The notes under the pieces: generated by a model
The model's database searches: none
Seen by the model: the letters and a program-made list of their open reading frames with translations, nothing else
Told to the model about the DNA's origin: nothing
Shown: positions 1-64,000 of the stretch, piece by piece
How positions within the stretch are numbered: the first letter of the stretch is position 1
How the letters are laid out: every line of letters begins with the position of its first letter
Program-made: the position numbers and the translations under genes
From: Pyrofollis japonicus
Lineage (GTDB): Archaea > Thermoproteota > Thermoprotei_A > Sulfolobales > Pyrodictiaceae
NCBI RefSeq assembly: GCF_033097485.1
Contig: NZ_AP028634.1
Span: 1,293,126-1,357,125, forward strand
DNA: 64,000 nucleotides
Reading direction: 5' to 3'

Positions 1-80
1 GCTGGGGGCCCCTAGTTGCATTTGTTCTGCTGCTGGTGATGCTGGTGATTAAGCCTACAGGACTCTTCGCAAAACTATAG
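1..80 (+). CDS. livH: Branched-chain amino acid ABC transporter permease (LivH), 3' end only
   Basis: Only the last 25 codons are in the window, ending at TAG 78-80. The frame reads a hydrophobic run (VAFVLLLVMLVI) followed by KPTGLFAKL. A short K/R-P-x-G-L-F tail after the last membrane helix is typical of LivH/LivM-type permeases. The gene sits 14 bases before livM and is co-directional with livM-livG-livF, which fixes the identity better than the fragment itself. In the LIV family LivH is one half of the membrane channel importing leucine, isoleucine and valine. The start is outside the window. Confidence 0.75.
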   Translation, partial: WGPLVAFVLLLVMLVIKPTGLFAKL

Positions 81-94
81 GCGGGGTGATTGCC

Positions 95-1111
95 ATGGAG
101 GCGGCGAGAATAGTTAGTGAGCTCCGAAAGGGCAGATACATAACAAACATCATTGTCGCTGCAGTTATAGTCCTACTCCTAGGCCTCGGCATAGGCTCTA
201 TCTACTCGGAGTCATTAGCCTACTACAGGGAGACCCTAACCACATTCATGGTGTTACTATCAGTTGTCCTCGGCCTCAACATCATACTAGGCTATACTGG
301 CTACGTGAGCTTCGGCCACGCAGTGTTCTTCGGCATAGGCGGCTACACTGCAATGGTGCTGATGTACTACTATGGAGTAAACATCTACCTTGCGATGATA
401 GCTGCTGCACTAGTAGCTATGGCCACCGCGTACCTAGTAGGCCTAATCGTGCTTAGGCTGCGGGGAGCATACTTCGCGATCGCAACAATAGCTGTCTTGG
501 AAGCCTCCCGCGTCATCGCGGAGAACATTAACTATCTTGGAGGAAGCGAGGGGCTCCAGCTCCCCGCGACATACTATAGGGGCTACCATATCGCCGGGTA
601 CAGCGGCCTAATGGCGGTACACTACATAGCCTACTTCCTGCTAGTAGCAACTATAACTGTCGGGCTACTTCTCAACCTCTACGTGTCTAGAAGCAAGTTT
701 GGCGCCGGACTGAGAGCGATAAGGGAGGACGAAGACGCAGCCGAGGCAATAGGTGTTGACACGTGGAAGTATAAGACGTTGGCCTACGTCCTCAGCGCTA
801 TTCCGCCAGCCCTAGCGGGCGCAGTAATAGCTTGGAAGAGGATGATAGTGCTTCCGGGAGAGTTCTTTAACCTAGAGCTAAGCATCAAGGCAATAATCTC
901 GGTGATGCTCGGCGGCTCCGGCACCGTGACAGGAACACTTGTTGGCGCGGCAACATACCATGCAGTAGAGACATCATTCCTAACCAGCTTCCCCTCGTTC
1001 CACCTCATCATATTCGGCGCAGCAATAGCAGCAATCGCCGAATTCCTGCCAATGGGTGTAATAGGGTGGCTCCGCTTGAGGAGCGCAAAGCTCAGATTCC
1101 TCCTCGAGTGA
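95..1111 (+). CDS. livM: Branched-chain amino acid ABC transporter permease (LivM)
   Basis: Inner-membrane permease of a LIV-type importer, about 338 residues with 8-9 hydrophobic segments, the usual size. Near residues 200-235 is the cytoplasmic loop GAGLRAIREDEDAAEAIGVD, the conserved LivM segment that contacts the ATPases. An in-frame GTG at 86 also exists, but it lies inside the ribosome-binding sequence GGGGTGAT (83-90). ATG 95 has normal spacing and is preferred. livG follows after 10 bases, again with GAGGTGAT just before its ATG. Genes livH-M-G-F form one operon; no periplasmic binding protein gene is in the window. Family-level substrate is branched-chain amino acids or short amides. 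Confidence 0.93.
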   Translation: MEAARIVSELRKGRYITNIIVAAVIVLLLGLGIGSIYSESLAYYRETLTTFMVLLSVVLGLNIILGYTGYVSFGHAVFFGIGGYTAMVLMYYYGVNIYLAMIAAALVAMATAYLVGLIVLRLRGAYFAIATIAVLEASRVIAENINYLGGSEGLQLPATYYRGYHIAGYSGLMAVHYIAYFLLVATITVGLLLNLYVSRSKFGAGLRAIREDEDAAEAIGVDTWKYKTLAYVLSAIPPALAGAVIAWKRMIVLPGEFFNLELSIKAIISVMLGGSGTVTGTLVGAATYHAVETSFLTSFPSFHLIIFGAAIAAIAEFLPMGVIGWLRLRSAKLRFLLE

Positions 1112-1121
1112 GGTGATAACC

Positions 1122-1892
1122 ATGATAGTCCTCCGTGTAGAGAATATTCACAAGAGCTTTGGAGGAGTAAGGGCACTCCAAGGAGTTTCCATGAGCGTTG
1201 AGGAGGGAGAGATAGTTGGCCTCATAGGCCCCAACGGCGCGGGCAAGACGACACTATTCAACGTGATAACAGGGTTCTATCCGCCGGACAAGGGCCGAGT
1301 AGAAATCTTCGGCAAGGACGTGACGGGGTGGCCTCCGCACCGTGTAGCTGGCCTGAGAGTCGCCCGTACCTTCCAGATACCCAAGCCCTTCCACGACCTA
1401 ACGGTCTACGAGAACGTCCTGGTTTCGATAAAGTTCTCTAACCGTAAGCTCAGCGAGCTAGAAGCGGCAGAGGAGGCTAAGCGCATACTCGAGTTCCTTG
1501 ACCTCGACAAGTACGCCCACATGCTGGCAGCGCAGCTCAACGTCGCGCTTGAGAAGAGGTTGGAGCTTGCGAGAGCGCTTGCGAGGAGCCCGAAGCTCTT
1601 GTTGCTCGACGAGGTTCTCGCAGGCCTAAACCCGGCTGAGGTATCGTTTATGCTCGAGAAGATAAGGAAGGCTAAGCAGGAATTCGGGCTAACGATAGTA
1701 ATGATAGAGCACGTCATGCACGCGGTGATGAACCTGGCTGATAGGATAGTTGTCCTACACCTTGGACGCAAGCTTGCAGAGGGGACACCGGAGGAGATAG
1801 CGACCAATCCACAAGTTATTGAGGCCTATCTAGGTGACCCCAAGCTCGCACTCGCGTTCGTCAAGAAGTTTAAGGAGGGGGCAAAGGCATGA
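1122..1892 (+). CDS. livG: Branched-chain amino acid ABC transporter ATP-binding protein (LivG)
   Basis: Cytoplasmic ATPase of the importer, 256 residues from ATG 1122. Walker A GPNGAGKT is at about residues 36-43, the Q-loop at RTFQ (about 82-85), and Walker B LLLLDE at about 159-164, followed by a switch histidine in IEHVMHAV. The ABC signature is divergent: LNVALEKRLELA stands where LSGGQ would be. Departure from LSGGQ toward KRLELARAL is seen in archaeal LivG proteins, so this does not suggest inactivity. An in-frame GTG at 1113 is part of the GAGGTGAT ribosome-binding site and is not taken as the start. The stop overlaps the livF start as ATGA (1889-1892). Confidence 0.93.
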   Translation: MIVLRVENIHKSFGGVRALQGVSMSVEEGEIVGLIGPNGAGKTTLFNVITGFYPPDKGRVEIFGKDVTGWPPHRVAGLRVARTFQIPKPFHDLTVYENVLVSIKFSNRKLSELEAAEEAKRILEFLDLDKYAHMLAAQLNVALEKRLELARALARSPKLLLLDEVLAGLNPAEVSFMLEKIRKAKQEFGLTIVMIEHVMHAVMNLADRIVVLHLGRKLAEGTPEEIATNPQVIEAYLGDPKLALAFVKKFKEGAKA

Positions 1893-2611
1893 CGGAGCCC
1901 CTGCTACGGGTAGAGAATCTTCACACAGGGTACGGGAGAATACCAGTACTTTGGGATGTCTCGCTGAGCGTGGAGAAAGGAACGATAACAGCACTAATCG
2001 GCAGCAACGGTGCAGGAAAAACCACGACGCTTAGGGCCATAGCTGGTATCCTACCAGCCTGGAAGGGAAGAATAGTATTCGAAGGAAGGGATGTGACGAA
2101 GTACCCGAGCTATAAGAGGGTGGAAATGGGCATAGTTCTTGTCCCAGAGGGGCGCGGCCTCTTCCCGCAGATGACTGTATACGAGAACTTATTGATGGGC
2201 GCCTATAATCCTAGAGCGAGGCTAAAGATCCCGGAGAGCCTTGAGAGGGTTTTCAACATCTTCCCTAGGCTAAAGGAGCGACTGAACCAGAAGGCTGGAA
2301 CGCTTAGCGGCGGCGAGCAACAGATGCTCGCCATTGCGAGGGGGCTTATGGCGCTCCCGAAGCTGCTGATGATAGACGAGGCGAGCCTAGGTCTCGCGCC
2401 AAAACTCGCCCTCGAGATAATGGATCTAGTCAAGAGGATACGCGAGGAGGAGGGACTAACGATTCTCATAGTAGAGCAGAACGTCCACTATGCACTCAAT
2501 ACCGCCGACTACGCTTACGTGTTGGAGACGGGCAGAATACGAATGAAGGGCCCTGCAAAGGAGCTTGCAAAGAACCCAGAAATAATTAAGGCTTATCTAG
2601 GAGTAGGGTAG
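1889..2611 (+). CDS. livF: Branched-chain amino acid ABC transporter ATP-binding protein (LivF)
   Basis: Second ATPase of the LIV importer, 240 residues. Walker A GSNGAGKT is at about residues 38-45. The canonical signature is LSGGEQQMLAIARGL, Walker B is LLMIDEASLGL, and the H-loop is VEQNVH. The C-terminal KNPEIIKAYLG is the usual LivF ending. Its ATG overlaps the livG stop by 4 bases, so the two are translationally coupled and expected to form the LivG/LivF heterodimer. It is the last gene of the operon. Confidence 0.94.
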   Translation: MTEPLLRVENLHTGYGRIPVLWDVSLSVEKGTITALIGSNGAGKTTTLRAIAGILPAWKGRIVFEGRDVTKYPSYKRVEMGIVLVPEGRGLFPQMTVYENLLMGAYNPRARLKIPESLERVFNIFPRLKERLNQKAGTLSGGEQQMLAIARGLMALPKLLMIDEASLGLAPKLALEIMDLVKRIREEEGLTILIVEQNVHYALNTADYAYVLETGRIRMKGPAKELAKNPEIIKAYLGVG

Positions 2612-2723
2612 CCATTAAACACGTAGTCGACCTCGCTAACGATTTTTCCTAGGACCCTTGTTCTGCCTCATTTTTAAACCCGTCTAGATGGCTAAACACT
2701 TCTCATCCTTGGGCACACCGAGA

Positions 2724-3905
2724 ATGCCAGCAGATTGCATTAGCAACATGTTTTGCTATGATAAGGGTGTGCTAAGGGAGCTTGAACAGGTTTATGGCGG
2801 TCATGGGCTCCGCAAGTTCCTGGAAGCGATTGCTAGGCCGCCGACGAGGTACTATATCCGCGTCAACGTGTTGAGGGCCGAGCCCTTACAGCTCTTAGAC
2901 GATATGCGTGAAAAAGGCCTAGAGGTTTATTCTGACGAGTTTCTCGAAGAGGCTCTCTGGCTTCCCGTAAGGGGGCCCAACAATGTACGCGATACGGGTT
3001 GCTACGTAGTCGTTGATAAGAGGGCCGCGGAGAGCGTTATGATGGGAGCCCATGTCTATGCGCCGGGCGTGGTACGCGTAGATGAATGCGCCAAGCCGGG
3101 TGCAGAGGTCACAGTTGTATCTGAGAATGGTGTACTTGTTGCTAACGGGGTTGTCGAGGAGGGCTTCTCTACGGCTCTTCGGGTGAAGAGGGGGCTTGTT
3201 GTTCGCAACGTGAGGCCGCTCTACAGTGTACCGAGCCTGCGCGACACTGAGTGGAGCACTAGGGGCTTGATATACGAGCAGAGCATTTCCTCGATGCTCG
3301 TGGCCCGTGTCCTAGACCCGGAGCCGGGCAGCATCATCGTTGATATGTGTGCAGCTCCCGGAGGTAAAACCAGTCATGTCTATGAACTTGTCCGCGGCAG
3401 GGCGAGGATAATAGCAATTGATCACTCAGCTTCGAAGACGAGGAGGCTGAGAGAAAACCTTGAGAGATTGGGGCATCGTGGCGTGGAGATTATCCGTATG
3501 GATGCAAGGTATGCTGACCTCGAGCTTGGCAAGGGGGTAGCCGACTACGTGGTTCTCGATCCCCCTTGTACGAGCCTCGGGGTTGTTCCGAAGATCTATG
3601 ATTCAAAGAGCTTGCGGGACGTGAGGGTATCGGCTAGGTATCAGCGCCAGTTCCTGAGGGCTGCATACGGCCTCTTACGCAGCGGGGGAGTACTGGTTTA
3701 CTCGACATGCACGGTGACTCTTAGCGAGAACGAGAAAAACATTAGATATGCTGTCGAGAAGCTGGGGTTCAGAGTTCTCGAGCCTCCTTCAACTACTAGG
3801 CGGTTCGCTAAGGGCATAGGCTTTTGCAGTGATTGTTCCATCCGTGTGCATCCACACGTCCATGGTGCTACTGGCTATTTTGTTGCAAAGCTTGTGAAGC
3901 CTTAG
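2724..3905 (+). CDS. NOL1/NOP2/Sun-family RNA (cytosine-5) methyltransferase with PUA domain
   Basis: Predicted SAM-dependent m5C methyltransferase acting on tRNA or rRNA. The N-terminal third is followed by a PUA RNA-binding domain (roughly residues 100-190 counted from ATG 2688). Then comes the Rossmann methyltransferase with the SAM motif DMCAAPGGKTSH. Both catalytic cysteines of the m5C fold are present: DPPC (Cys about 294) and STC (Cys about 341). The middle PUA resembles the NSUN6-like architecture. A strong TATA box (TTTTTAAAC, 2671-2679) predicts transcription near 2698. ATG 2688 would therefore lie upstream of the mRNA, and ATG 2724 is preferred (2748 is possible). The 3' end overlaps the convergent pcp gene by 38 bases. 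Confidence 0.87.
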   Translation: MPADCISNMFCYDKGVLRELEQVYGGHGLRKFLEAIARPPTRYYIRVNVLRAEPLQLLDDMREKGLEVYSDEFLEEALWLPVRGPNNVRDTGCYVVVDKRAAESVMMGAHVYAPGVVRVDECAKPGAEVTVVSENGVLVANGVVEEGFSTALRVKRGLVVRNVRPLYSVPSLRDTEWSTRGLIYEQSISSMLVARVLDPEPGSIIVDMCAAPGGKTSHVYELVRGRARIIAIDHSASKTRRLRENLERLGHRGVEIIRMDARYADLELGKGVADYVVLDPPCTSLGVVPKIYDSKSLRDVRVSARYQRQFLRAAYGLLRSGGVLVYSTCTVTLSENEKNIRYAVEKLGFRVLEPPSTTRRFAKGIGFCSDCSIRVHPHVHGATGYFVAKLVKP

Positions 3906-4509
3906 CGGAAACGACGTCAATGACGCAGCGAATGGTCTCGGTTATCTGGCTTAGCGGCATACAGTTTGGGAGCCTATGCCTCATGGCGAGCTCGGTTGAG
4001 GGCGGTATGTGGATGAAGCCTCCAGGCACATCGTGATCCCACGCGTATCTCATTATGATGTACCCTGCAACTCCGCATAGATACGTCCCTATGCTTACTC
4101 CAGGGCGTATTTCGAGACCTCTTCTTCTGCACTCGCTGAGCACGTTCTCCACAGGCATTCTTGTCTTGACTACTCTTAACTCGCCCACAGAATCTATGTA
4201 GTCGAGGTCTAGCGTCTTGCCCTCCTCGTCCCGTGCTGTGAAACTAGCAATATTTGATGCCGCGAGCTCTAGTATGGGCCGTGCGGCGCGAGGAGCGAGA
4301 CCAACCCCGATTACCGCTGCTGGCTCCTCCTTCTCGAGCATGCTAGGCAGCTTCTCTTTCACAACCCTATAGGACACTGGCAGGACTAGGGATTTTACCC
4401 TCAACCCGTTGATCTCATAACCGTCCAGCGCAACGACTACTTCTTCTGCCGGGTTTATCTGGAATCCCGCAAAAACACTATATCCTATCAAGAGTATGAG
4501 TGGTTTCAA
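3868..4509 (-). CDS. pcp: Pyrrolidone-carboxylate peptidase (peptidase family C15)
   Basis: Cytosolic cysteine peptidase that removes N-terminal pyroglutamate. The 213 residues match the family length. The catalytic triad is visible at the expected places: Glu81 (in PILELAA), Cys145 (in TYLCGVAGY) and His167 (in GFIHIPP). The N-terminal part (MKPLILLIGYSVFAGF, then INPAEE) matches the C15 opening of a beta strand followed by an F-x-x-NPxE loop. The gene is last in a minus-strand run NAD kinase - nob1 - pcp and runs 38 bases into the convergent methyltransferase gene. Confidence 0.9.
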   Translation of the reverse strand: MKPLILLIGYSVFAGFQINPAEEVVVALDGYEINGLRVKSLVLPVSYRVVKEKLPSMLEKEEPAAVIGVGLAPRAARPILELAASNIASFTARDEEGKTLDLDYIDSVGELRVVKTRMPVENVLSECRRRGLEIRPGVSIGTYLCGVAGYIIMRYAWDHDVPGGFIHIPPSTELAMRHRLPNCMPLSQITETIRCVIDVVSAKASQALQQNSQ

Positions 4510-4558
4510 GGGAGCCTGGCGCCTCCCCTCTCCAAGTAGCTGGTAAGGACTAATTGTC

Positions 4559-5092
4559 TTAGGGCCTTGTTTTACCCCTCCTCCGAGACTTATGCTTCCT
4601 TACTCTCTTCAGAGGTGTACCGCAGACAGGACACACCTTCTCCGCAGGATTGTTTGAACGATACCCGCAAGCAGGGCATACGACTATGTACTCTTCGCTG
4701 CGCCTTATTCCACGCGTCCTTATGGGCCGGAAACCTATGCCTAGAAATGAGAGCAGGTTTTGTAGCGCATAGTCGTCGGTTACCACTTCGACATCACGTC
4801 CCCTATCTCTCAGCATCAAGGCGAGAGCGGCAACCGATAAATCCGTCTTGCTCAATGCAACGTGTAATCCTCTATGCAGTGCCTCCTTCCTTGCACGCTC
4901 GAGGTACTCGGGAGAAGGGTCTAGTACACTTACTCTTTCCAGTGTTAGGGCCATTTCGAGTCCAGCCTTGCTCTCAGAGTCCCTGACTTCTGATAGGACA
5001 CTGCTCGTCGTATAGGCCCGGATTCGGGGCGCATAGAGCGGTAGACGGGCTATGAAGGCCGTTGTGTCTAGGACGAGCACTTTCTCGCCCAT
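4559..5092 (-). CDS. nob1: Ribosome maturation endonuclease Nob1 (PIN domain plus zinc ribbon)
   Basis: Endonuclease that cuts the 3' end of pre-16S rRNA during small-subunit maturation. Length is 177 residues. The N-terminal PIN domain shows the acidic metal ligands D9 (VLDTTAF), E36, D85 (KTDLSV) and D107/D108 (VVTDDYA). The C-terminal zinc ribbon has C140-x2-C143 and C155-x2-C158. A basic tail (KRVRKHKSRRRGK) is suited to rRNA binding. It starts 25 bases before the NAD kinase stop codon, so the two are translationally coupled. Confidence 0.92.
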   Translation of the reverse strand: MGEKVLVLDTTAFIARLPLYAPRIRAYTTSSVLSEVRDSESKAGLEMALTLERVSVLDPSPEYLERARKEALHRGLHVALSKTDLSVAALALMLRDRGRDVEVVTDDYALQNLLSFLGIGFRPIRTRGIRRSEEYIVVCPACGYRSNNPAEKVCPVCGTPLKRVRKHKSRRRGKTRP

Positions 5093-5895
5093 GGCAGCCT
5101 CAGCACTCTTTTTTCTCCATACCTTGCAAAGCGGGCAGGTGGACCTCTTAGCGTTATTTTTACCTCAGAGCCCCGTGTAAGAAGATACTCTTTCGCACCA
5201 TCTACTATTAGTTTAACTGGCCTAAGAGTATACTTCACCCGTATGAACACGTAAACATGGCCCGGAACAATAACTGAGGCAAACTCTCTGTTCATTGGAT
5301 TAAGAGGGGTTATCACCATGACGTCAAGCATGGGGTGCACCACTGGACCTCCAGCACTATAGTTATAGGCCGTGCTGCCCAGCGGCGTTGCAACAATTAC
5401 TCCATCGCCTCCCATATCGCTGTAAATCTCCTCATTCTCGGTTAAGACGTCCAAGTAGACTACTTTGGAGCCAAGAGCTGTTACAAGAGCCTCATTGAGC
5501 GCATAGCTTATGGCGCCATTGTTATCAACGAGGAGGCGAGTATGCTCCTCTATCCAGAAGTTGCCTGCTACAAAGTCTCGTAGCCGCTCTATTGAAACCG
5601 ACGCATCATCGGGGAAGAGGACTGCGCGATGGCCAAGCTTGACGAGATGGAGAACAGGGGACTTTTCTCCAAGTATCTGGAGCAAGCGCAGTAGTGTACC
5701 ATCCCCGCCTATCACGACGACACCGTCAACGTGCTCGAAGCGTAAATCTATAGCTGGGCCACCGGTTAGCCCAGCTATAGATATATCATAGTACGGCTCT
5801 GCTCCTAGGTCTCGTAGGCGTCGGTAAACAGTTCTCGCAAGCATGATTGACTCTCTTAAGTCCGGTCTAGCAAATATTGCTATGCGGCGAAGCAT
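5068..5895 (-). CDS. nadK: NAD(+) kinase
   Basis: Phosphorylates NAD to NADP in the cytosol. From ATG 5895 the protein is 275 residues. It carries the diagnostic GGDGT (63-67), the NE motif in ALNEALV, and the glycine-rich GSTAYNYSAGGP substrate loop. The open frame extends to 5961, but GGTGA lies 7 bases before ATG 5895 and homology to NAD kinases begins at MLRRIAIFARPD, so the shorter form is preferred. It is first in the nadK-nob1-pcp run and divergent from trm5. Confidence 0.92.
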   Translation of the reverse strand: MLRRIAIFARPDLRESIMLARTVYRRLRDLGAEPYYDISIAGLTGGPAIDLRFEHVDGVVVIGGDGTLLRLLQILGEKSPVLHLVKLGHRAVLFPDDASVSIERLRDFVAGNFWIEEHTRLLVDNNGAISYALNEALVTALGSKVVYLDVLTENEEIYSDMGGDGVIVATPLGSTAYNYSAGGPVVHPMLDVMVITPLNPMNREFASVIVPGHVYVFIRVKYTLRPVKLIVDGAKEYLLTRGSEVKITLRGPPARFARYGEKRVLRLPWARKCSS

Positions 5896-5987
5896 AACGG
5901 TGTCACCGAATGAAGAGCTGCATCGCGCTAACAGTGCCACGTTGGTGCGGCGAGCATGCACGCAGCATGCTGCAAAGACGCCAATTA

Positions 5988-6917
5988 ATGCTTAGAGGTG
6001 CTAAGCCTCTTAAGAAGTACTCTCCTCTACGAATAGAATACCCCCTCTACGCTATAACGAACATAGAGGAGATGCAAAGCCTTATCAACAACTTGCTTGG
6101 GTCTTGCGGCTATGCAGACCTTATAGAGATGGCCTGCGAATACACTCTTCAAGAGAAGCCGCCCATATCATACGTCGTTGTAGGCGACGTAGCTGTAGTA
6201 TCGCTTGATGAGAGACTCAGGGGGCGGGAAAGAGAGGTTGCCGAGGAGCTTCTAAGAAGGGTAAAGGGTATCAGGAGTGTATATGGTAAAGAGGCTACTC
6301 TCGGCGAGTACCGCATCCAAAAGCTCATCCACCTTGCGGGCGAGGAGCGCCGCGTCGTAACTTATAGAGAACACGGACTTGTTTTCCGGGTTCCACTTGG
6401 AGAGGTCTATATCAATCCTAGGCTCGCTACAGAGCACTATAGGTTAGCGAGCCTCGTGGGCCGTGACGAGGTTGTCCTTGACATGTTTTCCGGCATAGGT
6501 GGTTTCGCGCTAACAATAAGCATGCTTGGACGAGCACGCCTCATTGTAGCAAACGACATAAATCCTAAGGCAATAGAGGTGCTCATTGACGCTATTGCTA
6601 GGAATAGGAAGCGCCTAAGAACACCAGTAATGGTTCTCAATATGGATGCACACGAGCTTCCACGCTATCTGCGCCCCGTCTTTACAAGGATAATCATGAA
6701 TCTACCTCACCACGCTGTAGAGTTCCTTGATACGGCTAAGACTCTTTGCAACACGGCAAGGGGCTGTATTATACACGTCTATGTCGTGGCCTCTAGCGAG
6801 GAAGAGGCATTAGGAGTTGTGCCTAGCGGTGTTAGGGTGACCCGTGTCCTCGACTACGCACCCCGCAAGTTCATATATAGAGTTGATGTCATCTATAGGC
6901 CTGCTGAGAACCAGTAA
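5988..6917 (+). CDS. trm5: tRNA (guanine37-N1)-methyltransferase, Trm5 family
   Basis: Class I methyltransferase making m1G37 in the tRNA anticodon loop, which protects the reading frame. The SAM motif is DMFSGIGGFAL, followed by NDINPKA and the NLPHHAVEFL motif that defines Trm5. An N-terminal D1-like segment (VVVGDVAVV) precedes it. The start is uncertain: the frame is open back to GTG 5910, with ATGs at 5967 and 5988. I chose 5988 because upstream codons overlap the divergent nadK promoter region. The last 108 bases overlap the convergent DUF371 gene. Confidence 0.85.
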   Translation: MLRGAKPLKKYSPLRIEYPLYAITNIEEMQSLINNLLGSCGYADLIEMACEYTLQEKPPISYVVVGDVAVVSLDERLRGREREVAEELLRRVKGIRSVYGKEATLGEYRIQKLIHLAGEERRVVTYREHGLVFRVPLGEVYINPRLATEHYRLASLVGRDEVVLDMFSGIGGFALTISMLGRARLIVANDINPKAIEVLIDAIARNRKRLRTPVMVLNMDAHELPRYLRPVFTRIIMNLPHHAVEFLDTAKTLCNTARGCIIHVYVVASSEEEALGVVPSGVRVTRVLDYAPRKFIYRVDVIYRPAENQ

Positions 6918-7313
6918 TACGAAGCATTTTGTATATGAGCTTTGTAGAAGCTTCCTAAACTCTGCTGGAAGCTCTGCGGCACTCTTCGATGAACAAATCA
7001 TCAACGCGTCCTTGGTATAGGAGCTCTTCCTGACAATGAGCCTACGAGGCCTCTTTCCGGGAGAAAAACCATCAATGCTCAAGCCCGCGACATAGGGTTT
7101 TATGAAAGGGTTCACGGCGATAAGGAATAGCTTTGAGAGTCCTCTCTCAGCTACAAGTTGTCTTGCATTGCCAGCATTCTTGCATTCAACGCATACGATG
7201 CAGTCACCACGAATCGTTAGATTAGGACCCTCTTCCAGCTCTAATGTCGTCTCGTGAGCGGCTTGTACGTTTGGATGACCCCTACAGCTTAGCAAGACAA
7301 GGCCATATTGCAC
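6810..7313 (-). CDS. DUF371 family protein, function unknown
   Basis: Archaeal conserved protein of the DUF371 family. It is recognised by [15 protein letters not shown] and RGDCIVCVE near the N-terminus, and by [12 protein letters not shown] in the middle. Length is 167 residues, somewhat longer than I expect for the family. The extra length is at the C-terminus, where the reading frame runs 108 bases into the end of trm5. No catalytic function is established for the family. It is divergent from pcm (83 bases between starts if pcm begins at 7397). Confidence 0.85.
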
Positions 7314-7396
7314 CGGGGTACACCATTATCTTGGCTACCGTTACGCCACCGATAAGAAGAACCCGTATATTAGGGAAATGCTTGGGGTTCTCTGAG

Positions 7397-8089
7397 GTGC
7401 CTATAAGCTTCGAGGAACAACGTCGTAGACTTGTTGAGAGACTCCTTCGAGAAGGCTATATTCGTTCTGAAAAAGTGCTTAAGGCGATGCTGCGCGTGCC
7501 GAGAGAACTTTTTGTCCCTGAAGAGCTGCGTCACCTAGCCTACGAGGACACCCCCCTACCAATAGGCCATGGCCAGACTATTAGTGCACCACACATGGTT
7601 GCATTGATGTGCGAGTACGCGGACCTAGATATAGGCATGAAGGTATTAGAGGTCGGTACCGGCTCCGGATACCATGCAGCAGTTATTGCTGAGATAGTTG
7701 CTCCTAGCGATATGCCTAGAGAAAAATGGGGTCATGTATACTCTGTCGAGAGGATACCCGAGCTAGCGGAGAAGGCAAAGGAGAATTTAAGGAGGGCCGG
7801 ATATGCTGACCGTGTTACAGTGATAGTCGGAGACGGTACTAAGGGTTACCCGGAAAAAGCTCCATACGATAGGATAATAGTCACTGCCGCCGCTCCGGAT
7901 ATCCCCGAACCGCTGGTCGAGCAGCTGAAACCCGGCGGAAAAATGGTTATACCAATAGGCGATAGGTATTCTCAAGTCCTATACATTGTTGAGAAAAGAC
8001 CAGATGGAAGCATCAAGGTGAAGCCAACGATCCCAGTGCTCTTCGTACCCCTTATAGGCGAGCATGGATGGAGACCTCACGAGTATTAG
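7397..8089 (+). CDS. pcm: Protein-L-isoaspartate O-methyltransferase
   Basis: Repairs isoaspartyl damage in proteins by methylating it with SAM, a relevant activity at high temperature. Conserved features are [35 protein letters not shown] and the SAM motif [14 protein letters not shown]. The frame is open from 7244, but homology starts near [17 protein letters not shown]-like sequence (GTATATTA, about 7365-7372) predicts transcription near 7393. GTG 7397 then gives a nearly leaderless 230-residue protein, a typical Pcm length. The stop overlaps the convergent fen gene by 4 bases. Confidence 0.9.
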
Positions 8090-9141
8090 CGTTTACGCAG
8101 CCAAGCATCAAGCCCGGTTTGCTTACCCTTAATATGCTCACGGTAAGCCTTCTTTAGCCTCTCGAGCGCGTTTTTAACCCTCTCAGGGTTAAAGTCATGC
8201 TCCTCTACGAGTATTTCGAAGACCTTCTTCTCGTCGGGCTCCCTCCATTCTAGCTTGTAATCGCTAGTAACTGGCGGGTTGAGGAAGTATTCATAAATCT
8301 TTACAGGGTCAACTGGGAACTCGTGCTTAGGTAGACTTTGTAGCAGTTTAACTGGGTCCTTGTGAGCCTTCACCATTTTTAGAGCAGTCTTCGGCCCAAT
8401 TCCTCTGACGCCATCAGGATTGTAGTCGGTACCAACCAGTATACCTATTGCTATTAACTGCTCCCGTGTAATGCCTAGTGCTTTAAGAAGCACTTCAAGC
8501 TCTATTAGCTCTGGCTTTATCTCGACGTACACGTCTTTTCGCGGCAGTTTTCTCTTACCGGTTATAGCTAGGTTGCGTACAAGTCTTGGGGCACCAAACA
8601 GCAGTGAATCGTAGTCTTGGCTAGCTGCTGCCCACGCGTCGCCTTTCCGCGCCATAAATGCTGCCTGTGCCTCGCCCTCTGCTGGAGCCTGGACGTAGGG
8701 TATCCCCATTGCCTCGAGAAGCTTCTTGGCATCATTCACCATGTCCTCGGTGAGTCTTGATGACATTTGTGCATACCTTCTCGCAGCTTCTATGTCTCCC
8801 TTCTTCACGGCTTCCTCATACTTCTTTATTGCCTCTGATTTTATTTTCTTCCTTCTCTCGATCTCGGCATACTTCATTTCGGGAGGCTGGCCGTCAAAGA
8901 CATATACTACCTTAATACCATTCTCAACCAGGTTTATCGTCCTATAGAATAAGCCGCTTAGATGGCTTGTTATGCGCCCCTTGGAATCCATTAACGGAGT
9001 ACCATCTGGCTGCCTTATGGCTGTCAAGAACTGGTAAAGGGCGTTATAGGCATCAATGGCTACAACCTTGTATTTGAGAAACGATAACTCGATTGTCTTT
9101 ATGGCTTCAGGCGGTATTATCTCTCTAATGTTTACTCCCAA
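8086..9141 (-). CDS. fen: Flap endonuclease FEN-1
   Basis: Structure-specific nuclease that removes 5' flaps during Okazaki-fragment maturation and base excision repair. At 351 residues it is full length. Acidic active-site motifs are present in order: [41 protein letters not shown] and the H2TH region [18 protein letters not shown]. The C-terminus QTGLDAWL is a PCNA-interacting (PIP-box-like) sequence. ATG 9141 begins [13 protein letters not shown], the normal archaeal FEN opening. A small winged-helix-like gene lies just upstream on the same strand. Confidence 0.95.
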
Positions 9142-9177
9142 GCCCTACCCCGGGTAGAAATGGTGCACAGCTGTCTC

Positions 9178-9411
9178 TTAAGGCTTGACAACAAGCTCAA
9201 TGTTTCTGAGATTCTCCTTAAGGACGTCTACATGTATTATCCCTTGCATCTCGAGCTTCATGAGCTCTTTTAGGAACTCCATAAAAGTGACATCGTACTT
9301 ATCTCTAAGCGCCTTGTAGAGATCAATATCCTTAGCGGTTCCTCCTCTGCGCTCAAGCTCCTCGACAATAGCATAGTATAGTGGTATACTCCTCCATCCA
9401 TTCACGCCCAT
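9178..9411 (-). CDS. Small conserved winged-helix-like protein
   Basis: A 77-residue protein (81 if GTG 9423 is used) directly upstream of fen on the same strand, 36 bases away. The sequence is helix-rich, with YYAIVEELERRGG, KDIDLYKALRDKY and EFLKELMKLEMQGII followed by a beta-hairpin-like end. This is the pattern of a winged helix-turn-helix. I do not recognise a specific family. It could be a small DNA- or RNA-binding accessory protein. Confidence 0.6.
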   Translation of the reverse strand: MGVNGWRSIPLYYAIVEELERRGGTAKDIDLYKALRDKYDVTFMEFLKELMKLEMQGIIHVDVLKENLRNIELVVKP

Positions 9412-9655
9412 AACAACCACCACGTAACAGGCATGAAACCATGCAAAGAGGGGCTAGGCAGTATACAACACGCGTAGTCTACTTTTCCATGAGCACACTA
9501 ACCGGCAACCTCTTTTTGATCAAGACTTTGGATCAGTTCAGACCCGTGCAAAGCGGAACAATTACCAAAGGTGCCCGGATAACGGAATTCAGGAGTATGA
9601 TAGATTTAGCCTAGGCTCCACAAAAGAATCTCGTGGAAGAAGAGCCTTATAAGGG

Positions 9656-12182
<2,527 letters not shown>

Positions 12183-12461
12183 TTAATACTCAGATATGCG
12201 GTGCACTGCCTCTATTTCTATTTCCTCAATACCCTCAACGTTTTGCAATATTTCCTCTAGTTTTGAAGTACCTCCCTCACTTTCCTCGGGTATCAGTATG
12301 TATAGCTTGAGGGCATTGAGCCCGAACGCTATTGGCACCTTATCGTACCTTGTTATTGAGTAGTCCTTTGGCAGCTGTGACTTTATCTTCTCAACTAGCT
12401 GGTCTAGGTCTATATCTGTGCTTGATGGGTATACGGTTGTTACGACTAGTACTTTTGCCAT
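12183..12461 (-). CDS. ef1b: Translation elongation factor 1-beta (aEF-1B)
   Basis: Guanine-nucleotide exchange factor for EF-1-alpha (encoded at 55243-56562). 92 residues, the usual archaeal length. It begins MAKVLVVTTVYPSSTDID and contains the conserved PIAFGLNALKLYILIPE and a C-terminal VEGIEEIEIEAV. The frame is open farther upstream (to 12566), but that part overlaps the zinc-ribbon gene and has no homology. It lies 40 bases downstream of the zinc-ribbon gene on the same strand, a pairing common in archaea. Confidence 0.92.
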   Translation of the reverse strand: MAKVLVVTTVYPSSTDIDLDQLVEKIKSQLPKDYSITRYDKVPIAFGLNALKLYILIPEESEGGTSKLEEILQNVEGIEEIEIEAVHRISEY

Positions 12462-12501
12462 TCTTGTTCCCTCCACTCTTATGTATTCAATACCATTGTT
12501 G

Positions 12502-12717
12502 TTAGGGTCCTTCAAAACCACACTTGGGGCACTTATAGGGTACGCCCATCTTCCTGCAGCGTGCACATCTCCAAATTATTACTTCGCCGCAGTTAGGGCA
12601 GACAAACGCGACTGCCTTTTCCCACGGAGGTATTGGCCTACCACAGCTAGTGCATACTGGTAGCTTTGTTGCCTCTACTATGCTAGGCCTACGTGGGACT
12701 TCAAGGCTTAGCGCCAA
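12502..12717 (-). CDS. Small zinc-ribbon RNA-binding protein (COG2888-like)
   Basis: A short protein made almost entirely of two zinc knuckles. The cysteine pairs are [24 protein letters not shown] and CPKCGFEGP. This matches the archaeal zinc-ribbon protein usually next to the EF-1-beta gene and thought to act in translation. No ATG precedes the conserved part. The best start is TTG 12717 ([10 protein letters not shown]), which has GGGGTG 10 bases upstream and gives 71 residues. A longer form from ATG 12798 would run into the divergent pth2 promoter. Confidence 0.82.
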
Positions 12718-12801
12718 CTTAGCAGTGCACCCCGGGCCCTCAGCTAGGAGAGGGCTAATTATTAGAGTTATGCTCGTATCCCGCCATACCGGGAACATAG
12801 C

Positions 12802-13182
12802 TTGGCCTCGGAGACAGAGGAATATAAACAAGCAATAGTACTGCGGGCCGATATAAAGATGAGCAAAGGTAAAGCAGCTGCCCAGGCAGCCCACGCAGCC
12901 GTAGAGGCAGTATTATTGGTTCTAGAAAGCGGTAATCCTACTTGGACAACGTGGCTTAAGAGATGGAGGGCTGAGGGGCAGAAAAAAGTAGTACTTAAAG
13001 TCAATAGTGAGAGAGAGCTCCTCGAGATCTATGAGGAGGCGCGGCGACTAGGATTGCCTGCATCGCTGATAAGAGATGCTGGGCGTACCGAATTACCGCC
13101 CAATACTTTGACTGCTGCAGCTGTTGGGCCGGCGCCAGCGAGACTTGTTGATAGAGTTACCGGCAAGTTGAAACTCCTATGA
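12802..13182 (+). CDS. pth2: Peptidyl-tRNA hydrolase (Pth2)
   Basis: Recycles tRNA from peptidyl-tRNA dropped by ribosomes. The conserved Pth2 core is present: [23 protein letters not shown], then [38 protein letters not shown] and TAAAVGPAP. There is no ATG before the core, so TTG 12802 is the likely start (126 residues, usual length). The stop overlaps the truD start as ATGA (13179-13182). Confidence 0.93.
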
Positions 13183-14369
13183 ATACGTGGTGTGCAATTT
13201 TGGATTATTTTCGCCCTTCTCCCTGGAGCCTCGATTATCTTTTAGGGCTCAAGTACATAGTGCTAGACGGGAAACCGGTAGCCAGAATAGCTAGACCTCG
13301 AGAGAGAAGTTTCATTGTCCGCGAGATAGCACCAAGCTTTTTCCTGAGGGACGAGGGCAGCTTCTGTGTATACCTCGTCGCCAAAAGGGGTCTTTCAACT
13401 CATGCAGCTGTCGCCATGCTTGCAAAAGCCCTTAGAAACCATATTAGAGGAAGACCAAGGTTCTTCGGGCTAAAGGATACCGATGCAACAGCAACACAAT
13501 ATGTATGCATCCCGTGCAAAGGTGACCCCCCCAGACACGTTAACCTAAGAAATATCTGGGCAAGGCTTATAGGGCGCACCGATGTGTGCAAAGAGAGACC
13601 ACCAGAAGGCAACCGTTTTTGGATAATACTAGAACCTCTCAACAGCCCCGACAAAATAGTCGAGAAAATAATTGATCTTCGAGAGAAGCTCCTTCCCAAC
13701 TACTATGGATATCAAAGATTCGGCACACGAAGGCCGAACACGCATCTACTCGGAATAGCTCTCCTACTGGGTAACTATGTAGACTATGCTGACGAGATGA
13801 TTAACTCTCCTTATCCTGATGAGGACCCGGAGAGTATTCGTTGCAGACTAGTAGGCTGGAGCCCTGAAGCTTGTATCGGTTCCAAGCTATACGAATTCAC
13901 TGTGGCCTCAGAATCAAGATGCCTCAGCGACCTTGTTAAGAAACTGCCTAAAGGTATATACTCGGTGTACTTCTCAGCCCTACAAGCATTCATCTACAAC
14001 CTCTACTTGTCGAAACGCATAGAGAAAGGAGTCGGAATTAATGAGAAACTGAGCGGAGAAAGAATCATCGGTAACAGAGTCTATGCCCCAGTGCCAGGCA
14101 TAGGGTATAAGATAGGCGTAGAAGGCGAGGCCAGGCAATTGCTAAGAAGCGTTCTAGACGATATAGGGCTAAGCGAGGAAGAAATCTCAAAGCCCTTACA
14201 TAAATCAATGCGCTCAAGACCCTACTGGAGACCAGTATACATGAAGCCAGAAGGGCTCCAAGCCAGGAAGCTCGCTGATGGAAAAGTATTGATTGAATTC
14301 AGCCTAGAACATGGAATGTATGCTACAATTGTGTTGAGAGAGCTTGTAAAAATACCTGATGGACTTTAG
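13179..14369 (+). CDS. truD: tRNA pseudouridine(13) synthase TruD
   Basis: Isomerises uridine 13 in tRNA. 396 residues with the TruD catalytic motif GLKDTDATATQ (catalytic aspartate about residue 100). Also present are the insertion-domain hallmark YYGYQRFGTRRPNTHLLG and the C-terminal EFSLEHGMYATIVLRE. It is translationally coupled to pth2 through ATGA. The pth2-truD pairing is a known archaeal arrangement. The stop shares 4 bases with the convergent NusA-like gene. Confidence 0.93.
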   Translation: MNTWCAILDYFRPSPWSLDYLLGLKYIVLDGKPVARIARPRERSFIVREIAPSFFLRDEGSFCVYLVAKRGLSTHAAVAMLAKALRNHIRGRPRFFGLKDTDATATQYVCIPCKGDPPRHVNLRNIWARLIGRTDVCKERPPEGNRFWIILEPLNSPDKIVEKIIDLREKLLPNYYGYQRFGTRRPNTHLLGIALLLGNYVDYADEMINSPYPDEDPESIRCRLVGWSPEACIGSKLYEFTVASESRCLSDLVKKLPKGIYSVYFSALQAFIYNLYLSKRIEKGVGINEKLSGERIIGNRVYAPVPGIGYKIGVEGEARQLLRSVLDDIGLSEEEISKPLHKSMRSRPYWRPVYMKPEGLQARKLADGKVLIEFSLEHGMYATIVLRELVKIPDGL

Positions 14370-14851
14370 GTTGGCCTTATACGCACCGGTTTTCGCAATA
14401 TCTCCGACAATATCTTCTCGTACATCTCTCTGTGCTTGCTCAGCCGGCGAGCATCGCTACGAGGAATTCTAACAACGTACTCTATGCTCCCATCCGGCAA
14501 CCAGAGAGTATTAACGCCGAGTATGCGAGCAGGGTAAAGAAGGTGCATCGCTAATCCTCTAACATCGTTAGCCCTTGGTATAATCTTTACTCTCTTACCG
14601 AGCTTTTCCCGGAGCCGCTGCTCTATCTGGCGAGCATAGCGGCTAAAGACCGGCACACTTGTACCAACACCCAGATCCATAACGATGATTACCATATCGT
14701 TGTCTACTAGGTATGACTTATAGTACGTCGCTTTCTTGAGTATCTGTATTCCCTCATTCTCCTCAAGCTCTATCAGTGCCCTCATTATCTCCACTTCGAA
14801 ATCCTGGACAACACCAGTATCAATAAGACTCTGGCACCTAGGACACAGCAC
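14366..14851 (-). CDS. NusA-like KH-domain RNA-binding protein with N-terminal zinc knuckle; start unclear
   Basis: Second NusA/KH-type protein of the window (the first is in the rpo operon). The KH part contains LLYPARILGVNTLWLPDGS and VVRIPRSDARRL. The N-terminus has CPRCQSL. The first canonical codon is GTG 14851, but the frame reads on upstream as I-P-L-D-Y-V-C-V-K-S-G (14852-14884), giving C-x6-C-x2-C. That looks like the true zinc-knuckle N-terminus. No ATG/GTG/TTG is in frame there before a TGA at 14902-14900. A GGTGAT sequence is present on this strand just upstream (14904-14899). Either a rare start codon is used or one base is missing in the first codons. Function is probably transcription or translation related. 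Confidence 0.75.
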   Translation of the reverse strand: MLCPRCQSLIDTGVVQDFEVEIMRALIELEENEGIQILKKATYYKSYLVDNDMVIIVMDLGVGTSVPVFSRYARQIEQRLREKLGKRVKIIPRANDVRGLAMHLLYPARILGVNTLWLPDGSIEYVVRIPRSDARRLSKHREMYEKILSEILRKPVRIRPT

Positions 14852-15074
14852 ACCGCTTTTGACACAGACATAGTCAAGAGGAATCTGTACCGAGACACAT
14901 CACCCCACAATCACGCTTACTGTTTACATAATGTTTTACTGGCCGTCCCTAGCACAAGACCAGTACCTAATCCGCCATTCTCCCCAAACACACAGACCCT
15001 ATATAATATTAGTCCTTTCAAATAAGGGGGAAAACAAAAACATAACCCAAAAACTTTCAAGAATCATAAAACAA

Positions 15075-15084
15075 ACATATAAAC
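15075..15084 (+). promoter_or_regulatory. TATA box for tRNA-Ala
   Basis: ACATATAAAC at 15075-15084 predicts transcription near 15105, about 29 bases before the mature tRNA 5' end. That is consistent with an archaeal tRNA gene with a short 5' leader. No other gene lies between. Confidence 0.55.
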
Positions 15085-15133
15085 GACCCCGTAGAGGAAG
15101 CACCTACAACGAGGAGAATCCCGTACACGGGAT

Positions 15134-15210
<77 letters not shown>

Positions 15211-15564
15211 CCCCCATACAAAACCTTCTCTTACGCTTCTTATGGCCTTCCAAGCTCTAATTGCCTAATGTTTATCAACTAAAATGAAACAAGTCCAAGA
15301 GTTCTAAAAAGACTAAACGAGGTTAACCTCTACGTCCCGATAAGGTAATCAACAATCCTAAGGCATACCAATTACTGGCTTAAAACATGGTATCAGCAAT
15401 GATGATACACAATGAATAGAGAGGCTAAGGATAAAGCCTAATATGAAAAATTAGGAATCATAAGGCTAGCTTTTCGATGTTTAGCGGCAACGTCCTATTG
15501 TTGTAGCTTCAATTCTCTGAATGAGCAGAGATGTCTTAGTAATGGTCGGGTTAATCAATGCTTA
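15211..15564. other. AT-rich intergenic region, nothing recognised
   Basis: 354 bases between tRNA-Ala and the end of the exported-protein gene. AT-rich compared with surrounding genes. I found no coding frame with a ribosome-binding site, no tRNA, and no C/D-box pair. Confidence 0.5.
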
Positions 15565-16638
15565 CTAGTGACGAAGTAATACAATAATAGCAGTAATAGC
15601 AATTATTGGAACTGCTAGCAGAAGCACATATCCGCTATGAATAATGTCTTTTCCGCTACCAGCCTGATTAGTTGTGATATTAGGATTATGGTTAGCGTTA
15701 TTATTGCTGATGATTTCTATGCTTCTTTCAACAGTTATGCTTGATTGAGCAGCTTCTATGTTAGTCGTACTATTTGTAGCAGTTACATGACTTTCGATAG
15801 ATGTTTCTGCAACAGTTTGGACCAGCTTACTGTGACTAGGCTTACTAAGAGTCTCAGTACCTATCAATAATGTAACAGTCGGAAGCTTCTTGTTTACAAC
15901 TACAACAGCCCAAGAGTCCTCCGGCAACAAGCTTGCCACAAGATCGACGAAGTTCTGTATACCGCCAACTTCTTTGAGCCTATCCTCTAGTACTCCTACC
16001 ACTAGGATGCCGCCGGTACAACCTATACTGATAACAACATGTTTCTCAACAAGGTCTTGTAGCCCTATGGTTAGTTTTTCCAGAGCAAGTTGAAGGTTAG
16101 GAGAAGAATATATGATGGCTATATTGTGAAGATCAGTTTTTAGGGCGTATTTTAGTGCAGCTATCATGATACTGGTTGCCTCCTTATTTGAAACGAGCTT
16201 GGGAATCAATGATGCTGGTACACTAACCAGTAGAAGGGCTGTATCATTATCATAGACTACTAGTTGATGTACTTTAATATGAATAACTATGTCTCGTATT
16301 GACGAGTTCAAGCTACTCTTTTCTATGTACATTTGTATCTTGCTTACGTAATATTGTTTATCTCTGTCTATTTCTAGATTCATCCTTCTAGACCCAATAA
16401 GGCTAAAAGCTTCCCTAACACAAGCATCTGGACTAGAATTCACGGCATAAACACGACCATCAGAAGATGTTGTCAGCGCGTTCGTAAACATGCTTAGCTC
16501 CGGACAAACTACTATTTCTGTCGGGCTAGTCAATGATGCCTCGTCATTGCTCTCCGTTATGCCTATATACATATAGCTAGATGATACAATGATAATAACC
16601 AGGATAGCCAGCAGGTAGACAATGCTTAAGTATCTCAT
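15565..16638 (-). CDS. Exported protein with N- and C-terminal membrane anchors, function unknown
   Basis: 357 residues from ATG 16638. There is an N-terminal hydrophobic segment (LSIVYLLAILVIIIVSSSYMY) and a long extracellular part. A Ser/Thr/Asn-rich stalk with several N-glycosylation sequons follows, and then a C-terminal transmembrane anchor (VLLLAVPIIAITAIIVLL) ending RH. This is the layout of a surface-anchored protein. A TATA box (CTATATAAAT, about 16686-16695 on this strand) places transcription near 16664, which excludes the longer form from 16683. The gene is visibly richer in A and T than its neighbours, a hint of later acquisition. No domain recognised. Confidence 0.75.
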   Translation of the reverse strand: MRYLSIVYLLAILVIIIVSSSYMYIGITESNDEASLTSPTEIVVCPELSMFTNALTTSSDGRVYAVNSSPDACVREAFSLIGSRRMNLEIDRDKQYYVSKIQMYIEKSSLNSSIRDIVIHIKVHQLVVYDNDTALLLVSVPASLIPKLVSNKEATSIMIAALKYALKTDLHNIAIIYSSPNLQLALEKLTIGLQDLVEKHVVISIGCTGGILVVGVLEDRLKEVGGIQNFVDLVASLLPEDSWAVVVVNKKLPTVTLLIGTETLSKPSHSKLVQTVAETSIESHVTATNSTTNIEAAQSSITVERSIEIISNNNANHNPNITTNQAGSGKDIIHSGYVLLLAVPIIAITAIIVLLRH

Positions 16639-16943
16639 TTTATCAATCCTAGGCGCCGATTGGGTCGTAAAGTGAGCCGTCACTGATTTATATAGTGATT
16701 CTACGTATTGTTATAGCAATTTGCTAATCAGATATTTCATTGCCCTGCTTGAAGAGAGGGAAGATGCGGAGAGGCTCAGCCTAGGTGTTGTACCACATCC
16801 GGGTGTTCGGCCTCGGCTGTAGTCAGCACCTGCTCGGTTTTTGCTAGTAGCATGCTAGGGTTTAATGTGTTTACAGCTGATTATCGTTTGCCTTTAGTAG
16901 CAGTCCTAACATATTCTATACTGTTGTGGAGGTAACGTGTTCT

Positions 16944-17285
16944 ATGCCAACGGTTGCGCTAAAGGTCATACCTATTGGAGTAGGAACTAGTCTTTCAAGA
17001 TATATTGCGAGAGTCGTCGCGCTCCTTGAGGCAGAAGGATATAGCCCTATAGTTACCCCAGACAATACCGTTATTCATGTTCGTGATCTTAGCGAGATAG
17101 GAGCAATTATTCGCAAGGTACATGACGAGCTTTACAGTATGGGTGTTACGAGGATAGTAACTGTTGTTACTGTTGATGATAGGCGGGATAGGGAGGAAGA
17201 GCTACCTAATGAGAAAGTGCAGAAAGTGATGCAAGTTCTAGACGAGGAGAGAAAGAAGATAAGAAACGTCCACGGAGTAATGTAG
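16944..17285 (+). CDS. MTH1187-family thiamine-binding protein (DUF77)
   Basis: Small ferredoxin-fold protein of the MTH1187/YkoF-type family, about 113 residues. Typical features are PIGVGTSLSRYIARVVALLEAEGY and PDNTVIHVRDLSEIGAIIRKVHDELYSMGV. The family binds thiamine or related cations, and its physiological role in archaea is unsettled. GTG 16926 is also in frame, but GGAGGT lies 10 bases before ATG 16944 and family members open near MPTVALKV. Convergent with nmd3. Confidence 0.88.
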   Translation: MPTVALKVIPIGVGTSLSRYIARVVALLEAEGYSPIVTPDNTVIHVRDLSEIGAIIRKVHDELYSMGVTRIVTVVTVDDRRDREEELPNEKVQKVMQVLDEERKKIRNVHGVM

Positions 17286-17302
17286 CTCTTTCTTGCTCTT
17301 AT

Positions 17303-18352
17303 TCAATTGTTTTTGCCCACTATGTAGTACTTGTTGTTGTACTTGATTAGTGTCGCCTCGGTTCCGGGCTTTATGCTGCCCTCGACGAGGACGTCTCTCT
17401 TTGGGATTTCAATGTAGTTGTATGCGCCGCTTGTTTCTTGCAAGTGTATCCAGCCGGGCTCTAGTGCTGCAATCACTACATTTGATCTTTCTATGTGTTT
17501 TGGCTTCTGAAGTGTTTTCCAAGCTTCCTCGACTCTTAGCCTCTTGTACTTATTTGTGCCGAGGAGCCGGATGATCACGTAGCCTTTGTCTATTTCTTCG
17601 ACGCGGGCAAGGCCTCCCTTATAGTCTATCAGTGCGCCGGGCGTGAAGAAGGGGAGGCGGACAGAGAGGGTGAGCCTTGTTACTCGTTTCCCGTCACGCC
17701 TCTGCGTTATGAGTTTATGGCTCTCCTTAATCAGGGCGCCGAGTTTGCTTCTAAACCTATTTGCTATAACCCTTGCAATGTTTTGGTCTAACAGGTTTAT
17801 GTCGAGTCCTTCCTTAACCTCGTTAGTTGATATGATTGCTTCTTGGAGCCCGGAGTCCAGGTCTGCGAGGAGCTCTTCTACGAGCAATCGTTCCTCGCTT
17901 CCGAGACGGCCATTATGGCTCCGGACCTGGATTATTGCTGTGGGTGCACCAGAGGCTTTCCTCATGCACACTGGGCATAATTGCTTCTTTATCCTCAAAT
18001 CAACGGCATACGTCATGCTGCGCTCTTTGTCGTCGCCCCTTAGCTTGCCCACAACAGTTACTATCGCTTTCTCGTTCTCATAGTCTATGTCTACTGTTTC
18101 TACGCGATAGTATTCGGTATACTCGTTCGGCTTGAAAGCTGCCTGGAAAACCAAGGCGACAACGTCTTCAAGATCCCCGGAGGAGGGGAACCATCTTCCT
18201 TGGAACTTGTAGCTACCGCACCTTGGACACACTGTGACCTCTAGCCTCTTCGGTGCAACACCGAATCCGTATAGGTCTAAGAAGCAGTCAGGGCAGAGCC
18301 TCCCATCAATGAGTATACTTGTTTCTCGTCCGCACCTTATGCACATGGGCAT
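17303..18352 (-). CDS. nmd3: NMD3-like protein (ribosomal large-subunit biogenesis)
   Basis: Archaeal homologue of the 60S export adaptor NMD3. About 349 residues with N-terminal treble-clef zinc motifs (MCIRCGRE, LCPDCFLDLYG, VCPRCGSYKF, LCPVCMRKASG). The NMD3 core contains AIIQVRS and later VRLPFFTPGALIDYKGGLARVEEI. In archaea without nuclear export the role is probably late large-subunit assembly. GTG 18361 lies inside a GGTG ribosome-binding site, so ATG 18352 is preferred. Confidence 0.9.
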   Translation of the reverse strand: MPMCIRCGRETSILIDGRLCPDCFLDLYGFGVAPKRLEVTVCPRCGSYKFQGRWFPSSGDLEDVVALVFQAAFKPNEYTEYYRVETVDIDYENEKAIVTVVGKLRGDDKERSMTYAVDLRIKKQLCPVCMRKASGAPTAIIQVRSHNGRLGSEERLLVEELLADLDSGLQEAIISTNEVKEGLDINLLDQNIARVIANRFRSKLGALIKESHKLITQRRDGKRVTRLTLSVRLPFFTPGALIDYKGGLARVEEIDKGYVIIRLLGTNKYKRLRVEEAWKTLQKPKHIERSNVVIAALEPGWIHLQETSGAYNYIEIPKRDVLVEGSIKPGTEATLIKYNNKYYIVGKNN

Positions 18353-18526
18353 AGCTGGCACCGGCCGGCTCTATCCACTTTCTTTTGTTCTCTCCGTCCT
18401 CTTAGATAGCTGGAGCCATGTCTCCCCTTATATTGGGTTCTCGGCGAACTAGTCAATAGTGTGAGGAGCTTTAGTAGCAAGGCTGATTAGGATATCCCCT
18501 TCTCGGATTTACTCGGGGCTTCACTA

Positions 18527-20077
18527 ATGATGCACGAATGTCCTTCTCTTATACGCGCAAGACGGATCTATACCTCTTTTAAGCCAACGAAGTATGTTGA
18601 GTCAATAGTAGTGCTTAACGGCAGAGTCGTCTATGCCGGCGAAGCTACAGAGGCTGCGCAAATAGCCCGTGATCTTGCACGCTCAGCTAGCTGTGGACGC
18701 CCACGACTCTACGAATTCGATGGTGTTGCCCTCCCTGGCTTCGTTGACGCTCACCTACACGTGCAAGGTATCGGTCTCTACAAGTACTCGATAAAGCTCA
18801 ACGATGTTGAGAGCCTTGATGACCTTCTTGCAAGGGTTTCGAAGGAGTCGAAGAGATTCAGTGAATGGATTATTGGTCGTGGCTGGGACCAAGAGAGAAT
18901 GGGAACATGGCCTACTAGATTTGACCTAGACGAAGTGGTCAGCGACAAGCCTGTAATATTGATGAGGGTCTGTGGCCACGCTGCCGTGCTCAACACTGAG
19001 GCCATGAAGAGGCTTGGGCTCCTAGACGATAGAAGCTCGCCGCTAATAGATAGGGGCTGCAATGGAGAGCCCACTGGAATAGTGTTTGAGGAGCTGGCCG
19101 AAAGGGCGTACCGAGAGGCAGTTAAGAGTCTCGACCCGCTAAAGCTCGTCATAGAGGGTGTAAACGAGGCACTCAAGCACGGCATAACAATGATTGGAAC
19201 TATGGATGTCGACGAGCACGCGTTTAGGGGCCTCGTTTCTGCATGGAACATGGGCCTGCTAAGAATACGTGTAAGGGCGTATATATCGAAAGAACTTTTC
19301 GATAAATTCTATTCTATTGGCGCTGTACCGGTCTTCGGAGGCCCCTTCTTCAGAATAAGCGGCGTAAAGATATACATGGATGGGAGCCTAGGCGCGAGAA
19401 CCGCGTGGCTCAGAGAACCATACAGCGATGACCCAGGGAACAAAGGCAGGCCTCTCCTAAGAGCCCCCGAAGTAGCCGAGGTAGCAAGGAAGGCTAAGGA
19501 ATGGGGGCTTGACGTCGCGGCTCACGCGATCGGGGATGCGGCAATACTTGAGGCCATAAAGGGGTTCCGAATGAGTGACTGCGGCTGCAGAATTGAGCAT
19601 GCAAGCCTTGCTCCACCCGATGTACTGGAAGAACTGTCCTCGATGAACATACGTGTGGCTGTACAGCCGCGTTTCCTGATAAGCGATTGGTGGGCACACG
19701 AGAGGCTCGGAGAGAGAACTAGGTGGCTCTACCCGTTTAGGTCGATGCTTAACAAGGGCATAGTAATCGGCTTCTCTAGCGATGCACCGGTAGAGCCTCT
19801 AAACCCGTTGGAAGGCGTATATGCTGCTGTGACACGTGGATCATTGCTATCGTATACGAGGGAGGAGGCTATTGACCCAGAGACGGCGCTCCACCTATAC
19901 ACGGCCGGTTCGGCGCAAGTGCTTGGCGAGCCGCGCGCAGGCTGCCTTGAGCCTGGATGCTTTGGCGACCTGGCTATATTGTCTGAAGACCCGCTAGAAG
20001 TTGACGTAGAAGATCTCCCAGGGCTCCGGATTGACGCAACGATTGTTGGCGGAGAACTAGTATGGGAGAAGCAATGA
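18527..20077 (+). CDS. YtcJ-type metal-dependent amidohydrolase
   Basis: 516-residue amidohydrolase-superfamily protein. Metal-binding elements are present in order: HLH in PGFVDAHLHVQG, the conserved VKIYMDGSLGARTAWL segment, His in AAHAIGDAA, His in CRIEHASL, and Asp in FSSDAPVEPLNP. The C-terminal CFGDLAIL strand completes the composite beta domain. Members hydrolyse amides or cyclic amides, and the substrate cannot be read from sequence. The next gene (CitG-like) starts 16 bases before its stop, so the two are co-translated. Confidence 0.87.
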   Translation: MMHECPSLIRARRIYTSFKPTKYVESIVVLNGRVVYAGEATEAAQIARDLARSASCGRPRLYEFDGVALPGFVDAHLHVQGIGLYKYSIKLNDVESLDDLLARVSKESKRFSEWIIGRGWDQERMGTWPTRFDLDEVVSDKPVILMRVCGHAAVLNTEAMKRLGLLDDRSSPLIDRGCNGEPTGIVFEELAERAYREAVKSLDPLKLVIEGVNEALKHGITMIGTMDVDEHAFRGLVSAWNMGLLRIRVRAYISKELFDKFYSIGAVPVFGGPFFRISGVKIYMDGSLGARTAWLREPYSDDPGNKGRPLLRAPEVAEVARKAKEWGLDVAAHAIGDAAILEAIKGFRMSDCGCRIEHASLAPPDVLEELSSMNIRVAVQPRFLISDWWAHERLGERTRWLYPFRSMLNKGIVIGFSSDAPVEPLNPLEGVYAAVTRGSLLSYTREEAIDPETALHLYTAGSAQVLGEPRAGCLEPGCFGDLAILSEDPLEVDVEDLPGLRIDATIVGGELVWEKQ

Positions 20078-20973
20078 GGCCTCGAAGCATCTGCCGCGCG
20101 TATGCACATGCATGCTCAATCAGTGTTATTATCGATGCTGCTGTGCCTAGACCCGGGCTATCGAGCTTCTCTAAGCCGAGGCCGGACTTGGATCCTGTAG
20201 GTTTTGCTGCCTATTCTCCAATAGCGTACGAGATGTGCCTATGTAGTTGCGAAGAGGGCGCTAAACTAGCGCACCTCTTCTCTCGTTCAGGTACCTGGTG
20301 TAGGTGCTGGAATAAGGCTATACGCCATATGAAGCGGTGGGGCAACGTTGGGCTAGGATCATCCCTCTTGCTAGCTTTACAGGGGGCCGCGCTAGGTTAT
20401 GCCTTTGAAAAATATGCGAAGATAAGCATTGACCACGTTGCTGGCTCAACAGTCTACGTCCTCAGCCTCTGTGGAAGAGCAGGGACAAAGTACTTCTATG
20501 ACTCGCTAAGACTGCTTACTCCAAGCTATCTCGGCAGGCTCTCGTGGAGCGGCTTACCAGACGCTTCACAACCCCTCATAGACGTAGGCGGGCTTCCACC
20601 ATTTCAAGAACTGATTAAACTTGCCTCCCTTTACGACCCCGTCTCATTCGATGCGCACACCATGTTCTCGCTAAGTTTCGGCTTAGCGCTTCCAATACTG
20701 GGAGAAACTCCCTGCCTCACCATTGCTACTAAGAGAGCAACGTACTTGCTCGCATCAATGCTCGATGACTTCTTGTTAAAGAGAAAGCTTGGAAGAACTT
20801 TGCGAAGCCTATGGGAGAGAGCCGCAGAGGGCGATAGGAGCGCAGAAGCCGAGCTCGAAAACATTCTTAGACATGAAGGACCGGGCTCTGTTGCAGACAT
20901 AGTTATAAATGCTCTTGCACGCAGGATTTTCGATGCACTTATTCTTAATGAGCCCCTCTATCTTTCTTGTTAG
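20062..20973 (+). CDS. CitG-like triphosphoribosyl-dephospho-CoA synthase family protein
   Basis: 303 residues with the CitG/MdcB fold signatures: PRPGLSSFSKPRPDLD near the N-terminus, GSSLLLALQGAALGYAF, and the C-terminal HEGPGSVADI followed by a hydrophobic helix. Bacterial CitG makes the prosthetic-group precursor of citrate lyase. No citrate lyase or malonate decarboxylase gene is in the window, so the archaeal substrate is open. Overlaps the amidohydrolase by 16 bases and the convergent helicase by 29 bases. Confidence 0.75.
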   Translation: MGEAMRPRSICRAYAHACSISVIIDAAVPRPGLSSFSKPRPDLDPVGFAAYSPIAYEMCLCSCEEGAKLAHLFSRSGTWCRCWNKAIRHMKRWGNVGLGSSLLLALQGAALGYAFEKYAKISIDHVAGSTVYVLSLCGRAGTKYFYDSLRLLTPSYLGRLSWSGLPDASQPLIDVGGLPPFQELIKLASLYDPVSFDAHTMFSLSFGLALPILGETPCLTIATKRATYLLASMLDDFLLKRKLGRTLRSLWERAAEGDRSAEAELENILRHEGPGSVADIVINALARRIFDALILNEPLYLSC

Positions 20974-23900
20974 CACGCTCTATACGGCCCTTCTCTAGCG
21001 CGAGGAATAGCTTATATATCGCCCTAGCAAGCAGCCTCGCAGCTTCCACGTACATCTTCTCCAATAACTCTACGTCTTTACGCACATGAGCCTTCATTAT
21101 ATTATCGAGTACTCCCCGAAGCCGCGGCTCCACGTATGATAAAAGAGCAATGTCTCCCACCTGGCTCGAAAGCCTCTGAGCAATATCAATAAGCCTACCC
21201 TCGGATTCGGCACCACGCAGCACCATTACCCCACTATAGCTCGCCGCAAGCATCCTAATCAGCAAGTTCCTTTGCTCGGAGCCATAATACGCTATCTTGA
21301 ATCCCCTAGAGAGTAGCTTATCCAAGTGAGCGAGCACTATTTGTGAGAGTCTTGATGACGTGTCAAGAGATAACGGCGCTGCAATCGAGGAGACTTCCTC
21401 CTTCTCGCCATCATAGCTCGCAATAGCCGCGACCACGTAGTTTCCTCTATCCGTCTGAACACTATCGTATAGCACATAGATTGATGCAAGCCCGTGGCTT
21501 GGACTAGGCTTCGGAAACTCTATGCGTAGCCCTGCTACCCTAAGTGTCATGCTTCCTCCAAGTATCTTTGCTACACGGATTGCGAGTGCACGAGCATCAC
21601 TTGGCAGAACCTCGCCTCTAATAACGCGGAGCGCCGAGACGGGATCTATGGCGGCCATCATGGGGACAAATATAGTTGGCAACGCATAGTCTTCTAGCTT
21701 CTTTGATACCTGCAGCCATTCTATCTTCTCGAGAAGCCCGGCAGCCTCGCGCTCCCATAAGTGGACAAGCTTCATTGAGCCCGCCGTTACTACTCTGTAC
21801 TGTATTAGCCCCAGAGGCACGGCATACTCCGGGTCGAGCCGGAGATAAACCATTAGCGTTGCGAGGCCAAGTCTAATATCCTCCGCCGTGATATCTCCCG
21901 GGGCTTCTACCACATAGCCATAAGTAAAATCACGATATCTCCCGGCTACTGGTGAGTTGAGTTCAACTACAGCAACATCGTGGTAGACTCGCACAGAGCC
22001 ACCACGCGACAATAGACGTGGACGGCGGCTCTCAATAAACCATTCTACATCAATGGGTTCTTCTACTAGCTCTCCAAAGCCGTTAAGCGGGGCCTTGACG
22101 TTAAGGGCTACATATGTGCTTATTCTTCCGTAGCGCAGATCGTTCTCGAACGATGGGTGCTCGCCCCATCCACGCTTAATGTCAATATATCGGTGATAGG
22201 CCCTGGCAAGCCAGTCATGCTCTTCTACGGCCTCAGATGGATATTCCTCGTAGATTCTTAGCTCACGGGGACTAATGCCGACGACAAGGGCTTCCGTCAT
22301 TGAGTCATATACTCCTGGTTGGTACTTCTCTATGGCATCTCTATGTGAGGCCTCTTCTCCTTTTAGGAGCTTCTCGACACCCCTATGTATCAATACTTTT
22401 CTGTACCCATAGGGCGGACCATGCTCATAGAATCCGATGTCGTTCCAAAATCTCCTACCTTTATCACTGAGCCCAAGACCTTTACCGGTTAACGTGCCGT
22501 ACTCCTCTACTAGGCCTAGTTGCTTCACTACCGCTAACTCGTTGCCAGATAACTGGTCTCCGTGAAGGAGCTTCCATAGAGCTTTGAATATTGCTGCATA
22601 AGTGTTGGATGGGTTTACAAATAGTTTTTCGAGATGGAGACTTAGCCACTGCTTTAGAGCCGAGCTTCCTGCTTCAAGCAGTTTTCTATCCCAAAGCCCT
22701 GAAGGCACAACAATTGTCTCAGATATTCCGATGTCTTTTCTTCTACCTTTTCTTCCCTCTCTCTGCATATACTCTCTAAGGTCTACGGGTAAACCGATGT
22801 GCACTACACGATTGACGTTACCGATGTCTATGCCTTGTGCAAGTGTTCGGACAGTTATTATCATGCGTATTTTCCCGCGGCGGGCCTCTTCCTCGATCCT
22901 TTCCCTAACATCCTTAGGGACTAGGTGGTGGTGTATCTTTACAAGGCCTTGTTGGTCTGCTGGTAAGCGTTCGAGGAGGCCACGGTATAGCTTCTCAGCC
23001 ATACGTATACTCTTCGTAAACACTAGGGTCACAAAGCCTTCTTCTGCGGATTCGAGAACAGCTTGAAGAATCTCTACTGAGTCTAAACCTGGTCTAGGCG
23101 GACGCAAACCTATTGCTTCAAGAGCCTCATATATCTCGTACAAGTGCTCTCTTAGCTCTTCCTCGTTGAAGGCAATGTCGAGGATCCATTTTGCTCGAGA
23201 GGCGATTATGCTTGAGTATGCTCGTATATAGTTTAGTAGCGAGTCAACACCCTTGCCTAGAACTATTATGGTTCTGTTCGGTGTCTTGAAGGGCTTTCCG
23301 TGAACTATCTTGGTTTCTCTACCAGTTATGCTTGATAGCATTTTACCTAGCTCTTCGGGGTTTCCGAGTGTAGCAGAGAGTATTACAACGCGGGGAGGCT
23401 TTGACGCTATGTATCTGGCTATTAGCTCGATCATCGACAATATCAAGTGCGCACTACGGGCGCCATAGAAGTCGAGTTCATCTACAACTATAAGGTCTAA
23501 TTTCGCCAAGAAGTCCTCGAGTAACGCACGATGAGGAGACATAGCTATTCTCTTTAACTCTGCTAATAGGAATGCTGGATTCGTTACAACTAGTTTCGCG
23601 GAAAGGATTTCGGCGAGAAGCTTGTCCCGCTGACGTTTACCTATACTTGGCCTATCAACTCTTACTACTTTTCCGCGTCCACTCATTGAATAATATGTTT
23701 CAAGTCTTTTGATCTGATCCGCTGCCAGTGCAAGCGTCGGATATATTGCCAAGACGTGCCAATTGTTACGAAGGGCGGCCAATGCCCATGCTTCTGTCTT
23801 CCCGGAGCCCGTGCGCGCTGTAAGTATGACGTTCCGCCCGTCCTCGAGCGCCTTGATCGTCTCGAGCTGATGCTTATAGAGATTTAATGAGCCTTTCTCG

Positions 23901-24055
23901 TGGCTAGAAAGCTCTGGGACAACATCTGCGAACTTGGTATTTGTCTTTTCAGGCTCCTGTCCTTCATCTGTCCACTCAACTAGTTCATAGCCAAGTGCTC
24001 GTAGGCTTGTTGCCACATTGCTATCTCTCGTCGCCTTGTTTTTCCTAGAACTCAT
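20945..24055 (-). CDS. Large superfamily 2 DEAD/DEAH-box helicase
   Basis: 1036-residue helicase. Motif Q-like region NLYKHQLETIKAL, motif I TARTGSGKT (about 79-87), motif II as VVDELD (DELD instead of DEAD/DEAH), motif III ILSATLGNPEEL, motif VI QREGRKGRR. The arrangement resembles the COG1205/Lhr-like helicases, with a long C-terminal region of about 500 residues of unknown fold. It probably remodels DNA or RNA in repair or recombination. The family assignment is at superfamily level only. Divergent from dph6 with about 67 bases between starts. Confidence 0.85.
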   Translation of the reverse strand: MSSRKNKATRDSNVATSLRALGYELVEWTDEGQEPEKTNTKFADVVPELSSHEKGSLNLYKHQLETIKALEDGRNVILTARTGSGKTEAWALAALRNNWHVLAIYPTLALAADQIKRLETYYSMSGRGKVVRVDRPSIGKRQRDKLLAEILSAKLVVTNPAFLLAELKRIAMSPHRALLEDFLAKLDLIVVDELDFYGARSAHLILSMIELIARYIASKPPRVVILSATLGNPEELGKMLSSITGRETKIVHGKPFKTPNRTIIVLGKGVDSLLNYIRAYSSIIASRAKWILDIAFNEEELREHLYEIYEALEAIGLRPPRPGLDSVEILQAVLESAEEGFVTLVFTKSIRMAEKLYRGLLERLPADQQGLVKIHHHLVPKDVRERIEEEARRGKIRMIITVRTLAQGIDIGNVNRVVHIGLPVDLREYMQREGRKGRRKDIGISETIVVPSGLWDRKLLEAGSSALKQWLSLHLEKLFVNPSNTYAAIFKALWKLLHGDQLSGNELAVVKQLGLVEEYGTLTGKGLGLSDKGRRFWNDIGFYEHGPPYGYRKVLIHRGVEKLLKGEEASHRDAIEKYQPGVYDSMTEALVVGISPRELRIYEEYPSEAVEEHDWLARAYHRYIDIKRGWGEHPSFENDLRYGRISTYVALNVKAPLNGFGELVEEPIDVEWFIESRRPRLLSRGGSVRVYHDVAVVELNSPVAGRYRDFTYGYVVEAPGDITAEDIRLGLATLMVYLRLDPEYAVPLGLIQYRVVTAGSMKLVHLWEREAAGLLEKIEWLQVSKKLEDYALPTIFVPMMAAIDPVSALRVIRGEVLPSDARALAIRVAKILGGSMTLRVAGLRIEFPKPSPSHGLASIYVLYDSVQTDRGNYVVAAIASYDGEKEEVSSIAAPLSLDTSSRLSQIVLAHLDKLLSRGFKIAYYGSEQRNLLIRMLAASYSGVMVLRGAESEGRLIDIAQRLSSQVGDIALLSYVEPRLRGVLDNIMKAHVRKDVELLEKMYVEAARLLARAIYKLFLALEKGRIERANKKDRGAH

Positions 24056-24122
24056 TACCTAAAACCCGATTAGTGGCAGACAACTAGACTAGATAAATAC
24101 GATTAGTGTCATGGTGTGCTCC

Positions 24123-24812
24123 ATGCGAGTATGCGCTATGCTGAGCGGTGGCAAGGATAGCATATATGCATTGCACTGGGCAGTCATGCACGGCTTCGAA
24201 CTCTGCTGCACACTGATAATAGAGCCTGCAAAGCAGTGGGAAAGCATGCTATTCCACTACCCAAACATATGGGTTGCACGTCTCCAGAGCGAGGCTCTAG
24301 GAGTTGACTATGTCGTATACTCATCTAGGGAGGATGAGGAGGCCTCACTGATTGATGCCTTTAAGCTGGTTGCTGAGAAGGGCTGTGAAGCAATAGTCTC
24401 TGGGGCACTGCTGAGTGATTATCAGAGGCTTAGATTTGCGATAGCCGCTGAAGAGAATGGTCTCAAGAGCTTTACTCCCCTCTGGAGAATAAACCAAGAA
24501 GAGTACATGAGGGGCTTAGTGCGCGAAGGCTTCAAGGTAATGGTTACGAGTGTGCAAGCATACGGTTTACCGGGCTGGCTTGTAGGGAAGATCCTTGACG
24601 AGAAAACTGTTGAAATGATAATCTCTCTTGCAAAGAAATATAGATTCAACCCTGCATTTGAGGGAGGTGAGGCCGAGACACTAGTCCTTGATGCTCCACT
24701 TTTCCGCAAGGAGCTTAGAGTCGAAGGCGAGACTGTAAGGCTGGGACCAGATCATTATTTCTATGAAATCAAGCGTGCATGGCTTGTCCCAAAACCCTCT
24801 GTGTCGCAATGA
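24123..24812 (+). CDS. dph6: Diphthine--ammonia ligase (Dph6, ATP-pyrophosphatase family)
   Basis: Catalyses the last amidation step of diphthamide on EF-2. The PP-loop SGGKDSIYAL is near residue 8. The family core follows: SGALLSDYQRLR, FTPLWRINQEEYMRGLV, GLPGWLVGKILD and AFEGGEAETLVLDAPLF. A TATA box (AGATAAATAC, 24091-24100) predicts transcription near 24120, so ATG 24123 is a leaderless start. The frame is open from 24111. The 3' end overlaps the convergent membrane-protein gene by 132 bases. Confidence 0.92.
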   Translation: MRVCAMLSGGKDSIYALHWAVMHGFELCCTLIIEPAKQWESMLFHYPNIWVARLQSEALGVDYVVYSSREDEEASLIDAFKLVAEKGCEAIVSGALLSDYQRLRFAIAAEENGLKSFTPLWRINQEEYMRGLVREGFKVMVTSVQAYGLPGWLVGKILDEKTVEMIISLAKKYRFNPAFEGGEAETLVLDAPLFRKELRVEGETVRLGPDHYFYEIKRAWLVPKPSVSQ

Positions 24813-25334
24813 GTCAAAGACTGCACAAGATGCGGAGAAAATGTTCCTCCAATACATGGTTACTGCGAGCGGCAACACTATAGGTATGATGCTTGAAGCG
24901 ACAAAAAACTTGGGCGACAAGGCATCGCCGGGCAAGCGCCTTATTAAATCCTCTATATTGATATCATAGTTGACTGCTAGTTTATCGATTACATTAAGCA
25001 TCGATAACAGCATGCTATAGGCGACAAGCGGTGCGATCGGCGGGGCAGCCAGCACTGCAAAAGCAGCAGTCAGAGGCGTGAATGAGGGACGCAGAGCTAT
25101 GTTCTTGTCAAGACTTCTAAGTATACTAATCAGTCTTGAAGCAGCTAAGCTTGGAGGATAAATTGATGCAGCCGCAAATCCAGCGAAGAGAACCCAGAGA
25201 GCCAAGGAGGTCTCAGGCGAGCTGGAGAGAACAACTGAGGCAAGAAATGCAAGGAAGCTCAATGATCCAAGGAATCCAGCAGTTTTGGAAAAGACTATTG
25301 TGATACCTAGCGGGCGAAGAGGTCTTCCTTTCAT
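24681..25334 (-). CDS. Multi-pass membrane protein, function unknown
   Basis: 217 residues with four to five hydrophobic segments (for example GFLGSLSFLAFLASVVL, ALWVLFAGFAAASIY, FAVLAAPPIAPLVAYSMLL, FFVASSIIPIVLPLAVTMYW). A soluble tail follows that lies entirely within the overlap with dph6 (132 bases). I recognise no family. Co-directional with the 80-residue gene 15 bases upstream. Confidence 0.65.
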   Translation of the reverse strand: MKGRPLRPLGITIVFSKTAGFLGSLSFLAFLASVVLSSSPETSLALWVLFAGFAAASIYPPSLAASRLISILRSLDKNIALRPSFTPLTAAFAVLAAPPIAPLVAYSMLLSMLNVIDKLAVNYDINIEDLIRRLPGDALSPKFFVASSIIPIVLPLAVTMYWRNIFSASCAVFDSLRHRGFWDKPCTLDFIEIMIWSQPYSLAFDSKLLAEKWSIKD

Positions 25335-25349
25335 TCTCTAGTGCACCAC

Positions 25350-25592
25350 TTAGTCGTCAATACCAGGTTCAAGAGAATAGACATTGTATACTTCATGCCT
25401 GAGCTGTGTAAGTCTGTCTCTAAGTTTAACTACGAGCGTGTAGAGCGAATATATACTCCCCTTGCTCGGAACTTGGTCCTTTGCCGCACTTGAAGCTATG
25501 ACGCCAACATCCTTCTCTATCAGCTCTAATAATTCCATACTCTCATCGATAAGACGCAATGCCCTATCTGCTGCTGACATCTCCTTCCCCAT
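25350..25592 (-). CDS. Small helical protein, function unknown
   Basis: 80 residues, acidic at the N-terminal half (ALRLIDESMELLELIEKDVG) with a basic/helical C-terminal half (LVVKLRDRLTQLRHEVYNVY). It looks like a two-helix protein. It lies between the nucleoside phosphorylase and the membrane-protein gene on the same strand with short gaps, so it is probably co-transcribed. No family recognised. Confidence 0.55.
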   Translation of the reverse strand: MGKEMSAADRALRLIDESMELLELIEKDVGVIASSAAKDQVPSKGSIYSLYTLVVKLRDRLTQLRHEVYNVYSLEPGIDD

Positions 25593-25629
25593 ACTGTATC
25601 CCTCGGTAGACGTTGCTTATTGCTGATGC

Positions 25630-26424
25630 CTAAGGTGTTGTTGCCTCAATCTGTGTTGCGGCTTTGGATACCTTTACGTGCTCCATGTGCAAAGATAGTG
25701 CCTCAAGCAATGGCTTCACAAGCTTATCTATAACGCTAAATATTTTCTGATGAAGCGTCTCGTATTCCTCCTCTTCGGAGTAAATAGCTCCGCGCTCTAC
25801 GCCCTTCGGTACGCTTGATTCAACCACCAGAACAGAGGTCGCTTGGAGTTTTCTAGTCATAGCAACAGTGAAGAGGGTCGCTGTTCCCATGTCCATGGCG
25901 ACAGCGAGCCTACTATACGTCTTCATTGACGCTTCTATCGCCCCCCCATTAAGGTAGAATGTGTCAACGCTCCACACAATACCGGGTATAGTTTTGATAT
26001 CATGAACCTCGAGCGATTGCTGAACATGGTGAAACAGCTCATGGCTCGGTATTGCGGGCACCTCTAGAGGGGCATAAGCCTTTGACACACCATCACCCTT
26101 TATGGCCCCCGTAGCCAGGATAACGCTACCGATATCAACTTTGGGCGAAAGAGCTGTCGCCGCGTCAAGGTATAGAACCACATCTGTGCCCAAGCGGGCT
26201 AGCTCCTCTAAGAGTATCGCAAGTGCTGAGGGACCTATAGGGTGAAGTACTACTGTGAGACGTGTTCTATGGAACTCGCCAGTAGCTACGCGAAAGCCTG
26301 GCCTACCAGTTCGCTCAACAACATTGTTGAGATAGCTAAGAGCTCTTTCGTATACTTCTTCAAGGCTTGTAACGAGTGCATGGGTTGAAACGTCTCCTTT
26401 ACTCGTCTTAGTAAAGATTTGCAT
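25630..26424 (-). CDS. Nucleoside phosphorylase (PNP/UDP family)
   Basis: About 264 residues of the PNP/uridine phosphorylase superfamily. Signs are LTVVLHPIGPSALAILLEELARLG, SVILATGAIKGDGVSKAY, the specificity and phosphate region VAMDMGTATLFTVA and VESSVPKG. The family cleaves nucleosides to ribose-1-phosphate and base. Purine versus uridine specificity cannot be decided here. ATG 26424 (MQIFTKTSKGD) is taken; ATG or GTG at 26433 is possible. Confidence 0.85.
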   Translation of the reverse strand: MQIFTKTSKGDVSTHALVTSLEEVYERALSYLNNVVERTGRPGFRVATGEFHRTRLTVVLHPIGPSALAILLEELARLGTDVVLYLDAATALSPKVDIGSVILATGAIKGDGVSKAYAPLEVPAIPSHELFHHVQQSLEVHDIKTIPGIVWSVDTFYLNGGAIEASMKTYSRLAVAMDMGTATLFTVAMTRKLQATSVLVVESSVPKGVERGAIYSEEEEYETLHQKIFSVIDKLVKPLLEALSLHMEHVKVSKAATQIEATTP

Positions 26425-26668
26425 TATGACCATGAGTCCTTAACCTCTCCCGCGGCAAATCTTCTGCATACGGGTTAATCTTATTTCATTCCTCTAGAAA
26501 GGCCCATAGCCTTATTTTGAGAGGATATAATGCAACGTAGATAAGGCTTCGGCTTGTAAACACCATAATAACAATTACTACGAATTAAATAAAATATTAC
26601 TAATTATCATAAAACCAACTAATCAGACATGAAATACTACCGTGTACCCATGAGAGACTCTAAGACCC
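26425..26668. other. Intergenic region, nothing recognised upstream of the speD promoter
   Basis: AT-rich spacer between two divergent genes. The stretch 26570-26640 is particularly AT-rich. I see no coding frame with a start signal and no RNA gene. The G/C-tract promoter structure is listed separately. Confidence 0.45.
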
Positions 26669-26723
26669 GGGGGGTAACTCTTAAAGGCTATAAAAATAAC
26701 CCCCCCTATAGCCGGAGGGGGGT
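26669..26723 (+). promoter_or_regulatory. speD: G/C-tract flanked core promoter of the SpeD-family gene
   Basis: A TATA box TATAAAAA (26689-26696) is flanked by a G6 tract at 26669-26674 followed by TAA, and a C7 tract at 26700-26706 preceded by TAA. A second G6 tract (26717-26722) follows at the predicted transcription start, directly before ATG 26727. The tracts form two inverted-repeat options: G6/C7 around the TATA box, or C6/G6 with a 10-base loop spanning the start site. This looks like an operator or a structure masking the initiation region. Confidence 0.6.
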
Positions 26724-26726
26724 CAT

Positions 26727-27122
26727 ATGGAAGCTGCAACACTGAGAAACATAGGAAACATAGCGAACAATAACGAGCCCAAGGTATATGGAAGACACGT
26801 TTACGGTAACCTCTACGAATGCAACGAAGCAATTCTAAGAGACGAAGAGAGGCTGAGACAAATAGTAATCGAGGCAGCACGCATTGGAAACATGACGCTC
26901 CTAGACGTCAAAAGCTGGAAAATAGGAGAGGGCGTAAGCGTCGTCGCAATAGTACTTGAAAGCCATATCACAATCCACACCTGGCCCGAATACCACTTTG
27001 CGACAGTCGATGTATATAGTTGTGGAAAACACACTGATCCCGACAGCGCATTCGACTACATAGTAAAGATGCTTGGCGCGAAGCGCGTAGAGCGCGGAAT
27101 AACATCAAGGAACCTGGAATAG
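26727..27122 (+). CDS. speD: S-adenosylmethionine/arginine decarboxylase proenzyme (SpeD family)
   Basis: Pyruvoyl-dependent decarboxylase of polyamine synthesis. 131 residues with the self-cleavage site in [14 protein letters not shown] (Ser79 becomes the pyruvoyl group), [11 protein letters not shown] with the conserved Cys99, and AFDYIVKML. In Crenarchaeota one paralogue of this family decarboxylates AdoMet and another decarboxylates arginine. I cannot tell which this is from sequence alone. mRNA probably begins only about 5-10 bases before ATG 26727. See the flanking G/C-tract promoter. Confidence 0.9.
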
Positions 27123-27202
27123 GAGAAGCTCCTGGTCCTCCCCGATACAATCTTGTTTTTAACTATCACAGGACCCAAATCATCGCAACAACTATAGCAT
27201 GA

Positions 27203-28228
27203 TTATAGATTAATTCTCTTGAGTATATTGGATAGTACATCAGAAGCTTTCTCTGTTGCACTACTTCCTATAAACAAGTGCTCGCCTCCATCAACTACTA
27301 GTCTACCTCCCGATACGACTGTCTCAGCAGTAGCTATTGGTGTAAGTACATAAGGCTTAGCTAAGTTCGTCTCGGGGAACCAGGAGGGGGGTTCAGAGAT
27401 ATCGTAGACAGCTAAGTATGCTCTTTCATTCTTTTCTATGCCTCTATACTCGGTGTCAATGATTTTGTGGCAGCGGAGCGACAAAGCCTTGTATCCTTCG
27501 GCACCATACTCGAATATTACTTGGCCTGGAGAGATGTGTGGATAGATAAGTCCCGGGACATCGCTAGCTCCGAGAATATCGTGACCATACGCTCTAACAT
27601 TAATTCCATTACAAATTGCTACCGATCTATCCATTACTTTACAGACAAGCTCCATCCAACTAGGTAACACTATTCCTTCACTATGCATTATGAGGGCACC
27701 TAGCTTTACTCGTACTTGTTCGCCGCCACTGACTTGTTCTATTTCTGAACGGATTTTTTCGAAATATGATTCACTGCAATTATTGCAGCTACTTATTGGC
27801 AGCAGTATAGCGCCCTCGAGGCCGCTCTCGATTAGCGCTCTTGCAACAGGTACAGCGTTTGGAGACACAGCAAGTATTCTCGTGTACCCAGCCAAACTCA
27901 TCTCATAGAACGCCATAAGCGATAAATAGTATGCTTCTTCCGAGCTGAGCGATCTGCTGAACTCGATGAGCTTATCATCAAATACTCTTGGAGGTCTCCT
28001 AAGCGTCCTGAATAGATAGGCTTCTGGATAGACAAGCGGGGCACAGAAGCCGGGAAAAACTATGCGGCCCCTGCCTCCAAGCACAAGTTCAGCTATCTCT
28101 GCCTCCTCGGGGGGAGAGCCTACGCCTATATGATCTATAACACCATTGGATAGGTGAATGTATCCTGGCCCTTTTACCTCGTCTTCTTCAGCTATGTAAA
28201 CATCAACGAACAAGAGATTTATGTTCAT
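27203..28228 (-). CDS. Degenerate amidohydrolase-like protein
   Basis: About 341 residues with the outline of an amidohydrolase: the N-terminal composite beta domain (LFVDVYIAEED, then YIHLSNGVIDHIGVG and GRIVFPGFCAPLVYPEA). Where working enzymes have PGFVDxHxH, this one has PGFCAPLVYPEA and no HxH. The later part (SGGRLVVDGG) is also amidohydrolase-like. It probably lost the metal centre and has another role, for instance binding. ATG 28228 (MNINLLFVD) is preferred over the open frame to 28264. Confidence 0.6.
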   Translation of the reverse strand: MNINLLFVDVYIAEEDEVKGPGYIHLSNGVIDHIGVGSPPEEAEIAELVLGGRGRIVFPGFCAPLVYPEAYLFRTLRRPPRVFDDKLIEFSRSLSSEEAYYLSLMAFYEMSLAGYTRILAVSPNAVPVARALIESGLEGAILLPISSCNNCSESYFEKIRSEIEQVSGGEQVRVKLGALIMHSEGIVLPSWMELVCKVMDRSVAICNGINVRAYGHDILGASDVPGLIYPHISPGQVIFEYGAEGYKALSLRCHKIIDTEYRGIEKNERAYLAVYDISEPPSWFPETNLAKPYVLTPIATAETVVSGGRLVVDGGEHLFIGSSATEKASDVLSNILKRINL

Positions 28229-28296
28229 GCTGTGCAAGCCACCCCGCACAACGAGTAATAGCACTATGATGTTATAGTCCTCTAGTCAAATAATAA

Positions 28297-28512
28297 CTAC
28301 ATGCAGACCCAATCACTGACAACACGTATATTGTTAGGCCCACAGATAGCCATACATGCAAGACACACCATACATGCAGAGACGTTTATGCTAAGTTTTC
28401 CATCCTTAACGCGTAATGCTTCTGAGGGACAAGCTTCCTCGCAGAGACGTGGATCTATATTATCTCCTACCTCTATCCTTGTCGCAACTATTCTGCAGCG
28501 AGGCTGTTCCAT
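28297..28512 (-). CDS. Small single-cluster ferredoxin-like protein
   Basis: 71 residues. A C-x2-C-x2-C-x3-C stretch (SACMVCLACMAIC) plus the earlier EEACPSEAL cysteine can ligate one [4Fe-4S] cluster. The first motif of a two-cluster ferredoxin is incomplete (LCEEACP only). A probable electron carrier or iron-sulphur accessory protein. ATG 28512 follows GAGGTAGCC; GTG 28515 is adjacent. It follows SurE on the same strand. Confidence 0.75.
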   Translation of the reverse strand: MEQPRCRIVATRIEVGDNIDPRLCEEACPSEALRVKDGKLSINVSACMVCLACMAICGPNNIRVVSDWVCM

Positions 28513-28666
28513 CACGGCTACCTCTGATCAGAGAAGCTGTGTGCGGGTATGTACCCGAGGTCGGACCCGGCGCCATATCGCCCGGATTATCCGGGTTCAT
28601 CTCGTCCGCCGGGCCACCACCCCCCCCAGATTGCTTACGTATTCTTCTGAGCCGTATTAAAGCCAT
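28460..28666 (-). CDS. Possible small Gly/Pro-rich protein between surE and the ferredoxin gene
   Basis: A 68-codon frame beginning ATG 28666, 22 bases after the surE stop on the same strand. It has a basic start (MALIRLRRIRK), five glycines encoded within a G8 homopolymer, then a Pro/Asn/Asp-rich stretch. Its end overlaps the ferredoxin start by about 50 bases. No homology recognised. It may be a genuine linker protein, or non-coding DNA. Confidence 0.3.
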   Translation of the reverse strand: MALIRLRRIRKQSGGGGGPADEMNPDNPGDMAPGPTSGTYPHTASLIRGSRDGTASLQNSCDKDRGRR

Positions 28667-28687
28667 AATCCTTTGAGACGCCCCACC

Positions 28688-29494
28688 CTACATCATTTTA
28701 TTTAATTCTTCCATAGCGTGCTTGAGAATTGATATGGCGTTACATTTCGCAACGCCCTCTAGACAAATCGGTGTTAAGACGATGTTTCCGCGCTTTAACT
28801 CATAAGTATCTGTTCCCTTAGCTGGCTCCTCCTCCTCGCCTTGAATAGAATAGTATATGACTTTGCCGTTTTCATCTCTCTTTACTTCTTTAGCTATTTG
28901 TCTAAAACGGATACGGGCTGGAGGAGCCACAACTATTCTGCTCGTGCTTGTGAGTCTCCGAGGAAAGTTAACGCTAAGCAAGTCTATTCCACGGGGAAGC
29001 ATTTTTTGAGTCAAGAAGGAGGCCACAAGCCTTATAACACGCTGCATACGCACCAACGCAGCATAGTCCATGGCTTTAATATCATTCATGCTCCTAGCCT
29101 CTACCGAGAATGCCGCAGCTGGCATACCCATAAGTGCAGCGTGTACTGCTGCACCAATCGTTGCAGATGCGAGTATTGATTGAAGGCTAGTATTGTCGCC
29201 TATATTCACTCCGGAAAATACTGCATCATAAAGCCCATTGATGCTAGTAGCTATGTATACAGCATCTGACGGCAAACCATCGATAACTACTACCTCTTTT
29301 GAACCCCACAGCTTCTTCTTTACCGCTCTTATAGGCTTACCCAGCGTCATCCCATGGCCGCACGCGCTCTTCGCGCTAGATGGTACATAGACATCTACTC
29401 TACCAAGGTCTTTTACTGCTTCATAGAGTATTCTGAGCCCAGGGCTTTCAGCACCATCATCGTTAGTTATAAGCAAGCGTCTCACTTCTACCAC
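28688..29494 (-). CDS. surE: 5'/3'-nucleotidase SurE
   Basis: Metal-dependent nucleoside monophosphate phosphatase. 268 residues with the SurE signature LLITNDDGAESPGLRIL (metal-binding DD), PSSAKSACGHGMTLG, VDGLPSDAV-type motif (VIDGLPSDAVYIA) and FSGVNIGDNTSLQS. Starts 31 bases inside the DUF1152 gene, so the pair is co-translated. Confidence 0.92.
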   Translation of the reverse strand: MVEVRRLLITNDDGAESPGLRILYEAVKDLGRVDVYVPSSAKSACGHGMTLGKPIRAVKKKLWGSKEVVVIDGLPSDAVYIATSINGLYDAVFSGVNIGDNTSLQSILASATIGAAVHAALMGMPAAAFSVEARSMNDIKAMDYAALVRMQRVIRLVASFLTQKMLPRGIDLLSVNFPRRLTSTSRIVVAPPARIRFRQIAKEVKRDENGKVIYYSIQGEEEEPAKGTDTYELKRGNIVLTPICLEGVAKCNAISILKHAMEELNKMM

Positions 29495-30476
29495 CGTGCC
29501 GTAACGATGAACGCGACTTCTCGCGGATCTCGAGGAGCTTTTGAGGAGTTAGTTCACCAAGCTCTATTAACACGTGTATGTCTTCTTCGAGGTCAAGCTC
29601 TGTATAAACACCGTGTTCATTGAGTCGCCGCCTAGCCTCATATAGAGAGGTAGTCCCAGCAACTATTTGCGCGGGTTTCGAAAACTTGTAGACGTGCTCG
29701 GCTCGAAGAATAACTGCCGTCGCTTTAGATACATCTATCCATACTCGGCGAGTGCCACCCCGTATCTCATACCATCCATAGAACCCCTTAAATGCAAGCA
29801 AGGGGATACGGCCTGCCTCTGTATGTATTATACTTGTTACTTGTTCTAGGATTTCAGCATCCCTTGCACTTAGCCCCCTTACCCACATTAAGGCGCCACG
29901 TTTTGCAAGCTCCGCGATGATTCTATATAATTGCTTATCCGATAACTCGCCATCAGCTCCTGGCCCTTGTACTAGAAGTGCTGAGGGAAGATCACTATTT
30001 ATTGCCGCTGCAAGCCCGAGAGAGTCTCCAAGGGGGCTCCAGAGTTCTTCCTCATGTCCCTCGGCAAGTACATCTCCTCCTACATCGACTAAAAGGATGG
30101 AATCACATCCATGCAGCACACTTAGCTCTTTGATTGCCCTACGTATTCCAAGTTCTCCTCCCCACCCGTCCACCGCGTATATCGGCACAACATTGTTCGA
30201 GAGTAATGCTGCCTTGCATACTGCTGGTACAAGAACGCGGCCGCATCGGTACGCAATGCATCCCCTATGGAGCAAAGCATACTCGTTGTACGTGGTTGCT
30301 GAAGCTATTTCCGAGAGCTTTATTGGGCCCGGGCATGGGTCCTTAACGTATCTTTCCCACGGCAGTGCTGCCACTATGGCTCTAGAGCCCTCTTCTGCAA
30401 TCTTGTACGCATATAGTAGGGCTGTTGCAACATCTCCTCCACCTCCTGTAGAAAGCACTATGACGCATCGAGGCAT
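29463..30476 (-). CDS. DUF1152 family protein, function unknown
   Basis: About 337 residues. The glycine-rich opening VIVLSTGGGGDVATALL and internal DSILLVDVGGDVLAEG mark the DUF1152 family, a Rossmann-like archaeal protein family. Other matching pieces are YAVDGWGGELGIRRA and DSLGLAAAINSDLP. No biochemical role is established. ATG 30476 (MPRCVIVL) is preferred; the frame is open to 30506. Overlaps surE by 32 bases. Confidence 0.8.
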   Translation of the reverse strand: MPRCVIVLSTGGGGDVATALLYAYKIAEEGSRAIVAALPWERYVKDPCPGPIKLSEIASATTYNEYALLHRGCIAYRCGRVLVPAVCKAALLSNNVVPIYAVDGWGGELGIRRAIKELSVLHGCDSILLVDVGGDVLAEGHEEELWSPLGDSLGLAAAINSDLPSALLVQGPGADGELSDKQLYRIIAELAKRGALMWVRGLSARDAEILEQVTSIIHTEAGRIPLLAFKGFYGWYEIRGGTRRVWIDVSKATAVILRAEHVYKFSKPAQIVAGTTSLYEARRRLNEHGVYTELDLEEDIHVLIELGELTPQKLLEIREKSRSSLRHGGRSETLAYN

Positions 30477-30601
30477 ATTACCATAAATTTCCTCGAGGAA
30501 GCACAAGCTTCATCACTCTATGATGCCTGGCCCATATGCCATAACACGGTTAGTGTTATTTATGTAGCCTCGTCTTTGCAGAAACTTTTGGAGAGAAGGC
30601 T

Positions 30602-31987
30602 TTGGGTAGACTCTTCGGTACTGACGGTGTTAGAGGCATCGTTAACCAAGAATTAACCCCTATTCTTGCGCTCAAACTAGGCCTTGCAATAGGGACATAC
30701 TATGGCGAGGGTTCAAGAATTCTAGTAGGGCGTGATGGCAGAGCAGGCGGCCAAATGATAATGAATGCTGTGATTGCGGGCCTGGTTGCGAGCGGTGTAG
30801 AGGTATTCCTTGCAGGCAAGACAGGGTATGCGCCGACACCTGCCCTCCAGTTTGCCGTAAAGGAGCAAGGGTATGACGCTGGCGTAGTGATTACTGCTAG
30901 CCATAATCCACCCGAATATAACGGTATCAAGGTCATTAATTCTCTGGGCATAGAGATTGACAGAGAAACTGAGCGGAAAATAGAAGACATTTATTTTGAG
31001 GAACGCTTCAGATACGTACCATGGACTCGAATAAATGACTTGGTAAGGATAGACGATAACGTACTTGAACTCTATGTAAGAGACGTAGTAAGCAGAGTCG
31101 ATAAGGGACTAATCAAGCAGAAAGGTTTCCGAGTTCTCGTAGATTGCGCAAATAATGTTTCAGCACTAACTAGCCCCGAGATACTTAGGCGGATCGGTGT
31201 AAAGCCGTATACGATTGCATGCAATATATCGCAGACCCCTTATCGAGAACCAGAGCCTACTCCCTCCTCGCTTCAAGAGGCTTCAGTAGTAGTGAAGAGC
31301 CTGGGCCTTGACCTTGGAGTCGGGCATGACGGTGATGGTGATCGGGCGATATTCATAGACGAGAAAGGAGAAGTGTGGTGGGGTGACCGTACAGCAGCAC
31401 TCCTTTCGCGCTATGTGGCTGAGACAAAGCTAAGGGATGCCCCGAGAAGAGTCTATACTGCTGTATCAAGTAGTAGGCTTGTGGAAGAGTACTTGAGTGA
31501 AGCCAGTATAGAGGTCAAATGGACACCCGTCGGATCAATAAACATAAGCTATAAGCTCTTAGAGGAGGGCGGGGTAGCTGGGTTCGAGGAAAACGGTGGT
31601 TTCATCTACCCGCCGCATCTCTTGGCGCGAGATGGCGGAATGACGCTTGCACTTTTCCTCGAAATGATGGCCAGGGAGAAGAAAAGCGCATCCGAACTCT
31701 TTGCACAGCTGCCACGATATTATGCTGTTAAAATTAAGGTTCCTATGCGAAGAGAGAAAGCTCTTCAAGTAGTAAGAGCACTTATAGAGGAATATAGTGC
31801 TAAGGAGGGGGTAAGGGTAGTGACCGTTGACGGGATACGGGTCGATGCAGAAGATTATTGGTTCCTTGTGCGTCCCAGCGGCACGGAACCGGTACTGAGA
31901 ATAATGGTTGAGGCAAAGACTCCAGAAAGGGCTAAACAGCTCGCAGAGGAGCTGAGAGAAAAGGCTAGGAGGTTGGCGTCGCAATGA
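30602..31987 (+). CDS. glmM: Phosphoglucosamine mutase / phosphohexomutase (GlmM type)
   Basis: 461 residues. Opens [13 protein letters not shown], with the catalytic phosphoserine in [13 protein letters not shown] (Ser about 100), the metal loop GHDGDGDRA and the C-terminal phosphate-binding [15 protein letters not shown]. Family members interconvert hexosamine or hexose 6- and 1-phosphates for glycan precursors. The start is TTG 30602; no ATG precedes the conserved FGTDGVRG. The stop overlaps the Trm112-like start as ATGA (31984-31987). Confidence 0.92.
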
Positions 31988-32421
31988 AGTATCGCTTCAT
32001 GGACTTGGCTGCATGCCCTGTATGTAAGCACTTCCCTCTGGAGCTATACGTAATAGAGGAGAGGGTTTATCCTGAAAGAGAAGAGCAGATTAAAAAACTG
32101 TTAGAGAAATATAAGCCGCCACTCTGTGAACTCTATTGTTATAGGCTACAAACACCCATAGGTAAGAAAATCGAAGAAGTTGATGGCAATACTCCGTGTG
32201 CTGAGTGCCTGAAGGTAGAGGTTGTTACAGGTATAATATATTGCCCGAATTGTAAGCGATGGTATCCGATAATAGACGAGATACCTAGGATGCTGCCGGA
32301 TAATCTACGTAAAAAAGAAGAGGATTTGAAATTCCTGCGAAGATACCAGGATAAAATCCCCGAAAAGATACTGCGCGAAGGAAAACCTTGGAATCTATCT
32401 GACGATAAAAAGCAGCGATGA
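31984..32421 (+). CDS. Trm112-like zinc-binding protein
   Basis: 145 residues. An N-terminal [13 protein letters not shown] and a later [23 protein letters not shown] are the Trm112/Trm112p zinc-binding signature, with an inserted cysteine-containing segment between them. Trm112 proteins activate RNA and protein methyltransferases. Candidate partners in this window include the NSUN-type and Trm5 enzymes, but nothing shows pairing. Co-translated with glmM. Confidence 0.82.
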
Positions 32422-32465
32422 AGTTGATATTAGAAAATACTTTGTTTTAACACACTCTTAGCCAG

Positions 32466-32624
32466 CTACTTGTATACTACTATTACTAGCCTTCCTCTCC
32501 ACTCGCTCATTTCTATCTTGACTTTGTCGCCTTCCTTCCACCGAATACTTGCAACCAGTTCATCGGGCAGCCTAATTAGGTAGCCTTTTTCGTCTTTTTC
32601 AACTACACCCTCGTAGACTGTCAT
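32466..32624 (-). CDS. Small AbrB/SpoVT-like protein
   Basis: A 52-residue gene not longer than a typical track cut-off. It begins MTVYEGVVEKDEKGYLIRLP and ends RGRLVIVVYK, the swapped-hairpin AbrB pattern of strand-G-strand-P-DE with W-KEGDKVKI. GGGGGAT lies just before ATG 32624. It is probably a DNA-binding regulator or antitoxin-like protein. It sits upstream-to-downstream between hsp20 and the convergent Trm112-like gene. Confidence 0.75.
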   Translation of the reverse strand: MTVYEGVVEKDEKGYLIRLPDELVASIRWKEGDKVKIEMSEWRGRLVIVVYK

Positions 32625-32677
32625 GGTTTTATCCCCCGATTGTTTACCGTTACATGTCAGCGTGTATACAGTATTCT

Positions 32678-33109
32678 TTATCTGCTTCTCTTCTTTGGTA
32701 TAATTATTTCAACGATCTTATTTGGTCTAACGTTTACCTTTATGTTATTAGGATCAGCATCTGGAGGTAATGGTAATTCATGCTCGTATGAGCGTAGCAC
32801 TATGTTCTCGCCAACAACTGTTCCATAGATATCGCTGAATCGTACCTCTTTTTCGAGAGAAGCTCTGATTATTAATCTATCCTCTGTCGCTTTTACGTCT
32901 ATTGTTGAGGTGTCTGCACCAGCAAGATCCACTAGTACTATGTAGGCATCAGGTGTCTCGTAGAGTGTATAGAGTGGTTTCAATGAGCCCGTTTGTGCTG
33001 TGAAGGCGCTTGTAGCGGTTTCCAGTGTTTCTTCAAACGTGCGTTCTACTTCTTCAAGTATCTTGCGATGGATTCTTTCTATTTTCTTACGGATTTCCTC
33101 GAAGCTCAT
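32678..33109 (-). CDS. hsp20: Small heat-shock protein (Hsp20/alpha-crystallin)
   Basis: 143 residues from ATG 33109. N-terminal helix (EEIRKKIERIHRKILEEVERTF), then the alpha-crystallin domain: TPDAYIVLVDLAGADTSTI, LIIRASLE, HELPLPPDADPNNIKV, and a C-terminal hydrophobic V-E-I-I-I strand. An ATP-independent holdase. A GGGGTG site precedes ATG 33109; the frame is open to 33136. Co-directional with the PAC2 gene 23 bases upstream. Confidence 0.9.
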   Translation of the reverse strand: MSFEEIRKKIERIHRKILEEVERTFEETLETATSAFTAQTGSLKPLYTLYETPDAYIVLVDLAGADTSTIDVKATEDRLIIRASLEKEVRFSDIYGTVVGENIVLRSYEHELPLPPDADPNNIKVNVRPNKIVEIIIPKKRSR

Positions 33110-33132
33110 GGTGCTACACCCCGACAGAAGCA

Positions 33133-33900
33133 TCACGCATATAATAAGGGACTCGGGCCGCCCATCTCTGCCATTGCTTCTCTCGTCTTCTTCATTAGGC
33201 CACGTAGCCGTACACGAATCATTTCTGCTTGTTCTAAGAGCTTCTTTACGTCGATATCTTTGCCTATCGCTTTTGAAAGCACCGTTAGTACGCTTGCTGC
33301 TGCCTCTGGGTCCGGGAACTCCACGTAAGCATCTGCTAGTAACACAATGTTTGCGACGCGTTTTCGTATAGCTTGTTTAAGTATGAGCGCATAGGGACCC
33401 ACTAGATATCCATTACTAAATAATTCTATTCCGAGGTTTGATGCAAGACTTCTAGCTTTTTCATTACTAGCTATCCAGTACACATTAGGCTTTTCAATAT
33501 TTATTCTATTAGGTGAGGCAATGCCAACTATGGAAATAATGTAGTCAACGCTTTTCCTTATAGCATAGTCTATTATTAGTCTTGACAGTATATGGATCAC
33601 GCTGGCAGGTATTGGGGTTTCGGCTACAAGAGCCATCAAGTTGTCCTTAGCATATATGCGTAATGGAGGACGTACTTCGCCTTTAGATATCACTGCTACA
33701 GGGGGCATTAGTGGCTCTATGTCTATTCCGGCAACTTCTTGTAACCCCATTGTTTCAATTATATGGTTAGACGATATTACCCCCACTAGTCCGGTGTCTG
33801 GCAATCCTAGTATGAAGAAGCTTGGCTTCTTTAGCTCGAACTCGGCATATTCCATAAGAGTTAATCCATCAATACTTTCTTCATATACTATATTGGGCAA
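33133..33900 (-). CDS. PAC2-family proteasome assembly chaperone-like protein
   Basis: 255 residues of the PAC2 family: PSFFILGLPDTGLVGVISSNHIIETMGL near the start, then YIISIVGIASPNRIN, ALILKQAIRKRVANIVLLADAY and DPEAAASVLTVLSKAIGKDIDV. Archaeal members resemble eukaryotic PAC2 and are thought to assist proteasome 20S assembly. Fits with CDC48 and Hsp20 in the same window. Confidence 0.88.
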   Translation of the reverse strand: MPNIVYEESIDGLTLMEYAEFELKKPSFFILGLPDTGLVGVISSNHIIETMGLQEVAGIDIEPLMPPVAVISKGEVRPPLRIYAKDNLMALVAETPIPASVIHILSRLIIDYAIRKSVDYIISIVGIASPNRINIEKPNVYWIASNEKARSLASNLGIELFSNGYLVGPYALILKQAIRKRVANIVLLADAYVEFPDPEAAASVLTVLSKAIGKDIDVKKLLEQAEMIRVRLRGLMKKTREAMAEMGGPSPLLYA

Positions 33901-34204
33901 ACGACGTCTCCCAGTATACTATGAATTAACTGTAGAAGGCAGTACATATAGATAGTCGTCACCACAAATATTGTGGCAAGACCTCCTGCAGTACACTCGC
34001 CTCGGTTCTGTAACAGAGCGGGGTACTGTGCCTCCTTGCCGTTTCTCTGAAAATTGTTTCGGCTAACCTTTCGCTATTTTCAGCCCCCACAACATCTGTA
34101 TCGATTAAAATAGCATAGGTTATTAATATGTTAATACGATTCTCATCGTTTATAAATACGATTTAAACCCCGTGTCAACGCCCACTCTACTTTGGTGCCC
34201 CGGG
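33901..34204. other. Intergenic region with the promoter of the next gene
   Basis: About 304 bases between the PAC2 gene and the histidine-rich protein at 34205. It holds a TATA box (TTTATAAATA, 34149-34158) for the latter and further AT-rich sequence. I see no RNA gene or other coding frame. Confidence 0.45.
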
Positions 34205-34567
34205 ATGGTCGATGTTATTATCACGTCAAGGGAAAATGATGGAGCTGCTTGGTTTGAAGACGATAAAATATTTATCAATATCCGTTGGCTACAAGTAGAG
34301 GACGAGGCTGAGTGGTTTATCGATGAAAGCTTTATTCATGAATATGTTGAACACATTCTGGGCCTTGGCCACGAAAATGCAGTGTTCGTTGAAAGAGTTC
34401 TGAGAATGATGCTTTATAGTCAATGGTATGGACAGTGCCCTATTAATATCCTTTATGGAGATCACTATGAAACCAATAGCAGGATTAATAAAGCACTTTC
34501 ACAGCCTGAGCATGAGGCACTCCAGCTATCTTTATCACAGCATCAGGATGGACTAGTTTCCTCTTAA
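34205..34567 (+). CDS. Predicted metallopeptidase-like protein
   Basis: About 120 residues from ATG 34205 (131 from GTG 34172). The central FIHEYVEHILGLGHE places three histidines and two glutamates on one predicted helix-turn, like the zinc site of zincins. The spacing is HExxxH, however, one residue longer than HExxH. It resembles small archaeal predicted metallopeptidases. Zinc binding is plausible and activity uncertain. The TATA box at 34149-34158 predicts transcription near 34177, which favours ATG 34205. The 3' end overlaps the convergent DUF424 gene by 83 bases. Confidence 0.6.
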   Translation: MVDVIITSRENDGAAWFEDDKIFINIRWLQVEDEAEWFIDESFIHEYVEHILGLGHENAVFVERVLRMMLYSQWYGQCPINILYGDHYETNSRINKALSQPEHEALQLSLSQHQDGLVSS

Positions 34568-34802
34568 TTGCTGCGTTAATAGTATTTATTCCCACTAAGT
34601 TAAGAATTGTAGCCTCTTCCGCCTTCTCCATAGCGACACTGAGTGGTACGAGGATGCCGCCGTAAAAGTACTTGTTTACATCAAGAACCAGGTTGTTCTC
34701 GGAGAATCTTTTACCTAAGAGATCCTTATCACATATTGCTATTATCTTTTCGCCTTGGGCCTCATGTATCTTCATGTACACTAGGGGCTCCTCATTACGC
34801 AT
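34485..34802 (-). CDS. DUF424 family protein, function unknown
   Basis: 105 residues. VYMKIHEAQGEKIIAICDKDLLGKRF and the ENNLVLDVNKYFYGG region identify DUF424, a small archaeal family often encoded near translation genes. Here aIF2-beta is divergent from it. Function not established. Overlaps the convergent upstream gene by 83 bases. Confidence 0.85.
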   Translation of the reverse strand: MRNEEPLVYMKIHEAQGEKIIAICDKDLLGKRFSENNLVLDVNKYFYGGILVPLSVAMEKAEEATILNLVGINTINAAIKRKLVHPDAVIKIAGVPHAQAVKVLY

Positions 34803-34892
34803 AATTTACCACTCCGACTTGTTTAGTTCGTGTCATCTGCCATCTATAAATATTAGTTCTTAGTCGTGTTATCTCGCTAAGGGGGTGCAGGA

Positions 34893-35336
34893 TTGAGCAC
34901 GAACAAGGACGTAGCCAAGCTTCTCTATGACTACGATTACTTGCTAAAACGGCTCTATGAGAGATTACCAGCGAAAGGCACAAAGGCGTCTCGATTCGAG
35001 TTACCTAAGCTTATAGTCGAAAGGGTTGGTAATAAAACGATAATAAGGAACTTCAAACAGATAACTGATGTTATGAGGAGAGACCCGCGCATTGTAATGA
35101 GATATCTTCTTAGGGAGCTAGGTGCTAGTGGCAACTATGATGAAGAAAATGGGATGCTAACAATCAATGTAAAGGTTTCAACAGCTACTCTCAACAACCT
35201 CTTACAGCGCTTCGTTAAAACCTATGTTATCTGTCCAACATGCGGTGCCCCAGACACAAGGCTTGAGAAGAGAGGAAAGACATGGGTGCTTGTCTGCGAG
35301 GCGTGTGGTGCCGAACAGCCAGTGCCTCCACTTTAG
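34893..35336 (+). CDS. eif2b: Translation initiation factor aIF2 subunit beta
   Basis: 147 residues. Conserved RFELPKLIVERVGNKTIIRNF, DVMRRDPRIVMRYLLRELG, and a C-terminal zinc ribbon CPTCGAPDTRLEKRG / CEACGAEQPV. It forms the aIF2 heterotrimer that delivers initiator tRNA. The start is TTG 34893, preceded by GGGGGTG at 34881-34887. Confidence 0.94.
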   Translation: MSTNKDVAKLLYDYDYLLKRLYERLPAKGTKASRFELPKLIVERVGNKTIIRNFKQITDVMRRDPRIVMRYLLRELGASGNYDEENGMLTINVKVSTATLNNLLQRFVKTYVICPTCGAPDTRLEKRGKTWVLVCEACGAEQPVPPL

Positions 35337-35505
35337 CGTCCTAAGTAGCTCTATGGTTTTCACAAAGCCTTTTTGCAAACAACCAATTTGGGTAGAAATA
35401 CTCAAGTGCGCTTCATATGCTTTAACAATTCGGTATCCGGCTGTGGGGAAGCCGCTCTTACAGCTAATGACGGCTTCACGGTAGCTTGGCGGCGGTGCTA
35501 TAATA

Positions 35506-36261
35506 ATGTGGCCGAAGACGCTCTATGCACGAATACTTGGCAAACGCATTCGCACAGATAGACTACCAAGCCATGTTGCTATTATTCCTGATGGTAATAG
35601 GCGTTGGGCGCGCAGACGCGGCATGCCTTCCAGCATGGGCCATTATAGGGGCTACAAAGTCGCGAAGCAAGTCTTAGACAGATTATGGGATCTAGGCATA
35701 AACTATGTTACTTTCTATGCGTTGTCGCGGGAGAACTGTTTAAGAAGGCCGCGTGAGGAGCTGGAGGCGATATATAGGCTCTTATCTATGGCTGTTGACG
35801 ACCTATTTGCCGATGACAGAGTTAGGTCCGGGGAAGTGCGTGTTTACTTTGTCGGTGATTTCTCGCTTCTTCCGAACTGGCTTAGAGAGAAGATTTATTC
35901 CATAAACGAGGCGACAATGAGGAACGGGCCCCATGTCTTAAGTGTTGCAACTTGTTATGGAGGCAGATGGGAAATAGTGGCAACGGTAAATAACATAATT
36001 AACTCTCTCGCTAAAGGAGACAATACAGCCAAGTGGCTTGAGGAAGATAGTTTCCGCAAGCTCATGCCGCTAGGCCAGTTCCCGGAACCTGATCTCCTTA
36101 TACGAACCGGCGGCGAGATACGACTTAGCGGTTTTCTCTTATACCATGTAGCCTATACAGAGCTCTACTTTACGAAGAAACTGTGGCCGGACTTTGACGA
36201 AGTGGAACTATACAGGGCTATTCTTTCCTATCAGTCTCGTGAGAGGAGGTTTGGGCGATAA
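35506..36261 (+). CDS. uppS: Cis-prenyltransferase (UppS/dehydrodolichyl diphosphate synthase type)
   Basis: 251 residues. The signature AIIPDGNRRWARRRGM, MGHYRGYKVAKQVLDRLWDLGI, TFYALSRENCLRRP and PDLLIRTGGEIRLSGFLLYHVAYTELYF define cis-prenyltransferases. In archaea they make the polyprenyl carrier used in N-glycosylation. The last 44 bases overlap the convergent DUF373 gene. Confidence 0.93.
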   Translation: MWPKTLYARILGKRIRTDRLPSHVAIIPDGNRRWARRRGMPSSMGHYRGYKVAKQVLDRLWDLGINYVTFYALSRENCLRRPREELEAIYRLLSMAVDDLFADDRVRSGEVRVYFVGDFSLLPNWLREKIYSINEATMRNGPHVLSVATCYGGRWEIVATVNNIINSLAKGDNTAKWLEEDSFRKLMPLGQFPEPDLLIRTGGEIRLSGFLLYHVAYTELYFTKKLWPDFDEVELYRAILSYQSRERRFGR

Positions 36262-37318
36262 ATCTCTCAAACGCCTTGGCTGCTCTCCATGTAACTGCTA
36301 CAGCGATGATAGAGCCAATAGCGTATAGGCTGAATCCACTAGCTGCTAGAGCCCTTATGAATTCTGAGACTGACATAGTCTCCATTTTCTCGAGCGCTGA
36401 TGACACCGTGTCGAGGAGTACCGCGGCAACAATCACGATTGCTAGTGCAACTATCTCCCTATATAGCCCAAGTTTTCCCGAAACAAACTTTGAAGCCGCG
36501 TGGCCAAGTATAGCTATCGTCGCCGAGAAGCCCAGTAGGCTCGTAACATTCCTAATCAGGCTTGCCAGTAACTGTGGTGTTAGTTGTTCCTCTGAATGAA
36601 TCTGGGATACTATGAGTACAAGTGCTATAATTGCTGTTATTGCGGCTGTCGAATAAGCCACTATAGTTACGGGCGTTTCGGTGAGAGCTTGCATAAGCCG
36701 ATCCTCAAGGTCAAATCCCCTAACCATCATGGCCAAGCCAGCTATAAGGAGACCTACAAGAATCGCTTGCCGAAGCATCCCTAGGAGAGCAAGGGCAGAG
36801 AATACGACAAGAACCACGCCAGGGACGCCTAAGAAGAGCCTTGCAAATCGCGGCTCAGTTAGGGCTTTTTGTATGTATTTTGCGAAAAGCATGTAGGTCT
36901 CTTCAACACCTCTATGCTGCTTCACGACCACACGTTTTACAGCTATTATTGGTGCAAGCGACGATATCGCCGGTATCAGCGCCTCATCCTCTGAGCCATC
37001 AGTAACTAGCACTAAGCCATCAGGATGATACATATTGATTAACTGCTCTACCTGTCTACGTGCCTCGAGAACCGCGTCTACACCACCACGTTGACTACCC
37101 GCTACTACTGCCACCTCGGCCTCATAGCCCTTAAGCCTCATTTCATCAAGCAGCTTTATTGCCGCAAAAAGTGCATTAGCATCAGAGTCCTCTGGATCAT
37201 AAAGAGCAAAACGAGTAGCCGCTTCAAGCACCTTCTCGCGACCAATTATAGGAGTTGAAATACCTGCACGCCCTAAGTCATCATCTATATCAACAACTAT
37301 TACTAGTATCTTTTTCAT
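36218..37318 (-). CDS. DUF373 family membrane protein
   Basis: 366 residues. The soluble N-terminal part (ILVIVVDIDDDLGRAGISTPIIGRE, VAVVAGSQRGGVDAV, VLVTDGSEDEALIP) is the DUF373 signature. The C-terminal half has about six to seven transmembrane segments. Function unknown. Its start overlaps the stop of the coiled-coil gene by 4 bases, so the two are co-translated, an arrangement worth noting for function. Confidence 0.88.
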   Translation of the reverse strand: MKKILVIVVDIDDDLGRAGISTPIIGREKVLEAATRFALYDPEDSDANALFAAIKLLDEMRLKGYEAEVAVVAGSQRGGVDAVLEARRQVEQLINMYHPDGLVLVTDGSEDEALIPAISSLAPIIAVKRVVVKQHRGVEETYMLFAKYIQKALTEPRFARLFLGVPGVVLVVFSALALLGMLRQAILVGLLIAGLAMMVRGFDLEDRLMQALTETPVTIVAYSTAAITAIIALVLIVSQIHSEEQLTPQLLASLIRNVTSLLGFSATIAILGHAASKFVSGKLGLYREIVALAIVIVAAVLLDTVSSALEKMETMSVSEFIRALAASGFSLYAIGSIIAVAVTWRAAKAFERFIAQTSSHETDRKE

Positions 37319-38217
37319 TCCTTCTCTTCCTCTAGCTCATCCGGGCTACTAGAGTAGAGCAGCCGTAGCTCTTCGAGCGTTAATGGTTCTCCACGCTTTA
37401 GTTTTTCTTCTATGAGGCGTCTCTTCTCCTCATATATCTGCAGAGCCTTGGCTTTTTCCTGGCCAAGTCTAAGCTCCTTTAGCTTCTCGCTTAGCTCCCG
37501 AAGCTCCTGGACCCTTTGATTTATTTGGCTACGTAGCTCCTCGATACGTGTTGAGAGTTCCTCGAGCTGCTTGCTAAGCTCATCTATTTGTGGACTCAAT
37601 TCTTCGAGCTGTGATCGGAGGTTGTTTATGCGCTCGTCTATTTTACTTATCTTTTCACTTATCGATCTTATCTCTTGGCCTAGGCTGCGCAACTGGAGTC
37701 TGAGACCGTAGAGCTCTGCACGTTTTTCCGTAAGCTCCTGCAGGTACTTTCTAGCCTCCATGGCTTTCTGGAGCAATGCTTCAAGACGGACAATTTCATC
37801 AATTATCTCTTTTTCCTCCTCGGGCCTAAGCACGCTCGTCTGTTGACGCCATTCAAGCTCCTCTATTCGGCGCCTTATTGCGTTAATACTCTTTCGCGCT
37901 AGCGGTCGTAGCTCTGCAACTATTCTCTTCTGTTCCTCAAGCTCGTTTACAACTGATTGCAACCTGCCTAGAAGCTCTCGGCGTTGCTGCCGTAGGTTTC
38001 TAACTTGCCCGACGAGTTTACGTCGCTCTTCCCTAAGCTTCTTTAGCTCCTCGCGCAGGCTCTTCGCACGCTCTATTAGCTTTCTACGTTGCTGCCGAAG
38101 CCTCTTAGCCTCCTCGATGAGAGCGTACCTTTGTTCCTTGAGCTGCTTTATTTCCTCACGTAGCTGTGTCATTTTATCGATTATGCTTTTCTCTTCTACT
38201 TCGATAGGCGTGCTCAA
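37315..38217 (-). CDS. Long coiled-coil protein (COG1340-like)
   Basis: 300 residues, almost entirely heptad-rich coiled coil of Lys/Arg/Glu/Leu with repeats of the type LREELKKLREERRKL and LRQQRRKLIERAKSL. It ends with a short acidic tail after TLEELRLLYSSSPDELE. No enzymatic motif. Archaeal COG1340 members have been called phosphoserine-phosphatase-like by mis-annotation. A scaffold role with the membrane DUF373 partner is inferred from the 4-base overlap. Confidence 0.82.
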   Translation of the reverse strand: MSTPIEVEEKSIIDKMTQLREEIKQLKEQRYALIEEAKRLRQQRRKLIERAKSLREELKKLREERRKLVGQVRNLRQQRRELLGRLQSVVNELEEQKRIVAELRPLARKSINAIRRRIEELEWRQQTSVLRPEEEKEIIDEIVRLEALLQKAMEARKYLQELTEKRAELYGLRLQLRSLGQEIRSISEKISKIDERINNLRSQLEELSPQIDELSKQLEELSTRIEELRSQINQRVQELRELSEKLKELRLGQEKAKALQIYEEKRRLIEEKLKRGEPLTLEELRLLYSSSPDELEEEKE

Positions 38218-38302
38218 GGTTGTTCAACCCATTGGTTTAAGGGAGGGATGTGGAGTACTCTTGACAGAGGCTTGCGCCGTGAACATGTACTCGTGGAAGG
38301 GA

Positions 38303-38746
38303 CTATTTATCCGACTCTCCCTCTATGCCCTTGGCTGTGTTCATGTATAGTTTTTTGCGAAGCGTAGTCGATCTAGCACCCGATAATATTTCTAGTACAA
38401 TATCTAGGAGTTCATCCTGGTTTAAACTAGCTGATAAGTCGTGAAATCTGCCAGTCTTCTCGGCAAGCTCGACTGCTATTAGGTGGTAGCAAGGCACCGT
38501 CTTCTCCTCATTTACTACTCGTATAGAGAAATGGGGGCAATTACAATACATGCGCCTTATAACTAGGTAGTCCGACTCCCTGCCCATAACTGCCCAGAGT
38601 TCTAGAGGAAAAACAGAGAGACGTACTACTCTTAGCTCGCCAGCAGCGCTGCGCGCTGCTGGCGGAGGGTTCTCACTTAGCCTAATCACTTCAGATATTA
38701 GTTCGCTTAGCCTATCCCTTGCTACCTGCGCACCGTTCTTCGGCAT
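38303..38746 (-). CDS. SWIM zinc-finger protein
   Basis: 147 residues. The SWIM motif C-x-C-xn-C-x-H is seen in MYCNCPHFSIRVV and then VPCYHLIAVELA. SWIM domains bind DNA or protein, and archaeal and eukaryotic members (Shu2/SWS1-like) are linked to recombination mediators. No RecA-family gene is nearby. It starts 25 bases inside rpiA, so it is co-translated with it. Confidence 0.8.
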   Translation of the reverse strand: MPKNGAQVARDRLSELISEVIRLSENPPPAARSAAGELRVVRLSVFPLELWAVMGRESDYLVIRRMYCNCPHFSIRVVNEEKTVPCYHLIAVELAEKTGRFHDLSASLNQDELLDIVLEILSGARSTTLRKKLYMNTAKGIEGESDK

Positions 38747-39489
38747 TTATGGATCCTCGCCGTGTCTGTTTCTCCAACTACTATCTCGTCTACAAGGCCT
38801 ATGAATAAGCCATGCTCAACAACACCTGGCACGTTTTTCAGCCCAGCAACAAACTTTTCTACGTTTTCTAGCTCCCACGGCCACGCATCAATGATCGCGC
38901 CATAGTTGTCTGATAATGCTGGTCCATCTCTACACTGGCACGCGTTGCGTATCTCGGCCCTCACACCTATCGATTTAAGGTACGATAAGACTGGTTCTGC
39001 AGCTACTGGTATAACCTCAATGGGCAATGGCTTGTTAAGATAGCCGAGCCTTGGTGAGACCTTCGACTTGTCTATAACTATTATTGTGTGCTTGCTGTTA
39101 AATGCAAGGATTTTCTCTCTTGTAAGAGCCGCGCCCCTACCCTTAATGAGGGGGCATTCCTCCGTGAGTACAACTTCATCTGCACCATCAAAGTAGAGGT
39201 CAATTGTTTCTCCGGGCAGGTGAGTATAGGGTTCTAGTCCGTATCGCCTTAGCGTGAACCATGTATCGAGGCTAGAAACGTATAGTTTTAGCTTCTTTAT
39301 TTTTTCAACTATCTTACGATCTGATAACAAGTACTCAATAACAAGCCTTACTGTTGAACCCGTGCCGACTCCAAGCCTTTCTATACTGTCAATTCTCTCT
39401 GCTATGAGTTCTGCCGCAAAACGGGCTGCATTAAGCTTGGCTTGGTTCGCACTCAAGAACTCTGCCCCGAAGGTCATACCACGTCGCAT
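38722..39489 (-). CDS. rpiA: Ribose-5-phosphate isomerase A
   Basis: Interconverts ribose-5-phosphate and ribulose-5-phosphate. 255 residues with GVGTGSTVRLVIEYL, DGADEVVL, IKGRGAALTREKILA, DKSKVSPRLG and the C-terminal PGVVEHGLFIGL with catalytic-region residues intact. The frame overlaps the methylthiotransferase gene by 59 bases. The start may therefore be internal (ATG 39477, MTFGAEFLSAN). Confidence 0.93.
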   Translation of the reverse strand: MRRGMTFGAEFLSANQAKLNAARFAAELIAERIDSIERLGVGTGSTVRLVIEYLLSDRKIVEKIKKLKLYVSSLDTWFTLRRYGLEPYTHLPGETIDLYFDGADEVVLTEECPLIKGRGAALTREKILAFNSKHTIIVIDKSKVSPRLGYLNKPLPIEVIPVAAEPVLSYLKSIGVRAEIRNACQCRDGPALSDNYGAIIDAWPWELENVEKFVAGLKNVPGVVEHGLFIGLVDEIVVGETDTARIHKCRRTVRR

Positions 39490-40741
39490 CCACTATTTCA
39501 ACGTTACACCATTGGCCAGGCAAGGCCTCATTCTCCGGGAGTATGACTGGCATATAGTTGAAGAGCTTCGTGTCAAGACCTCCTCTTTCACCCCTAGATA
39601 CTACAAGTGCTCTTGCTTTTGACCCAACATATCTTCTGTGCTCTTCTAGCCCGATTTTCGCAATTATTTCTCCAAGCTTCTTTGACCGCTGTTTCTTAAC
39701 AGGGTCAGGTACTTGGGGGAGACCCGCCGCCACGGTACGAGGCCTTGGAGTATACTGCGCGAGATGAACACGCTCAAATCGCAGCTCCTCGACAAGCTTG
39801 ACTGTGTTCTCAAAAGCTTCCTCGTCCTCTCCCGGATGACCTACAATTATATCAGTGGCAATCATTACGCCAGGTATCTTTGAACGAATCTCCTTCACTA
39901 TAGACTTATATTCGTCCACGGTGTACTTTCGCTTCATTATCCTAAGTACTCTGTCATCGCCGCTCTGTACTGGCAGATGAACAAACTTGAAGAAGCGTGG
40001 ATGCCTAAGTAGCTCAATAAACTCGTCAAGTATTGGTTCTAGCTGGTCTGGGCTCATCATTCCAATGCGCACCATAAAGTTTCCTGGAATCTCGGTAATA
40101 GCCTCCATTAGTTTCGGCAGAAGCCGCTTGCCTTCGATATCGATGCCATATACTGCAACATCTTGTCCTGTAAGCCTTACTTCAACAACACCGCGCCTCA
40201 CGAGCTGCTTGATAAGATCCACTACCTGTCTTAACGGCCTACTATAGACCTTCCTTCGGGCCAGCTTTGTTATGCAAAACGTACAGTCTCCTAGACACCC
40301 GTCAGCTAGAGGTACCTCAGCTACTCTGCCGCGCTGCATAAGCCGCGGTTCAGGCATGTATAGAGTCTTGGGGATTTCCGGCTCCTCTAACAAATCAGCC
40401 CTTTTCTCAATAGCCTCTACTACCCGGTGGACATTGTACGTAGTAACTATTACGGAGTTGGGTGCAAGTTTCTTAACTTTATAGGGCTGGGCTGTCGCCA
40501 TACAACCCGCGACAACTAGGAGCTTTGCTCTTTTTGCCGTATAGTCGCTTAGCGCCCTTATTCTTTTTGACATCTTTTCTTCGGTATCAAGCCTAACTGT
40601 GCACGTGTTAATAATGACCACATCCGCTTCGTCAACGTTGTTAACTATTTCATAGCCTGCACGCTGGAGAGACGTCTTCATTAGCGCAGTATCGGCGAAG
40701 TTAAGTGCACATCCATACGTTTCTATATATACTCGTCGCAT
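39431..40741 (-). CDS. tRNA t6A37 methylthiotransferase (radical SAM, e-MtaB/CDKAL1 type)
   Basis: 436 residues. N-terminal UPF0004 domain with three cluster cysteines (YGCALNFAD, INTCTVR, VAGCMATAQP). The radical-SAM motif is CLGDCTFCITKLARRK, then VRLTGQDVAVYGID, LPVQSGDDRVLRIMKRKYT and a C-terminal TRAM-like domain (NVEIVDATWYDLRGRV). It converts t6A37 to ms2t6A37 in tRNA. Starts MRRVYIETYGCALN. Confidence 0.92.
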   Translation of the reverse strand: MRRVYIETYGCALNFADTALMKTSLQRAGYEIVNNVDEADVVIINTCTVRLDTEEKMSKRIRALSDYTAKRAKLLVVAGCMATAQPYKVKKLAPNSVIVTTYNVHRVVEAIEKRADLLEEPEIPKTLYMPEPRLMQRGRVAEVPLADGCLGDCTFCITKLARRKVYSRPLRQVVDLIKQLVRRGVVEVRLTGQDVAVYGIDIEGKRLLPKLMEAITEIPGNFMVRIGMMSPDQLEPILDEFIELLRHPRFFKFVHLPVQSGDDRVLRIMKRKYTVDEYKSIVKEIRSKIPGVMIATDIIVGHPGEDEEAFENTVKLVEELRFERVHLAQYTPRPRTVAAGLPQVPDPVKKQRSKKLGEIIAKIGLEEHRRYVGSKARALVVSRGERGGLDTKLFNYMPVILPENEALPGQWCNVEIVDATWYDLRGRVLECEPSQA

Positions 40742-40913
40742 TGTATCTCACCACTTATTTGTAGTCTCCATGGTCTTTTGCCTTGCAGCGCTGCCATACC
40801 TCGTTAATGTACGTAGAAGCCCTAATCTAGTTTAACAAGTGTAAACGTGTATGATTTAGGGCGTATTATCTTATCAGCTTGGTGCACAAATTCGCTTCGG
40901 GATCCTAGGGCGG

Positions 40914-41189
40914 TCATCCCCCGGAAGCGGGAGGAAGAATTACTATTTCATCACCATCCCTTACCTCTGCGTCAAGATTAGTCTCCTTCCCGTTTAGGAC
41001 AAATAGTACATCAAGCCCTCTCTTACCTAGCTCCTCTACGAGGTTCTTGAGCCTAGGGTATTTGACAAAGAGCTCGTCAATCACATCTCGTAACTTGGTG
41101 CTAGTGTTCTTAATCTCAATATCTACTTTATCCTTTCCACCAACAGCCTCGCGCAAAAGCGCAACAAGCTTAACGTGCACTATAGGCAT
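40914..41189 (-). CDS. MoaD/ThiS-type ubiquitin-like sulphur carrier
   Basis: 91 residues from ATG 41189. Beta-grasp protein with VKLVALLREAVGGKDKVDIEI, RDGDEIVILPPASGG and a C-terminal Gly-Gly ready for adenylation. It serves as a sulphur carrier (molybdopterin, tRNA thiolation) or as a small archaeal modifier (SAMP). No adenylating E1-like enzyme is in the window, so the pathway is open. Confidence 0.87.
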   Translation of the reverse strand: MPIVHVKLVALLREAVGGKDKVDIEIKNTSTKLRDVIDELFVKYPRLKNLVEELGKRGLDVLFVLNGKETNLDAEVRDGDEIVILPPASGG

Positions 41190-41266
41190 AGCATACTCCC
41201 AGGTAACACACGTTAATATCACGTACCCTTATATTTCCAAACCTAGGCCCCACCGCACTTAGATGT

Positions 41267-41602
41267 CTATACCGGCACTATTACAAAAGGCCTTGACTCG
41301 AGAATCGCAAGACCTATCTTACGGCGGGCGCTGTAGAGAAGCCTCCATAAACTCCCCCTTGAAACACCCATTATAGCGGCTGCCTCCTCCTGTGTACGTC
41401 CCTCCAGGTAGACAAGCTTGTAGGCTTCAAACTCATCACTATAGATTATTATAGGCTCATTACAGAGAGACTCAGAACCAATAACTGGTATGAAGATTTT
41501 CGCATTCAGAGGGCCTGGAGCCAGTCTCCCAATCCTTTCCCAGACTTCTCTTAGGCACTTCCAGCGGTGGCCCCATCTATGCCTCTTGCCTCTATGACCC
41601 AT
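41267..41602 (-). CDS. DUF134 helix-turn-helix protein
   Basis: 111 residues. Basic N-terminus (MGHRGKRHRWGHRWKCL), then PVIGSESLCNEPIIIYSDEFEAYKLVYLEGRTQEEAAAIMGVSRGSLWRLL, a sigma-70-region-4-like helix-turn-helix typical of DUF134. These regulators often lie next to iron-sulphur or aromatic-rich small proteins. Here two aromatic-rich genes lie upstream on the same strand, as if one regulon. Confidence 0.88.
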   Translation of the reverse strand: MGHRGKRHRWGHRWKCLREVWERIGRLAPGPLNAKIFIPVIGSESLCNEPIIIYSDEFEAYKLVYLEGRTQEEAAAIMGVSRGSLWRLLYSARRKIGLAILESRPFVIVPV

Positions 41603-41714
41603 CCTTACTTTCACCTAGCTGCAGGACTATTGAAGAATAAGTCTTATTTCTAGCATCACTGGGAAGGAGATAAATAAAAGCAATTTAAAAAAGCTAAGAT
41701 ATCTGGACTCGAGC

Positions 41715-41966
41715 TTAGGCTTTTCCTAGGATCTTTCGAAGCTCTTGTATTCTTGCATCTATTTCCTTAATTTCTTCCTTTATAGCCTCTAGCTCGTATT
41801 CTAGGTAACGGCGATATTCTTCCAAGTAGCGTAGCTCTTCTTCGGGCCAAACGGGATAGGGGGCTGGAAATAGCGCTGGATACATGTATGGCAGGTAGGG
41901 CGGAACTGGTACAGGACGCCGCCAGTATGGCCAATATGGTATGTAGTATATCCACCACCAAGGCAT
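41715..41966 (-). CDS. Aromatic/proline-rich small protein with C-terminal coiled coil
   Basis: 83 residues. The first half is rich in Trp, Tyr and Pro (MPWWWIYYIPYWPYWRRPVP). The second half is a charged coiled coil (EELRYLEEYRRYLEYELEAIKEEI). It resembles small DUF5320-like proteins found near DUF134 regulators. Function unknown. It shares strand and neighbourhood with the Trp-rich gene 46 bases upstream. Confidence 0.7.
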   Translation of the reverse strand: MPWWWIYYIPYWPYWRRPVPVPPYLPYMYPALFPAPYPVWPEEELRYLEEYRRYLEYELEAIKEEIKEIDARIQELRKILGKA

Positions 41967-42012
41967 TGTGCGCACCCCTATTTTGGTAAAACGCTATGCT
42001 GTTGTACGCGCT

Positions 42013-42252
42013 TTACCAGTACCAGGGATTATAGACCGGCACTGGATGCTGGTAAAGCCAGTACCAGGGATAGTAGCGGTTCCAGTAGATCCAGCCCGGT
42101 AACCCGAAGAGCCGCCAACAAGCTCCTCTTCCGCCGAAGACCCAGCCGGGTCGCATCCATGGCGGAAGATAGCTAAATGGGCCTTTTCCTGGCCACGGGC
42201 CCCACCAGCCTCCTTTCCAGCCCCAGCCTCGGCCCCACCATCTCCACGCCAT
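42013..42252 (-). CDS. Tryptophan-rich small protein
   Basis: 79 residues with 17 tryptophans (about 21%) plus many Gly, Pro and Tyr. The N-terminal part is a W/G repeat (MAWRWWGRGWGWKGGWWGPW) and the C-terminal part is W/Y/P rich (YYPWYWLYQHPVPVYNPWYW). One cysteine. AGGTGAT lies just before ATG 42252. Function unknown. Context (DUF134, DUF5320-like protein) suggests a shared small-protein operon. Confidence 0.7.
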   Translation of the reverse strand: MAWRWWGRGWGWKGGWWGPWPGKGPFSYLPPWMRPGWVFGGRGACWRLFGLPGWIYWNRYYPWYWLYQHPVPVYNPWYW

Positions 42253-42350
42253 AGGCATCACCTAGTCTGTTCGACTGGCTCCACTCAGTACTAGAATATA
42301 GTTGGGGACGTATAAATCTTTGTGCAACTGTACGGAACAGAAAGATAAAG

Positions 42351-43184
42351 CTATTTGCAGACTAATACATGAGTATGCGATCTTCTAACCACATATTCTG
42401 CTACACTACCCATACTTCCACCAACAATTATTAGCGAAGAACCAATCATCCGGGCATAATCGAGCACAACTTTCTGGGGACGACCACGCTGCACAACCGT
42501 GTTGACAACTATTTCGCCACCTGATGCAAGGCTCCTGGCAAGGCGCGCTAGTCTTTCACGTGCTTTTACTTCTTCATTCTCGGCTTCGGCTACATGCAAT
42601 AGATAAAGGTCTGCTTTACTTTTACGAGCAATCTCAGCCCCACAAGATAGAACCGCGTCAAGATACTCATCGAAATCAACGGCTGCAAGAATAGGTTTAC
42701 CCACAAAGGGGTTCATTGGTGGCCTGAGTTCGACTCCGTCCTCTTTATTATGTCTGTAAGGCTTTGAAACGAAGACAGGCTTAGAACTAACATGCAAGAG
42801 TTCCTCAACAGTGCTTCCAAGTAAGAGGCTACGTAGCCAGCCATGACCCCTAGAAGCAACAACAATGTAGTCAGCTTTCACTTTTTCAGCTTCTTTTGCA
42901 AGCCGGTGTGCTGGGATAGACGGGCCAACAATCTTAAAATCAACACTAAATCCTTGGTCTTCAAGATACCCAGCGTATTTTTCAAGCTTTTCTAACGCTT
43001 CTCTCCTTATACTACTTAAAAGCCCTTCAACATCAAATCCCGCAACATGGTCAACTACTTCTAAGGGGATAACATAGACCAGAGTGAGCCGCCTAGTCTC
43101 TATAACCTTTAGCGACGGAAGCCATCGAACAAAGACGTCGCTAACTTTAGACAAGTCTATCCCGACAAGTGCGTGTACAAACAA
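42351..43184 (-). CDS. Tandem universal stress protein (UspA, two domains)
   Basis: 277 residues made of two Usp domains. Domain 1 (about 1-140) has an ATP-type loop GHGWLRSLLLGSTVEELL. Domain 2 (about 160-277) has ILAAVDFDEYLDAVL and ends VVGGSMGSVAEYVVRRSHTHVLVCK. Binds nucleotide and is stress-related in the family. No catalytic role known. Last gene before the integrated element. Confidence 0.9.
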   Translation of the reverse strand: MFVHALVGIDLSKVSDVFVRWLPSLKVIETRRLTLVYVIPLEVVDHVAGFDVEGLLSSIRREALEKLEKYAGYLEDQGFSVDFKIVGPSIPAHRLAKEAEKVKADYIVVASRGHGWLRSLLLGSTVEELLHVSSKPVFVSKPYRHNKEDGVELRPPMNPFVGKPILAAVDFDEYLDAVLSCGAEIARKSKADLYLLHVAEAENEEVKARERLARLARSLASGGEIVVNTVVQRGRPQKVVLDYARMIGSSLIIVGGSMGSVAEYVVRRSHTHVLVCK

Positions 43185-43431
43185 GATGTAATCCCAAATA
43201 CATAGGTTATCGTATTGCTAATAATTAAAACACTACGCTATCCATAATCATATTCTTAATCATGCAAGAGACAGCAATCTTTTCACTAGATGAGGCCGGC
43301 GATCAGAATCAATGTCAAGGCTCTTAGCATTCATTAAAACCGGTATAATACAAGCCTGGACGAACGGCGAATTATACTTTACGCAACCTGGCGTTCCATA
43401 GAGGATCCAAACGATAAGAATTGGAAACTGT

Positions 43432-43491
43432 TGTGGCGCCGGGGGCGGGATTTGAACCCGCGCGGCCGTGCAGCCACCGGCTCTTCAGGCC
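43432..43491 (-). repeat. attachment-site copy: 3' fragment of tRNA-Ser
   Basis: 60 bases matching 54528-54587 at 58/60 positions, same orientation, 11,096 bases apart. It holds the 3' CCA end, T arm, variable arm and the anticodon loop of tRNA-Ser, but no 5' half. The two differences are in the variable arm (43472; still pairs as G-U) and the anticodon (43485; GGA becomes GAA). This is the chromosomal-side remnant left after tRNA-gene integration. Confidence 0.9.
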
Positions 43492-43661
43492 CGTGTCATA
43501 TATATTACAAGTTCCCATAGAAACCGTGATCCGGGAACCCAGCATTACTATGCGAATTACTGATGGAATTATAATTATTGCACCAGGAACCTTTATCCAG
43601 ATCATATTTCCTGTCCAGCGACGTGTTGGGGCTCAGAGAACCGTTGCAAAAGGGGGACATT

Positions 43662-44189
43662 CTAGGTTGTTGCGGTTCTGGTTGTTGCATATTTCTTCAT
43701 TCCCGGCATGCAGCTCTCAAGGTAGTCTTTGAATGCGTAGTAGAGTGTTGGTGTGCCTAGTGCTATGAGGATGGCTGAAGCCGCTATAGCTCTCGCCAGC
43801 TCGCCTCCTCTAGCCGTTTTCGTGGAGGCGACTGCTACTAGGAGGACCCCGGTCACCAATAGTATTAGGCCGGCTGCGAACCCGAGCGTGTCCAGCAACA
43901 TTCTCTTCCCCTCGTAGCGGCACGCCATGAGTGCGGCAAGGCTAACTCTGTACCTCCTTCTAGCACCTAGCAGCAACACAATGATGACGACAAACACTAG
44001 GACTGGCGCGAGCGCCGTGAGGAACCTAGCACCACCGGGGGAGGCTCTAGCAAGAGGTACAAGCGCCAAGACGAAGCCGCCAAGAAGCCCACTGGCAACG
44101 AGCAGCTCATCCCGTCTCCAGGCACCAAGCCCGACAACAAGCCCTAGGAGAGAGGAGGCAATGAACAAGACAAGAGAAACGGCATCCAC
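43662..44189 (-). CDS. Five-helix membrane protein (element cargo)
   Basis: 175 residues, about five transmembrane helices (for example VLFIASSLLGLVVGLGAW, FLTALAPVLVFVVIIVLLLG, FAAGLILLVTGVLLVAVA). A cytoplasmic or luminal tail contains one cysteine (LESCMPGMKKY). Starts GTG 44189, 18 bases after the upstream 115-residue gene. Family not recognised. Position in the candidate bacteriocin region makes immunity or export a possible role. Confidence 0.6.
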   Translation of the reverse strand: MDAVSLVLFIASSLLGLVVGLGAWRRDELLVASGLLGGFVLALVPLARASPGGARFLTALAPVLVFVVIIVLLLGARRRYRVSLAALMACRYEGKRMLLDTLGFAAGLILLVTGVLLVAVASTKTARGGELARAIAASAILIALGTPTLYYAFKDYLESCMPGMKKYATTRTATT

Positions 44190-44207
44190 GACTACACGCC
44201 CCCCCGG

Positions 44208-44555
44208 CTAGGCCATGCGCTGGGAAGCCGCGGGACGTCTCCGCTCTACTAGGCGGCTATGCCTATGTCTCAGCAAATAGTATAGCAGGATCATGGCGGC
44301 CTCCCCCGCGAACAACGAGGCCACTACCGCGTCCTCAACAATCTTTGGCACACGTATACCGAAGAGACTCACGGCGCTCACGAAGCCTGCAAGGCATCCG
44401 CCGAGCACCATTGCTAGCCGGGAAATAATGCGTAGCTCTTTCTCATAGCTCTCGCCCCGCCTCCCTGCGGTAAGCATTTCCCAAAGCGCTATCACTGCTA
44501 GAGTTATACTAGCAACAAACGTGAGTAAACCAAGTAGGAAGGAAGTACTAGGCAA
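44208..44555 (-). CDS. Three-helix membrane protein (element cargo)
   Basis: 115 residues: hydrophobic helices at about 5-27, 45-66 and 74-92, and a basic C-terminal tail (RHRHSRLVERRRPA). Start TTG 44555. A TATA-like TATTTAGTAG lies about 25 bases upstream on this strand, so the gene may be leaderless and head its own transcript with the next gene. Family not recognised. Confidence 0.6.
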   Translation of the reverse strand: MPSTSFLLGLLTFVASITLAVIALWEMLTAGRRGESYEKELRIISRLAMVLGGCLAGFVSAVSLFGIRVPKIVEDAVVASLFAGEAAMILLYYLLRHRHSRLVERRRPAASQRMA

Positions 44556-44754
44556 TGCCGTGTCCCTACTAAATAATCCTCATAATGATTGCTAAAAAGC
44601 TAACGCGTATACATTCATATAGCCTCTACATATGTGGAACAAAAACCCAATAGCTTGAAGGTAACTGCTTGCTAATTTTCTTCCACAGCAGATGTTACGC
44701 AGAAGCCAGGGGCCAGCATCCTAGAAGCCGGGACTCCTCCTTACAGAATATGCT

Positions 44755-45141
44755 CTAAGGGGACTTAGTGAGACCTAGGATGATAGCAATAGCTATTACG
44801 AGTGATGATAGAAGAACGAGTAGCGATACAGCATCCTTGGCCACGAGTAGTCCTGCGAGCACAGCGACGACGTTGATAATCCCTGCACCATAAAGGAGGT
44901 ACCGTACTATGAGCCTAGCTAAACCAAACACGGCAAAGCCTACAGCAAATGCATAAAGGGCGGCTGATACCAGCAGAAGAATGACGGATACGGCTAGAAC
45001 CCTATTACATGAACGACCACACTGTAGGCTACCCAAATGCACTGCCGCAGAAACAGCCACTAAGGCAGCTATTGAGACAAGCAGGATAATATTAAAAAAT
45101 ACTTGTTTGGCATGGGTTATGTCACGAGCCATTCTGTTCAT
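44755..45141 (-). CDS. Four-helix membrane protein coupled to the Cys-rich precursor
   Basis: 128 residues from ATG 45141. About four transmembrane helices, with a short cysteine-containing loop (LQCGRSCNRVL). The ATG overlaps the precursor stop codon as ATGA (45138-45141), so its translation depends on the precursor gene. Candidate immunity or secretion partner. Nothing in the sequence itself names a family. The frame is open to 45210, but that part would lie inside the precursor. Confidence 0.65.
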   Translation of the reverse strand: MNRMARDITHAKQVFFNIILLVSIAALVAVSAAVHLGSLQCGRSCNRVLAVSVILLLVSAALYAFAVGFAVFGLARLIVRYLLYGAGIINVVAVLAGLLVAKDAVSLLVLLSSLVIAIAIILGLTKSP

Positions 45142-46073
45142 CCCCATACACATCCTACAAAGCATCCAATTAAACAGCCTATGGTTGACGCCCCCAATAT
45201 AATTGAGCACCAGGCACAGTAGCTACATGATATTACTTCAAAATAGCATAACCCGCATGCTAAGGCACAACTAGCACCGAGTATTGCATTAGGTACTCCA
45301 CACACATCAGAAGCACACTGCTTTAGACAGTCCCAGTATCCGTCTGTTATTATTGCTATTGTTTTTGCTTTCTTGTTGTATGGTTGTAGGTGCTTCTGCA
45401 CCAGCACAGAGAGATGACGCAGCTCCATTGCTACTTTGGGCCAGATTGTCTTTGTGTCGTTGTCTCCGCGTGATATCTTCACTAGTGTCTTTGCTAGTAG
45501 CTTGTAGCTCTGCGACAGTGTGGTTTCGTTTGGTATTACCACTATATCGGCTACTGGGTGTTCTTGGCGGGGCTCGATATTCGCTGTTGTTATGAAGTAC
45601 TTGTAGTTGCCGGTCTCGGGGTCCGTTATGATCCTTGTAACTATTGTTACGTTGAAGCCTGGGTGCTCAGCCCTATAGGCTAGTAGGTAGAAGCTCTGGC
45701 TATAGGTCTGGTTGTATACTGTTATCTCCGCGAACACCATTCTCCTCGTCGAGGTGTTAAGCTCGTAGATCTTCTCAACACTAATATTGAAGGCTGTACT
45801 GGAGTGAGCTGTTACATTGCACACTCTTGTGGCATTGGTTAGGTTTAGTACTTTGTTCAGGGTAGTTATGTTTAGAACTAGGTGGCCGAAGCGGCCGCGC
45901 TGATCAAGCTGTGCTATGACGAGCCTCTTTATGAGTAGGGTGTTATCACCAGGGCTAAGCGCGTAGGCTACGGTAGCGTTGCTAGGCAGTAGCGGCGCCA
46001 CGACTGGCAGCAGGAAGACCGGCAACAATGCTAGGATGAGGCCCCGCTTAGCCACCAAGCCGGGACGGGACAT
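45138..46073 (-). CDS. Secreted Cys-rich precursor, candidate halocin C8-like bacteriocin
   Basis: 311 residues from ATG 46073. Signal peptide (RGLILALLPVFLLPVVAPLL, likely cleavage after AYA), then about 200 residues with some 11 N-glycosylation sequons and only one cysteine. The last 66 residues have 12 cysteines (none of which is in a metal-type CxxC-xxH context), high hydrophobicity and an internal ILGAS repeat. Halocin C8 is known to be cut from the C-terminus of a longer exported precursor, as a stable disulphide-rich peptide. The architecture matches; sequence homology was not testable here. GTG 46082 lies in the GGGTGA ribosome-binding site, so ATG 46073 is used. Next gene overlaps by ATGA. 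Confidence 0.7.
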   Translation of the reverse strand: MSRPGLVAKRGLILALLPVFLLPVVAPLLPSNATVAYALSPGDNTLLIKRLVIAQLDQRGRFGHLVLNITTLNKVLNLTNATRVCNVTAHSSTAFNISVEKIYELNTSTRRMVFAEITVYNQTYSQSFYLLAYRAEHPGFNVTIVTRIITDPETGNYKYFITTANIEPRQEHPVADIVVIPNETTLSQSYKLLAKTLVKISRGDNDTKTIWPKVAMELRHLSVLVQKHLQPYNKKAKTIAIITDGYWDCLKQCASDVCGVPNAILGASCALACGLCYFEVISCSYCAWCSIILGASTIGCLIGCFVGCVWG

Positions 46074-46093
46074 ACGTCTCACCCTTCAACACC

Positions 46094-46121
46094 CTCTTCA
46101 TATATATATATATATGAAGAG
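46094..46121 (-). promoter_or_regulatory. Perfect 28-base palindrome at the precursor core promoter
   Basis: Arms CTCTTCA (46094-46100) and TGAAGAG (46115-46121) flank 14 alternating T/A bases. The centre is about 25-30 bases upstream of the precursor start on the minus strand, where the TATA box is expected. A dimeric repressor bound here would block transcription factor access. Could also be an AT-run of no function, but perfect arms argue otherwise. Confidence 0.6.
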
Positions 46122-46408
46122 TATTAGTCTCATAAGTAGACTGGGTAAGTTTCGGACAAACAATTCCCGCGTAAGATATATAACCAGCCGTTTTTCACCA
46201 AAAGGAGCCAACAGTGTTGCAACGATTATGGGAGCAGAAGAAAATGGTTTATGCCGAGAAGGTTGTAGTGCCTAGCCTTAGGGCAAGGGGACGAAGCTGG
46301 TGATCGCTTCTTATCCGAGATAGCAGACTAGATACAGCGCTTTGTAGAGATAAGGCGCTAAGCTAGCTATGCCTTGTCTATGTCACCGTCTAGGAAACAA
46401 GCTGTTCT

Positions 46409-46630
46409 TTATCGAAGTATGTAGCGTTCTATCTCGCCTTTACTGGTTATTCTGAGTATGTCCCATTTCTCACCGTCGAAATGTATGAGGTACGTGTTTT
46501 TGTGCAGGAGGCCTTTCTCGAGCTCTTTCACGTTGCAGGGCTTGAATACCTTGGCGTCCAGCTCTACTATCTTCTTGGCCCTCCTGTACTCTATCCTAGC
46601 GCTTATTGGCGCCTCTGGCTCATCTGCCAC
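46409..46630 (-). CDS. Small protein, last of a three-gene element operon
   Basis: 73 residues, acidic N-terminus (MADEPEAPIS), then alternating basic and hydrophobic segments (RAKKIVELDAKVF, EKWDILRITSKGEIERYILR). No domain recognised. GGAG precedes GTG 46630, three bases after the previous stop. Tightly packed with the two genes upstream. Confidence 0.6.
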   Translation of the reverse strand: MADEPEAPISARIEYRRAKKIVELDAKVFKPCNVKELEKGLLHKNTYLIHFDGEKWDILRITSKGEIERYILR

Positions 46631-46633
46631 GTC

Positions 46634-46960
46634 TTACTCCTCTATCTCGTATATGATTATCCTACCGTCACCGGTCTTCTCGACTATGAGGTCCCTGGAC
46701 AGCCTCCTTATCTCCCCGGGCCTGAGGGAGGCTATTTCTCTTGGCCTGACCTGCTTCCAGAGGGCCTTTGCTAGGCGGGTTATGATTCTCGAGGAGAGGG
46801 CCAGGGCACCGGCCACGCTCTGTGCCTGGGTAGTGTCGCCCTCTATGCTTGTCATCCCCGTTGTGTCGCTGGAGCCCTGGACTGGGAGTAGTTCTAGGCC
46901 CTCTACTGGCGGCTGGGCGACCCGGCTGGGGCTCCAGGGCTTCTGCCTACTAATGCTCAA
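46634..46960 (-). CDS. Unknown protein, middle of a three-gene element operon
   Basis: 108 residues. Low-complexity first half (PSRVAQPPVEGLELLPVQGSS), then a helix (AGALALSSRIITRLAKALWKQV) and a charged end. Start TTG 46960, with GGGTGA 6-7 bases upstream, six bases after the upstream stop. No family recognised. Confidence 0.6.
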   Translation of the reverse strand: MSISRQKPWSPSRVAQPPVEGLELLPVQGSSDTTGMTSIEGDTTQAQSVAGALALSSRIITRLAKALWKQVRPREIASLRPGEIRRLSRDLIVEKTGDGRIIIYEIEE

Positions 46961-46966
46961 GCCTGC

Positions 46967-47419
46967 TCACCCTACTGGTTTCCACATGATCTTGGTGCTC
47001 CAGAATACTAGGTAGAGTGGTTCACCCATATCTGTTCTGTAGCTCGTGTTGCGCGACACCATTGCTGCTTCGCCGCTTACGCGTATCCGGTACCTCTTAT
47101 CGCCGACCGGTAGCTCTATCTCCTCCCAGGCGGGCTCCTGGCTCTCTATGTCCACTAGCTCCCAGCCCTCCTGGGGAGGCTTATCTGGCGGGGCAAGCGG
47201 CTTGTTCCTCACAGCCTCCACGAGCTCCTCGGGCACATGGAGGGATGCGACGCCGCCAGCAGTCTTTACCGCGAAGTTTGCTCCCCCAAAGGGGGAGAAG
47301 CCGACGTACCTAGCCCCAACTATGACAACACGGAGGACGAGCCTGCTCCCATCCGTGAGCACTACTAAACCTGGCCTGCTCGATACAACCGTGTAGACCC
47401 CACTATTTGTGGCGCTCAA
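46967..47419 (-). CDS. Unknown protein, first of a three-gene element operon
   Basis: 150 residues with a beta-rich N-terminus (VYTVVSSRPGLVVLTDGSRLVL), a Pro-rich middle (LAPPDKPPQEGW) and a hydrophobic end (LYLVFWSTKIMW). Start TTG 47419. An AGTTTAAGTA TATA-like sequence about 35-45 bases upstream on this strand could drive the operon. No family recognised. Confidence 0.6.
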   Translation of the reverse strand: MSATNSGVYTVVSSRPGLVVLTDGSRLVLRVVIVGARYVGFSPFGGANFAVKTAGGVASLHVPEELVEAVRNKPLAPPDKPPQEGWELVDIESQEPAWEEIELPVGDKRYRIRVSGEAAMVSRNTSYRTDMGEPLYLVFWSTKIMWKPVG

Positions 47420-47687
47420 GGATCAAGACCCCAGGTAAGCTAGGAATAATATTCTCTACTTAAACTCCCTGCCAATAAGCTAATGCATTATTGCACTGTC
47501 TAAGTTTAAGTTGCAAGTAGTTTATCTAATGAAGTCGAATAGAGCCTTAGCGCCTTGCTAGTGGTGCCTCAAAAGCTTGAGCCGTCTATGTATAGGTGTT
47601 TGCGGGGAAGTGCTATTTTGTTGGCTGTATTACTTGTATATTTGGGTTTGTTGTATGTGTTGTAATGATAGCGAGTGCATTGGCTCT

Positions 47688-48014
47688 ATGCGTGGCGTTG
47701 GGATAGTGGGGGTGCTTTGCCGCCGCCTAGGCTACATGTGCGGCGTCGACCCGGAGGCCGCCCCGGTCCTCGCCGCCTACGAGCTCGCAGTCCTCGAGAC
47801 CTACCTCCTCCTCTACAACGCTGGAGGCGAGGAACTCGTCACAGAGTGCCTGGGGGACGAGAACTGCCTACGAGAGCTAATAGACACAGTTAACACCGCC
47901 GCAGAACTCCACATAAGGGGCAACAGGTACTTCTACACACTCACACTAAGAGACATCGAAACCATGCTCCGGATCGCCGAGAAGCTAGCTCTGGTAAGCA
48001 AGTCCCATAGATAA
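47688..48014 (+). CDS. Small protein with four cysteines, function unknown
   Basis: 108 residues from ATG 47688. Two N-terminal cysteines (VLCRRLGYMCGVD) and two more (TECLGDENCLREL) flank a helical core (APVLAAYELAVLETYLLLYNAGG). A TATA-like GTATATTT (47635-47642) predicts transcription near 47664, which favours ATG 47688 over the open frame to 47577. No family recognised. It is the only plus-strand gene between the two minus-strand blocks. Confidence 0.55.
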   Translation: MRGVGIVGVLCRRLGYMCGVDPEAAPVLAAYELAVLETYLLLYNAGGEELVTECLGDENCLRELIDTVNTAAELHIRGNRYFYTLTLRDIETMLRIAEKLALVSKSHR

Positions 48015-49032
48015 ATATGGCCTATAAAGTGCCTAAAGGTTACTCTTGTGCGAAGAATCTAGGAAAACATTGAAACCAAAGGTATTTTGCGCGATGAATT
48101 GCTGAGGAACGATCTAGGAGAAAAAGGAGCCTCCTTCTAAGCCTGACTGTCATCAAGGCCTTAACTATTACCTCTAAGAATCAAGGACAGTAGAGCTTGA
48201 CATACCAGTCCTTGGCTGCACAATTCTACGGCGCTTTTAAACGGGGGTGATATGAGTCGGCATGTGGGTTGTGTCTTAGTTGTCGTTCCCTAGTAACTTA
48301 TAGGGGCGTTGGTGGATGCCCTTTCACTTCTCTCAAGGTTCTCGCTTGCCTCCTTGTCTGATACTCTTGGATCGAAGGCAGTTATGAGACTAGTTGCCAG
48401 CGCACAGTCTGTTACGAGACTACATGGGCAGGTGTTTTGCCCGCGGCATTTAAGGAAACGAATTATGCCTCATAGCTGTCTTGCCGCTCTACCGGGCCGC
48501 AAGGACTCGTAGCCACCTTCGCGGCCACGGCGGCCACGTGAACAGCCCATGTAGGTGTATAGCGATGACTTGAGGACTCATAACTGGCCTAGAAAAACCA
48601 AGACCAGCCCTCATAGCTGCCTTGAGCCATAAGGGAATGATTCCTAAGCAACTGTCGAGAAATCTGCTTGCCGTCACCCCTTCGTACTCATGTATACACG
48701 TAGCTGGGCAATAATTATGAGGAGAGATTATGAGAAGTAGTGAACGGTTAGGAGTCGTTGCATACGTATTTTAGGAAAGATGGTACTATTAAGCGCGGCT
48801 ACACGGCGAATCACTTGACAAGGGAGGTAAGGGATGGGATAGAGTAGGCTGTAGCAGGCCCCATGCGGGAGAGCATGTCTGCTATGATTATTGGTGCAAC
48901 AATTACCAGCACCAGCTGGTAGGATTGGGGAGAAGACACAACACAACTGCTGCCTAGAAGGTAGAGGGCTTAGAAAGGCGAGAAAAGCTTGTTTGTTCGA
49001 GCCTCAGTACCCCTTACCACATATCGGCGTAT
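48015..49032. other. 1-kb gene-poor stretch in the element with remnants
   Basis: No full-length gene. It holds a well-formed start region: CTTTTAAAC near 48235, then GGGGGTGAT before ATG 48251. That frame stops after 13 codons (MSRHVGCVLVVVP). Farther on, a plus-strand frame around 48766-48830 reads RKDGTIKRGYTANHLTREVRDGIE before a stop, which looks like a coding remnant. I interpret the stretch as a decayed gene region. Confidence 0.4.
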
Positions 49033-49716
49033 TCAATGTCCGGGTTGTATAGTAGTGCGTAGTCCTCTTCTCCGCCCCCTCATCCTCGCCGTCCTTATGG
49101 ATTCGAACGCTCTCCGCAAGTCGTTGTAACGCACATGGCTATAGGGTATTGGTACATATACTACCGCGTTATCGTGGATAGCGAGAACCCCTTCCCTGTA
49201 ACCGACTTTAGAGAAGAACACCTCAACAACAAAGGGGTTGTCGAACACGAAGAGCTTCATGCCGAGACTGCCTCTCCTATAGTTATAGTATAGGGCTAGT
49301 AGTAGGAGCTCCCCGCCTTCACCCATGTATGTTATTACATCCTCCCATCTGGTAGTAAACATTGTGTCGCTCATCCGCTTAAGGGTTTTGAGCCTCATCG
49401 CTATGCGCTGAGGCACCGTTGCTGATTTACCTGTATACCTTCTCAGCCTATATTCATCGTATATGTTGATAACTATGTCCCTAGTCCTCAAGACAATCCT
49501 TTGGTTCGATGATGATCTTAGTACGGTGTATTTCTTTACCCGAGTCCTCCTAAGCTGCTGATACATGGGCTCCGGGATAAGAACCTCTACAGGCCGGAGT
49601 GATGAAAGCACGAGACCCCTAGTAGCCGAGTACACTGATTTCCCGTACCGTGCCGGGTTGTAGCCATAGGCCTCGAAATAGATCATTCTCGATAATTCGC
49701 GACTATATACGGTCAT
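49033..49716 (-). CDS. Unknown element protein, second of a pair
   Basis: 227 residues, basic. Contains YFEAYGYNPARYGKSVY near the start, and ends with an Arg-rich tail (RMRGRRRGLRTT). No domain recognised. Its ATG lies 14 bases inside the preceding gene, so the pair is co-translated. The basic tail could bind nucleic acid. Confidence 0.6.
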   Translation of the reverse strand: MTVYSRELSRMIYFEAYGYNPARYGKSVYSATRGLVLSSLRPVEVLIPEPMYQQLRRTRVKKYTVLRSSSNQRIVLRTRDIVINIYDEYRLRRYTGKSATVPQRIAMRLKTLKRMSDTMFTTRWEDVITYMGEGGELLLLALYYNYRRGSLGMKLFVFDNPFVVEVFFSKVGYREGVLAIHDNAVVYVPIPYSHVRYNDLRRAFESIRTARMRGRRRGLRTTIQPGH

Positions 49717-50608
49717 GATTAAACCCCATGAGGGGGTCGATAGCCATGGAGGCGAGTAGGAGGGCGTGGCTTAGCGCCGCATTACCGCTGACCGGGAATA
49801 ATGGATTAATGAGTGTCAGCTTCCTGACAACGAGTATAGGTATAGATACTCGAGGAGCGTGGAGGTCTAGCACCCTGAGCTCAAGCAAGTCTTTAACGAG
49901 TATCGCCTCAGTTGCACGGGGATTGAGGGCTGTGATTAATCCCCTGCTCTTGTCTATAACAAGTCCAACAACAGACCATGGCCATGGAAGCGGGAAGGCT
50001 TGCAGCCTCTGTGCTAGTATACGGGCTCTTTCTCCATTACTGATATCGCTCGGCATCTTGTCGAATTTTATAATTGGTTTGCTCTTGTGAAGCAGCTTAT
50101 AGACACTGATCTTATCTAGTATGCGGTCGACATAGCCGTATGCGTAGGGAAGCCTTGTAGGCTGTTTAATGCGTGTCTGCGTTATTTCTATAGTTGCTAT
50201 AGCAATATGGTTGCTTACAGCTATTATCCTCGACGCACACCAGTGCTGCTCAAGGAACCTCTTAAACGCCCAGAAGTCTCTGAACCTTTTCACCGATACC
50301 ATTCTCGGCCTCTTGCCCGGTACAGGTGGAGATACCTGGGTAACTAGTTCCCCATCAAGCTTTGAGAGAGCCTCATAGGGGTTGAGGAACACGAGTTCAT
50401 ATGTAATAGTATCGATGCGTGTTGGCTCGATATGCGCGAAGGTTTTTGGCCTAATACGCCTCTCAACATTATACCGTGAATTACATGAACTATAAGCCTC
50501 GAACTCATAATAGTCGGGAAAGCTTAGTATACCTCGTGAGCAGCACGATTCTCGTAGCGCCTCGAGTACAGGGATAAGCAGTCCCTTAACCCTCTTCAAC
50601 CCTATCAT
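49703..50608 (-). CDS. Unknown element protein, first of a pair
   Basis: 301 residues, with a central AFPLPWPWSVVGLVIDKSRGLIT and a long N-terminal part with three cysteines (ESCCSRG, SSCNSR). A TATA-like CTTTTTAAGT (50636-50646 on this strand) suggests a leaderless ATG 50608. No family recognised. Confidence 0.6.
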   Translation of the reverse strand: MIGLKRVKGLLIPVLEALRESCCSRGILSFPDYYEFEAYSSCNSRYNVERRIRPKTFAHIEPTRIDTITYELVFLNPYEALSKLDGELVTQVSPPVPGKRPRMVSVKRFRDFWAFKRFLEQHWCASRIIAVSNHIAIATIEITQTRIKQPTRLPYAYGYVDRILDKISVYKLLHKSKPIIKFDKMPSDISNGERARILAQRLQAFPLPWPWSVVGLVIDKSRGLITALNPRATEAILVKDLLELRVLDLHAPRVSIPILVVRKLTLINPLFPVSGNAALSHALLLASMAIDPLMGFNHDRI

Positions 50609-50751
50609 CTCAGAAGAATTCTATAGCATTGAAAGGCACTTAAAAAGTGGCAAAATACGCTCCACACTCTTGCTCCATAGAATGAGCAAGCGCAAGTAGT
50701 GGTAGATAAGAGATAAGTATTACACAATAATTATATGATTGTTAGGGTCTC

Positions 50752-51795
50752 TTGTTGGATGCTCGTGTACTCGTTAAATTAAGCTGTTATGATTTTCGAG
50801 CCGAGAAGGAAAAGATTGGGAAGAGTAAGGCGTGGATTTCTCGCATTCTCCTCCCCAGGCTCCAGGGCATGTTCGTGGCCCATCTCTCGTTCCTTGAGCC
50901 GCTCGGCGTCGGCCACGTCTACGCCGTGCTGAATGACCGCGAGAAGTGGAGGTACTACCGGGACAGGTATGCGGGCAGGCAGAAGCTGCTGATAAGGGAG
51001 ATGCGGGACATCCCGCTTGTCAGGTACGTGCACAGGTTCTACATCTTCGGCGACGGCACCATAGGCGCCCTCTACTATGCTCCGAAGGAGGTCAGGGACG
51101 AGATCGTGGCGCGGCTGGACTCGTTCTACGACGAGGTCTACGATGCGAGGGTCTACCCTGTATTGAATTGCCTCGGCAAGCTCTACCCTGAGGCCTCCGA
51201 GGGCGACGCTTGGCGCCTCGGGAAGGCAATGCTGGAGAAGCTGAACACCGCGCCGCCCTACAGGAGCAGGAACAGGTTCCTAGACTACCTGCTTATCAGC
51301 GTGATGGAGCTGGAGCCCCTTCTCACGCTCCGGGAGCTGCGGAGCCTGGTCTACGCGGCCCGCGCCCGCATAGAGAAGGAGCTGGGCGAGGAGCTGGAGC
51401 TAAGCATGCGCTACGTCAAGAGGCACTACGTCGAGCTTAGCCGGCGCTACGTGCTCGGAAGACTATTCGTTGGCAGACCGAACGTGTGCAGTTACCCAGT
51501 CCTCGTAGTGGAAAAGAAGTACAGGGAGCTACTCTACGGGCTGGCAGCGGTAACAATGGGTTCAACCATGCTAGCCGACACAGGGGACACAGTAATAGCA
51601 TCGGTTGGCGCTACGTCTTTTGCTGAGCAATCGGAATTTATCGACATATTTCTCCCCGGCCTAGAAAAAATTACAACAACGGTCTCTGTAACAGCTGTCC
51701 CGTTTCCTTTCGAGATGTACAACCCCATAGAGGAATCATGGAGCTTAGAAGAACCAGCAGTAGAGAGAATAGAGGAAATAGTGAAAAAATACTGA
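50752..51795 (+). CDS. Unknown element protein, possible regulator
   Basis: 347 residues. Middle region is helical and basic (LRELRSLVYAARARIEKELGEELELSMRYVKRHYVELSRRYVLGRL) and the C-terminal part is a hydrophobic beta region (YGLAAVTMGSTMLADTGDTVIASVG). Start TTG 50752, preceded by AT-rich sequence. The layout (helical DNA-binding-like core, beta C-terminus) could fit a regulator; no family is recognised. GC and codon use look higher than in the flanking element genes. Confidence 0.5.
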   Translation: MLDARVLVKLSCYDFRAEKEKIGKSKAWISRILLPRLQGMFVAHLSFLEPLGVGHVYAVLNDREKWRYYRDRYAGRQKLLIREMRDIPLVRYVHRFYIFGDGTIGALYYAPKEVRDEIVARLDSFYDEVYDARVYPVLNCLGKLYPEASEGDAWRLGKAMLEKLNTAPPYRSRNRFLDYLLISVMELEPLLTLRELRSLVYAARARIEKELGEELELSMRYVKRHYVELSRRYVLGRLFVGRPNVCSYPVLVVEKKYRELLYGLAAVTMGSTMLADTGDTVIASVGATSFAEQSEFIDIFLPGLEKITTTVSVTAVPFPFEMYNPIEESWSLEEPAVERIEEIVKKY

Positions 51796-51827
51796 CTGGC
51801 TGATAGGGGCTGAGCACTACTAGATTA

Positions 51828-51941
51828 TTAAAACGGCCCTCTCCAGTTCTTTGCTTCAAGTACCTCTATCATTGTCGTCGCTAATGCCATGTATGGTGCT
51901 ATTCTCAGGAGTTTCTTCCTGAGCTCCTTCCTGCTCCTCAT
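51828..51941 (-). CDS. 37-residue protein with a strong ribosome-binding site
   Basis: Begins MRSRKELRKKLLRIAPYMAL and ends EAKNWRGPF. ATG 51941 is preceded by GGAGGTGAGAGGGA, the strongest Shine-Dalgarno match of the element. Basic N-terminus then hydrophobic stretch. Function unknown. Converges with the preceding plus-strand gene. Confidence 0.5.
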   Translation of the reverse strand: MRSRKELRKKLLRIAPYMALATTMIEVLEAKNWRGPF

Positions 51942-52176
51942 TCCCTCTCACCTCCTGTTATGTTCGTTCCCCTGTTCGTTCATTGATTGGCGCCTTCAGA
52001 GAACTTAAAAACAAGCAAGCACGGTTGACGAGCTAGTAATTGGCTTATTGATTATGAGAAGGTTGTATACCAATGCGATAATAGCGGTATTTATACTTTA
52101 GTTTACTGGGATATATGACTCCGGTAAACCAATATACATATAATTGTATAGCCGTGTTAAAGCACGGTGTAGTTCT

Positions 52177-52329
52177 ATGGAGAATAAGAAGTATTGTGAT
52201 GACTTGTTTTCTTGCCTTATAAGGTTTTTTAATGATAGTTACGAGGATAAGAAAAAGAAGAAGAGAAAAGACGGTAATGATGACCCGCTCCCAGTCACGC
52301 CAGCCATGCTATTGCTGCGCCCTGTCTAA
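52177..52329 (+). CDS. Small Lys-rich protein
   Basis: About 50 residues from ATG 52177: MENKKYCDDLFSCLIRFF, a run of lysines and a Pro-rich tail. TATA-like GGATATATGA about 52107-52116. Three alternative hairpins lie directly after its stop. Function unknown. It could also be non-coding. Confidence 0.35.
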   Translation: MENKKYCDDLFSCLIRFFNDSYEDKKKKKRKDGNDDPLPVTPAMLLLRPV

Positions 52330-52331
52330 TC

Positions 52332-52389
52332 AGGCAGGCATGTACGCGGCAACGTGCCTGCCTCCATCAGCAGGCACTACTTTTAGTGC
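52332..52389 (+). repeat. Cascade of three overlapping hairpins
   Basis: AGGCAGGCA (52332-52340) pairs with TGCCTGCCT (52355-52363). GTGCCTGC (52354-52361) pairs with GCAGGCAC (52370-52377), using the same central bases. GCACTA (52374-52379) pairs with TAGTGC (52384-52389). Neighbouring hairpins exclude each other. They lie between a plus gene stop and a convergent minus gene, so terminator or RNA-switch roles are possible. Confidence 0.6.
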
Positions 52390-52401
52390 TTACTCTCTGA
52401 G

Positions 52402-52692
52402 CTACTGCTTCTTGTTGCTATCAATGGGCCGGGACGGAGGAGCTGCTTGAAGCTTCTTCGCTAACTGGATTGATCGTGCTTCAAGGTATATCCTCATTAA
52501 TCTTGAGCCGAGCATCCTCATTATTGCTTTTTCCTCCTCCTCGTCCAGATCAATAACCCCATTATTCTTCAATACTAGCAAGCCTAGCGCTATCAATAGA
52601 CTTGTGAGGCCACTTACACTAATACCGTATTTTGCTGACATGCCAAGCAGTATTCGGTGAACTGAATCGTCTATCCTGACGAGCCGGGACAT
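52402..52692 (-). CDS. CopG-like ribbon-helix-helix protein
   Basis: 96 residues from ATG 52692. N-terminal ribbon-helix-helix (SRLVRIDDSVHRILLGMSAKYGI, then VSGLTSLLIALGLLVL) and an acidic linker (DLDEEEEKA), helical C-terminus. Likely a transcriptional regulator of the element, as in many archaeal plasmids. A TATA-like TTTAAATACG lies 25 bases upstream on this strand. Confidence 0.7.
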   Translation of the reverse strand: MSRLVRIDDSVHRILLGMSAKYGISVSGLTSLLIALGLLVLKNNGVIDLDEEEEKAIMRMLGSRLMRIYLEARSIQLAKKLQAAPPSRPIDSNKKQ

Positions 52693-52996
52693 GCTGCTAC
52701 CCATATAGTTACAGCGTATTTAAAAGCTTAGGAATACTGGGCATTGCCACTATATTAGCACTAGCGATACACCAGGTCTACAATAACTGCAACAACTAGT
52801 AACAAGCAAACCCCTCTCACACACCCCTCTCCTCACAGCCCCCTGCCCCACCCAGCACAATGATTGTCGTTGCGTAGAGTCCTCCTCCTAGACCTCTTTT
52901 TAAAAGGCTTGATAAAGGCATTTAGAATAAGGGATCAAGTGATATTAAAGGGAGCTGTTGAGGAAAGGGACGGTAATACCATTGGGAGGCAAGAAG
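52693..52996. other. Divergent promoter region of regulator and small gene
   Basis: 304 bases. On the minus side is the regulator TATA-like box. On the plus side TTTTTAAAAGG (about 52908-52918) predicts transcription near 52940, upstream of the small gene at 52997. No other feature seen. Confidence 0.45.
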
Positions 52997-53116
52997 GTGG
53001 CGAGGCTTAATGAGGAAAAATACGTAATATATCTTCCCAAGGATTTGAACGAGCTCTGGCGGGAGTTGCATGAGCGTAGGAGGAAGATAAACATCTACAT
53101 AGAGATCCTTGACTAG
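52997..53116 (+). CDS. 39-residue protein facing the integrase
   Basis: Begins VARLNEEKYVIYLPKDLNEL and ends KINIYIEILD, a short strand-helix-strand that could be a DNA-binding or antitoxin-like fold. GGGAGG lies 7 bases before GTG 52997. Its TAG and the integrase TAG share the four bases CTAG (53113-53116). Position next to the integrase suggests an accessory such as an excision factor; not shown. Confidence 0.55.
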   Translation: MARLNEEKYVIYLPKDLNELWRELHERRRKINIYIEILD

Positions 53117-54411
53117 GCTGTGGCCGGTTTTGGCACCCCTCGCTTAAGTACCGTTTTTAGGTAATCAATGTCCTCGAGTCCTCTTCTCAGAACCTCCATT
53201 ACCCTGGGATACCAGTAGTCTGCATCCGATAAGAGGTCTGAGTACACCGCCTTGCTTATCTCACCTATCTCCCCCAGCCTTGACTGGATGAACTTCGCCG
53301 CTGACTCCTTATTCACTGTTTTCTCAAGTACTCTCCAGTTCAGCTTCCGGAGATACTTTGGCCGCAACAGGTTGTGCTTCCTAGCGTAGTCGCTCACCTT
53401 GCTCCTATCCCTCTTAGTGCCGCCGTGCTTCTCTAGTAGCGGTAGCAGGTCGCGGGGAAAGTATACCCATTCACACAACTTGTTGCTCTCCCTAAGCCCC
53501 ATATAGTATCTGCAAAAGCTCTTGAAGCACACGAGGCGTGGGCTGTAGTCGTCCAGCATCTCAACGTGTACTTCCTCGTCCGGGCTCCAAGCCCCAACAA
53601 GCTTGACTACGTGCTCCAGCCGTATACCGCTATAGTACATTAATAGGTAATACAAGTAGTAGAGCTCGTGCCTGCTCCTTAGATAATCCATGGTCTTCCT
53701 GAACTGGTCTAGGTCGATCCTGTACGCCTTGACCCGTAGTTTGTAGCTGCGCGAGGGCACCACCTCCATTATCCAGGCCATTGTCTCGCCGCTTATCCTC
53801 CTTCTGAAGTATAGGTACTGTATGTAGTGTCTGAAGATGTTGCGCAACCAGCCGTTAGGGTGCCTCGCCACCCACTCGATTAGTTGCTCGCTCAGCTCCC
53901 TGCCCTCTAGGTGCTTCCTGAAGAGGTTCCGGTAGTACTTTATTGTCTCCGGGTCCCTGACCTTTGTGCGCTTCTTGCGCTCCATTAGGAAGTTTTCGAA
54001 GCCCTCGCTCCACTCAAGCTTGACCCCAGCGTATGATATGCCGAGCATCTTCTTGAGGTCTTCGCGGAAGTTCTCAACGGTGAAACGCAGTATAGCATTC
54101 TTGATGTACTCGTCTCTAGTCGCGAGCGCTAGTAGCTCCAGCACAGCGCTGTAATCGGGTACGCCGTCCCCCGTTACCAGTCCCAGCGCGCGGAGCTTCT
54201 CCTCCCCCCGCACTATCTCCTCGAACTCCGCCCTAGATAGGTGCCTCAGAGCCCTCGCCACAACCTCGTCCGGGACCCTGCGCTGACCACTAACATACCT
54301 GTATAGACTGGATTTCGCCACGCCAAGCGTCTTCGCCGCCTCGTTGAAGCCAAGCTTATCCCTAATTTTCTCCAGTATCGCCCTCCGAGCCGAATCACTC
54401 AGTGCGCCCAC
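53113..54411 (-). CDS. int: Archaeal tyrosine recombinase (integrase)
   Basis: 432 residues from GTG 54411 (TTG 54456 is also possible). N-terminal helix-turn-helix (FNEAAKTLGVAKSSLYRYVSG) and a core-binding region. The catalytic domain has YYSGIRLEHVVKL (first Arg), KFIQSR near the second Arg, and a probable nucleophile in AVYSDLLSDADYWYPRV. It matches the archaeal phage-integrase family found in integrative plasmids and viruses. TATA ACTTATAAG lies at 54518-54526 right beside the tRNA end. Uninterrupted, so the element can be active (not of the split SSV type). Confidence 0.87.
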   Translation of the reverse strand: MGALSDSARRAILEKIRDKLGFNEAAKTLGVAKSSLYRYVSGQRRVPDEVVARALRHLSRAEFEEIVRGEEKLRALGLVTGDGVPDYSAVLELLALATRDEYIKNAILRFTVENFREDLKKMLGISYAGVKLEWSEGFENFLMERKKRTKVRDPETIKYYRNLFRKHLEGRELSEQLIEWVARHPNGWLRNIFRHYIQYLYFRRRISGETMAWIMEVVPSRSYKLRVKAYRIDLDQFRKTMDYLRSRHELYYLYYLLMYYSGIRLEHVVKLVGAWSPDEEVHVEMLDDYSPRLVCFKSFCRYYMGLRESNKLCEWVYFPRDLLPLLEKHGGTKRDRSKVSDYARKHNLLRPKYLRKLNWRVLEKTVNKESAAKFIQSRLGEIGEISKAVYSDLLSDADYWYPRVMEVLRRGLEDIDYLKTVLKRGVPKPATA

Positions 54412-54527
54412 ATTAACCCCTTTGAACCAGTTATCGTCCCCTGAGAATTCACCCAATAATTCCCACCCAGGGCATTGACCGGGAACCAAGAACCAGGAAG
54501 AGAACTGAATAATAGGAGGCTTATAAG

Positions 54528-54587
54528 TGTGGCGCCGGGGGCGGGATTTGAACCCGCGCGGCCGTGCGGCCACCGGCTCTCCAGGCC
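54528..54587 (-). repeat. attachment-site copy within tRNA-Ser(GGA)
   Basis: 60 bases in the 3' part of the intact tRNA, 58/60 identical to 43432-43491 and in the same orientation. The identity begins at the anticodon stem, typical of integration into the anticodon-loop/T-arm side of tRNA genes. The element supplies this 3' half, so the tRNA remains functional. Confidence 0.9.
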
Positions 54588-54616
54588 GGCCCCTTAGACC
54601 GCTCGGGCACCCCGGC
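54530..54616 (-). tRNA. tRNA-Ser (anticodon GGA)
   Basis: 87 bases, class II tRNA. Acceptor GCCGGGG pairs with CCCCGGC. Anticodon stem CCGGC-CUGGAGA-GCCGG with anticodon GGA. Variable arm GGCCG-CA-CGGCC. T arm GCGGG-UUCAAAU-CCCGC. CCA is encoded (54530-54532). No intron. Host of the element. Confidence 0.96.
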
Positions 54617-54726
54617 ACCTAGGCCATGAATTATCTTTAGACGTTCTGGGCATAAATAAGGATGACTCTTTCGCTTAATAGAAGCGGGAAAAGTATGCGA
54701 AGAAACAGCAACAGCTGCTAGTGTGC

Positions 54727-55035
54727 TTAGCGGAGTCTTATCTCTATGTATACGTCCTCGGGAACTCTTACTCTCATTATTTGCCTCATTACGCGTTCGT
54801 CTGCATCAACTATTACGAGGCGCTTGTGAATCCGTAGCTCCCATTTATCCCACTTTTTCGAGCCCTCACCATGAGGCAGACGAAGCGTTGGTACAATTAA
54901 CCTTTTCGTTGGAAGCGGTATTGGACCACGCATTCTTACTCCAGCCTTTTGTGCTATCTTCTTTATTTGGTCAACAACCATGTTTAGGTTATCCACATTA
55001 GTGCTCCAGAGCCTTATCTCTGCACGCTGGACCAT
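54727..55035 (-). CDS. rps10: Ribosomal protein S10 (uS10)
   Basis: 102 residues, start ATG 55035 after a GGGGGA region. Recognised by [40 protein letters not shown] and [25 protein letters not shown]. It lies next to tuf in the conserved str cluster and just before tRNA-Ser. Confidence 0.96.
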
Positions 55036-55242
55036 GTCCTCTCTTCCCCCTTCGTGTAGCAAGGGCTTAGGGGATTATTAAAGCCTTAAACAGGTTTGAG
55101 TACCTATTGCCATTCTCCTTGCTTGATTCTTTGCAAGATTAGAAACATCTAGACAACATCAATGTTGTAAAAATTATAGAAGAGGAAAATGAAATATTAG
55201 TGGTCCAGCTTGGCTGGAGGGAAAAGACGTAGTACTGCTTCT

Positions 55243-56562
55243 TTACTTCTTCCTTATCTCTACCTTTGCTGGCTTGACGTCGATTACTACACCGATACCT
55301 ATCGTCTTGCCCATGTCTCTCATTGCGAAGCGGCCTAGCTGCGGGAACTCGCTGAACTTTTCAATCACCATTGGCTTTATCGGTTTGAACTTCACTATTG
55401 CAGCGTCACCCATCTTTAGGAACTGTGGATTCTTCTCAACTACTTGGCCGGTCCTTGGATCTAGCTTTGCCTGTATCTCTACTATTCTAGCTGCCACGCT
55501 AGCTGTGTGCGCGTGTATTACTGGAGTGTAGCCTACTGTCACTGCGCTTGGGTGCCATATTATGAAGACTCTTGCTGTGAACTCCTCTGCTACTGTTGGC
55601 GGGTTGTCTAGGTGTCCTGCAACGTCGCCGCGCTTAATGTCCTTCTTTGATACACCACGTACGTTAAAGCCTATGTTGTCGCCTGGCTCTGCCTGCTGCA
55701 GTGGCTGGTGGTGCATCTCGATGCTTCTCACTTCGCCTGTTACGCCAGGTGGCATGAATACTATCTTGTCGCCTACCCTTAGTACACCTGTCTCGACGCG
55801 GCCTACCGGGACAGTACCTACACCCGGTATGACATAGACGTTCTGTATTGGTATCCTGAGAGGCTTGTCTACAGGCTTCTTTGGCGGCTTAATGTAGTTG
55901 TCTAGGGCCTCTACTAGGGTTGGGCCATTGTACCATGGCATGTTGGGGCTGCGCTCAATGAGGTTCTCGCCGGTCCACGCCGATACCGGTATGAATGGTA
56001 TCTCGTCTACCTTGTAGCCAAGGCCCTTCATGAACTTCTTGAGCACTGCTACTATCTGTTCATACCTCTCCTTGCTGTAAGGTGGCTCGGTTGCATCCAT
56101 CTTGTTTACTGCTACAATTAGCTGGTCAATACCCATTGTCTTGGCTAGGATGAGGTGCTCTCTTGTCTGGCCCTCTGGGCTCATACCTGCTTCGAATTCG
56201 CCCTTTCTGGCCGATACTACTAGAATTGCTGCGTCTGCTTGGCTCGCACCAGTAATCATGTTCTTTACGAAGTCTCTGTGGCCTGGCGCATCGATGATTG
56301 TGAAGTAGTACTTCTTTGTCTCGAACTTTACGAAGCTCAGGTCAATGGTTACACCGCGCTCCCTCTCTTCCTTTAGCTTGTCGAGCAACCACGCATACTT
56401 GAATGACTCCTTACCCTTCTTCTTGGCCTCTTCCTCTAGCATCTTTATCGTCTTCTCGTCAACGAATCCTAGACGGAATAGCAGGTGACCTACCAGCGTG
56501 CTCTTACCGTGGTCAACGTGGCCTATCACTACGAGGTTAAGGTGCGGCTTCTGCTGACTCAT
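55243..56562 (-). CDS. tuf: Elongation factor 1-alpha (EF-Tu)
   Basis: 439 residues. G motifs GHVDHGKST (G1), DAPGHRDF (G3) and NKMD (G4), then [15 protein letters not shown] in domain 2. GTG 56571 is inside the GGGTGA ribosome-binding site, so ATG 56562 ([14 protein letters not shown]) is used. Delivers aminoacyl-tRNA to the ribosome. Confidence 0.97.
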
Positions 56563-56663
56563 ATCCTTCACCCAGACCCCTTTCTTTCTTGCCGGAAGAC
56601 TGCTTCTATAAAGCGAGTCTTATAAAGGTTTAGTAAACAATGGGTATGGTACAAAAAGCTTCG

Positions 56664-57266
56664 CTACCTTGAGCTGAGAGCTATCCTCTCTATCTCTTCT
56701 TTTCTGCGAATAGCGTAACTCCTCGTGTCTCCCTGAGCTGCTGCAATAATTTCATCCGCTAAGCATTCCTCAATAGGCTTTGGATTATTGAACGCACACA
56801 TACGGGCGCCATCCGCTAAGTGCTTTAATGCAACATCAACTCTTCTCTGAGGCGCAACGTCTACTGAAACGAAGTACGTTATACCACCATACATTATTCT
56901 CGTAACGTCTTCTCGCGGAGCGGCATTCTCTATAGCCCTAACGAGAACTTGAAGCGGGTTTTGCCCGGTCTTTATATATATTAGCTCAAATGCTTGCTTC
57001 ACTATGTTATAGGCAAGATGCTTTTTGCCCATGTTGCGACCAGGATGCATGAGCCTATTTATCAATCGCTCAACTATTGGTACCTCAGACTTGCCGAACC
57101 TTCTATGCTCATGCCTGCCTCCAGTATGTGGCAGCCACACCGGCTTTAACGAAATATACCGCTTAAGGCTCGGATCCCTTACTTCAACGCCCTCAAAGCT
57201 CCACTTGCCAAACAACTTTATGTCACGTGGATCAAGCCCTGGCACTTGCTCCTCCATCGTGCTCAT
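56664..57266 (-). CDS. rps7: Ribosomal protein S7 (uS7)
   Basis: 200 residues. [33 protein letters not shown] and the C-terminal region with [16 protein letters not shown] are typical of archaeal uS7. Start ATG 57266 with GGAGGG upstream. Conserved neighbour of tuf. Confidence 0.96.
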
Positions 57267-57406
57267 ATCCAGCTACCCTCCCGGCTCTCCCAACCCCAGT
57301 CGGGAATAAATTTAGGTCTCGCTCCTAGCCAAGACCTAGGAGAGAGATTAAGGGCTTCTGCACACCTAGATTTAATTGGGCTTCCAACCAATGGCAGGTG
57401 AACTAT

Positions 57407-57877
57407 ATGCCTCCACCTAAAGGCACCGACATACTACTTGAAGCGCGCAACGTCAGCGCCATGATAACGCCGAGCATGCCAAACATACCAATAATAGTTC
57501 TTGAGCTAGAAGATGGCAGAGAGTTCACGCTGTACAACGTACCCTTCGAAATAGTTGAGGCACTGAATAAAATCGAGAGGCAAAAGGACGAACCAAGTAT
57601 GCCTGGGCTAAGAGAAACTATATTCGATGTATTAATAGATATGAAGGGCTTCTTCGAGGAGCTCGGAAAAAGACTTGAATACGTAGTAATAGACGAGATA
57701 GATTACAATACTTATCTATATACCGCCAAGGCAAGCTTCAACCTAGGCGGAATATATATGATGAGGCGCATGGTGCCAAGCCATGCAATATTTCTTGCAC
57801 GCTTATTCGAAAAACCAATCTACGTATCAAAACGACTTGTTGACGAACAAGAATCATTTGAGGAGGAGGAACACTAA
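57407..57877 (+). CDS. DUF151 bifunctional-nuclease-like protein
   Basis: 156 residues. DGREFTLYNVPFEIVEAL and the C-terminal VPSHAIFLARLFEKPIYVSKRLVDEQ fit the DUF151/BFN fold. The family has reported nuclease activity in plants and a bacterial homologue; the archaeal role is unclear. AGGTGA precedes ATG 57407. An opposite-strand insertion between rps12 and rps7. Confidence 0.75.
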   Translation: MPPPKGTDILLEARNVSAMITPSMPNIPIIVLELEDGREFTLYNVPFEIVEALNKIERQKDEPSMPGLRETIFDVLIDMKGFFEELGKRLEYVVIDEIDYNTYLYTAKASFNLGGIYMMRRMVPSHAIFLARLFEKPIYVSKRLVDEQESFEEEEH

Positions 57878-57982
57878 AGAACTATTACTGTAATATTTGG
57901 GGCCGCGGTGTAAGAAAGGAAATAAATGATCTCTTCATATCATTACAAGATTACTTGGAGTTCTGCCTTAGCAAAATCATTT

Positions 57983-58426
57983 TTATCTCTGCGGCTTCTG
58001 CTTCTTACCTTCAAGTATAGCCTTAAGTGATACACCATTAACTGTTACGACCTTGTAGCGTACGCCAGGTATGTCACCCATAGACCGGCCTCTTGGCCCA
58101 CCAATACCCTCTATTAGTACCTCATCATGTTCGTCTACTACAAGTAGCCCTCCGTCTCCGGGAACGAATGCTGTAACTACACGCCCATTCTTGACGAGCT
58201 GTACTCGGACACACTTACGTACAGCAGAGTTTGGCTGACGCGCCTCAACACCGACTTTCTCTAGGACAATGCCGCGGGCCATTGGCGCGCCTTCGAGAGG
58301 ATCATACTTTCTCTTAAGACCAAGCATTCTTATCTTAAACTCTCTCTGGCTCCAACGGAACTTAAGTCTCTTACGCTTAAGCTTCCTTGCAGCGAAGAAC
58401 CCATTTGGCGACTTCTTACCAGCCAC
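57983..58426 (-). CDS. rps12: Ribosomal protein S12 (uS12)
   Basis: 147 residues from GTG 58426 ([15 protein letters not shown]). Conserved EAPMARGIV-type loop ([16 protein letters not shown]), [16 protein letters not shown] and [11 protein letters not shown] 58435 is in the GGGGTGA site, so 58426 is chosen. Decoding-site protein. Confidence 0.96.
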
Positions 58427-58477
58427 GTTCGTCACCCCGGCTCTTGGGCTATCTTAGCTCCTCCCTTATTATCCTAG

Positions 58478-58909
58478 CTATCTTATCTTAACATCATCGA
58501 TATCGTGGTACCTCTTGAGCACTAGACGCGCTATAGCGACCTTCTTGCCTCCGCGCCCTATTGCCTTACCCTTATCCGCAGGGTCAACTATAACGTAGAG
58601 CACCTTTCTGCCATTTCTGTTAACAAGCCTTATACCGAGAACTCTTGCAGGCGCGAATATGTTCTTTACAAGCCCCTCCAGATCATCAGCATACTCTATT
58701 ATCTCGATTTCCTTCCCAAGAAGCCTTCTAAGTCTGTTAATATTGGAGCCCCTTCGCCCAATAGCTTTTCCTGCATCACCAGGCCTCACTATGAATATAA
58801 CACGGTTGTTCTCATCGTCAACAATACAGTCACGAGCGATTGCACCGGTAAGGTCTTGCAATAGGGCCATATATCTCATTTCTTCAGCTGTTAATTTTAT
58901 ATCGGTCAA
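58478..58909 (-). CDS. nusA: Transcription factor NusA (archaeal, KH domains)
   Basis: 143 residues from TTG 58909. Two KH-type GXXG motifs, in IGRRGSNINRLRRLLG and IGRGGKKVAIARLVL. It lies in the rpo cluster as in other archaea. GTG 58921 is an alternative start; the frame open to 58972 would overlap rpl30e. Confidence 0.9.
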   Translation of the reverse strand: MTDIKLTAEEMRYMALLQDLTGAIARDCIVDDENNRVIFIVRPGDAGKAIGRRGSNINRLRRLLGKEIEIIEYADDLEGLVKNIFAPARVLGIRLVNRNGRKVLYVIVDPADKGKAIGRGGKKVAIARLVLKRYHDIDDVKIR

Positions 58910-58943
58910 ACCTCTTTGCACACCCCCATGGTGGTTAAAACCT

Positions 58944-59279
58944 TTAGGCCGACTGTGACTGTGCAGACTCAATTAGCTCAATTATTCTAGAGTTACCCGG
59001 GTCAAGGATAGCTAGACTAGCCACTGTAAACGGCTTACCACAGACTGCTCCAAGCTCTAAGCTTGTACCCGGATAGATATATACTGGTATATTGCCGAGC
59101 TTTGCATAGTATACTATATCGTCTCTTATTTCAGGAGGAGCATTCTCAGCGACTATAACGGCTTTAGCCTTTCCAAGCTTCACGAGCCGTAGAGTCTTTC
59201 TCGAACCAAGTATTACTTTTCCTGTCTTCAGAGCATTAACGAGTTCTTTTTCTATGTCGCCGACCTGGACTGTGCTCAT
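58944..59279 (-). CDS. rpl30e: Ribosomal protein L30e (eL30)
   Basis: 111 residues: [37 protein letters not shown] and [23 protein letters not shown] define eL30. It is the conserved gene after rpoA2 in archaea. ATG 59279 with GGGGTG upstream. Confidence 0.95.
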
Positions 59280-59295
59280 CATCTACACCCCGGTT

Positions 59296-63197
<3,902 letters not shown>

Positions 63198-63226
63198 GAG
63201 CGTCACCTCAACACGGCCAATGAGGA

Positions 63227-64000
63227 TTAGGGCTCCCATTCATGCTTGGGAGCCAGCCTTAATCGCGGCATTATACACATAGACATGAGTTCTTGTAGAA
63301 GGAGCTTGAAAGCATAGGGAACCACTACCGCTGATATCTTTCCGTTCTCACCGTGTATCGGGCACACATACTTTCTCTTATTCCTATCAAACCACGCTAT
63401 GTGACCACATAGTTCACAGACATACATAACATACTTGTCGCTGCTCTCGAGCATTCGTTCACGTAGTAACATTGCTGCTCCGTGTCCGACGAGACAGTCT
63501 CTCTCCATTTCGCCAAACCTGAGACCTCCTTCGCGGGCTCTGCCCTCAGTTGGCTGTCTCGTCAATATCTGTATGGGGCCGCGGGCTCTTGCATGCATCT
63601 TATCGGCAACCATGTGGTGCAGTTTCTGGTAATAGACTACACCTATGAATATGGGGTTTCTTAGCATCTCGCCGGTTCTGCCGTCGTACATTAGTTCTGT
63701 GCCGTCCGGCGCATATCCCGCCTTTAGCAACTCTATTTTTAGGTTATCTATAGGCTCTTTTGCAAAGGGTGTACCGTCAACGAATCTTGCATAAATTGCT
63801 GCATATTTTCCAGCTATGGTTTCAAATAGTTGGCCAAGCGTCATTCTCGAAGGGAATGCATGGGGGTTTATTATTAGATCGGGTGTTATGCCGTCCTCGG
63901 TGAACGGCATATCATACTGGGGTACGAGTAGTCCTATAACGCCTTTCTGTCCATGCCTTGACGCAAACTTGTCTCCTAGCTCGGGTATTCTTTGATCACG
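63227..64000 (-). CDS. rpoB: DNA-directed RNA polymerase subunit B (Rpo2), C-terminal part
   Basis: Only the C-terminal 257 codons are in the window; the gene continues past 64000. It contains [17 protein letters not shown] and the ATPSRM-like [14 protein letters not shown], plus the C-terminal zinc knuckle ([23 protein letters not shown]). Ends 29 bases before the rpoA1 start. Confidence 0.96.

Follow-up and report, generated by a model that had tools for sequence, protein, structure and literature searches.

An 11.1-kb block in the 64,000-nt stretch of Pyrofollis japonicus DNA analysed here (the window) is bounded by two 60-nt direct repeats, 58/60 identical, at 43432-43491 and 54528-54587. 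A previous reading of the sequence alone (the sequence-only reading) had placed these repeats exactly to the base. The chance expectation for such a pair in 64 kb is about 2e-22. ARAGORN finds a single intact tRNA-Ser(GGA) at 54530-54616 on the minus strand, which also matches Rfam RF00005 and represents the regenerated insertion target. Repeat comparison shows that the proximal att copy (54528..54587) consists of the 3' 58 nt of this tRNA plus 2 nt, and the distal copy (43432..43491) covers tRNA positions 30-87. Because the distal copy lacks the 5' part of the tRNA and carries GAA as anticodon triplet, it is a non-functional att remnant. An empty tRNA-Ser site in related genomes had been suggested as a test of integration, and we found it in two genomes of the same genus (G004:C16 and G001:C154), where ribosomal protein S10, tRNA-Ser and USP follow each other in this order, the tRNA and USP about 105 nt apart. 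The tRNA at the congeners' empty site has the anticodon TGA, compared with GGA in the window. We do not claim that integration switched TGA to GGA, because G occupies that position in both repeat copies and the S10-side tRNA-Ser gene is GGA or TGA among genera anyway. The layout of att and tRNA together with the empty sites agrees with the earlier proposal of integration into the 3' part of the tRNA with regeneration of the gene. With a duplicated tRNA 3' part, an intact cognate integrase at one end and an empty site in relatives, the block has the features of a tRNA-targeted element, and its identification as a mobile element integrated site-specifically in tRNA-Ser(GGA) is well supported.

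The integrase (53113..54456, minus strand) has 447 residues and combines an N-terminal HTH with a PF16795 catalytic domain (E 1.9e-21, alignment and frame test). As the description of an uninterrupted integrase had implied, it is one open frame, from a likely TTG start at 54456 to the stop at 53113, with R279, K367xxR370 and Y405 at the catalytic positions; all 7/7 members of integrase set A4 match PF16795. Both this domain and the R...KxxR...Y box are shared with the SSV-type integrases of fuselloviruses, pTN3 and pT26-2, as is a tRNA target with a duplicated 3' part. These integrases are suicidal, and a 2021 review traces the PF16795 families, classed as suicidal integrases, to a single event (PMC8371274). 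Unlike them, the window integrase has an extra N-terminal HTH domain, and its gene, with att outside, is whole after integration. The gene start lies 72 nt outside att, and in four elements this distance is 72-121 nt, a layout different from SSV-type splitting. In circles built in silico a TGA close to att or ahead of it ends the integrase frame; in G021 and G022 the frame ends ahead of att. We asked whether a 501-aa open frame through the tRNA could be a split SSV-type integrase and discarded the idea, since in the circle the frame stops at a TGA two codons past att. The window integrase resembles the pNOB8/pAH1/pSOG integrases of Sulfolobales in its alignable N-terminal region (tblastn 25-37% identity, mostly residues 1-150) and in the unsplit classical layout of some 420-440 aa. 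Unlike the pNOB8 type, which has an R...YxxR...Y box and is placed with PF00589 families, it has KxxR and PF16795; a PF00589 search of the genome matched another locus only.

The window integrase belongs to a Desulfurococcales family located just 3' of tRNA genes. Scanning contigs with the integrase alignment yielded 28 loci, and with the single integrase sequence none. Among the testable named loci, 18/22 lie directly 3' of a tRNA, against an expectation of about 0.6%. The family occurs at many different tRNA genes, in some cases with att repeats of its own (46 nt at tRNA-Asp in G004, 47 nt at tRNA-Gly in G021 and 58 nt at tRNA-Ser in G031); the outcomes that the sequence-only reading had named as contrary to integration are absent. 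Convergent with the integrase lies s52 (52958..53116, plus strand; 52 aa), which is found again in elements that have the same integrase. Relatives of p227 (49033..49716, minus strand) are present in G031, G087, G101 and G080, and 4/4 of those examined have an integrase no more than a few kb away. Integrase, s52 and p227 form a small backbone common to relatives (int+s52+p227); the complete set is also found in G031 and G087.

We count about 15 credible genes in the element, fewer than the roughly 17 claimed before. That nearly all of them are unrecognised holds at the level of Pfam, NCBIfam, PHROGs and PADLOC, where no function emerged for the cargo proteins, but whole-genome searches change the picture. 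Relatives were then found for the integrase, s52, p347, p227, p145, the p150-p108-p73 operon and p314; weak relatives only turned up for the membrane proteins p151, p115 and p175, and p301, a 100-aa protein and an ORF of about 50 aa remained orphans. The 100-aa protein (52402..52704, minus strand) has no family match and no relatives in the fetched loci and is possibly DNA-binding. A tandem Lrp/AsnC-like fold (AF2 pLDDT 91) makes p347 (50752..51795, plus strand) a putative regulator: it matches NirDL 4ch7 with a Foldseek E of 2.4e-7 and a VIA Z of 10.6 (rmsd 5.1 over 252 residues) and has paralogues elsewhere in the same genome. PDB sequence matches of its profile were discarded as a 13-residue kelch-type artefact. 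The small protein p145 (47577..48014, plus strand) has paralogues in the same genus. On the minus strand, p150 (46967..47419), with relatives in 24/226 genomes, p108 (46634..46960) and p73 (46409..46630) form an operon found in 4 other genomes. The orphan p301 (49703..50608, minus strand), which overlaps p227 by 14 nt, has no relative among 147 genomes of the order or in viral contigs. Adjoining the p301-p227 operon, about 1 kb without credible genes (48015..49032) holds four perfect copies of the 14-nt CTCATARCTGNCYT at 48375-48623, which might serve as sites for a regulator or an origin.

The element has no recognised replication gene. The sequence-only reading took the missing replication and structural genes as a hint of an undescribed class. 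This holds only in part: integrative elements commonly have no recognisable replication genes, and relatives with the same integrase carry such genes, namely a primase-like protein together with a Cas4-type nuclease in L059 and a PolB-like protein in the tRNA-Gly element of G021. The unusual traits lie elsewhere: a PF16795 integrase of non-suicidal type, the int+s52+p227 backbone and a toxin-like cassette. The replication genes of the relatives, the recurrence of p227 near integrases in other elements of the family and the motif copies beside its operon would also suit an integrated plasmid, in which p301/p227 form the replication module, the repeat-bearing stretch the origin and the toxin cassette an accessory. 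However, the motif was found by looking, which biases any chance estimate, and is known from the window element alone although four other genomes share p227; p301 has no relative, and no fold or family indicates replication. Our search of the element for an iteron origin gave nothing beyond these four copies, found post hoc. We regard the plasmid as a possibility worth keeping in mind and lean against it. It overlaps with our preferred reading, an integrative element spreading a toxin/immunity cassette, and would refine it.

This cassette lies by the distal att. Its first protein, p314 (45138..46082, minus strand; 314 aa), is a candidate secreted toxin precursor with a signal peptide (N-terminal hydrophobic segment), a folded domain at 46-247 and a C-terminal region at 243-314, with 12 Cys within the last 72 residues. 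Next comes p151 (44755..45144, minus strand; 129-aa form), a multi-TM candidate for the cognate immunity protein, followed by p115 (44208..44555, minus strand), multi-TM by hydropathy, and the multi-TM p175 (43662..44189, minus strand), which is weakly related to a protein of the G011 cassette (G011_141, z 4.2). The N-domain of p314 had no Foldseek match with E <0.001 in PDB or viral models; the immunity protein TipC2 was rejected as its fold, the best VIA Z of 4.4 (rmsd 3.7, 105 residues) being too weak. As in halocin C8, a secreted precursor ends in a hydrophobic, Cys-rich C-terminal peptide (about 70-80 aa with roughly 10-12 Cys in halocin C8). Unlike in halocin C8, the C-terminus varies in step with separate membrane genes, and the window C-terminus is unrecognised by TIGR04449 (no match at E up to 5); the best score in the p314 family is 14.7 bits, the NCBIfam cut-off 24 bits.

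Members of the p314 family occur in 11/229 genomes of the class, and every C-terminal region holds 10-16 Cys, though these regions are mostly unrelated in sequence. The window p314 shares its N-domain with the G011 protein (z 90) but not its C-terminus (z 0.7), and conversely its C-terminus with the G123 protein (z 24.9, 57% identity) but not its N-domain (z 1.2). The gene after the toxin candidate is also related between the window and G123: p151 matches the partner of the corresponding C-terminus with z 8.0-9.5. In G112, a p314-type N-domain (z 23) is joined to a halocin-C8-like C-terminus that covers TIGR04449 positions 1-69 (E 0.047) and aligns (z 15-17) with proteins of Sulfolobaceae that score above the halocin C8 cut-off. 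These sequence comparisons indicate a modular family whose C-termini are exchanged between unrelated N-domains. Over ten loci, the C-terminus varies together with its membrane partner (Mantel r 0.79, p 0.0003; r 0.63, p 0.003 with the G021 paralogue left out), a result dominated by few high-scoring pairs and based on z-scores that may be inflated by helix periodicity in hydrophobic proteins. With that paralogue left out, N-domain versus partner gives r 0.29 (p 0.06), and across all 45 pairs the Spearman rank correlation of C-terminus with partner scores is not significant. In the fetched flanks of the 28 named integrase loci no relative of p314 occurs (0/28), which makes the cassette cargo rather than a defining trait of the element. 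No tRNA or integrase lies within reach of the G011 cassette, and the p314-family copy of G021 adjoins a fragment of a same-family integrase at tRNA-Arg(TCT).

In our view the block is probably an integrative element that spreads an archaeocin-like cassette for a predicted toxin and its immunity. Its att supplies the 3' 58 nt of the tRNA, which restores the gene at one end and leaves a dead copy at the other. Because the integrase gene stays intact after integration, we infer that the same enzyme can excise and re-insert the element, which would move as a circle. p314 would be exported via its signal peptide, its extracytoplasmic domain could act as chaperone, targeting or immunity part, and the hydrophobic 12-Cys C-terminal region of about 70 residues would be the killing peptide. 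The small membrane proteins encoded directly downstream, p151 first, would protect the producer, and the cassette could reward a host for keeping the element as kin without it would be killed. Alternatively, p314 could be a surface or adhesion protein whose tail, rich in disulfides, spans the membrane, with the membrane proteins serving to anchor or assemble it. Its C-terminal region has the hydrophobicity needed for a membrane span, and the N-domain has no convincing match among solved folds. However, a variable, exchanged C-terminus that co-varies with the next gene is the typical pattern of toxin and immunity, and one family member ends in a halocin C8-like C-terminus; we consider an adhesion protein unlikely.

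Even less probable is a decayed genomic island that has lost its mobility, as two substitutions in the distal att and the gene-poor 1 kb might suggest: the integrase is open with all catalytic residues kept, att is 97% identical, the cassette genes are open, and the degenerate relative in G031, with stops and fragments, looks quite different. Least probable of all is an integrated virus, perhaps a spindle-shaped-virus relative with p314-p151 as a pair like B310-C108 of SSV9 and structural membrane proteins: SSV9 has a secreted toxin of about 310 aa, which protects the producer, followed by a three-TM protein (PMC8628083), and the integrase has an SSV-family catalytic domain, but no cargo protein matches PHROGs, the 50,697 phage records hold no match for p314, p347 or the integrase, phage records and IMG/VR together hold no relatives of the integrase, p314, p301, p347 or p150, no capsid, packaging ATPase or replication gene was recognised, and spindle-virus integrases, unlike this one, split upon integration. 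PHROGs and the phage records gave no match to fusellovirus VP1/VP3 or SSV core genes, and remote relatives of these may be present. As a candidate toxin/immunity cassette, p314-p151 resembles B310-C108 in that a mobile element encodes a secreted protein of similar length followed by a small multi-TM protein (PMC8628083), and differs from it in having no sequence match in the phage collection and in lying on an element that is not a recognised virus.

A wider claim, to which we would give slightly less than an even chance, is that an undescribed family of small integrative Desulfurococcales elements with a non-suicidal PF16795 integrase and int+s52+p227 mobilises a polymorphic archaeocin system, whose Cys-rich killing peptides can be swapped, sit on two unrelated export domains and move along with cognate membrane immunity proteins. 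To our knowledge, antagonism among hyperthermophilic archaea is almost undocumented. Pyrodictiaceae grow near or above 100 °C, and, if real, a modular cassette for toxin and immunity carried by a mobile element would offer testable candidates in this family and its relatives and tie gene mobility to warfare between archaea. The only characterised cases in Sulfolobales are sulfolobicin and, added later, the SSV toxins (PMC8628083). A PF16795 family that is widespread and unsplit reflects either the ancestral condition or a reversal, and such integrases could reveal how gene-splitting integrases arose. The p314 cassette, the non-suicidal PF16795 integrase and the int+s52+p227 backbone had all escaped the sequence-only reading.

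Integration of the element duplicated its att sequence and regenerated its target. Both direct repeats described in the sequence-only reading were recovered (60 nt, 58/60 identical), and the probability of such a pair arising by chance in 64 kb is negligible. The right-hand repeat (54528-54587) is the 3' part of an intact tRNA-Ser(GGA) gene on the minus strand (54530-54616). The left-hand repeat (43432-43491) comprises tRNA positions 30-87 only, with GAA at the anticodon place, which rules it out as a tRNA gene. The two repeats enclose an uninterrupted integrase gene and about 14 more genes. Gene order in the window genome is EF-1alpha, S10, tRNA-Ser, element and universal stress protein (USP). 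The empty site that the same reading had proposed to look for exists in two genomes of the genus (G004 and G001), where EF-1alpha, S10, tRNA-Ser and USP follow one another and the last two are about 105 nt apart. The joined window flanks align with these congeners through the tRNA, the short intergenic stretch past it having diverged; the congeners' tRNA at this site carries the anticodon TGA, not GGA.

We compared tRNA-Ser anticodons at window positions 54530-54616, at G000:C1:852767-852853 in the window genome and at the fetched loci L064, L065, L073 and L087-L092. The gene beside S10/EF-1alpha is GGA in the window genome, G006, G007 and G008 and TGA in G001, G004, G005, G009, G011 and G014. 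At the place of the GGA gene of G004, with the same upstream neighbours, the window genome has a TGA gene (852767-852853). These two tRNA-Ser genes are almost identical and appear to have swapped identity repeatedly. One G004 contig carries an integrase at tRNA-Ser(GGA) (L046, G004:C2) and has exactly 126 nt (1-126) in common with a contig bearing the same tRNA without an element (L071); according to the contig name its coverage is 28.6, compared with 161.8 for another G004 contig. The shared sequence and the coverage give the impression that occupied and empty sites coexist in a mixed population. In G014, tRNA-Ser(GGA) holds a different, possibly viral element of 22.6 kb (G014:C1:751398-774140, L068-L069; 61-column att match). 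It codes for numerous secreted and coiled-coil proteins, and its integrase shows no detectable similarity to the window enzyme.

The window integrase combines an N-terminal helix-turn-helix region with a catalytic domain of PF16795 and has relatives across the Desulfurococcales (42-57% identity). Targeting of tRNA genes is family-wide: of the 22 named loci whose sequence reaches far enough ahead of the integrase gene, 18 have a same-strand tRNA ending at most 500 nt upstream of it. The target genes are those for tRNA-Arg, -Gly, -Asp, -Thr and -Ser. A distal att copy was identified for the elements in tRNA-Asp of G004 (46 nt, perfect; 8.2 kb, L059 2365-10668), tRNA-Gly of G021 (47 nt; 24.7 kb, L049-L050), tRNA-Arg of G022 (34 nt; 9.3 kb), tRNA-Gly at L134 (45 nt) and tRNA-Ser of G031 (58 nt; 6.9 kb). 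The catalytic box, R...KxxR...Y, is that of SSV integrases, whereas pNOB8 integrases have YxxR in place of KxxR. Integrases of PF16795 families have been called suicidal because integration splits their gene (PMC8371274). Here the gene starts 72-121 nt outside att in four elements, and in an in-silico circle the open frame ends near att or before reaching it. The window integrase is thus a PF16795 integrase with classical layout, which may be either ancestral or a reversal. The same enzyme would presumably excise the element, which would then pass through a circular intermediate. Integration of elements into tRNA genes is familiar; what sets this one apart is its whole PF16795 integrase and the modular archaeocin-like cassette.

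The small protein s52 (52 aa), encoded convergently with the integrase, recurs in several elements with this integrase. Relatives of p227 occur in five other genomes among 197 of the order, and all four whose surroundings were read have an integrase at most a few kb away. In G031 and G087 this is a window-family integrase beside a tRNA, with s52 adjoining p227; in the other two it is more distant (27-28% identity). The G031 element uses the same part of tRNA-Ser as the window, and its integrase is decayed. Integrase, s52 and p227 thus form a shared core. No recognisable replication-type genes were found in the window element. The G004 tRNA-Asp element encodes a primase large-subunit domain and a Cas4/PD-(D/E)XK nuclease and is probably a replicating cousin with the same integrase; the G021 tRNA-Gly element encodes a PolB-like protein among others. 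Candidates for copying of the window element or its passage between cells are p227 and p301, the latter an orphan among genomes of the order and viral contigs. A 1-kb stretch without credible genes adjoins p227 and contains, beside p227/p301, four perfect copies of CTCATARCTGNCYT (14 nt) within at most 250 bp of non-coding DNA (48375-48623); elsewhere in the window there is one copy with a single mismatch.

The toxin-like cassette adjoins the distal att. In its putative toxin precursor, p314, an N-terminal signal-like helix precedes a confidently predicted domain (residues 46-247, pLDDT mostly 80-98) without convincing match in fold searches; the cysteine-rich C-terminus is of low prediction confidence. 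Of 229 genomes of the class, 11 contain relatives, which are nearly always followed on the same strand by a gene for a small membrane protein; three such genes follow in the window (p151, p115 and p175) and in G011. In G021, a p314 gene lies directly beside a window-family integrase fragment at tRNA-Arg(TCT), together with its membrane partner and what remains of another such pair. A second G021 copy was seen 1.6 kb past the distal att of the tRNA-Gly element, near tRNA-Arg(GCG). Since none of the 28 named integrase loci has the cassette within the fetched flanks, and it lies elsewhere in G011 and beyond an att copy in G123, it is cargo acquired by these elements rather than a core part.

The cassette is modular, and its C-termini co-vary with the membrane partners. 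Eleven family members were each divided where a conserved boundary precedes the cysteine-rich region, and similarity between the resulting segments was scored against shuffled controls (z). The C-termini, each with 10-16 cysteines (mostly 12), are mostly unrelated to one another. The window protein matches that of G011 in the N-domain (z 90), with no such match in the C-terminus (z 0.7). With the G123 protein the reverse holds: the C-termini are alike (z 24.9; 57% identity over 70 residues), the N-domains are not (z 1.2), and the membrane proteins encoded next after these two resemble each other (z 8.0). At the ten loci compared, similarity of C-termini correlates with that of partners (Mantel r 0.79, p 0.0003; 0.63, p 0.003 without a recent G021 paralogue), and the N-domain explains less (r 0.48; 0.29, p 0.06 without that paralogue). 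Rank correlation of C-terminus and partner scores over all pairs is not significant, as expected with most pairs unrelated, and the co-variation therefore rests on few informative pairs. Such a pattern would be expected of polymorphic toxins with cognate immunity: p314 would be exported and cleaved, its C-terminal peptide would kill, and p151 and its neighbours would give immunity. A working precedent on a mobile element is the Sulfolobus toxin B310, which the virus SSV9 encodes next to C108, a protein with three TM segments (PMC8628083).

The best functional clue for the family comes from a partial relative at a contig end in G112 (L123 4-827), which is followed by a multi-TM gene. It combines a p314-type N-domain (z 23 to G050) with a C-terminus that can be aligned over its whole length to Sulfolobaceae proteins exceeding the cut-off of the halocin C8 model TIGR04449 (z 15 and 17) and itself covers model positions 1-69 (E 0.047), whereas window p314 does not match this model. 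A halocin C8-like peptide thus occupies one slot of the modular family, parts of which may already be in a survey of archaeal antimicrobial systems published in mBio in 2019. The toxin-like gene of G123 has a divergently oriented neighbour whose product by eye resembles radical-SAM/SPASM enzymes (L052 7437-8894) and could be a peptide maturase or unrelated.

Among the other cargo, the high-confidence model of p347 (pLDDT 91) shows a tandem Lrp/AsnC-like protein similar to NirDL (4ch7, Z 10.6); p347 has paralogues in the window genome and its relatives, one of them on the G004:C2 element contig. The p150-p108-p73 operon is also present in four other genomes and p150 alone is more widespread; together they are patchy (24/226 genomes), with varied neighbours (L174-L184).

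What the first reader, a model, noticed from the sequence alone, without database searches (positions are those of the whole stretch)
45138..46073. Candidate halocin C8-like bacteriocin precursor in a crenarchaeal element
The sequence shows signal peptide, long low-cysteine N-terminal domain with about 11 sequons, and a C-terminal 66-residue segment with 12 cysteines, hydrophobic, with an ILGAS repeat. Halocin C8 is known to be processed from the C-terminus of a longer exported protein whose N-terminal part gives immunity. The architectural match is inference; homology was not tested. If right, it is a disulphide-rich antimicrobial peptide from a hyperthermophile, on a mobile element.
Basis: partly seen in the sequence, partly recalled or inferred. 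Interest (0 to 1): 0.9.

Follow-up and report, generated by a model that had tools for sequence, protein, structure and literature searches.

The report
Swappable secreted peptide toxin, hyperthermophilic archaeon
A small mobile DNA element in a heat-loving archaeon carries a secreted protein whose cysteine-rich tail behaves like a plug-in antimicrobial peptide, traded between carrier proteins together with a small membrane protein that probably protects the producer; this looks like an archaeal counterpart of bacterial swappable-toxin systems, with no activity shown yet.

Summary
In detail: window 45138-46073(-) encodes a 311-aa protein with a signal peptide, 11 sequons and a 67-residue hydrophobic tail holding 12 of its 13 cysteines. 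The "halocin C8-like" idea is partly right. The tail does not match the halocin C8 domain, and the N-domain is not the halocin immunity domain. But the protein belongs to a patchy Thermoproteota-wide family (carrier domain with a confident model and no PDB match), in which the C-terminal tail after a near-invariant Asp is hypervariable (54-104 aa, even cysteine number in 31 of 33). Some members carry tails that do resemble the halocin C8 domain (6/10 tails, E 0.00045-0.54, versus 0/10 shuffles; profile match E 6e-9 for one). Tails are exchanged: the window's tail recurs (58% identity) in another family on an unrelated N-domain, next to a homologue of the window's 4-helix membrane protein, which was found in only those two of 211 genomes. 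28 of 30 members have a small membrane-protein gene directly downstream. The gene lies in an 11-kb element integrated in tRNA-Ser. Best reading: a polymorphic, disulphide-rich secreted peptide toxin with a separate membrane immunity protein. No activity has been shown.

The parts
45138..46073 (-). Secreted precursor gene, 311 aa (stop codon at 45138-45140; alternative GTG start at 46082)
45951..46073 (-). N-terminal hydrophobic signal peptide, about residues 1-41 (boundary approximate)
   Evidence: sequence; low pLDDT over residues 1-45 in the model
45342..45941 (-). Carrier (N-) domain, residues 45-244: beta sheet plus two helices, 10 sequons, ends in the near-invariant junction Asp244
   Evidence: family alignment; AlphaFold2 mean pLDDT 90.6, pTM 0.87; no PDB match with E <= 0.001
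45141..45341 (-). C-terminal cassette (candidate toxin peptide), residues 245-311, 12 Cys, predicted helical
44755..45141 (-). Four-TM membrane protein, 128 aa; its ATG overlaps the precursor's TGA (ATGA): candidate immunity protein
44208..44555 (-). Small multi-TM ORF (115 aa), same strand, downstream; possible further immunity or accessory gene
43662..44189 (-). Small multi-TM ORF (175 aa), same strand, downstream; possible further immunity or accessory gene
43432..43491 (-). attL: 60-bp copy of the 3' part of tRNA-Ser (96.7% identical)
54528..54587 (-). attR repeat, inside tRNA-Ser
54530..54616 (-). tRNA-Ser (anticodon GGA), integration site
53113..54528 (-). Tyrosine integrase (PF16795 Phage_integr_3) with N-terminal helix-turn-helix
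   Evidence: E 2.5e-21

Best explanation
The gene is the toxin gene of a polymorphic secreted-peptide (archaeocin) system. Shown by sequence: the protein has a signal peptide; a conserved extracellular-type carrier domain ends in a strand with a near-invariant Asp; behind it sits an exchangeable hydrophobic peptide with an even number of cysteines; a small multi-TM protein gene follows at once; and in the window's case tail and membrane gene recur as a pair on an unrelated carrier. Inferred: the carrier is exported and glycosylated and keeps the peptide folded and harmless; the peptide, cross-linked by six disulphides, is released by proteolysis near the Asp junction; it inserts into the membrane of related archaea; the paired membrane protein protects the producer. 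An 11-kb tRNA-Ser element spreads the module.
For: Small TM gene (62-252 aa, at least 1 TM) starts within -79 to +129 bp of 28/30 family genes (at least 2 TM: 26/30), against 11% and 3% of 257 other genes from the same loci; the window gene makes it 29/31, with an ATGA overlap. Cassette exchange: window tail 58% identical to G136 with N-domains not homologous (hhalign E 0.16); G020/G440b tails 62% versus N-domains 24%; conversely G279/G339b N-domains 94% versus tails 36%; the carrier tree mixes tail types. The tail's partner travels with it: window and G136 TM proteins are homologous (30% identity, z 10.2, rank 8 of 595 pairs) and a profile of them rings convincingly only in those two of 211 genomes. 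Even cysteine count in 25/27 Cys-rich tails and 31/33 overall. Halocin C8 domain similarity: 6/10 tails versus 0/10 shuffles; G523b also rings at genome level with 19.4 bits; G150 hhalign E 6e-9, score 48.9 versus 21.1 best shuffle. Halocin C8 genes of Halobacterium and Haloferax and their Sulfolobaceae relatives also have a small TM ORF right behind them. In G021, decayed tails are followed by intact TM genes. An unused Bathyarchaeota locus showed the same pattern: carrier 68%, different tail with 10 Cys, 4-TM gene at +42.
Against: No activity, cleavage or secretion data. The window tail itself has no detectable halocin C8 homology. No processing protease or export system is encoded next to it. 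TM counts come from a simple hydropathy scan and ORFs from a mechanical caller. TIGR04449 matches of relatives lie below its curated cut-off (24 bits). Cys parity, neighbourhood and swap counts come from related sequences, so the formal probabilities overstate. dN/dS of the TM paralogues is only moderately low (about 0.45-0.95).
Confidence: 0.74

Rival explanations
1. Uncleaved toxin: the whole glycoprotein is displayed or secreted and kills as one 34-kDa protein or on contact, the tail being the membrane-inserting tip; the membrane protein is still immunity.
For: SSV9 B310, a Sulfolobus toxin of the same size with signal peptide and a downstream TM gene, is active at its full predicted mass (PMC8628083). 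No protease or defined cleavage motif besides the conserved Asp was found.
Against: Halocin C8, the known toxin whose domain resembles some of these tails, is cleaved to a 76-aa peptide (PMC11509114). SSV9 B310 is not homologous to this family.
Confidence: 0.14
2. Structural or redox surface protein: the cysteine-rich hydrophobic tail is a membrane anchor or disulphide-linked oligomerisation domain and the TM protein is its subunit; variation reflects virus pressure on a surface protein.
For: Tails are hydrophobic (hydropathy 0.57-1.66); many sequons; Bathyarchaeal members carry an exported rhodanese domain, which fits sulphur or redox chemistry; a few Thermoproteales/Ignisphaera-type members have only two cysteines.
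Against: An anchor need not be replaced wholesale together with its neighbour gene, nor resemble the halocin C8 domain. Decayed tails next to intact TM genes do not fit an obligate subunit pair.
Confidence: 0.09
3. Self/non-self recognition or signalling pair (peptide pheromone and membrane receptor) rather than a toxin and immunity protein.
For: Matched peptide and membrane-protein pairs and allelic diversity would look the same at sequence level.
Against: Most partners are 2-4 TM proteins without recognisable signalling domains (window partner: no Pfam match); similarity of some tails to halocin C8, a toxin.
Confidence: 0.03

Closest known systems
Halocin C8 (TIGR04449 C-terminal domain; PF22862 Hac8_like_N precursor domain)
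   Same: Exported precursor about 300 aa long, hydrophobic cysteine-rich peptide at the C-terminus with an even Cys number, small TM ORF directly downstream; several tails of this carrier family resemble the C8 domain.
   Different: The window tail has no detectable C8 homology; carrier domain unrelated to Hac8_like_N; no twin-arginine motif in the signal peptide; immunity most likely by a separate membrane protein instead of the precursor's N-terminus.
Polymorphic toxin systems (Zhang et al. 2012, PMC3482391)
   Same: Constant N-terminal trafficking region, exchangeable C-terminal payload, adjacent immunity gene, stand-alone payload cassettes.
   Different: The payload is a short disulphide-rich hydrophobic peptide, not a nuclease or other enzyme; carriers are only about 200-400 aa; no known export or processing module.
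Sulfolobus spindle-shaped virus toxins (SSV9 B310, SSV1 a291; PMC8628083, PMC13431529)
   Same: Crenarchaeal, mobile-element-borne, signal peptide, about 300 aa, small TM gene next door, hypervariable locus.
   Different: Glucanase-like beta fold (as reported for these toxins), no cysteine-rich tail in B310, no sequence match of B310.
VARTIG modules of Thermococcales (PMC8416519)
   Same: Hypervariable surface protein with C-terminal shuffling and downstream membrane proteins.
   Different: Ig-domain proteins, different archaea, no cysteine-rich peptide.

Membership tests
Halocin C8 family | C-terminal match to TIGR04449 above 24 bits | tested here: not met
   No match for the window protein or tail; hhalign score 14.4, within shuffles (max 16.0). 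Best relative G523b 21.1 bits, also below the cut-off; G150 hhalign E 6e-9.
Halocin C8 family | Precursor N-domain Hac8_like_N (PF22862) / HalI | tested here: not met
   No Pfam match for P0001 while the haloarchaeal control scores 1.1e-44; profile comparison E 0.19.
Halocin C8 family | Twin-arginine (Tat) signal peptide | tested here: not met
   By inspection the signal region (MSRPGLVAKRGLILALL...) has KR and no RR.
Halocin C8 family | Hydrophobic cysteine-rich C-terminal peptide with even Cys number | tested here: met
   12 Cys in 67 residues, hydropathy +1.20.
Halocin C8 family | Proteolytic release of the peptide; immunity by the N-terminal part | not testable with these tools
   Needs protein chemistry and genetics; carrier swapping argues against N-domain immunity.
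Polymorphic toxin systems | Same N-terminal carrier with unrelated C-terminal payloads | tested here: met
   Window and G011: 48% identical overall and N-domains alignable, tails unrelated; G279/G339b 94% N, 36% tail.
Polymorphic toxin systems | Same payload on different carriers, with its own partner gene | tested here: met
   Window/G136 tail 58%, N-domains not homologous, TM partners homologous and confined to these two of 211 genomes.
Polymorphic toxin systems | Orphan payload cassettes with immunity genes | tested here: met
   G021 positions 1081335 and 1245276: decayed cassettes followed by intact TM genes; cassette with only the junction end of the carrier near G399. None seen in the window's own genome.
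Polymorphic toxin systems | Enzymatic toxin domain (nuclease, deaminase, etc.) | tested here: not met
   No Pfam, NCBIfam or PDB match for the tail.
Polymorphic toxin systems | Toxicity and cognate protection | not testable with these tools
SSV toxin family | Sequence homology to SSV9 B310 | tested here: not met
   Family profile does not ring on AY423772; tblastn of phage records finds nothing meaningful.

The most novel reading that the evidence does not exclude
A phylum-wide archaeal system in which a small secreted carrier domain with no fold match in the PDB is a universal launcher for exchangeable disulphide-rich membrane-active peptides, each moving between unrelated carriers as a locked pair with its own multi-TM immunity protein, with decayed orphan pairs kept as immunity reservoirs and with mobile elements as vehicles. 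In effect polymorphic toxins whose warheads are bacteriocin peptides, halocin C8 being just one of many interchangeable warheads.
Probability: 0.55. Interest if true: 0.85.

Novelty: new variant of a known kind. Interest (0 to 1): 0.73.

Why it matters
Hardly any antimicrobial peptide is known from hyperthermophilic archaea. This family gives about 30 concrete toxin/immunity candidates, each with a testable matching rule (which membrane protein protects against which tail), and peptides with four to ten predicted disulphides from organisms living near the boiling point of water. It also suggests that halocin C8, usually described as a haloarchaeal single-gene system, is one payload in a much wider modular scheme, and that separate small membrane proteins next to halocin C8 genes deserve testing.

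Tried and rejected
Direct family searches of the window protein in NCBIfam, Pfam and PHROGs: nothing. Homology with SSV9 B310: rejected. Homology of the carrier with haloarchaeal HalI domains: rejected. Known fold for the carrier: only insignificant NTF2-like hits, no PDB or viral match with E <= 0.001. Viral contigs (IMG/VR) with four queries: no relative. First genome-contig scan with the window protein: nothing. Profile comparison of the window tail with the halocin domain: within shuffles. Matching TM partners for other shared tails: clear for window/G136 and for the G021 copies, weak for G020/G440b (z 2.8) and absent for G126/G191/G237a, so tail-partner matching is not shown for every type. 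Other family members next to integrases: not seen within the searched genomes except the window. Makarova et al. 2019 (mBio 10:e00715-19), which expanded the halocin C8 family in archaea, is not held in the library, so I could not check whether some members are already listed there; this limits the novelty claim.

Full report
OBSERVATION. The minus-strand ORF at 45138-46073 encodes 311 residues from an ATG preceded by GGTGA. It begins with a hydrophobic signal region, has 11 N-x-S/T sequons (in residues 45-244, 10 versus 2.3 expected on shuffling) and 13 cysteines, 12 of them between residues 249 and 308. The tail (residues 245-311) is hydrophobic (+1.20 versus -0.12 for the N-domain).

A REAL, PATCHY FAMILY. 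The window protein has no match in NCBIfam, Pfam or PHROGs. Whole-genome searches find homologues: 48% identity over nearly the full length in G011 of the same taxonomic family, 14 of 214 genomes of the order and 25 of 398 genomes of the phylum. Two named members retrieved by a separate scan are Candidatus Bathyarchaeota MAGs. Several Bathyarchaeota-type members carry a rhodanese domain (PF00581, E down to 5e-19) in front of the shared domain. Organism names of the G genomes are not given; from the genome lengths I take G021 (1,875,953 bp) for Ignisphaera aggregans and G007 (1,843,267 bp) for Pyrolobus fumarii. That is recall, not a test; the window would then be in the Pyrodictiaceae.

TWO PARTS WITH DIFFERENT FATES. 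The alignment of 24 carriers shows a conserved domain ending in a short hydrophobic strand and a near-invariant Asp (Asp244 in the window protein). Behind it the sequences have nothing general in common except hydrophobicity and cysteines. AlphaFold2 gives the carrier domain with mean pLDDT 90.6 and pTM 0.87, beta strands plus two helices, with the junction strand at its end. No solved structure matches with E <= 0.001, nor by sequence. The tail is predicted helical with lower confidence (pLDDT about 64-75; model numbering is one less than protein numbering because the initiator Met was left out).

CYSTEINE PARITY. Among 27 cysteine-rich tails 25 have an even number of cysteines. One of the two exceptions (G484) runs off its contig. 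Six further tails have exactly two, so 31 of 33 are even. This is what full disulphide pairing would give. The count is not of independent sequences.

LINK TO HALOCIN C8. TIGR04449 (halocin C8 domain) is found above its cut-off in Sulfolobaceae-type genomes of family f11. Against ten tails of the carrier family it gives matches for six (E 0.00045, 0.0097, 0.013, 0.029, 0.36, 0.54; in five of the six it is the best-scoring of 18,950 families); against shuffles of ten tails that keep composition it gives none. In a scan of 398 genomes with TIGR04449, the first hit after the f11 proteins was G523b, a carrier-family member found independently through its N-domain. A profile of haloarchaeal and f11 halocin-type domains matches the tail of G150 with E 6e-9, score 48.9 versus 21.1 for the best of 20 shuffles, over 87 columns; G150's gene is cut by its contig, but the 34 carrier residues left closely match G050a. 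For the window's own tail the score (14.4) lies within its shuffles (max 16.0). The carrier does not match Hac8_like_N or haloarchaeal N-domains. So the carrier family appears to use a halocin C8-like domain as one of several payloads; the window's payload is a different, undetectably related or unrelated type.

CASSETTE EXCHANGE. Same tail on different carriers: window and G136 58% identical over 65 residues, while the N-domains are not detectably homologous (profile E 0.16); G020 and G440b tails 62%, N-domains 24%; G191 and G237a 41% versus 22%. Same carrier with different tails: G279 and G339b N-domains 94%, tails 36%; the window and G011 share the carrier but not the tail. On a maximum-likelihood tree of the carriers, tail types B, C and E each occur in both halves (support for deep branches is moderate).

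PARTNER GENE. A small ORF with predicted TM segments starts within -79 to +129 bp of the stop in 28 of 30 family genes (26 of 30 with two or more TMs), against 11% (3%) of 257 other genes in the same loci. I regard the ORF counted for G440a as doubtful. In the window the partner is a 128-aa four-TM protein whose ATG overlaps the precursor's TGA. It is homologous to the partner of the G136 gene (z 10.2; 30% identity), and a profile of the two rings in no other genome of the order beyond two weak 50-residue matches inside a 318-residue frame. Tail and membrane protein thus recur together on unrelated carriers, as expected of a toxin/immunity pair. For other shared tails the partner homology is weak or undetected. 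Halocin C8 genes in Halobacterium and Haloferax larsenii and their f11 relatives also have a small TM ORF directly downstream.

ORPHANS. In G021 several tail remnants with frameshifts or without a carrier are followed by intact TM genes. Pairwise dN/dS among these TM genes is mostly 0.45-0.65, with some pairs near 0.95 and one very young pair not informative: purifying selection on the whole, but weak evidence. Toxin decay with retained immunity is the natural reading.

OUT-OF-SAMPLE CHECK. A Bathyarchaeota locus fetched last (L132) shows what the model predicts: carrier 68% identical to G399, a clearly more divergent tail with 10 cysteines, and a four-TM gene 42 bp downstream.

MOBILE ELEMENT. 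tRNA-Ser(GGA) lies at 54530-54616(-). A 60-bp stretch including its 3' part is repeated at 43432-43491 with 2 mismatches. The integrase at 53113-54528(-) belongs to PF16795 (E 2.5e-21). The 11.1-kb interval between the repeats contains the precursor and three small membrane-protein ORFs at its left end. Two genomes of the same genus have a tRNA-Ser gene next to the homologue of the flanking gene (59-61% identical) and no precursor.

MECHANISM. Shown: signal peptide, carrier, exchangeable disulphide-type tail, coupled membrane gene, co-transfer of tail and partner in one case, halocin-like tails in relatives, mobile element. Inferred: secretion, proteolysis near Asp244, membrane attack on related archaea, protection by the partner. 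SSV9 B310, a Sulfolobus toxin of the same size and gene arrangement but unrelated sequence, is active uncleaved (PMC8628083), so release of the tail should not be assumed.

NOVELTY. Polymorphic toxins in archaea and an expanded halocin C8 family were described by Makarova et al. 2019, which I could not read here; I know its abstract only from memory. The carrier family is not covered by any Pfam, NCBIfam or PHROGs model tested. I file it as a new variant of a known kind: polymorphic toxin logic with bacteriocin-type peptide payloads.

Noticed in passing
window 43432-54587: Boundaries of an 11.1-kb integrated element in tRNA-Ser(GGA) with an archaeal integrase fused to a helix-turn-helix; most of its other genes have no Pfam or PHROGs match.
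   Followed up: partly
window 54580-54582 and 43483-43486; L117:2430-2516, L118:1305-1391: The tRNA-Ser beside the homologous flanking gene in two relatives reads TGA, the window's tRNA-Ser reads GGA and the left repeat reads GAA at that position; integration or tRNA gene turnover may have changed the anticodon at this site. The window genome holds a second near-identical tRNA-Ser at C1:852767.
   Followed up: partly
L038 about 7600-8100, L048 about 7280-7900, L049 about 6450-7100, L047 (all genome G021): Several decayed precursor or cassette remnants followed by intact small TM genes in one genome, i.e. possible kept immunity without toxin.
   Followed up: partly
L091, L092, L096, L097 (Pfam tested); L094, L095 (by eye): Exported rhodanese domains fused in front of the carrier in Bathyarchaeota-type members; perhaps a sulphur or redox role in handling the cysteine-rich tail.
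   Followed up: partly
L083, L084, L104, L105, L106, L107: Carrier variants whose hydrophobic tails hold only two cysteines and carry a net positive charge, unlike the mostly acidic cysteine-rich tails; reminiscent of other hydrophobic bacteriocins.
   Followed up: no
L101:7257-9440, L097, L102: Members with a further region behind the cysteine-rich segment, so the cassette is not always C-terminal.
   Followed up: no
L034:3304-3510, L035:3299-3505: Conserved 68-aa hydrophobic ORF directly behind halocin C8-like genes of Halobacterium and Haloferax: a possible overlooked immunity or accessory gene.
   Followed up: no
window 41715-41975 and 42013-42261 (-): Two small proteins extremely rich in Trp, Tyr and Pro next to the element.
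   Followed up: no
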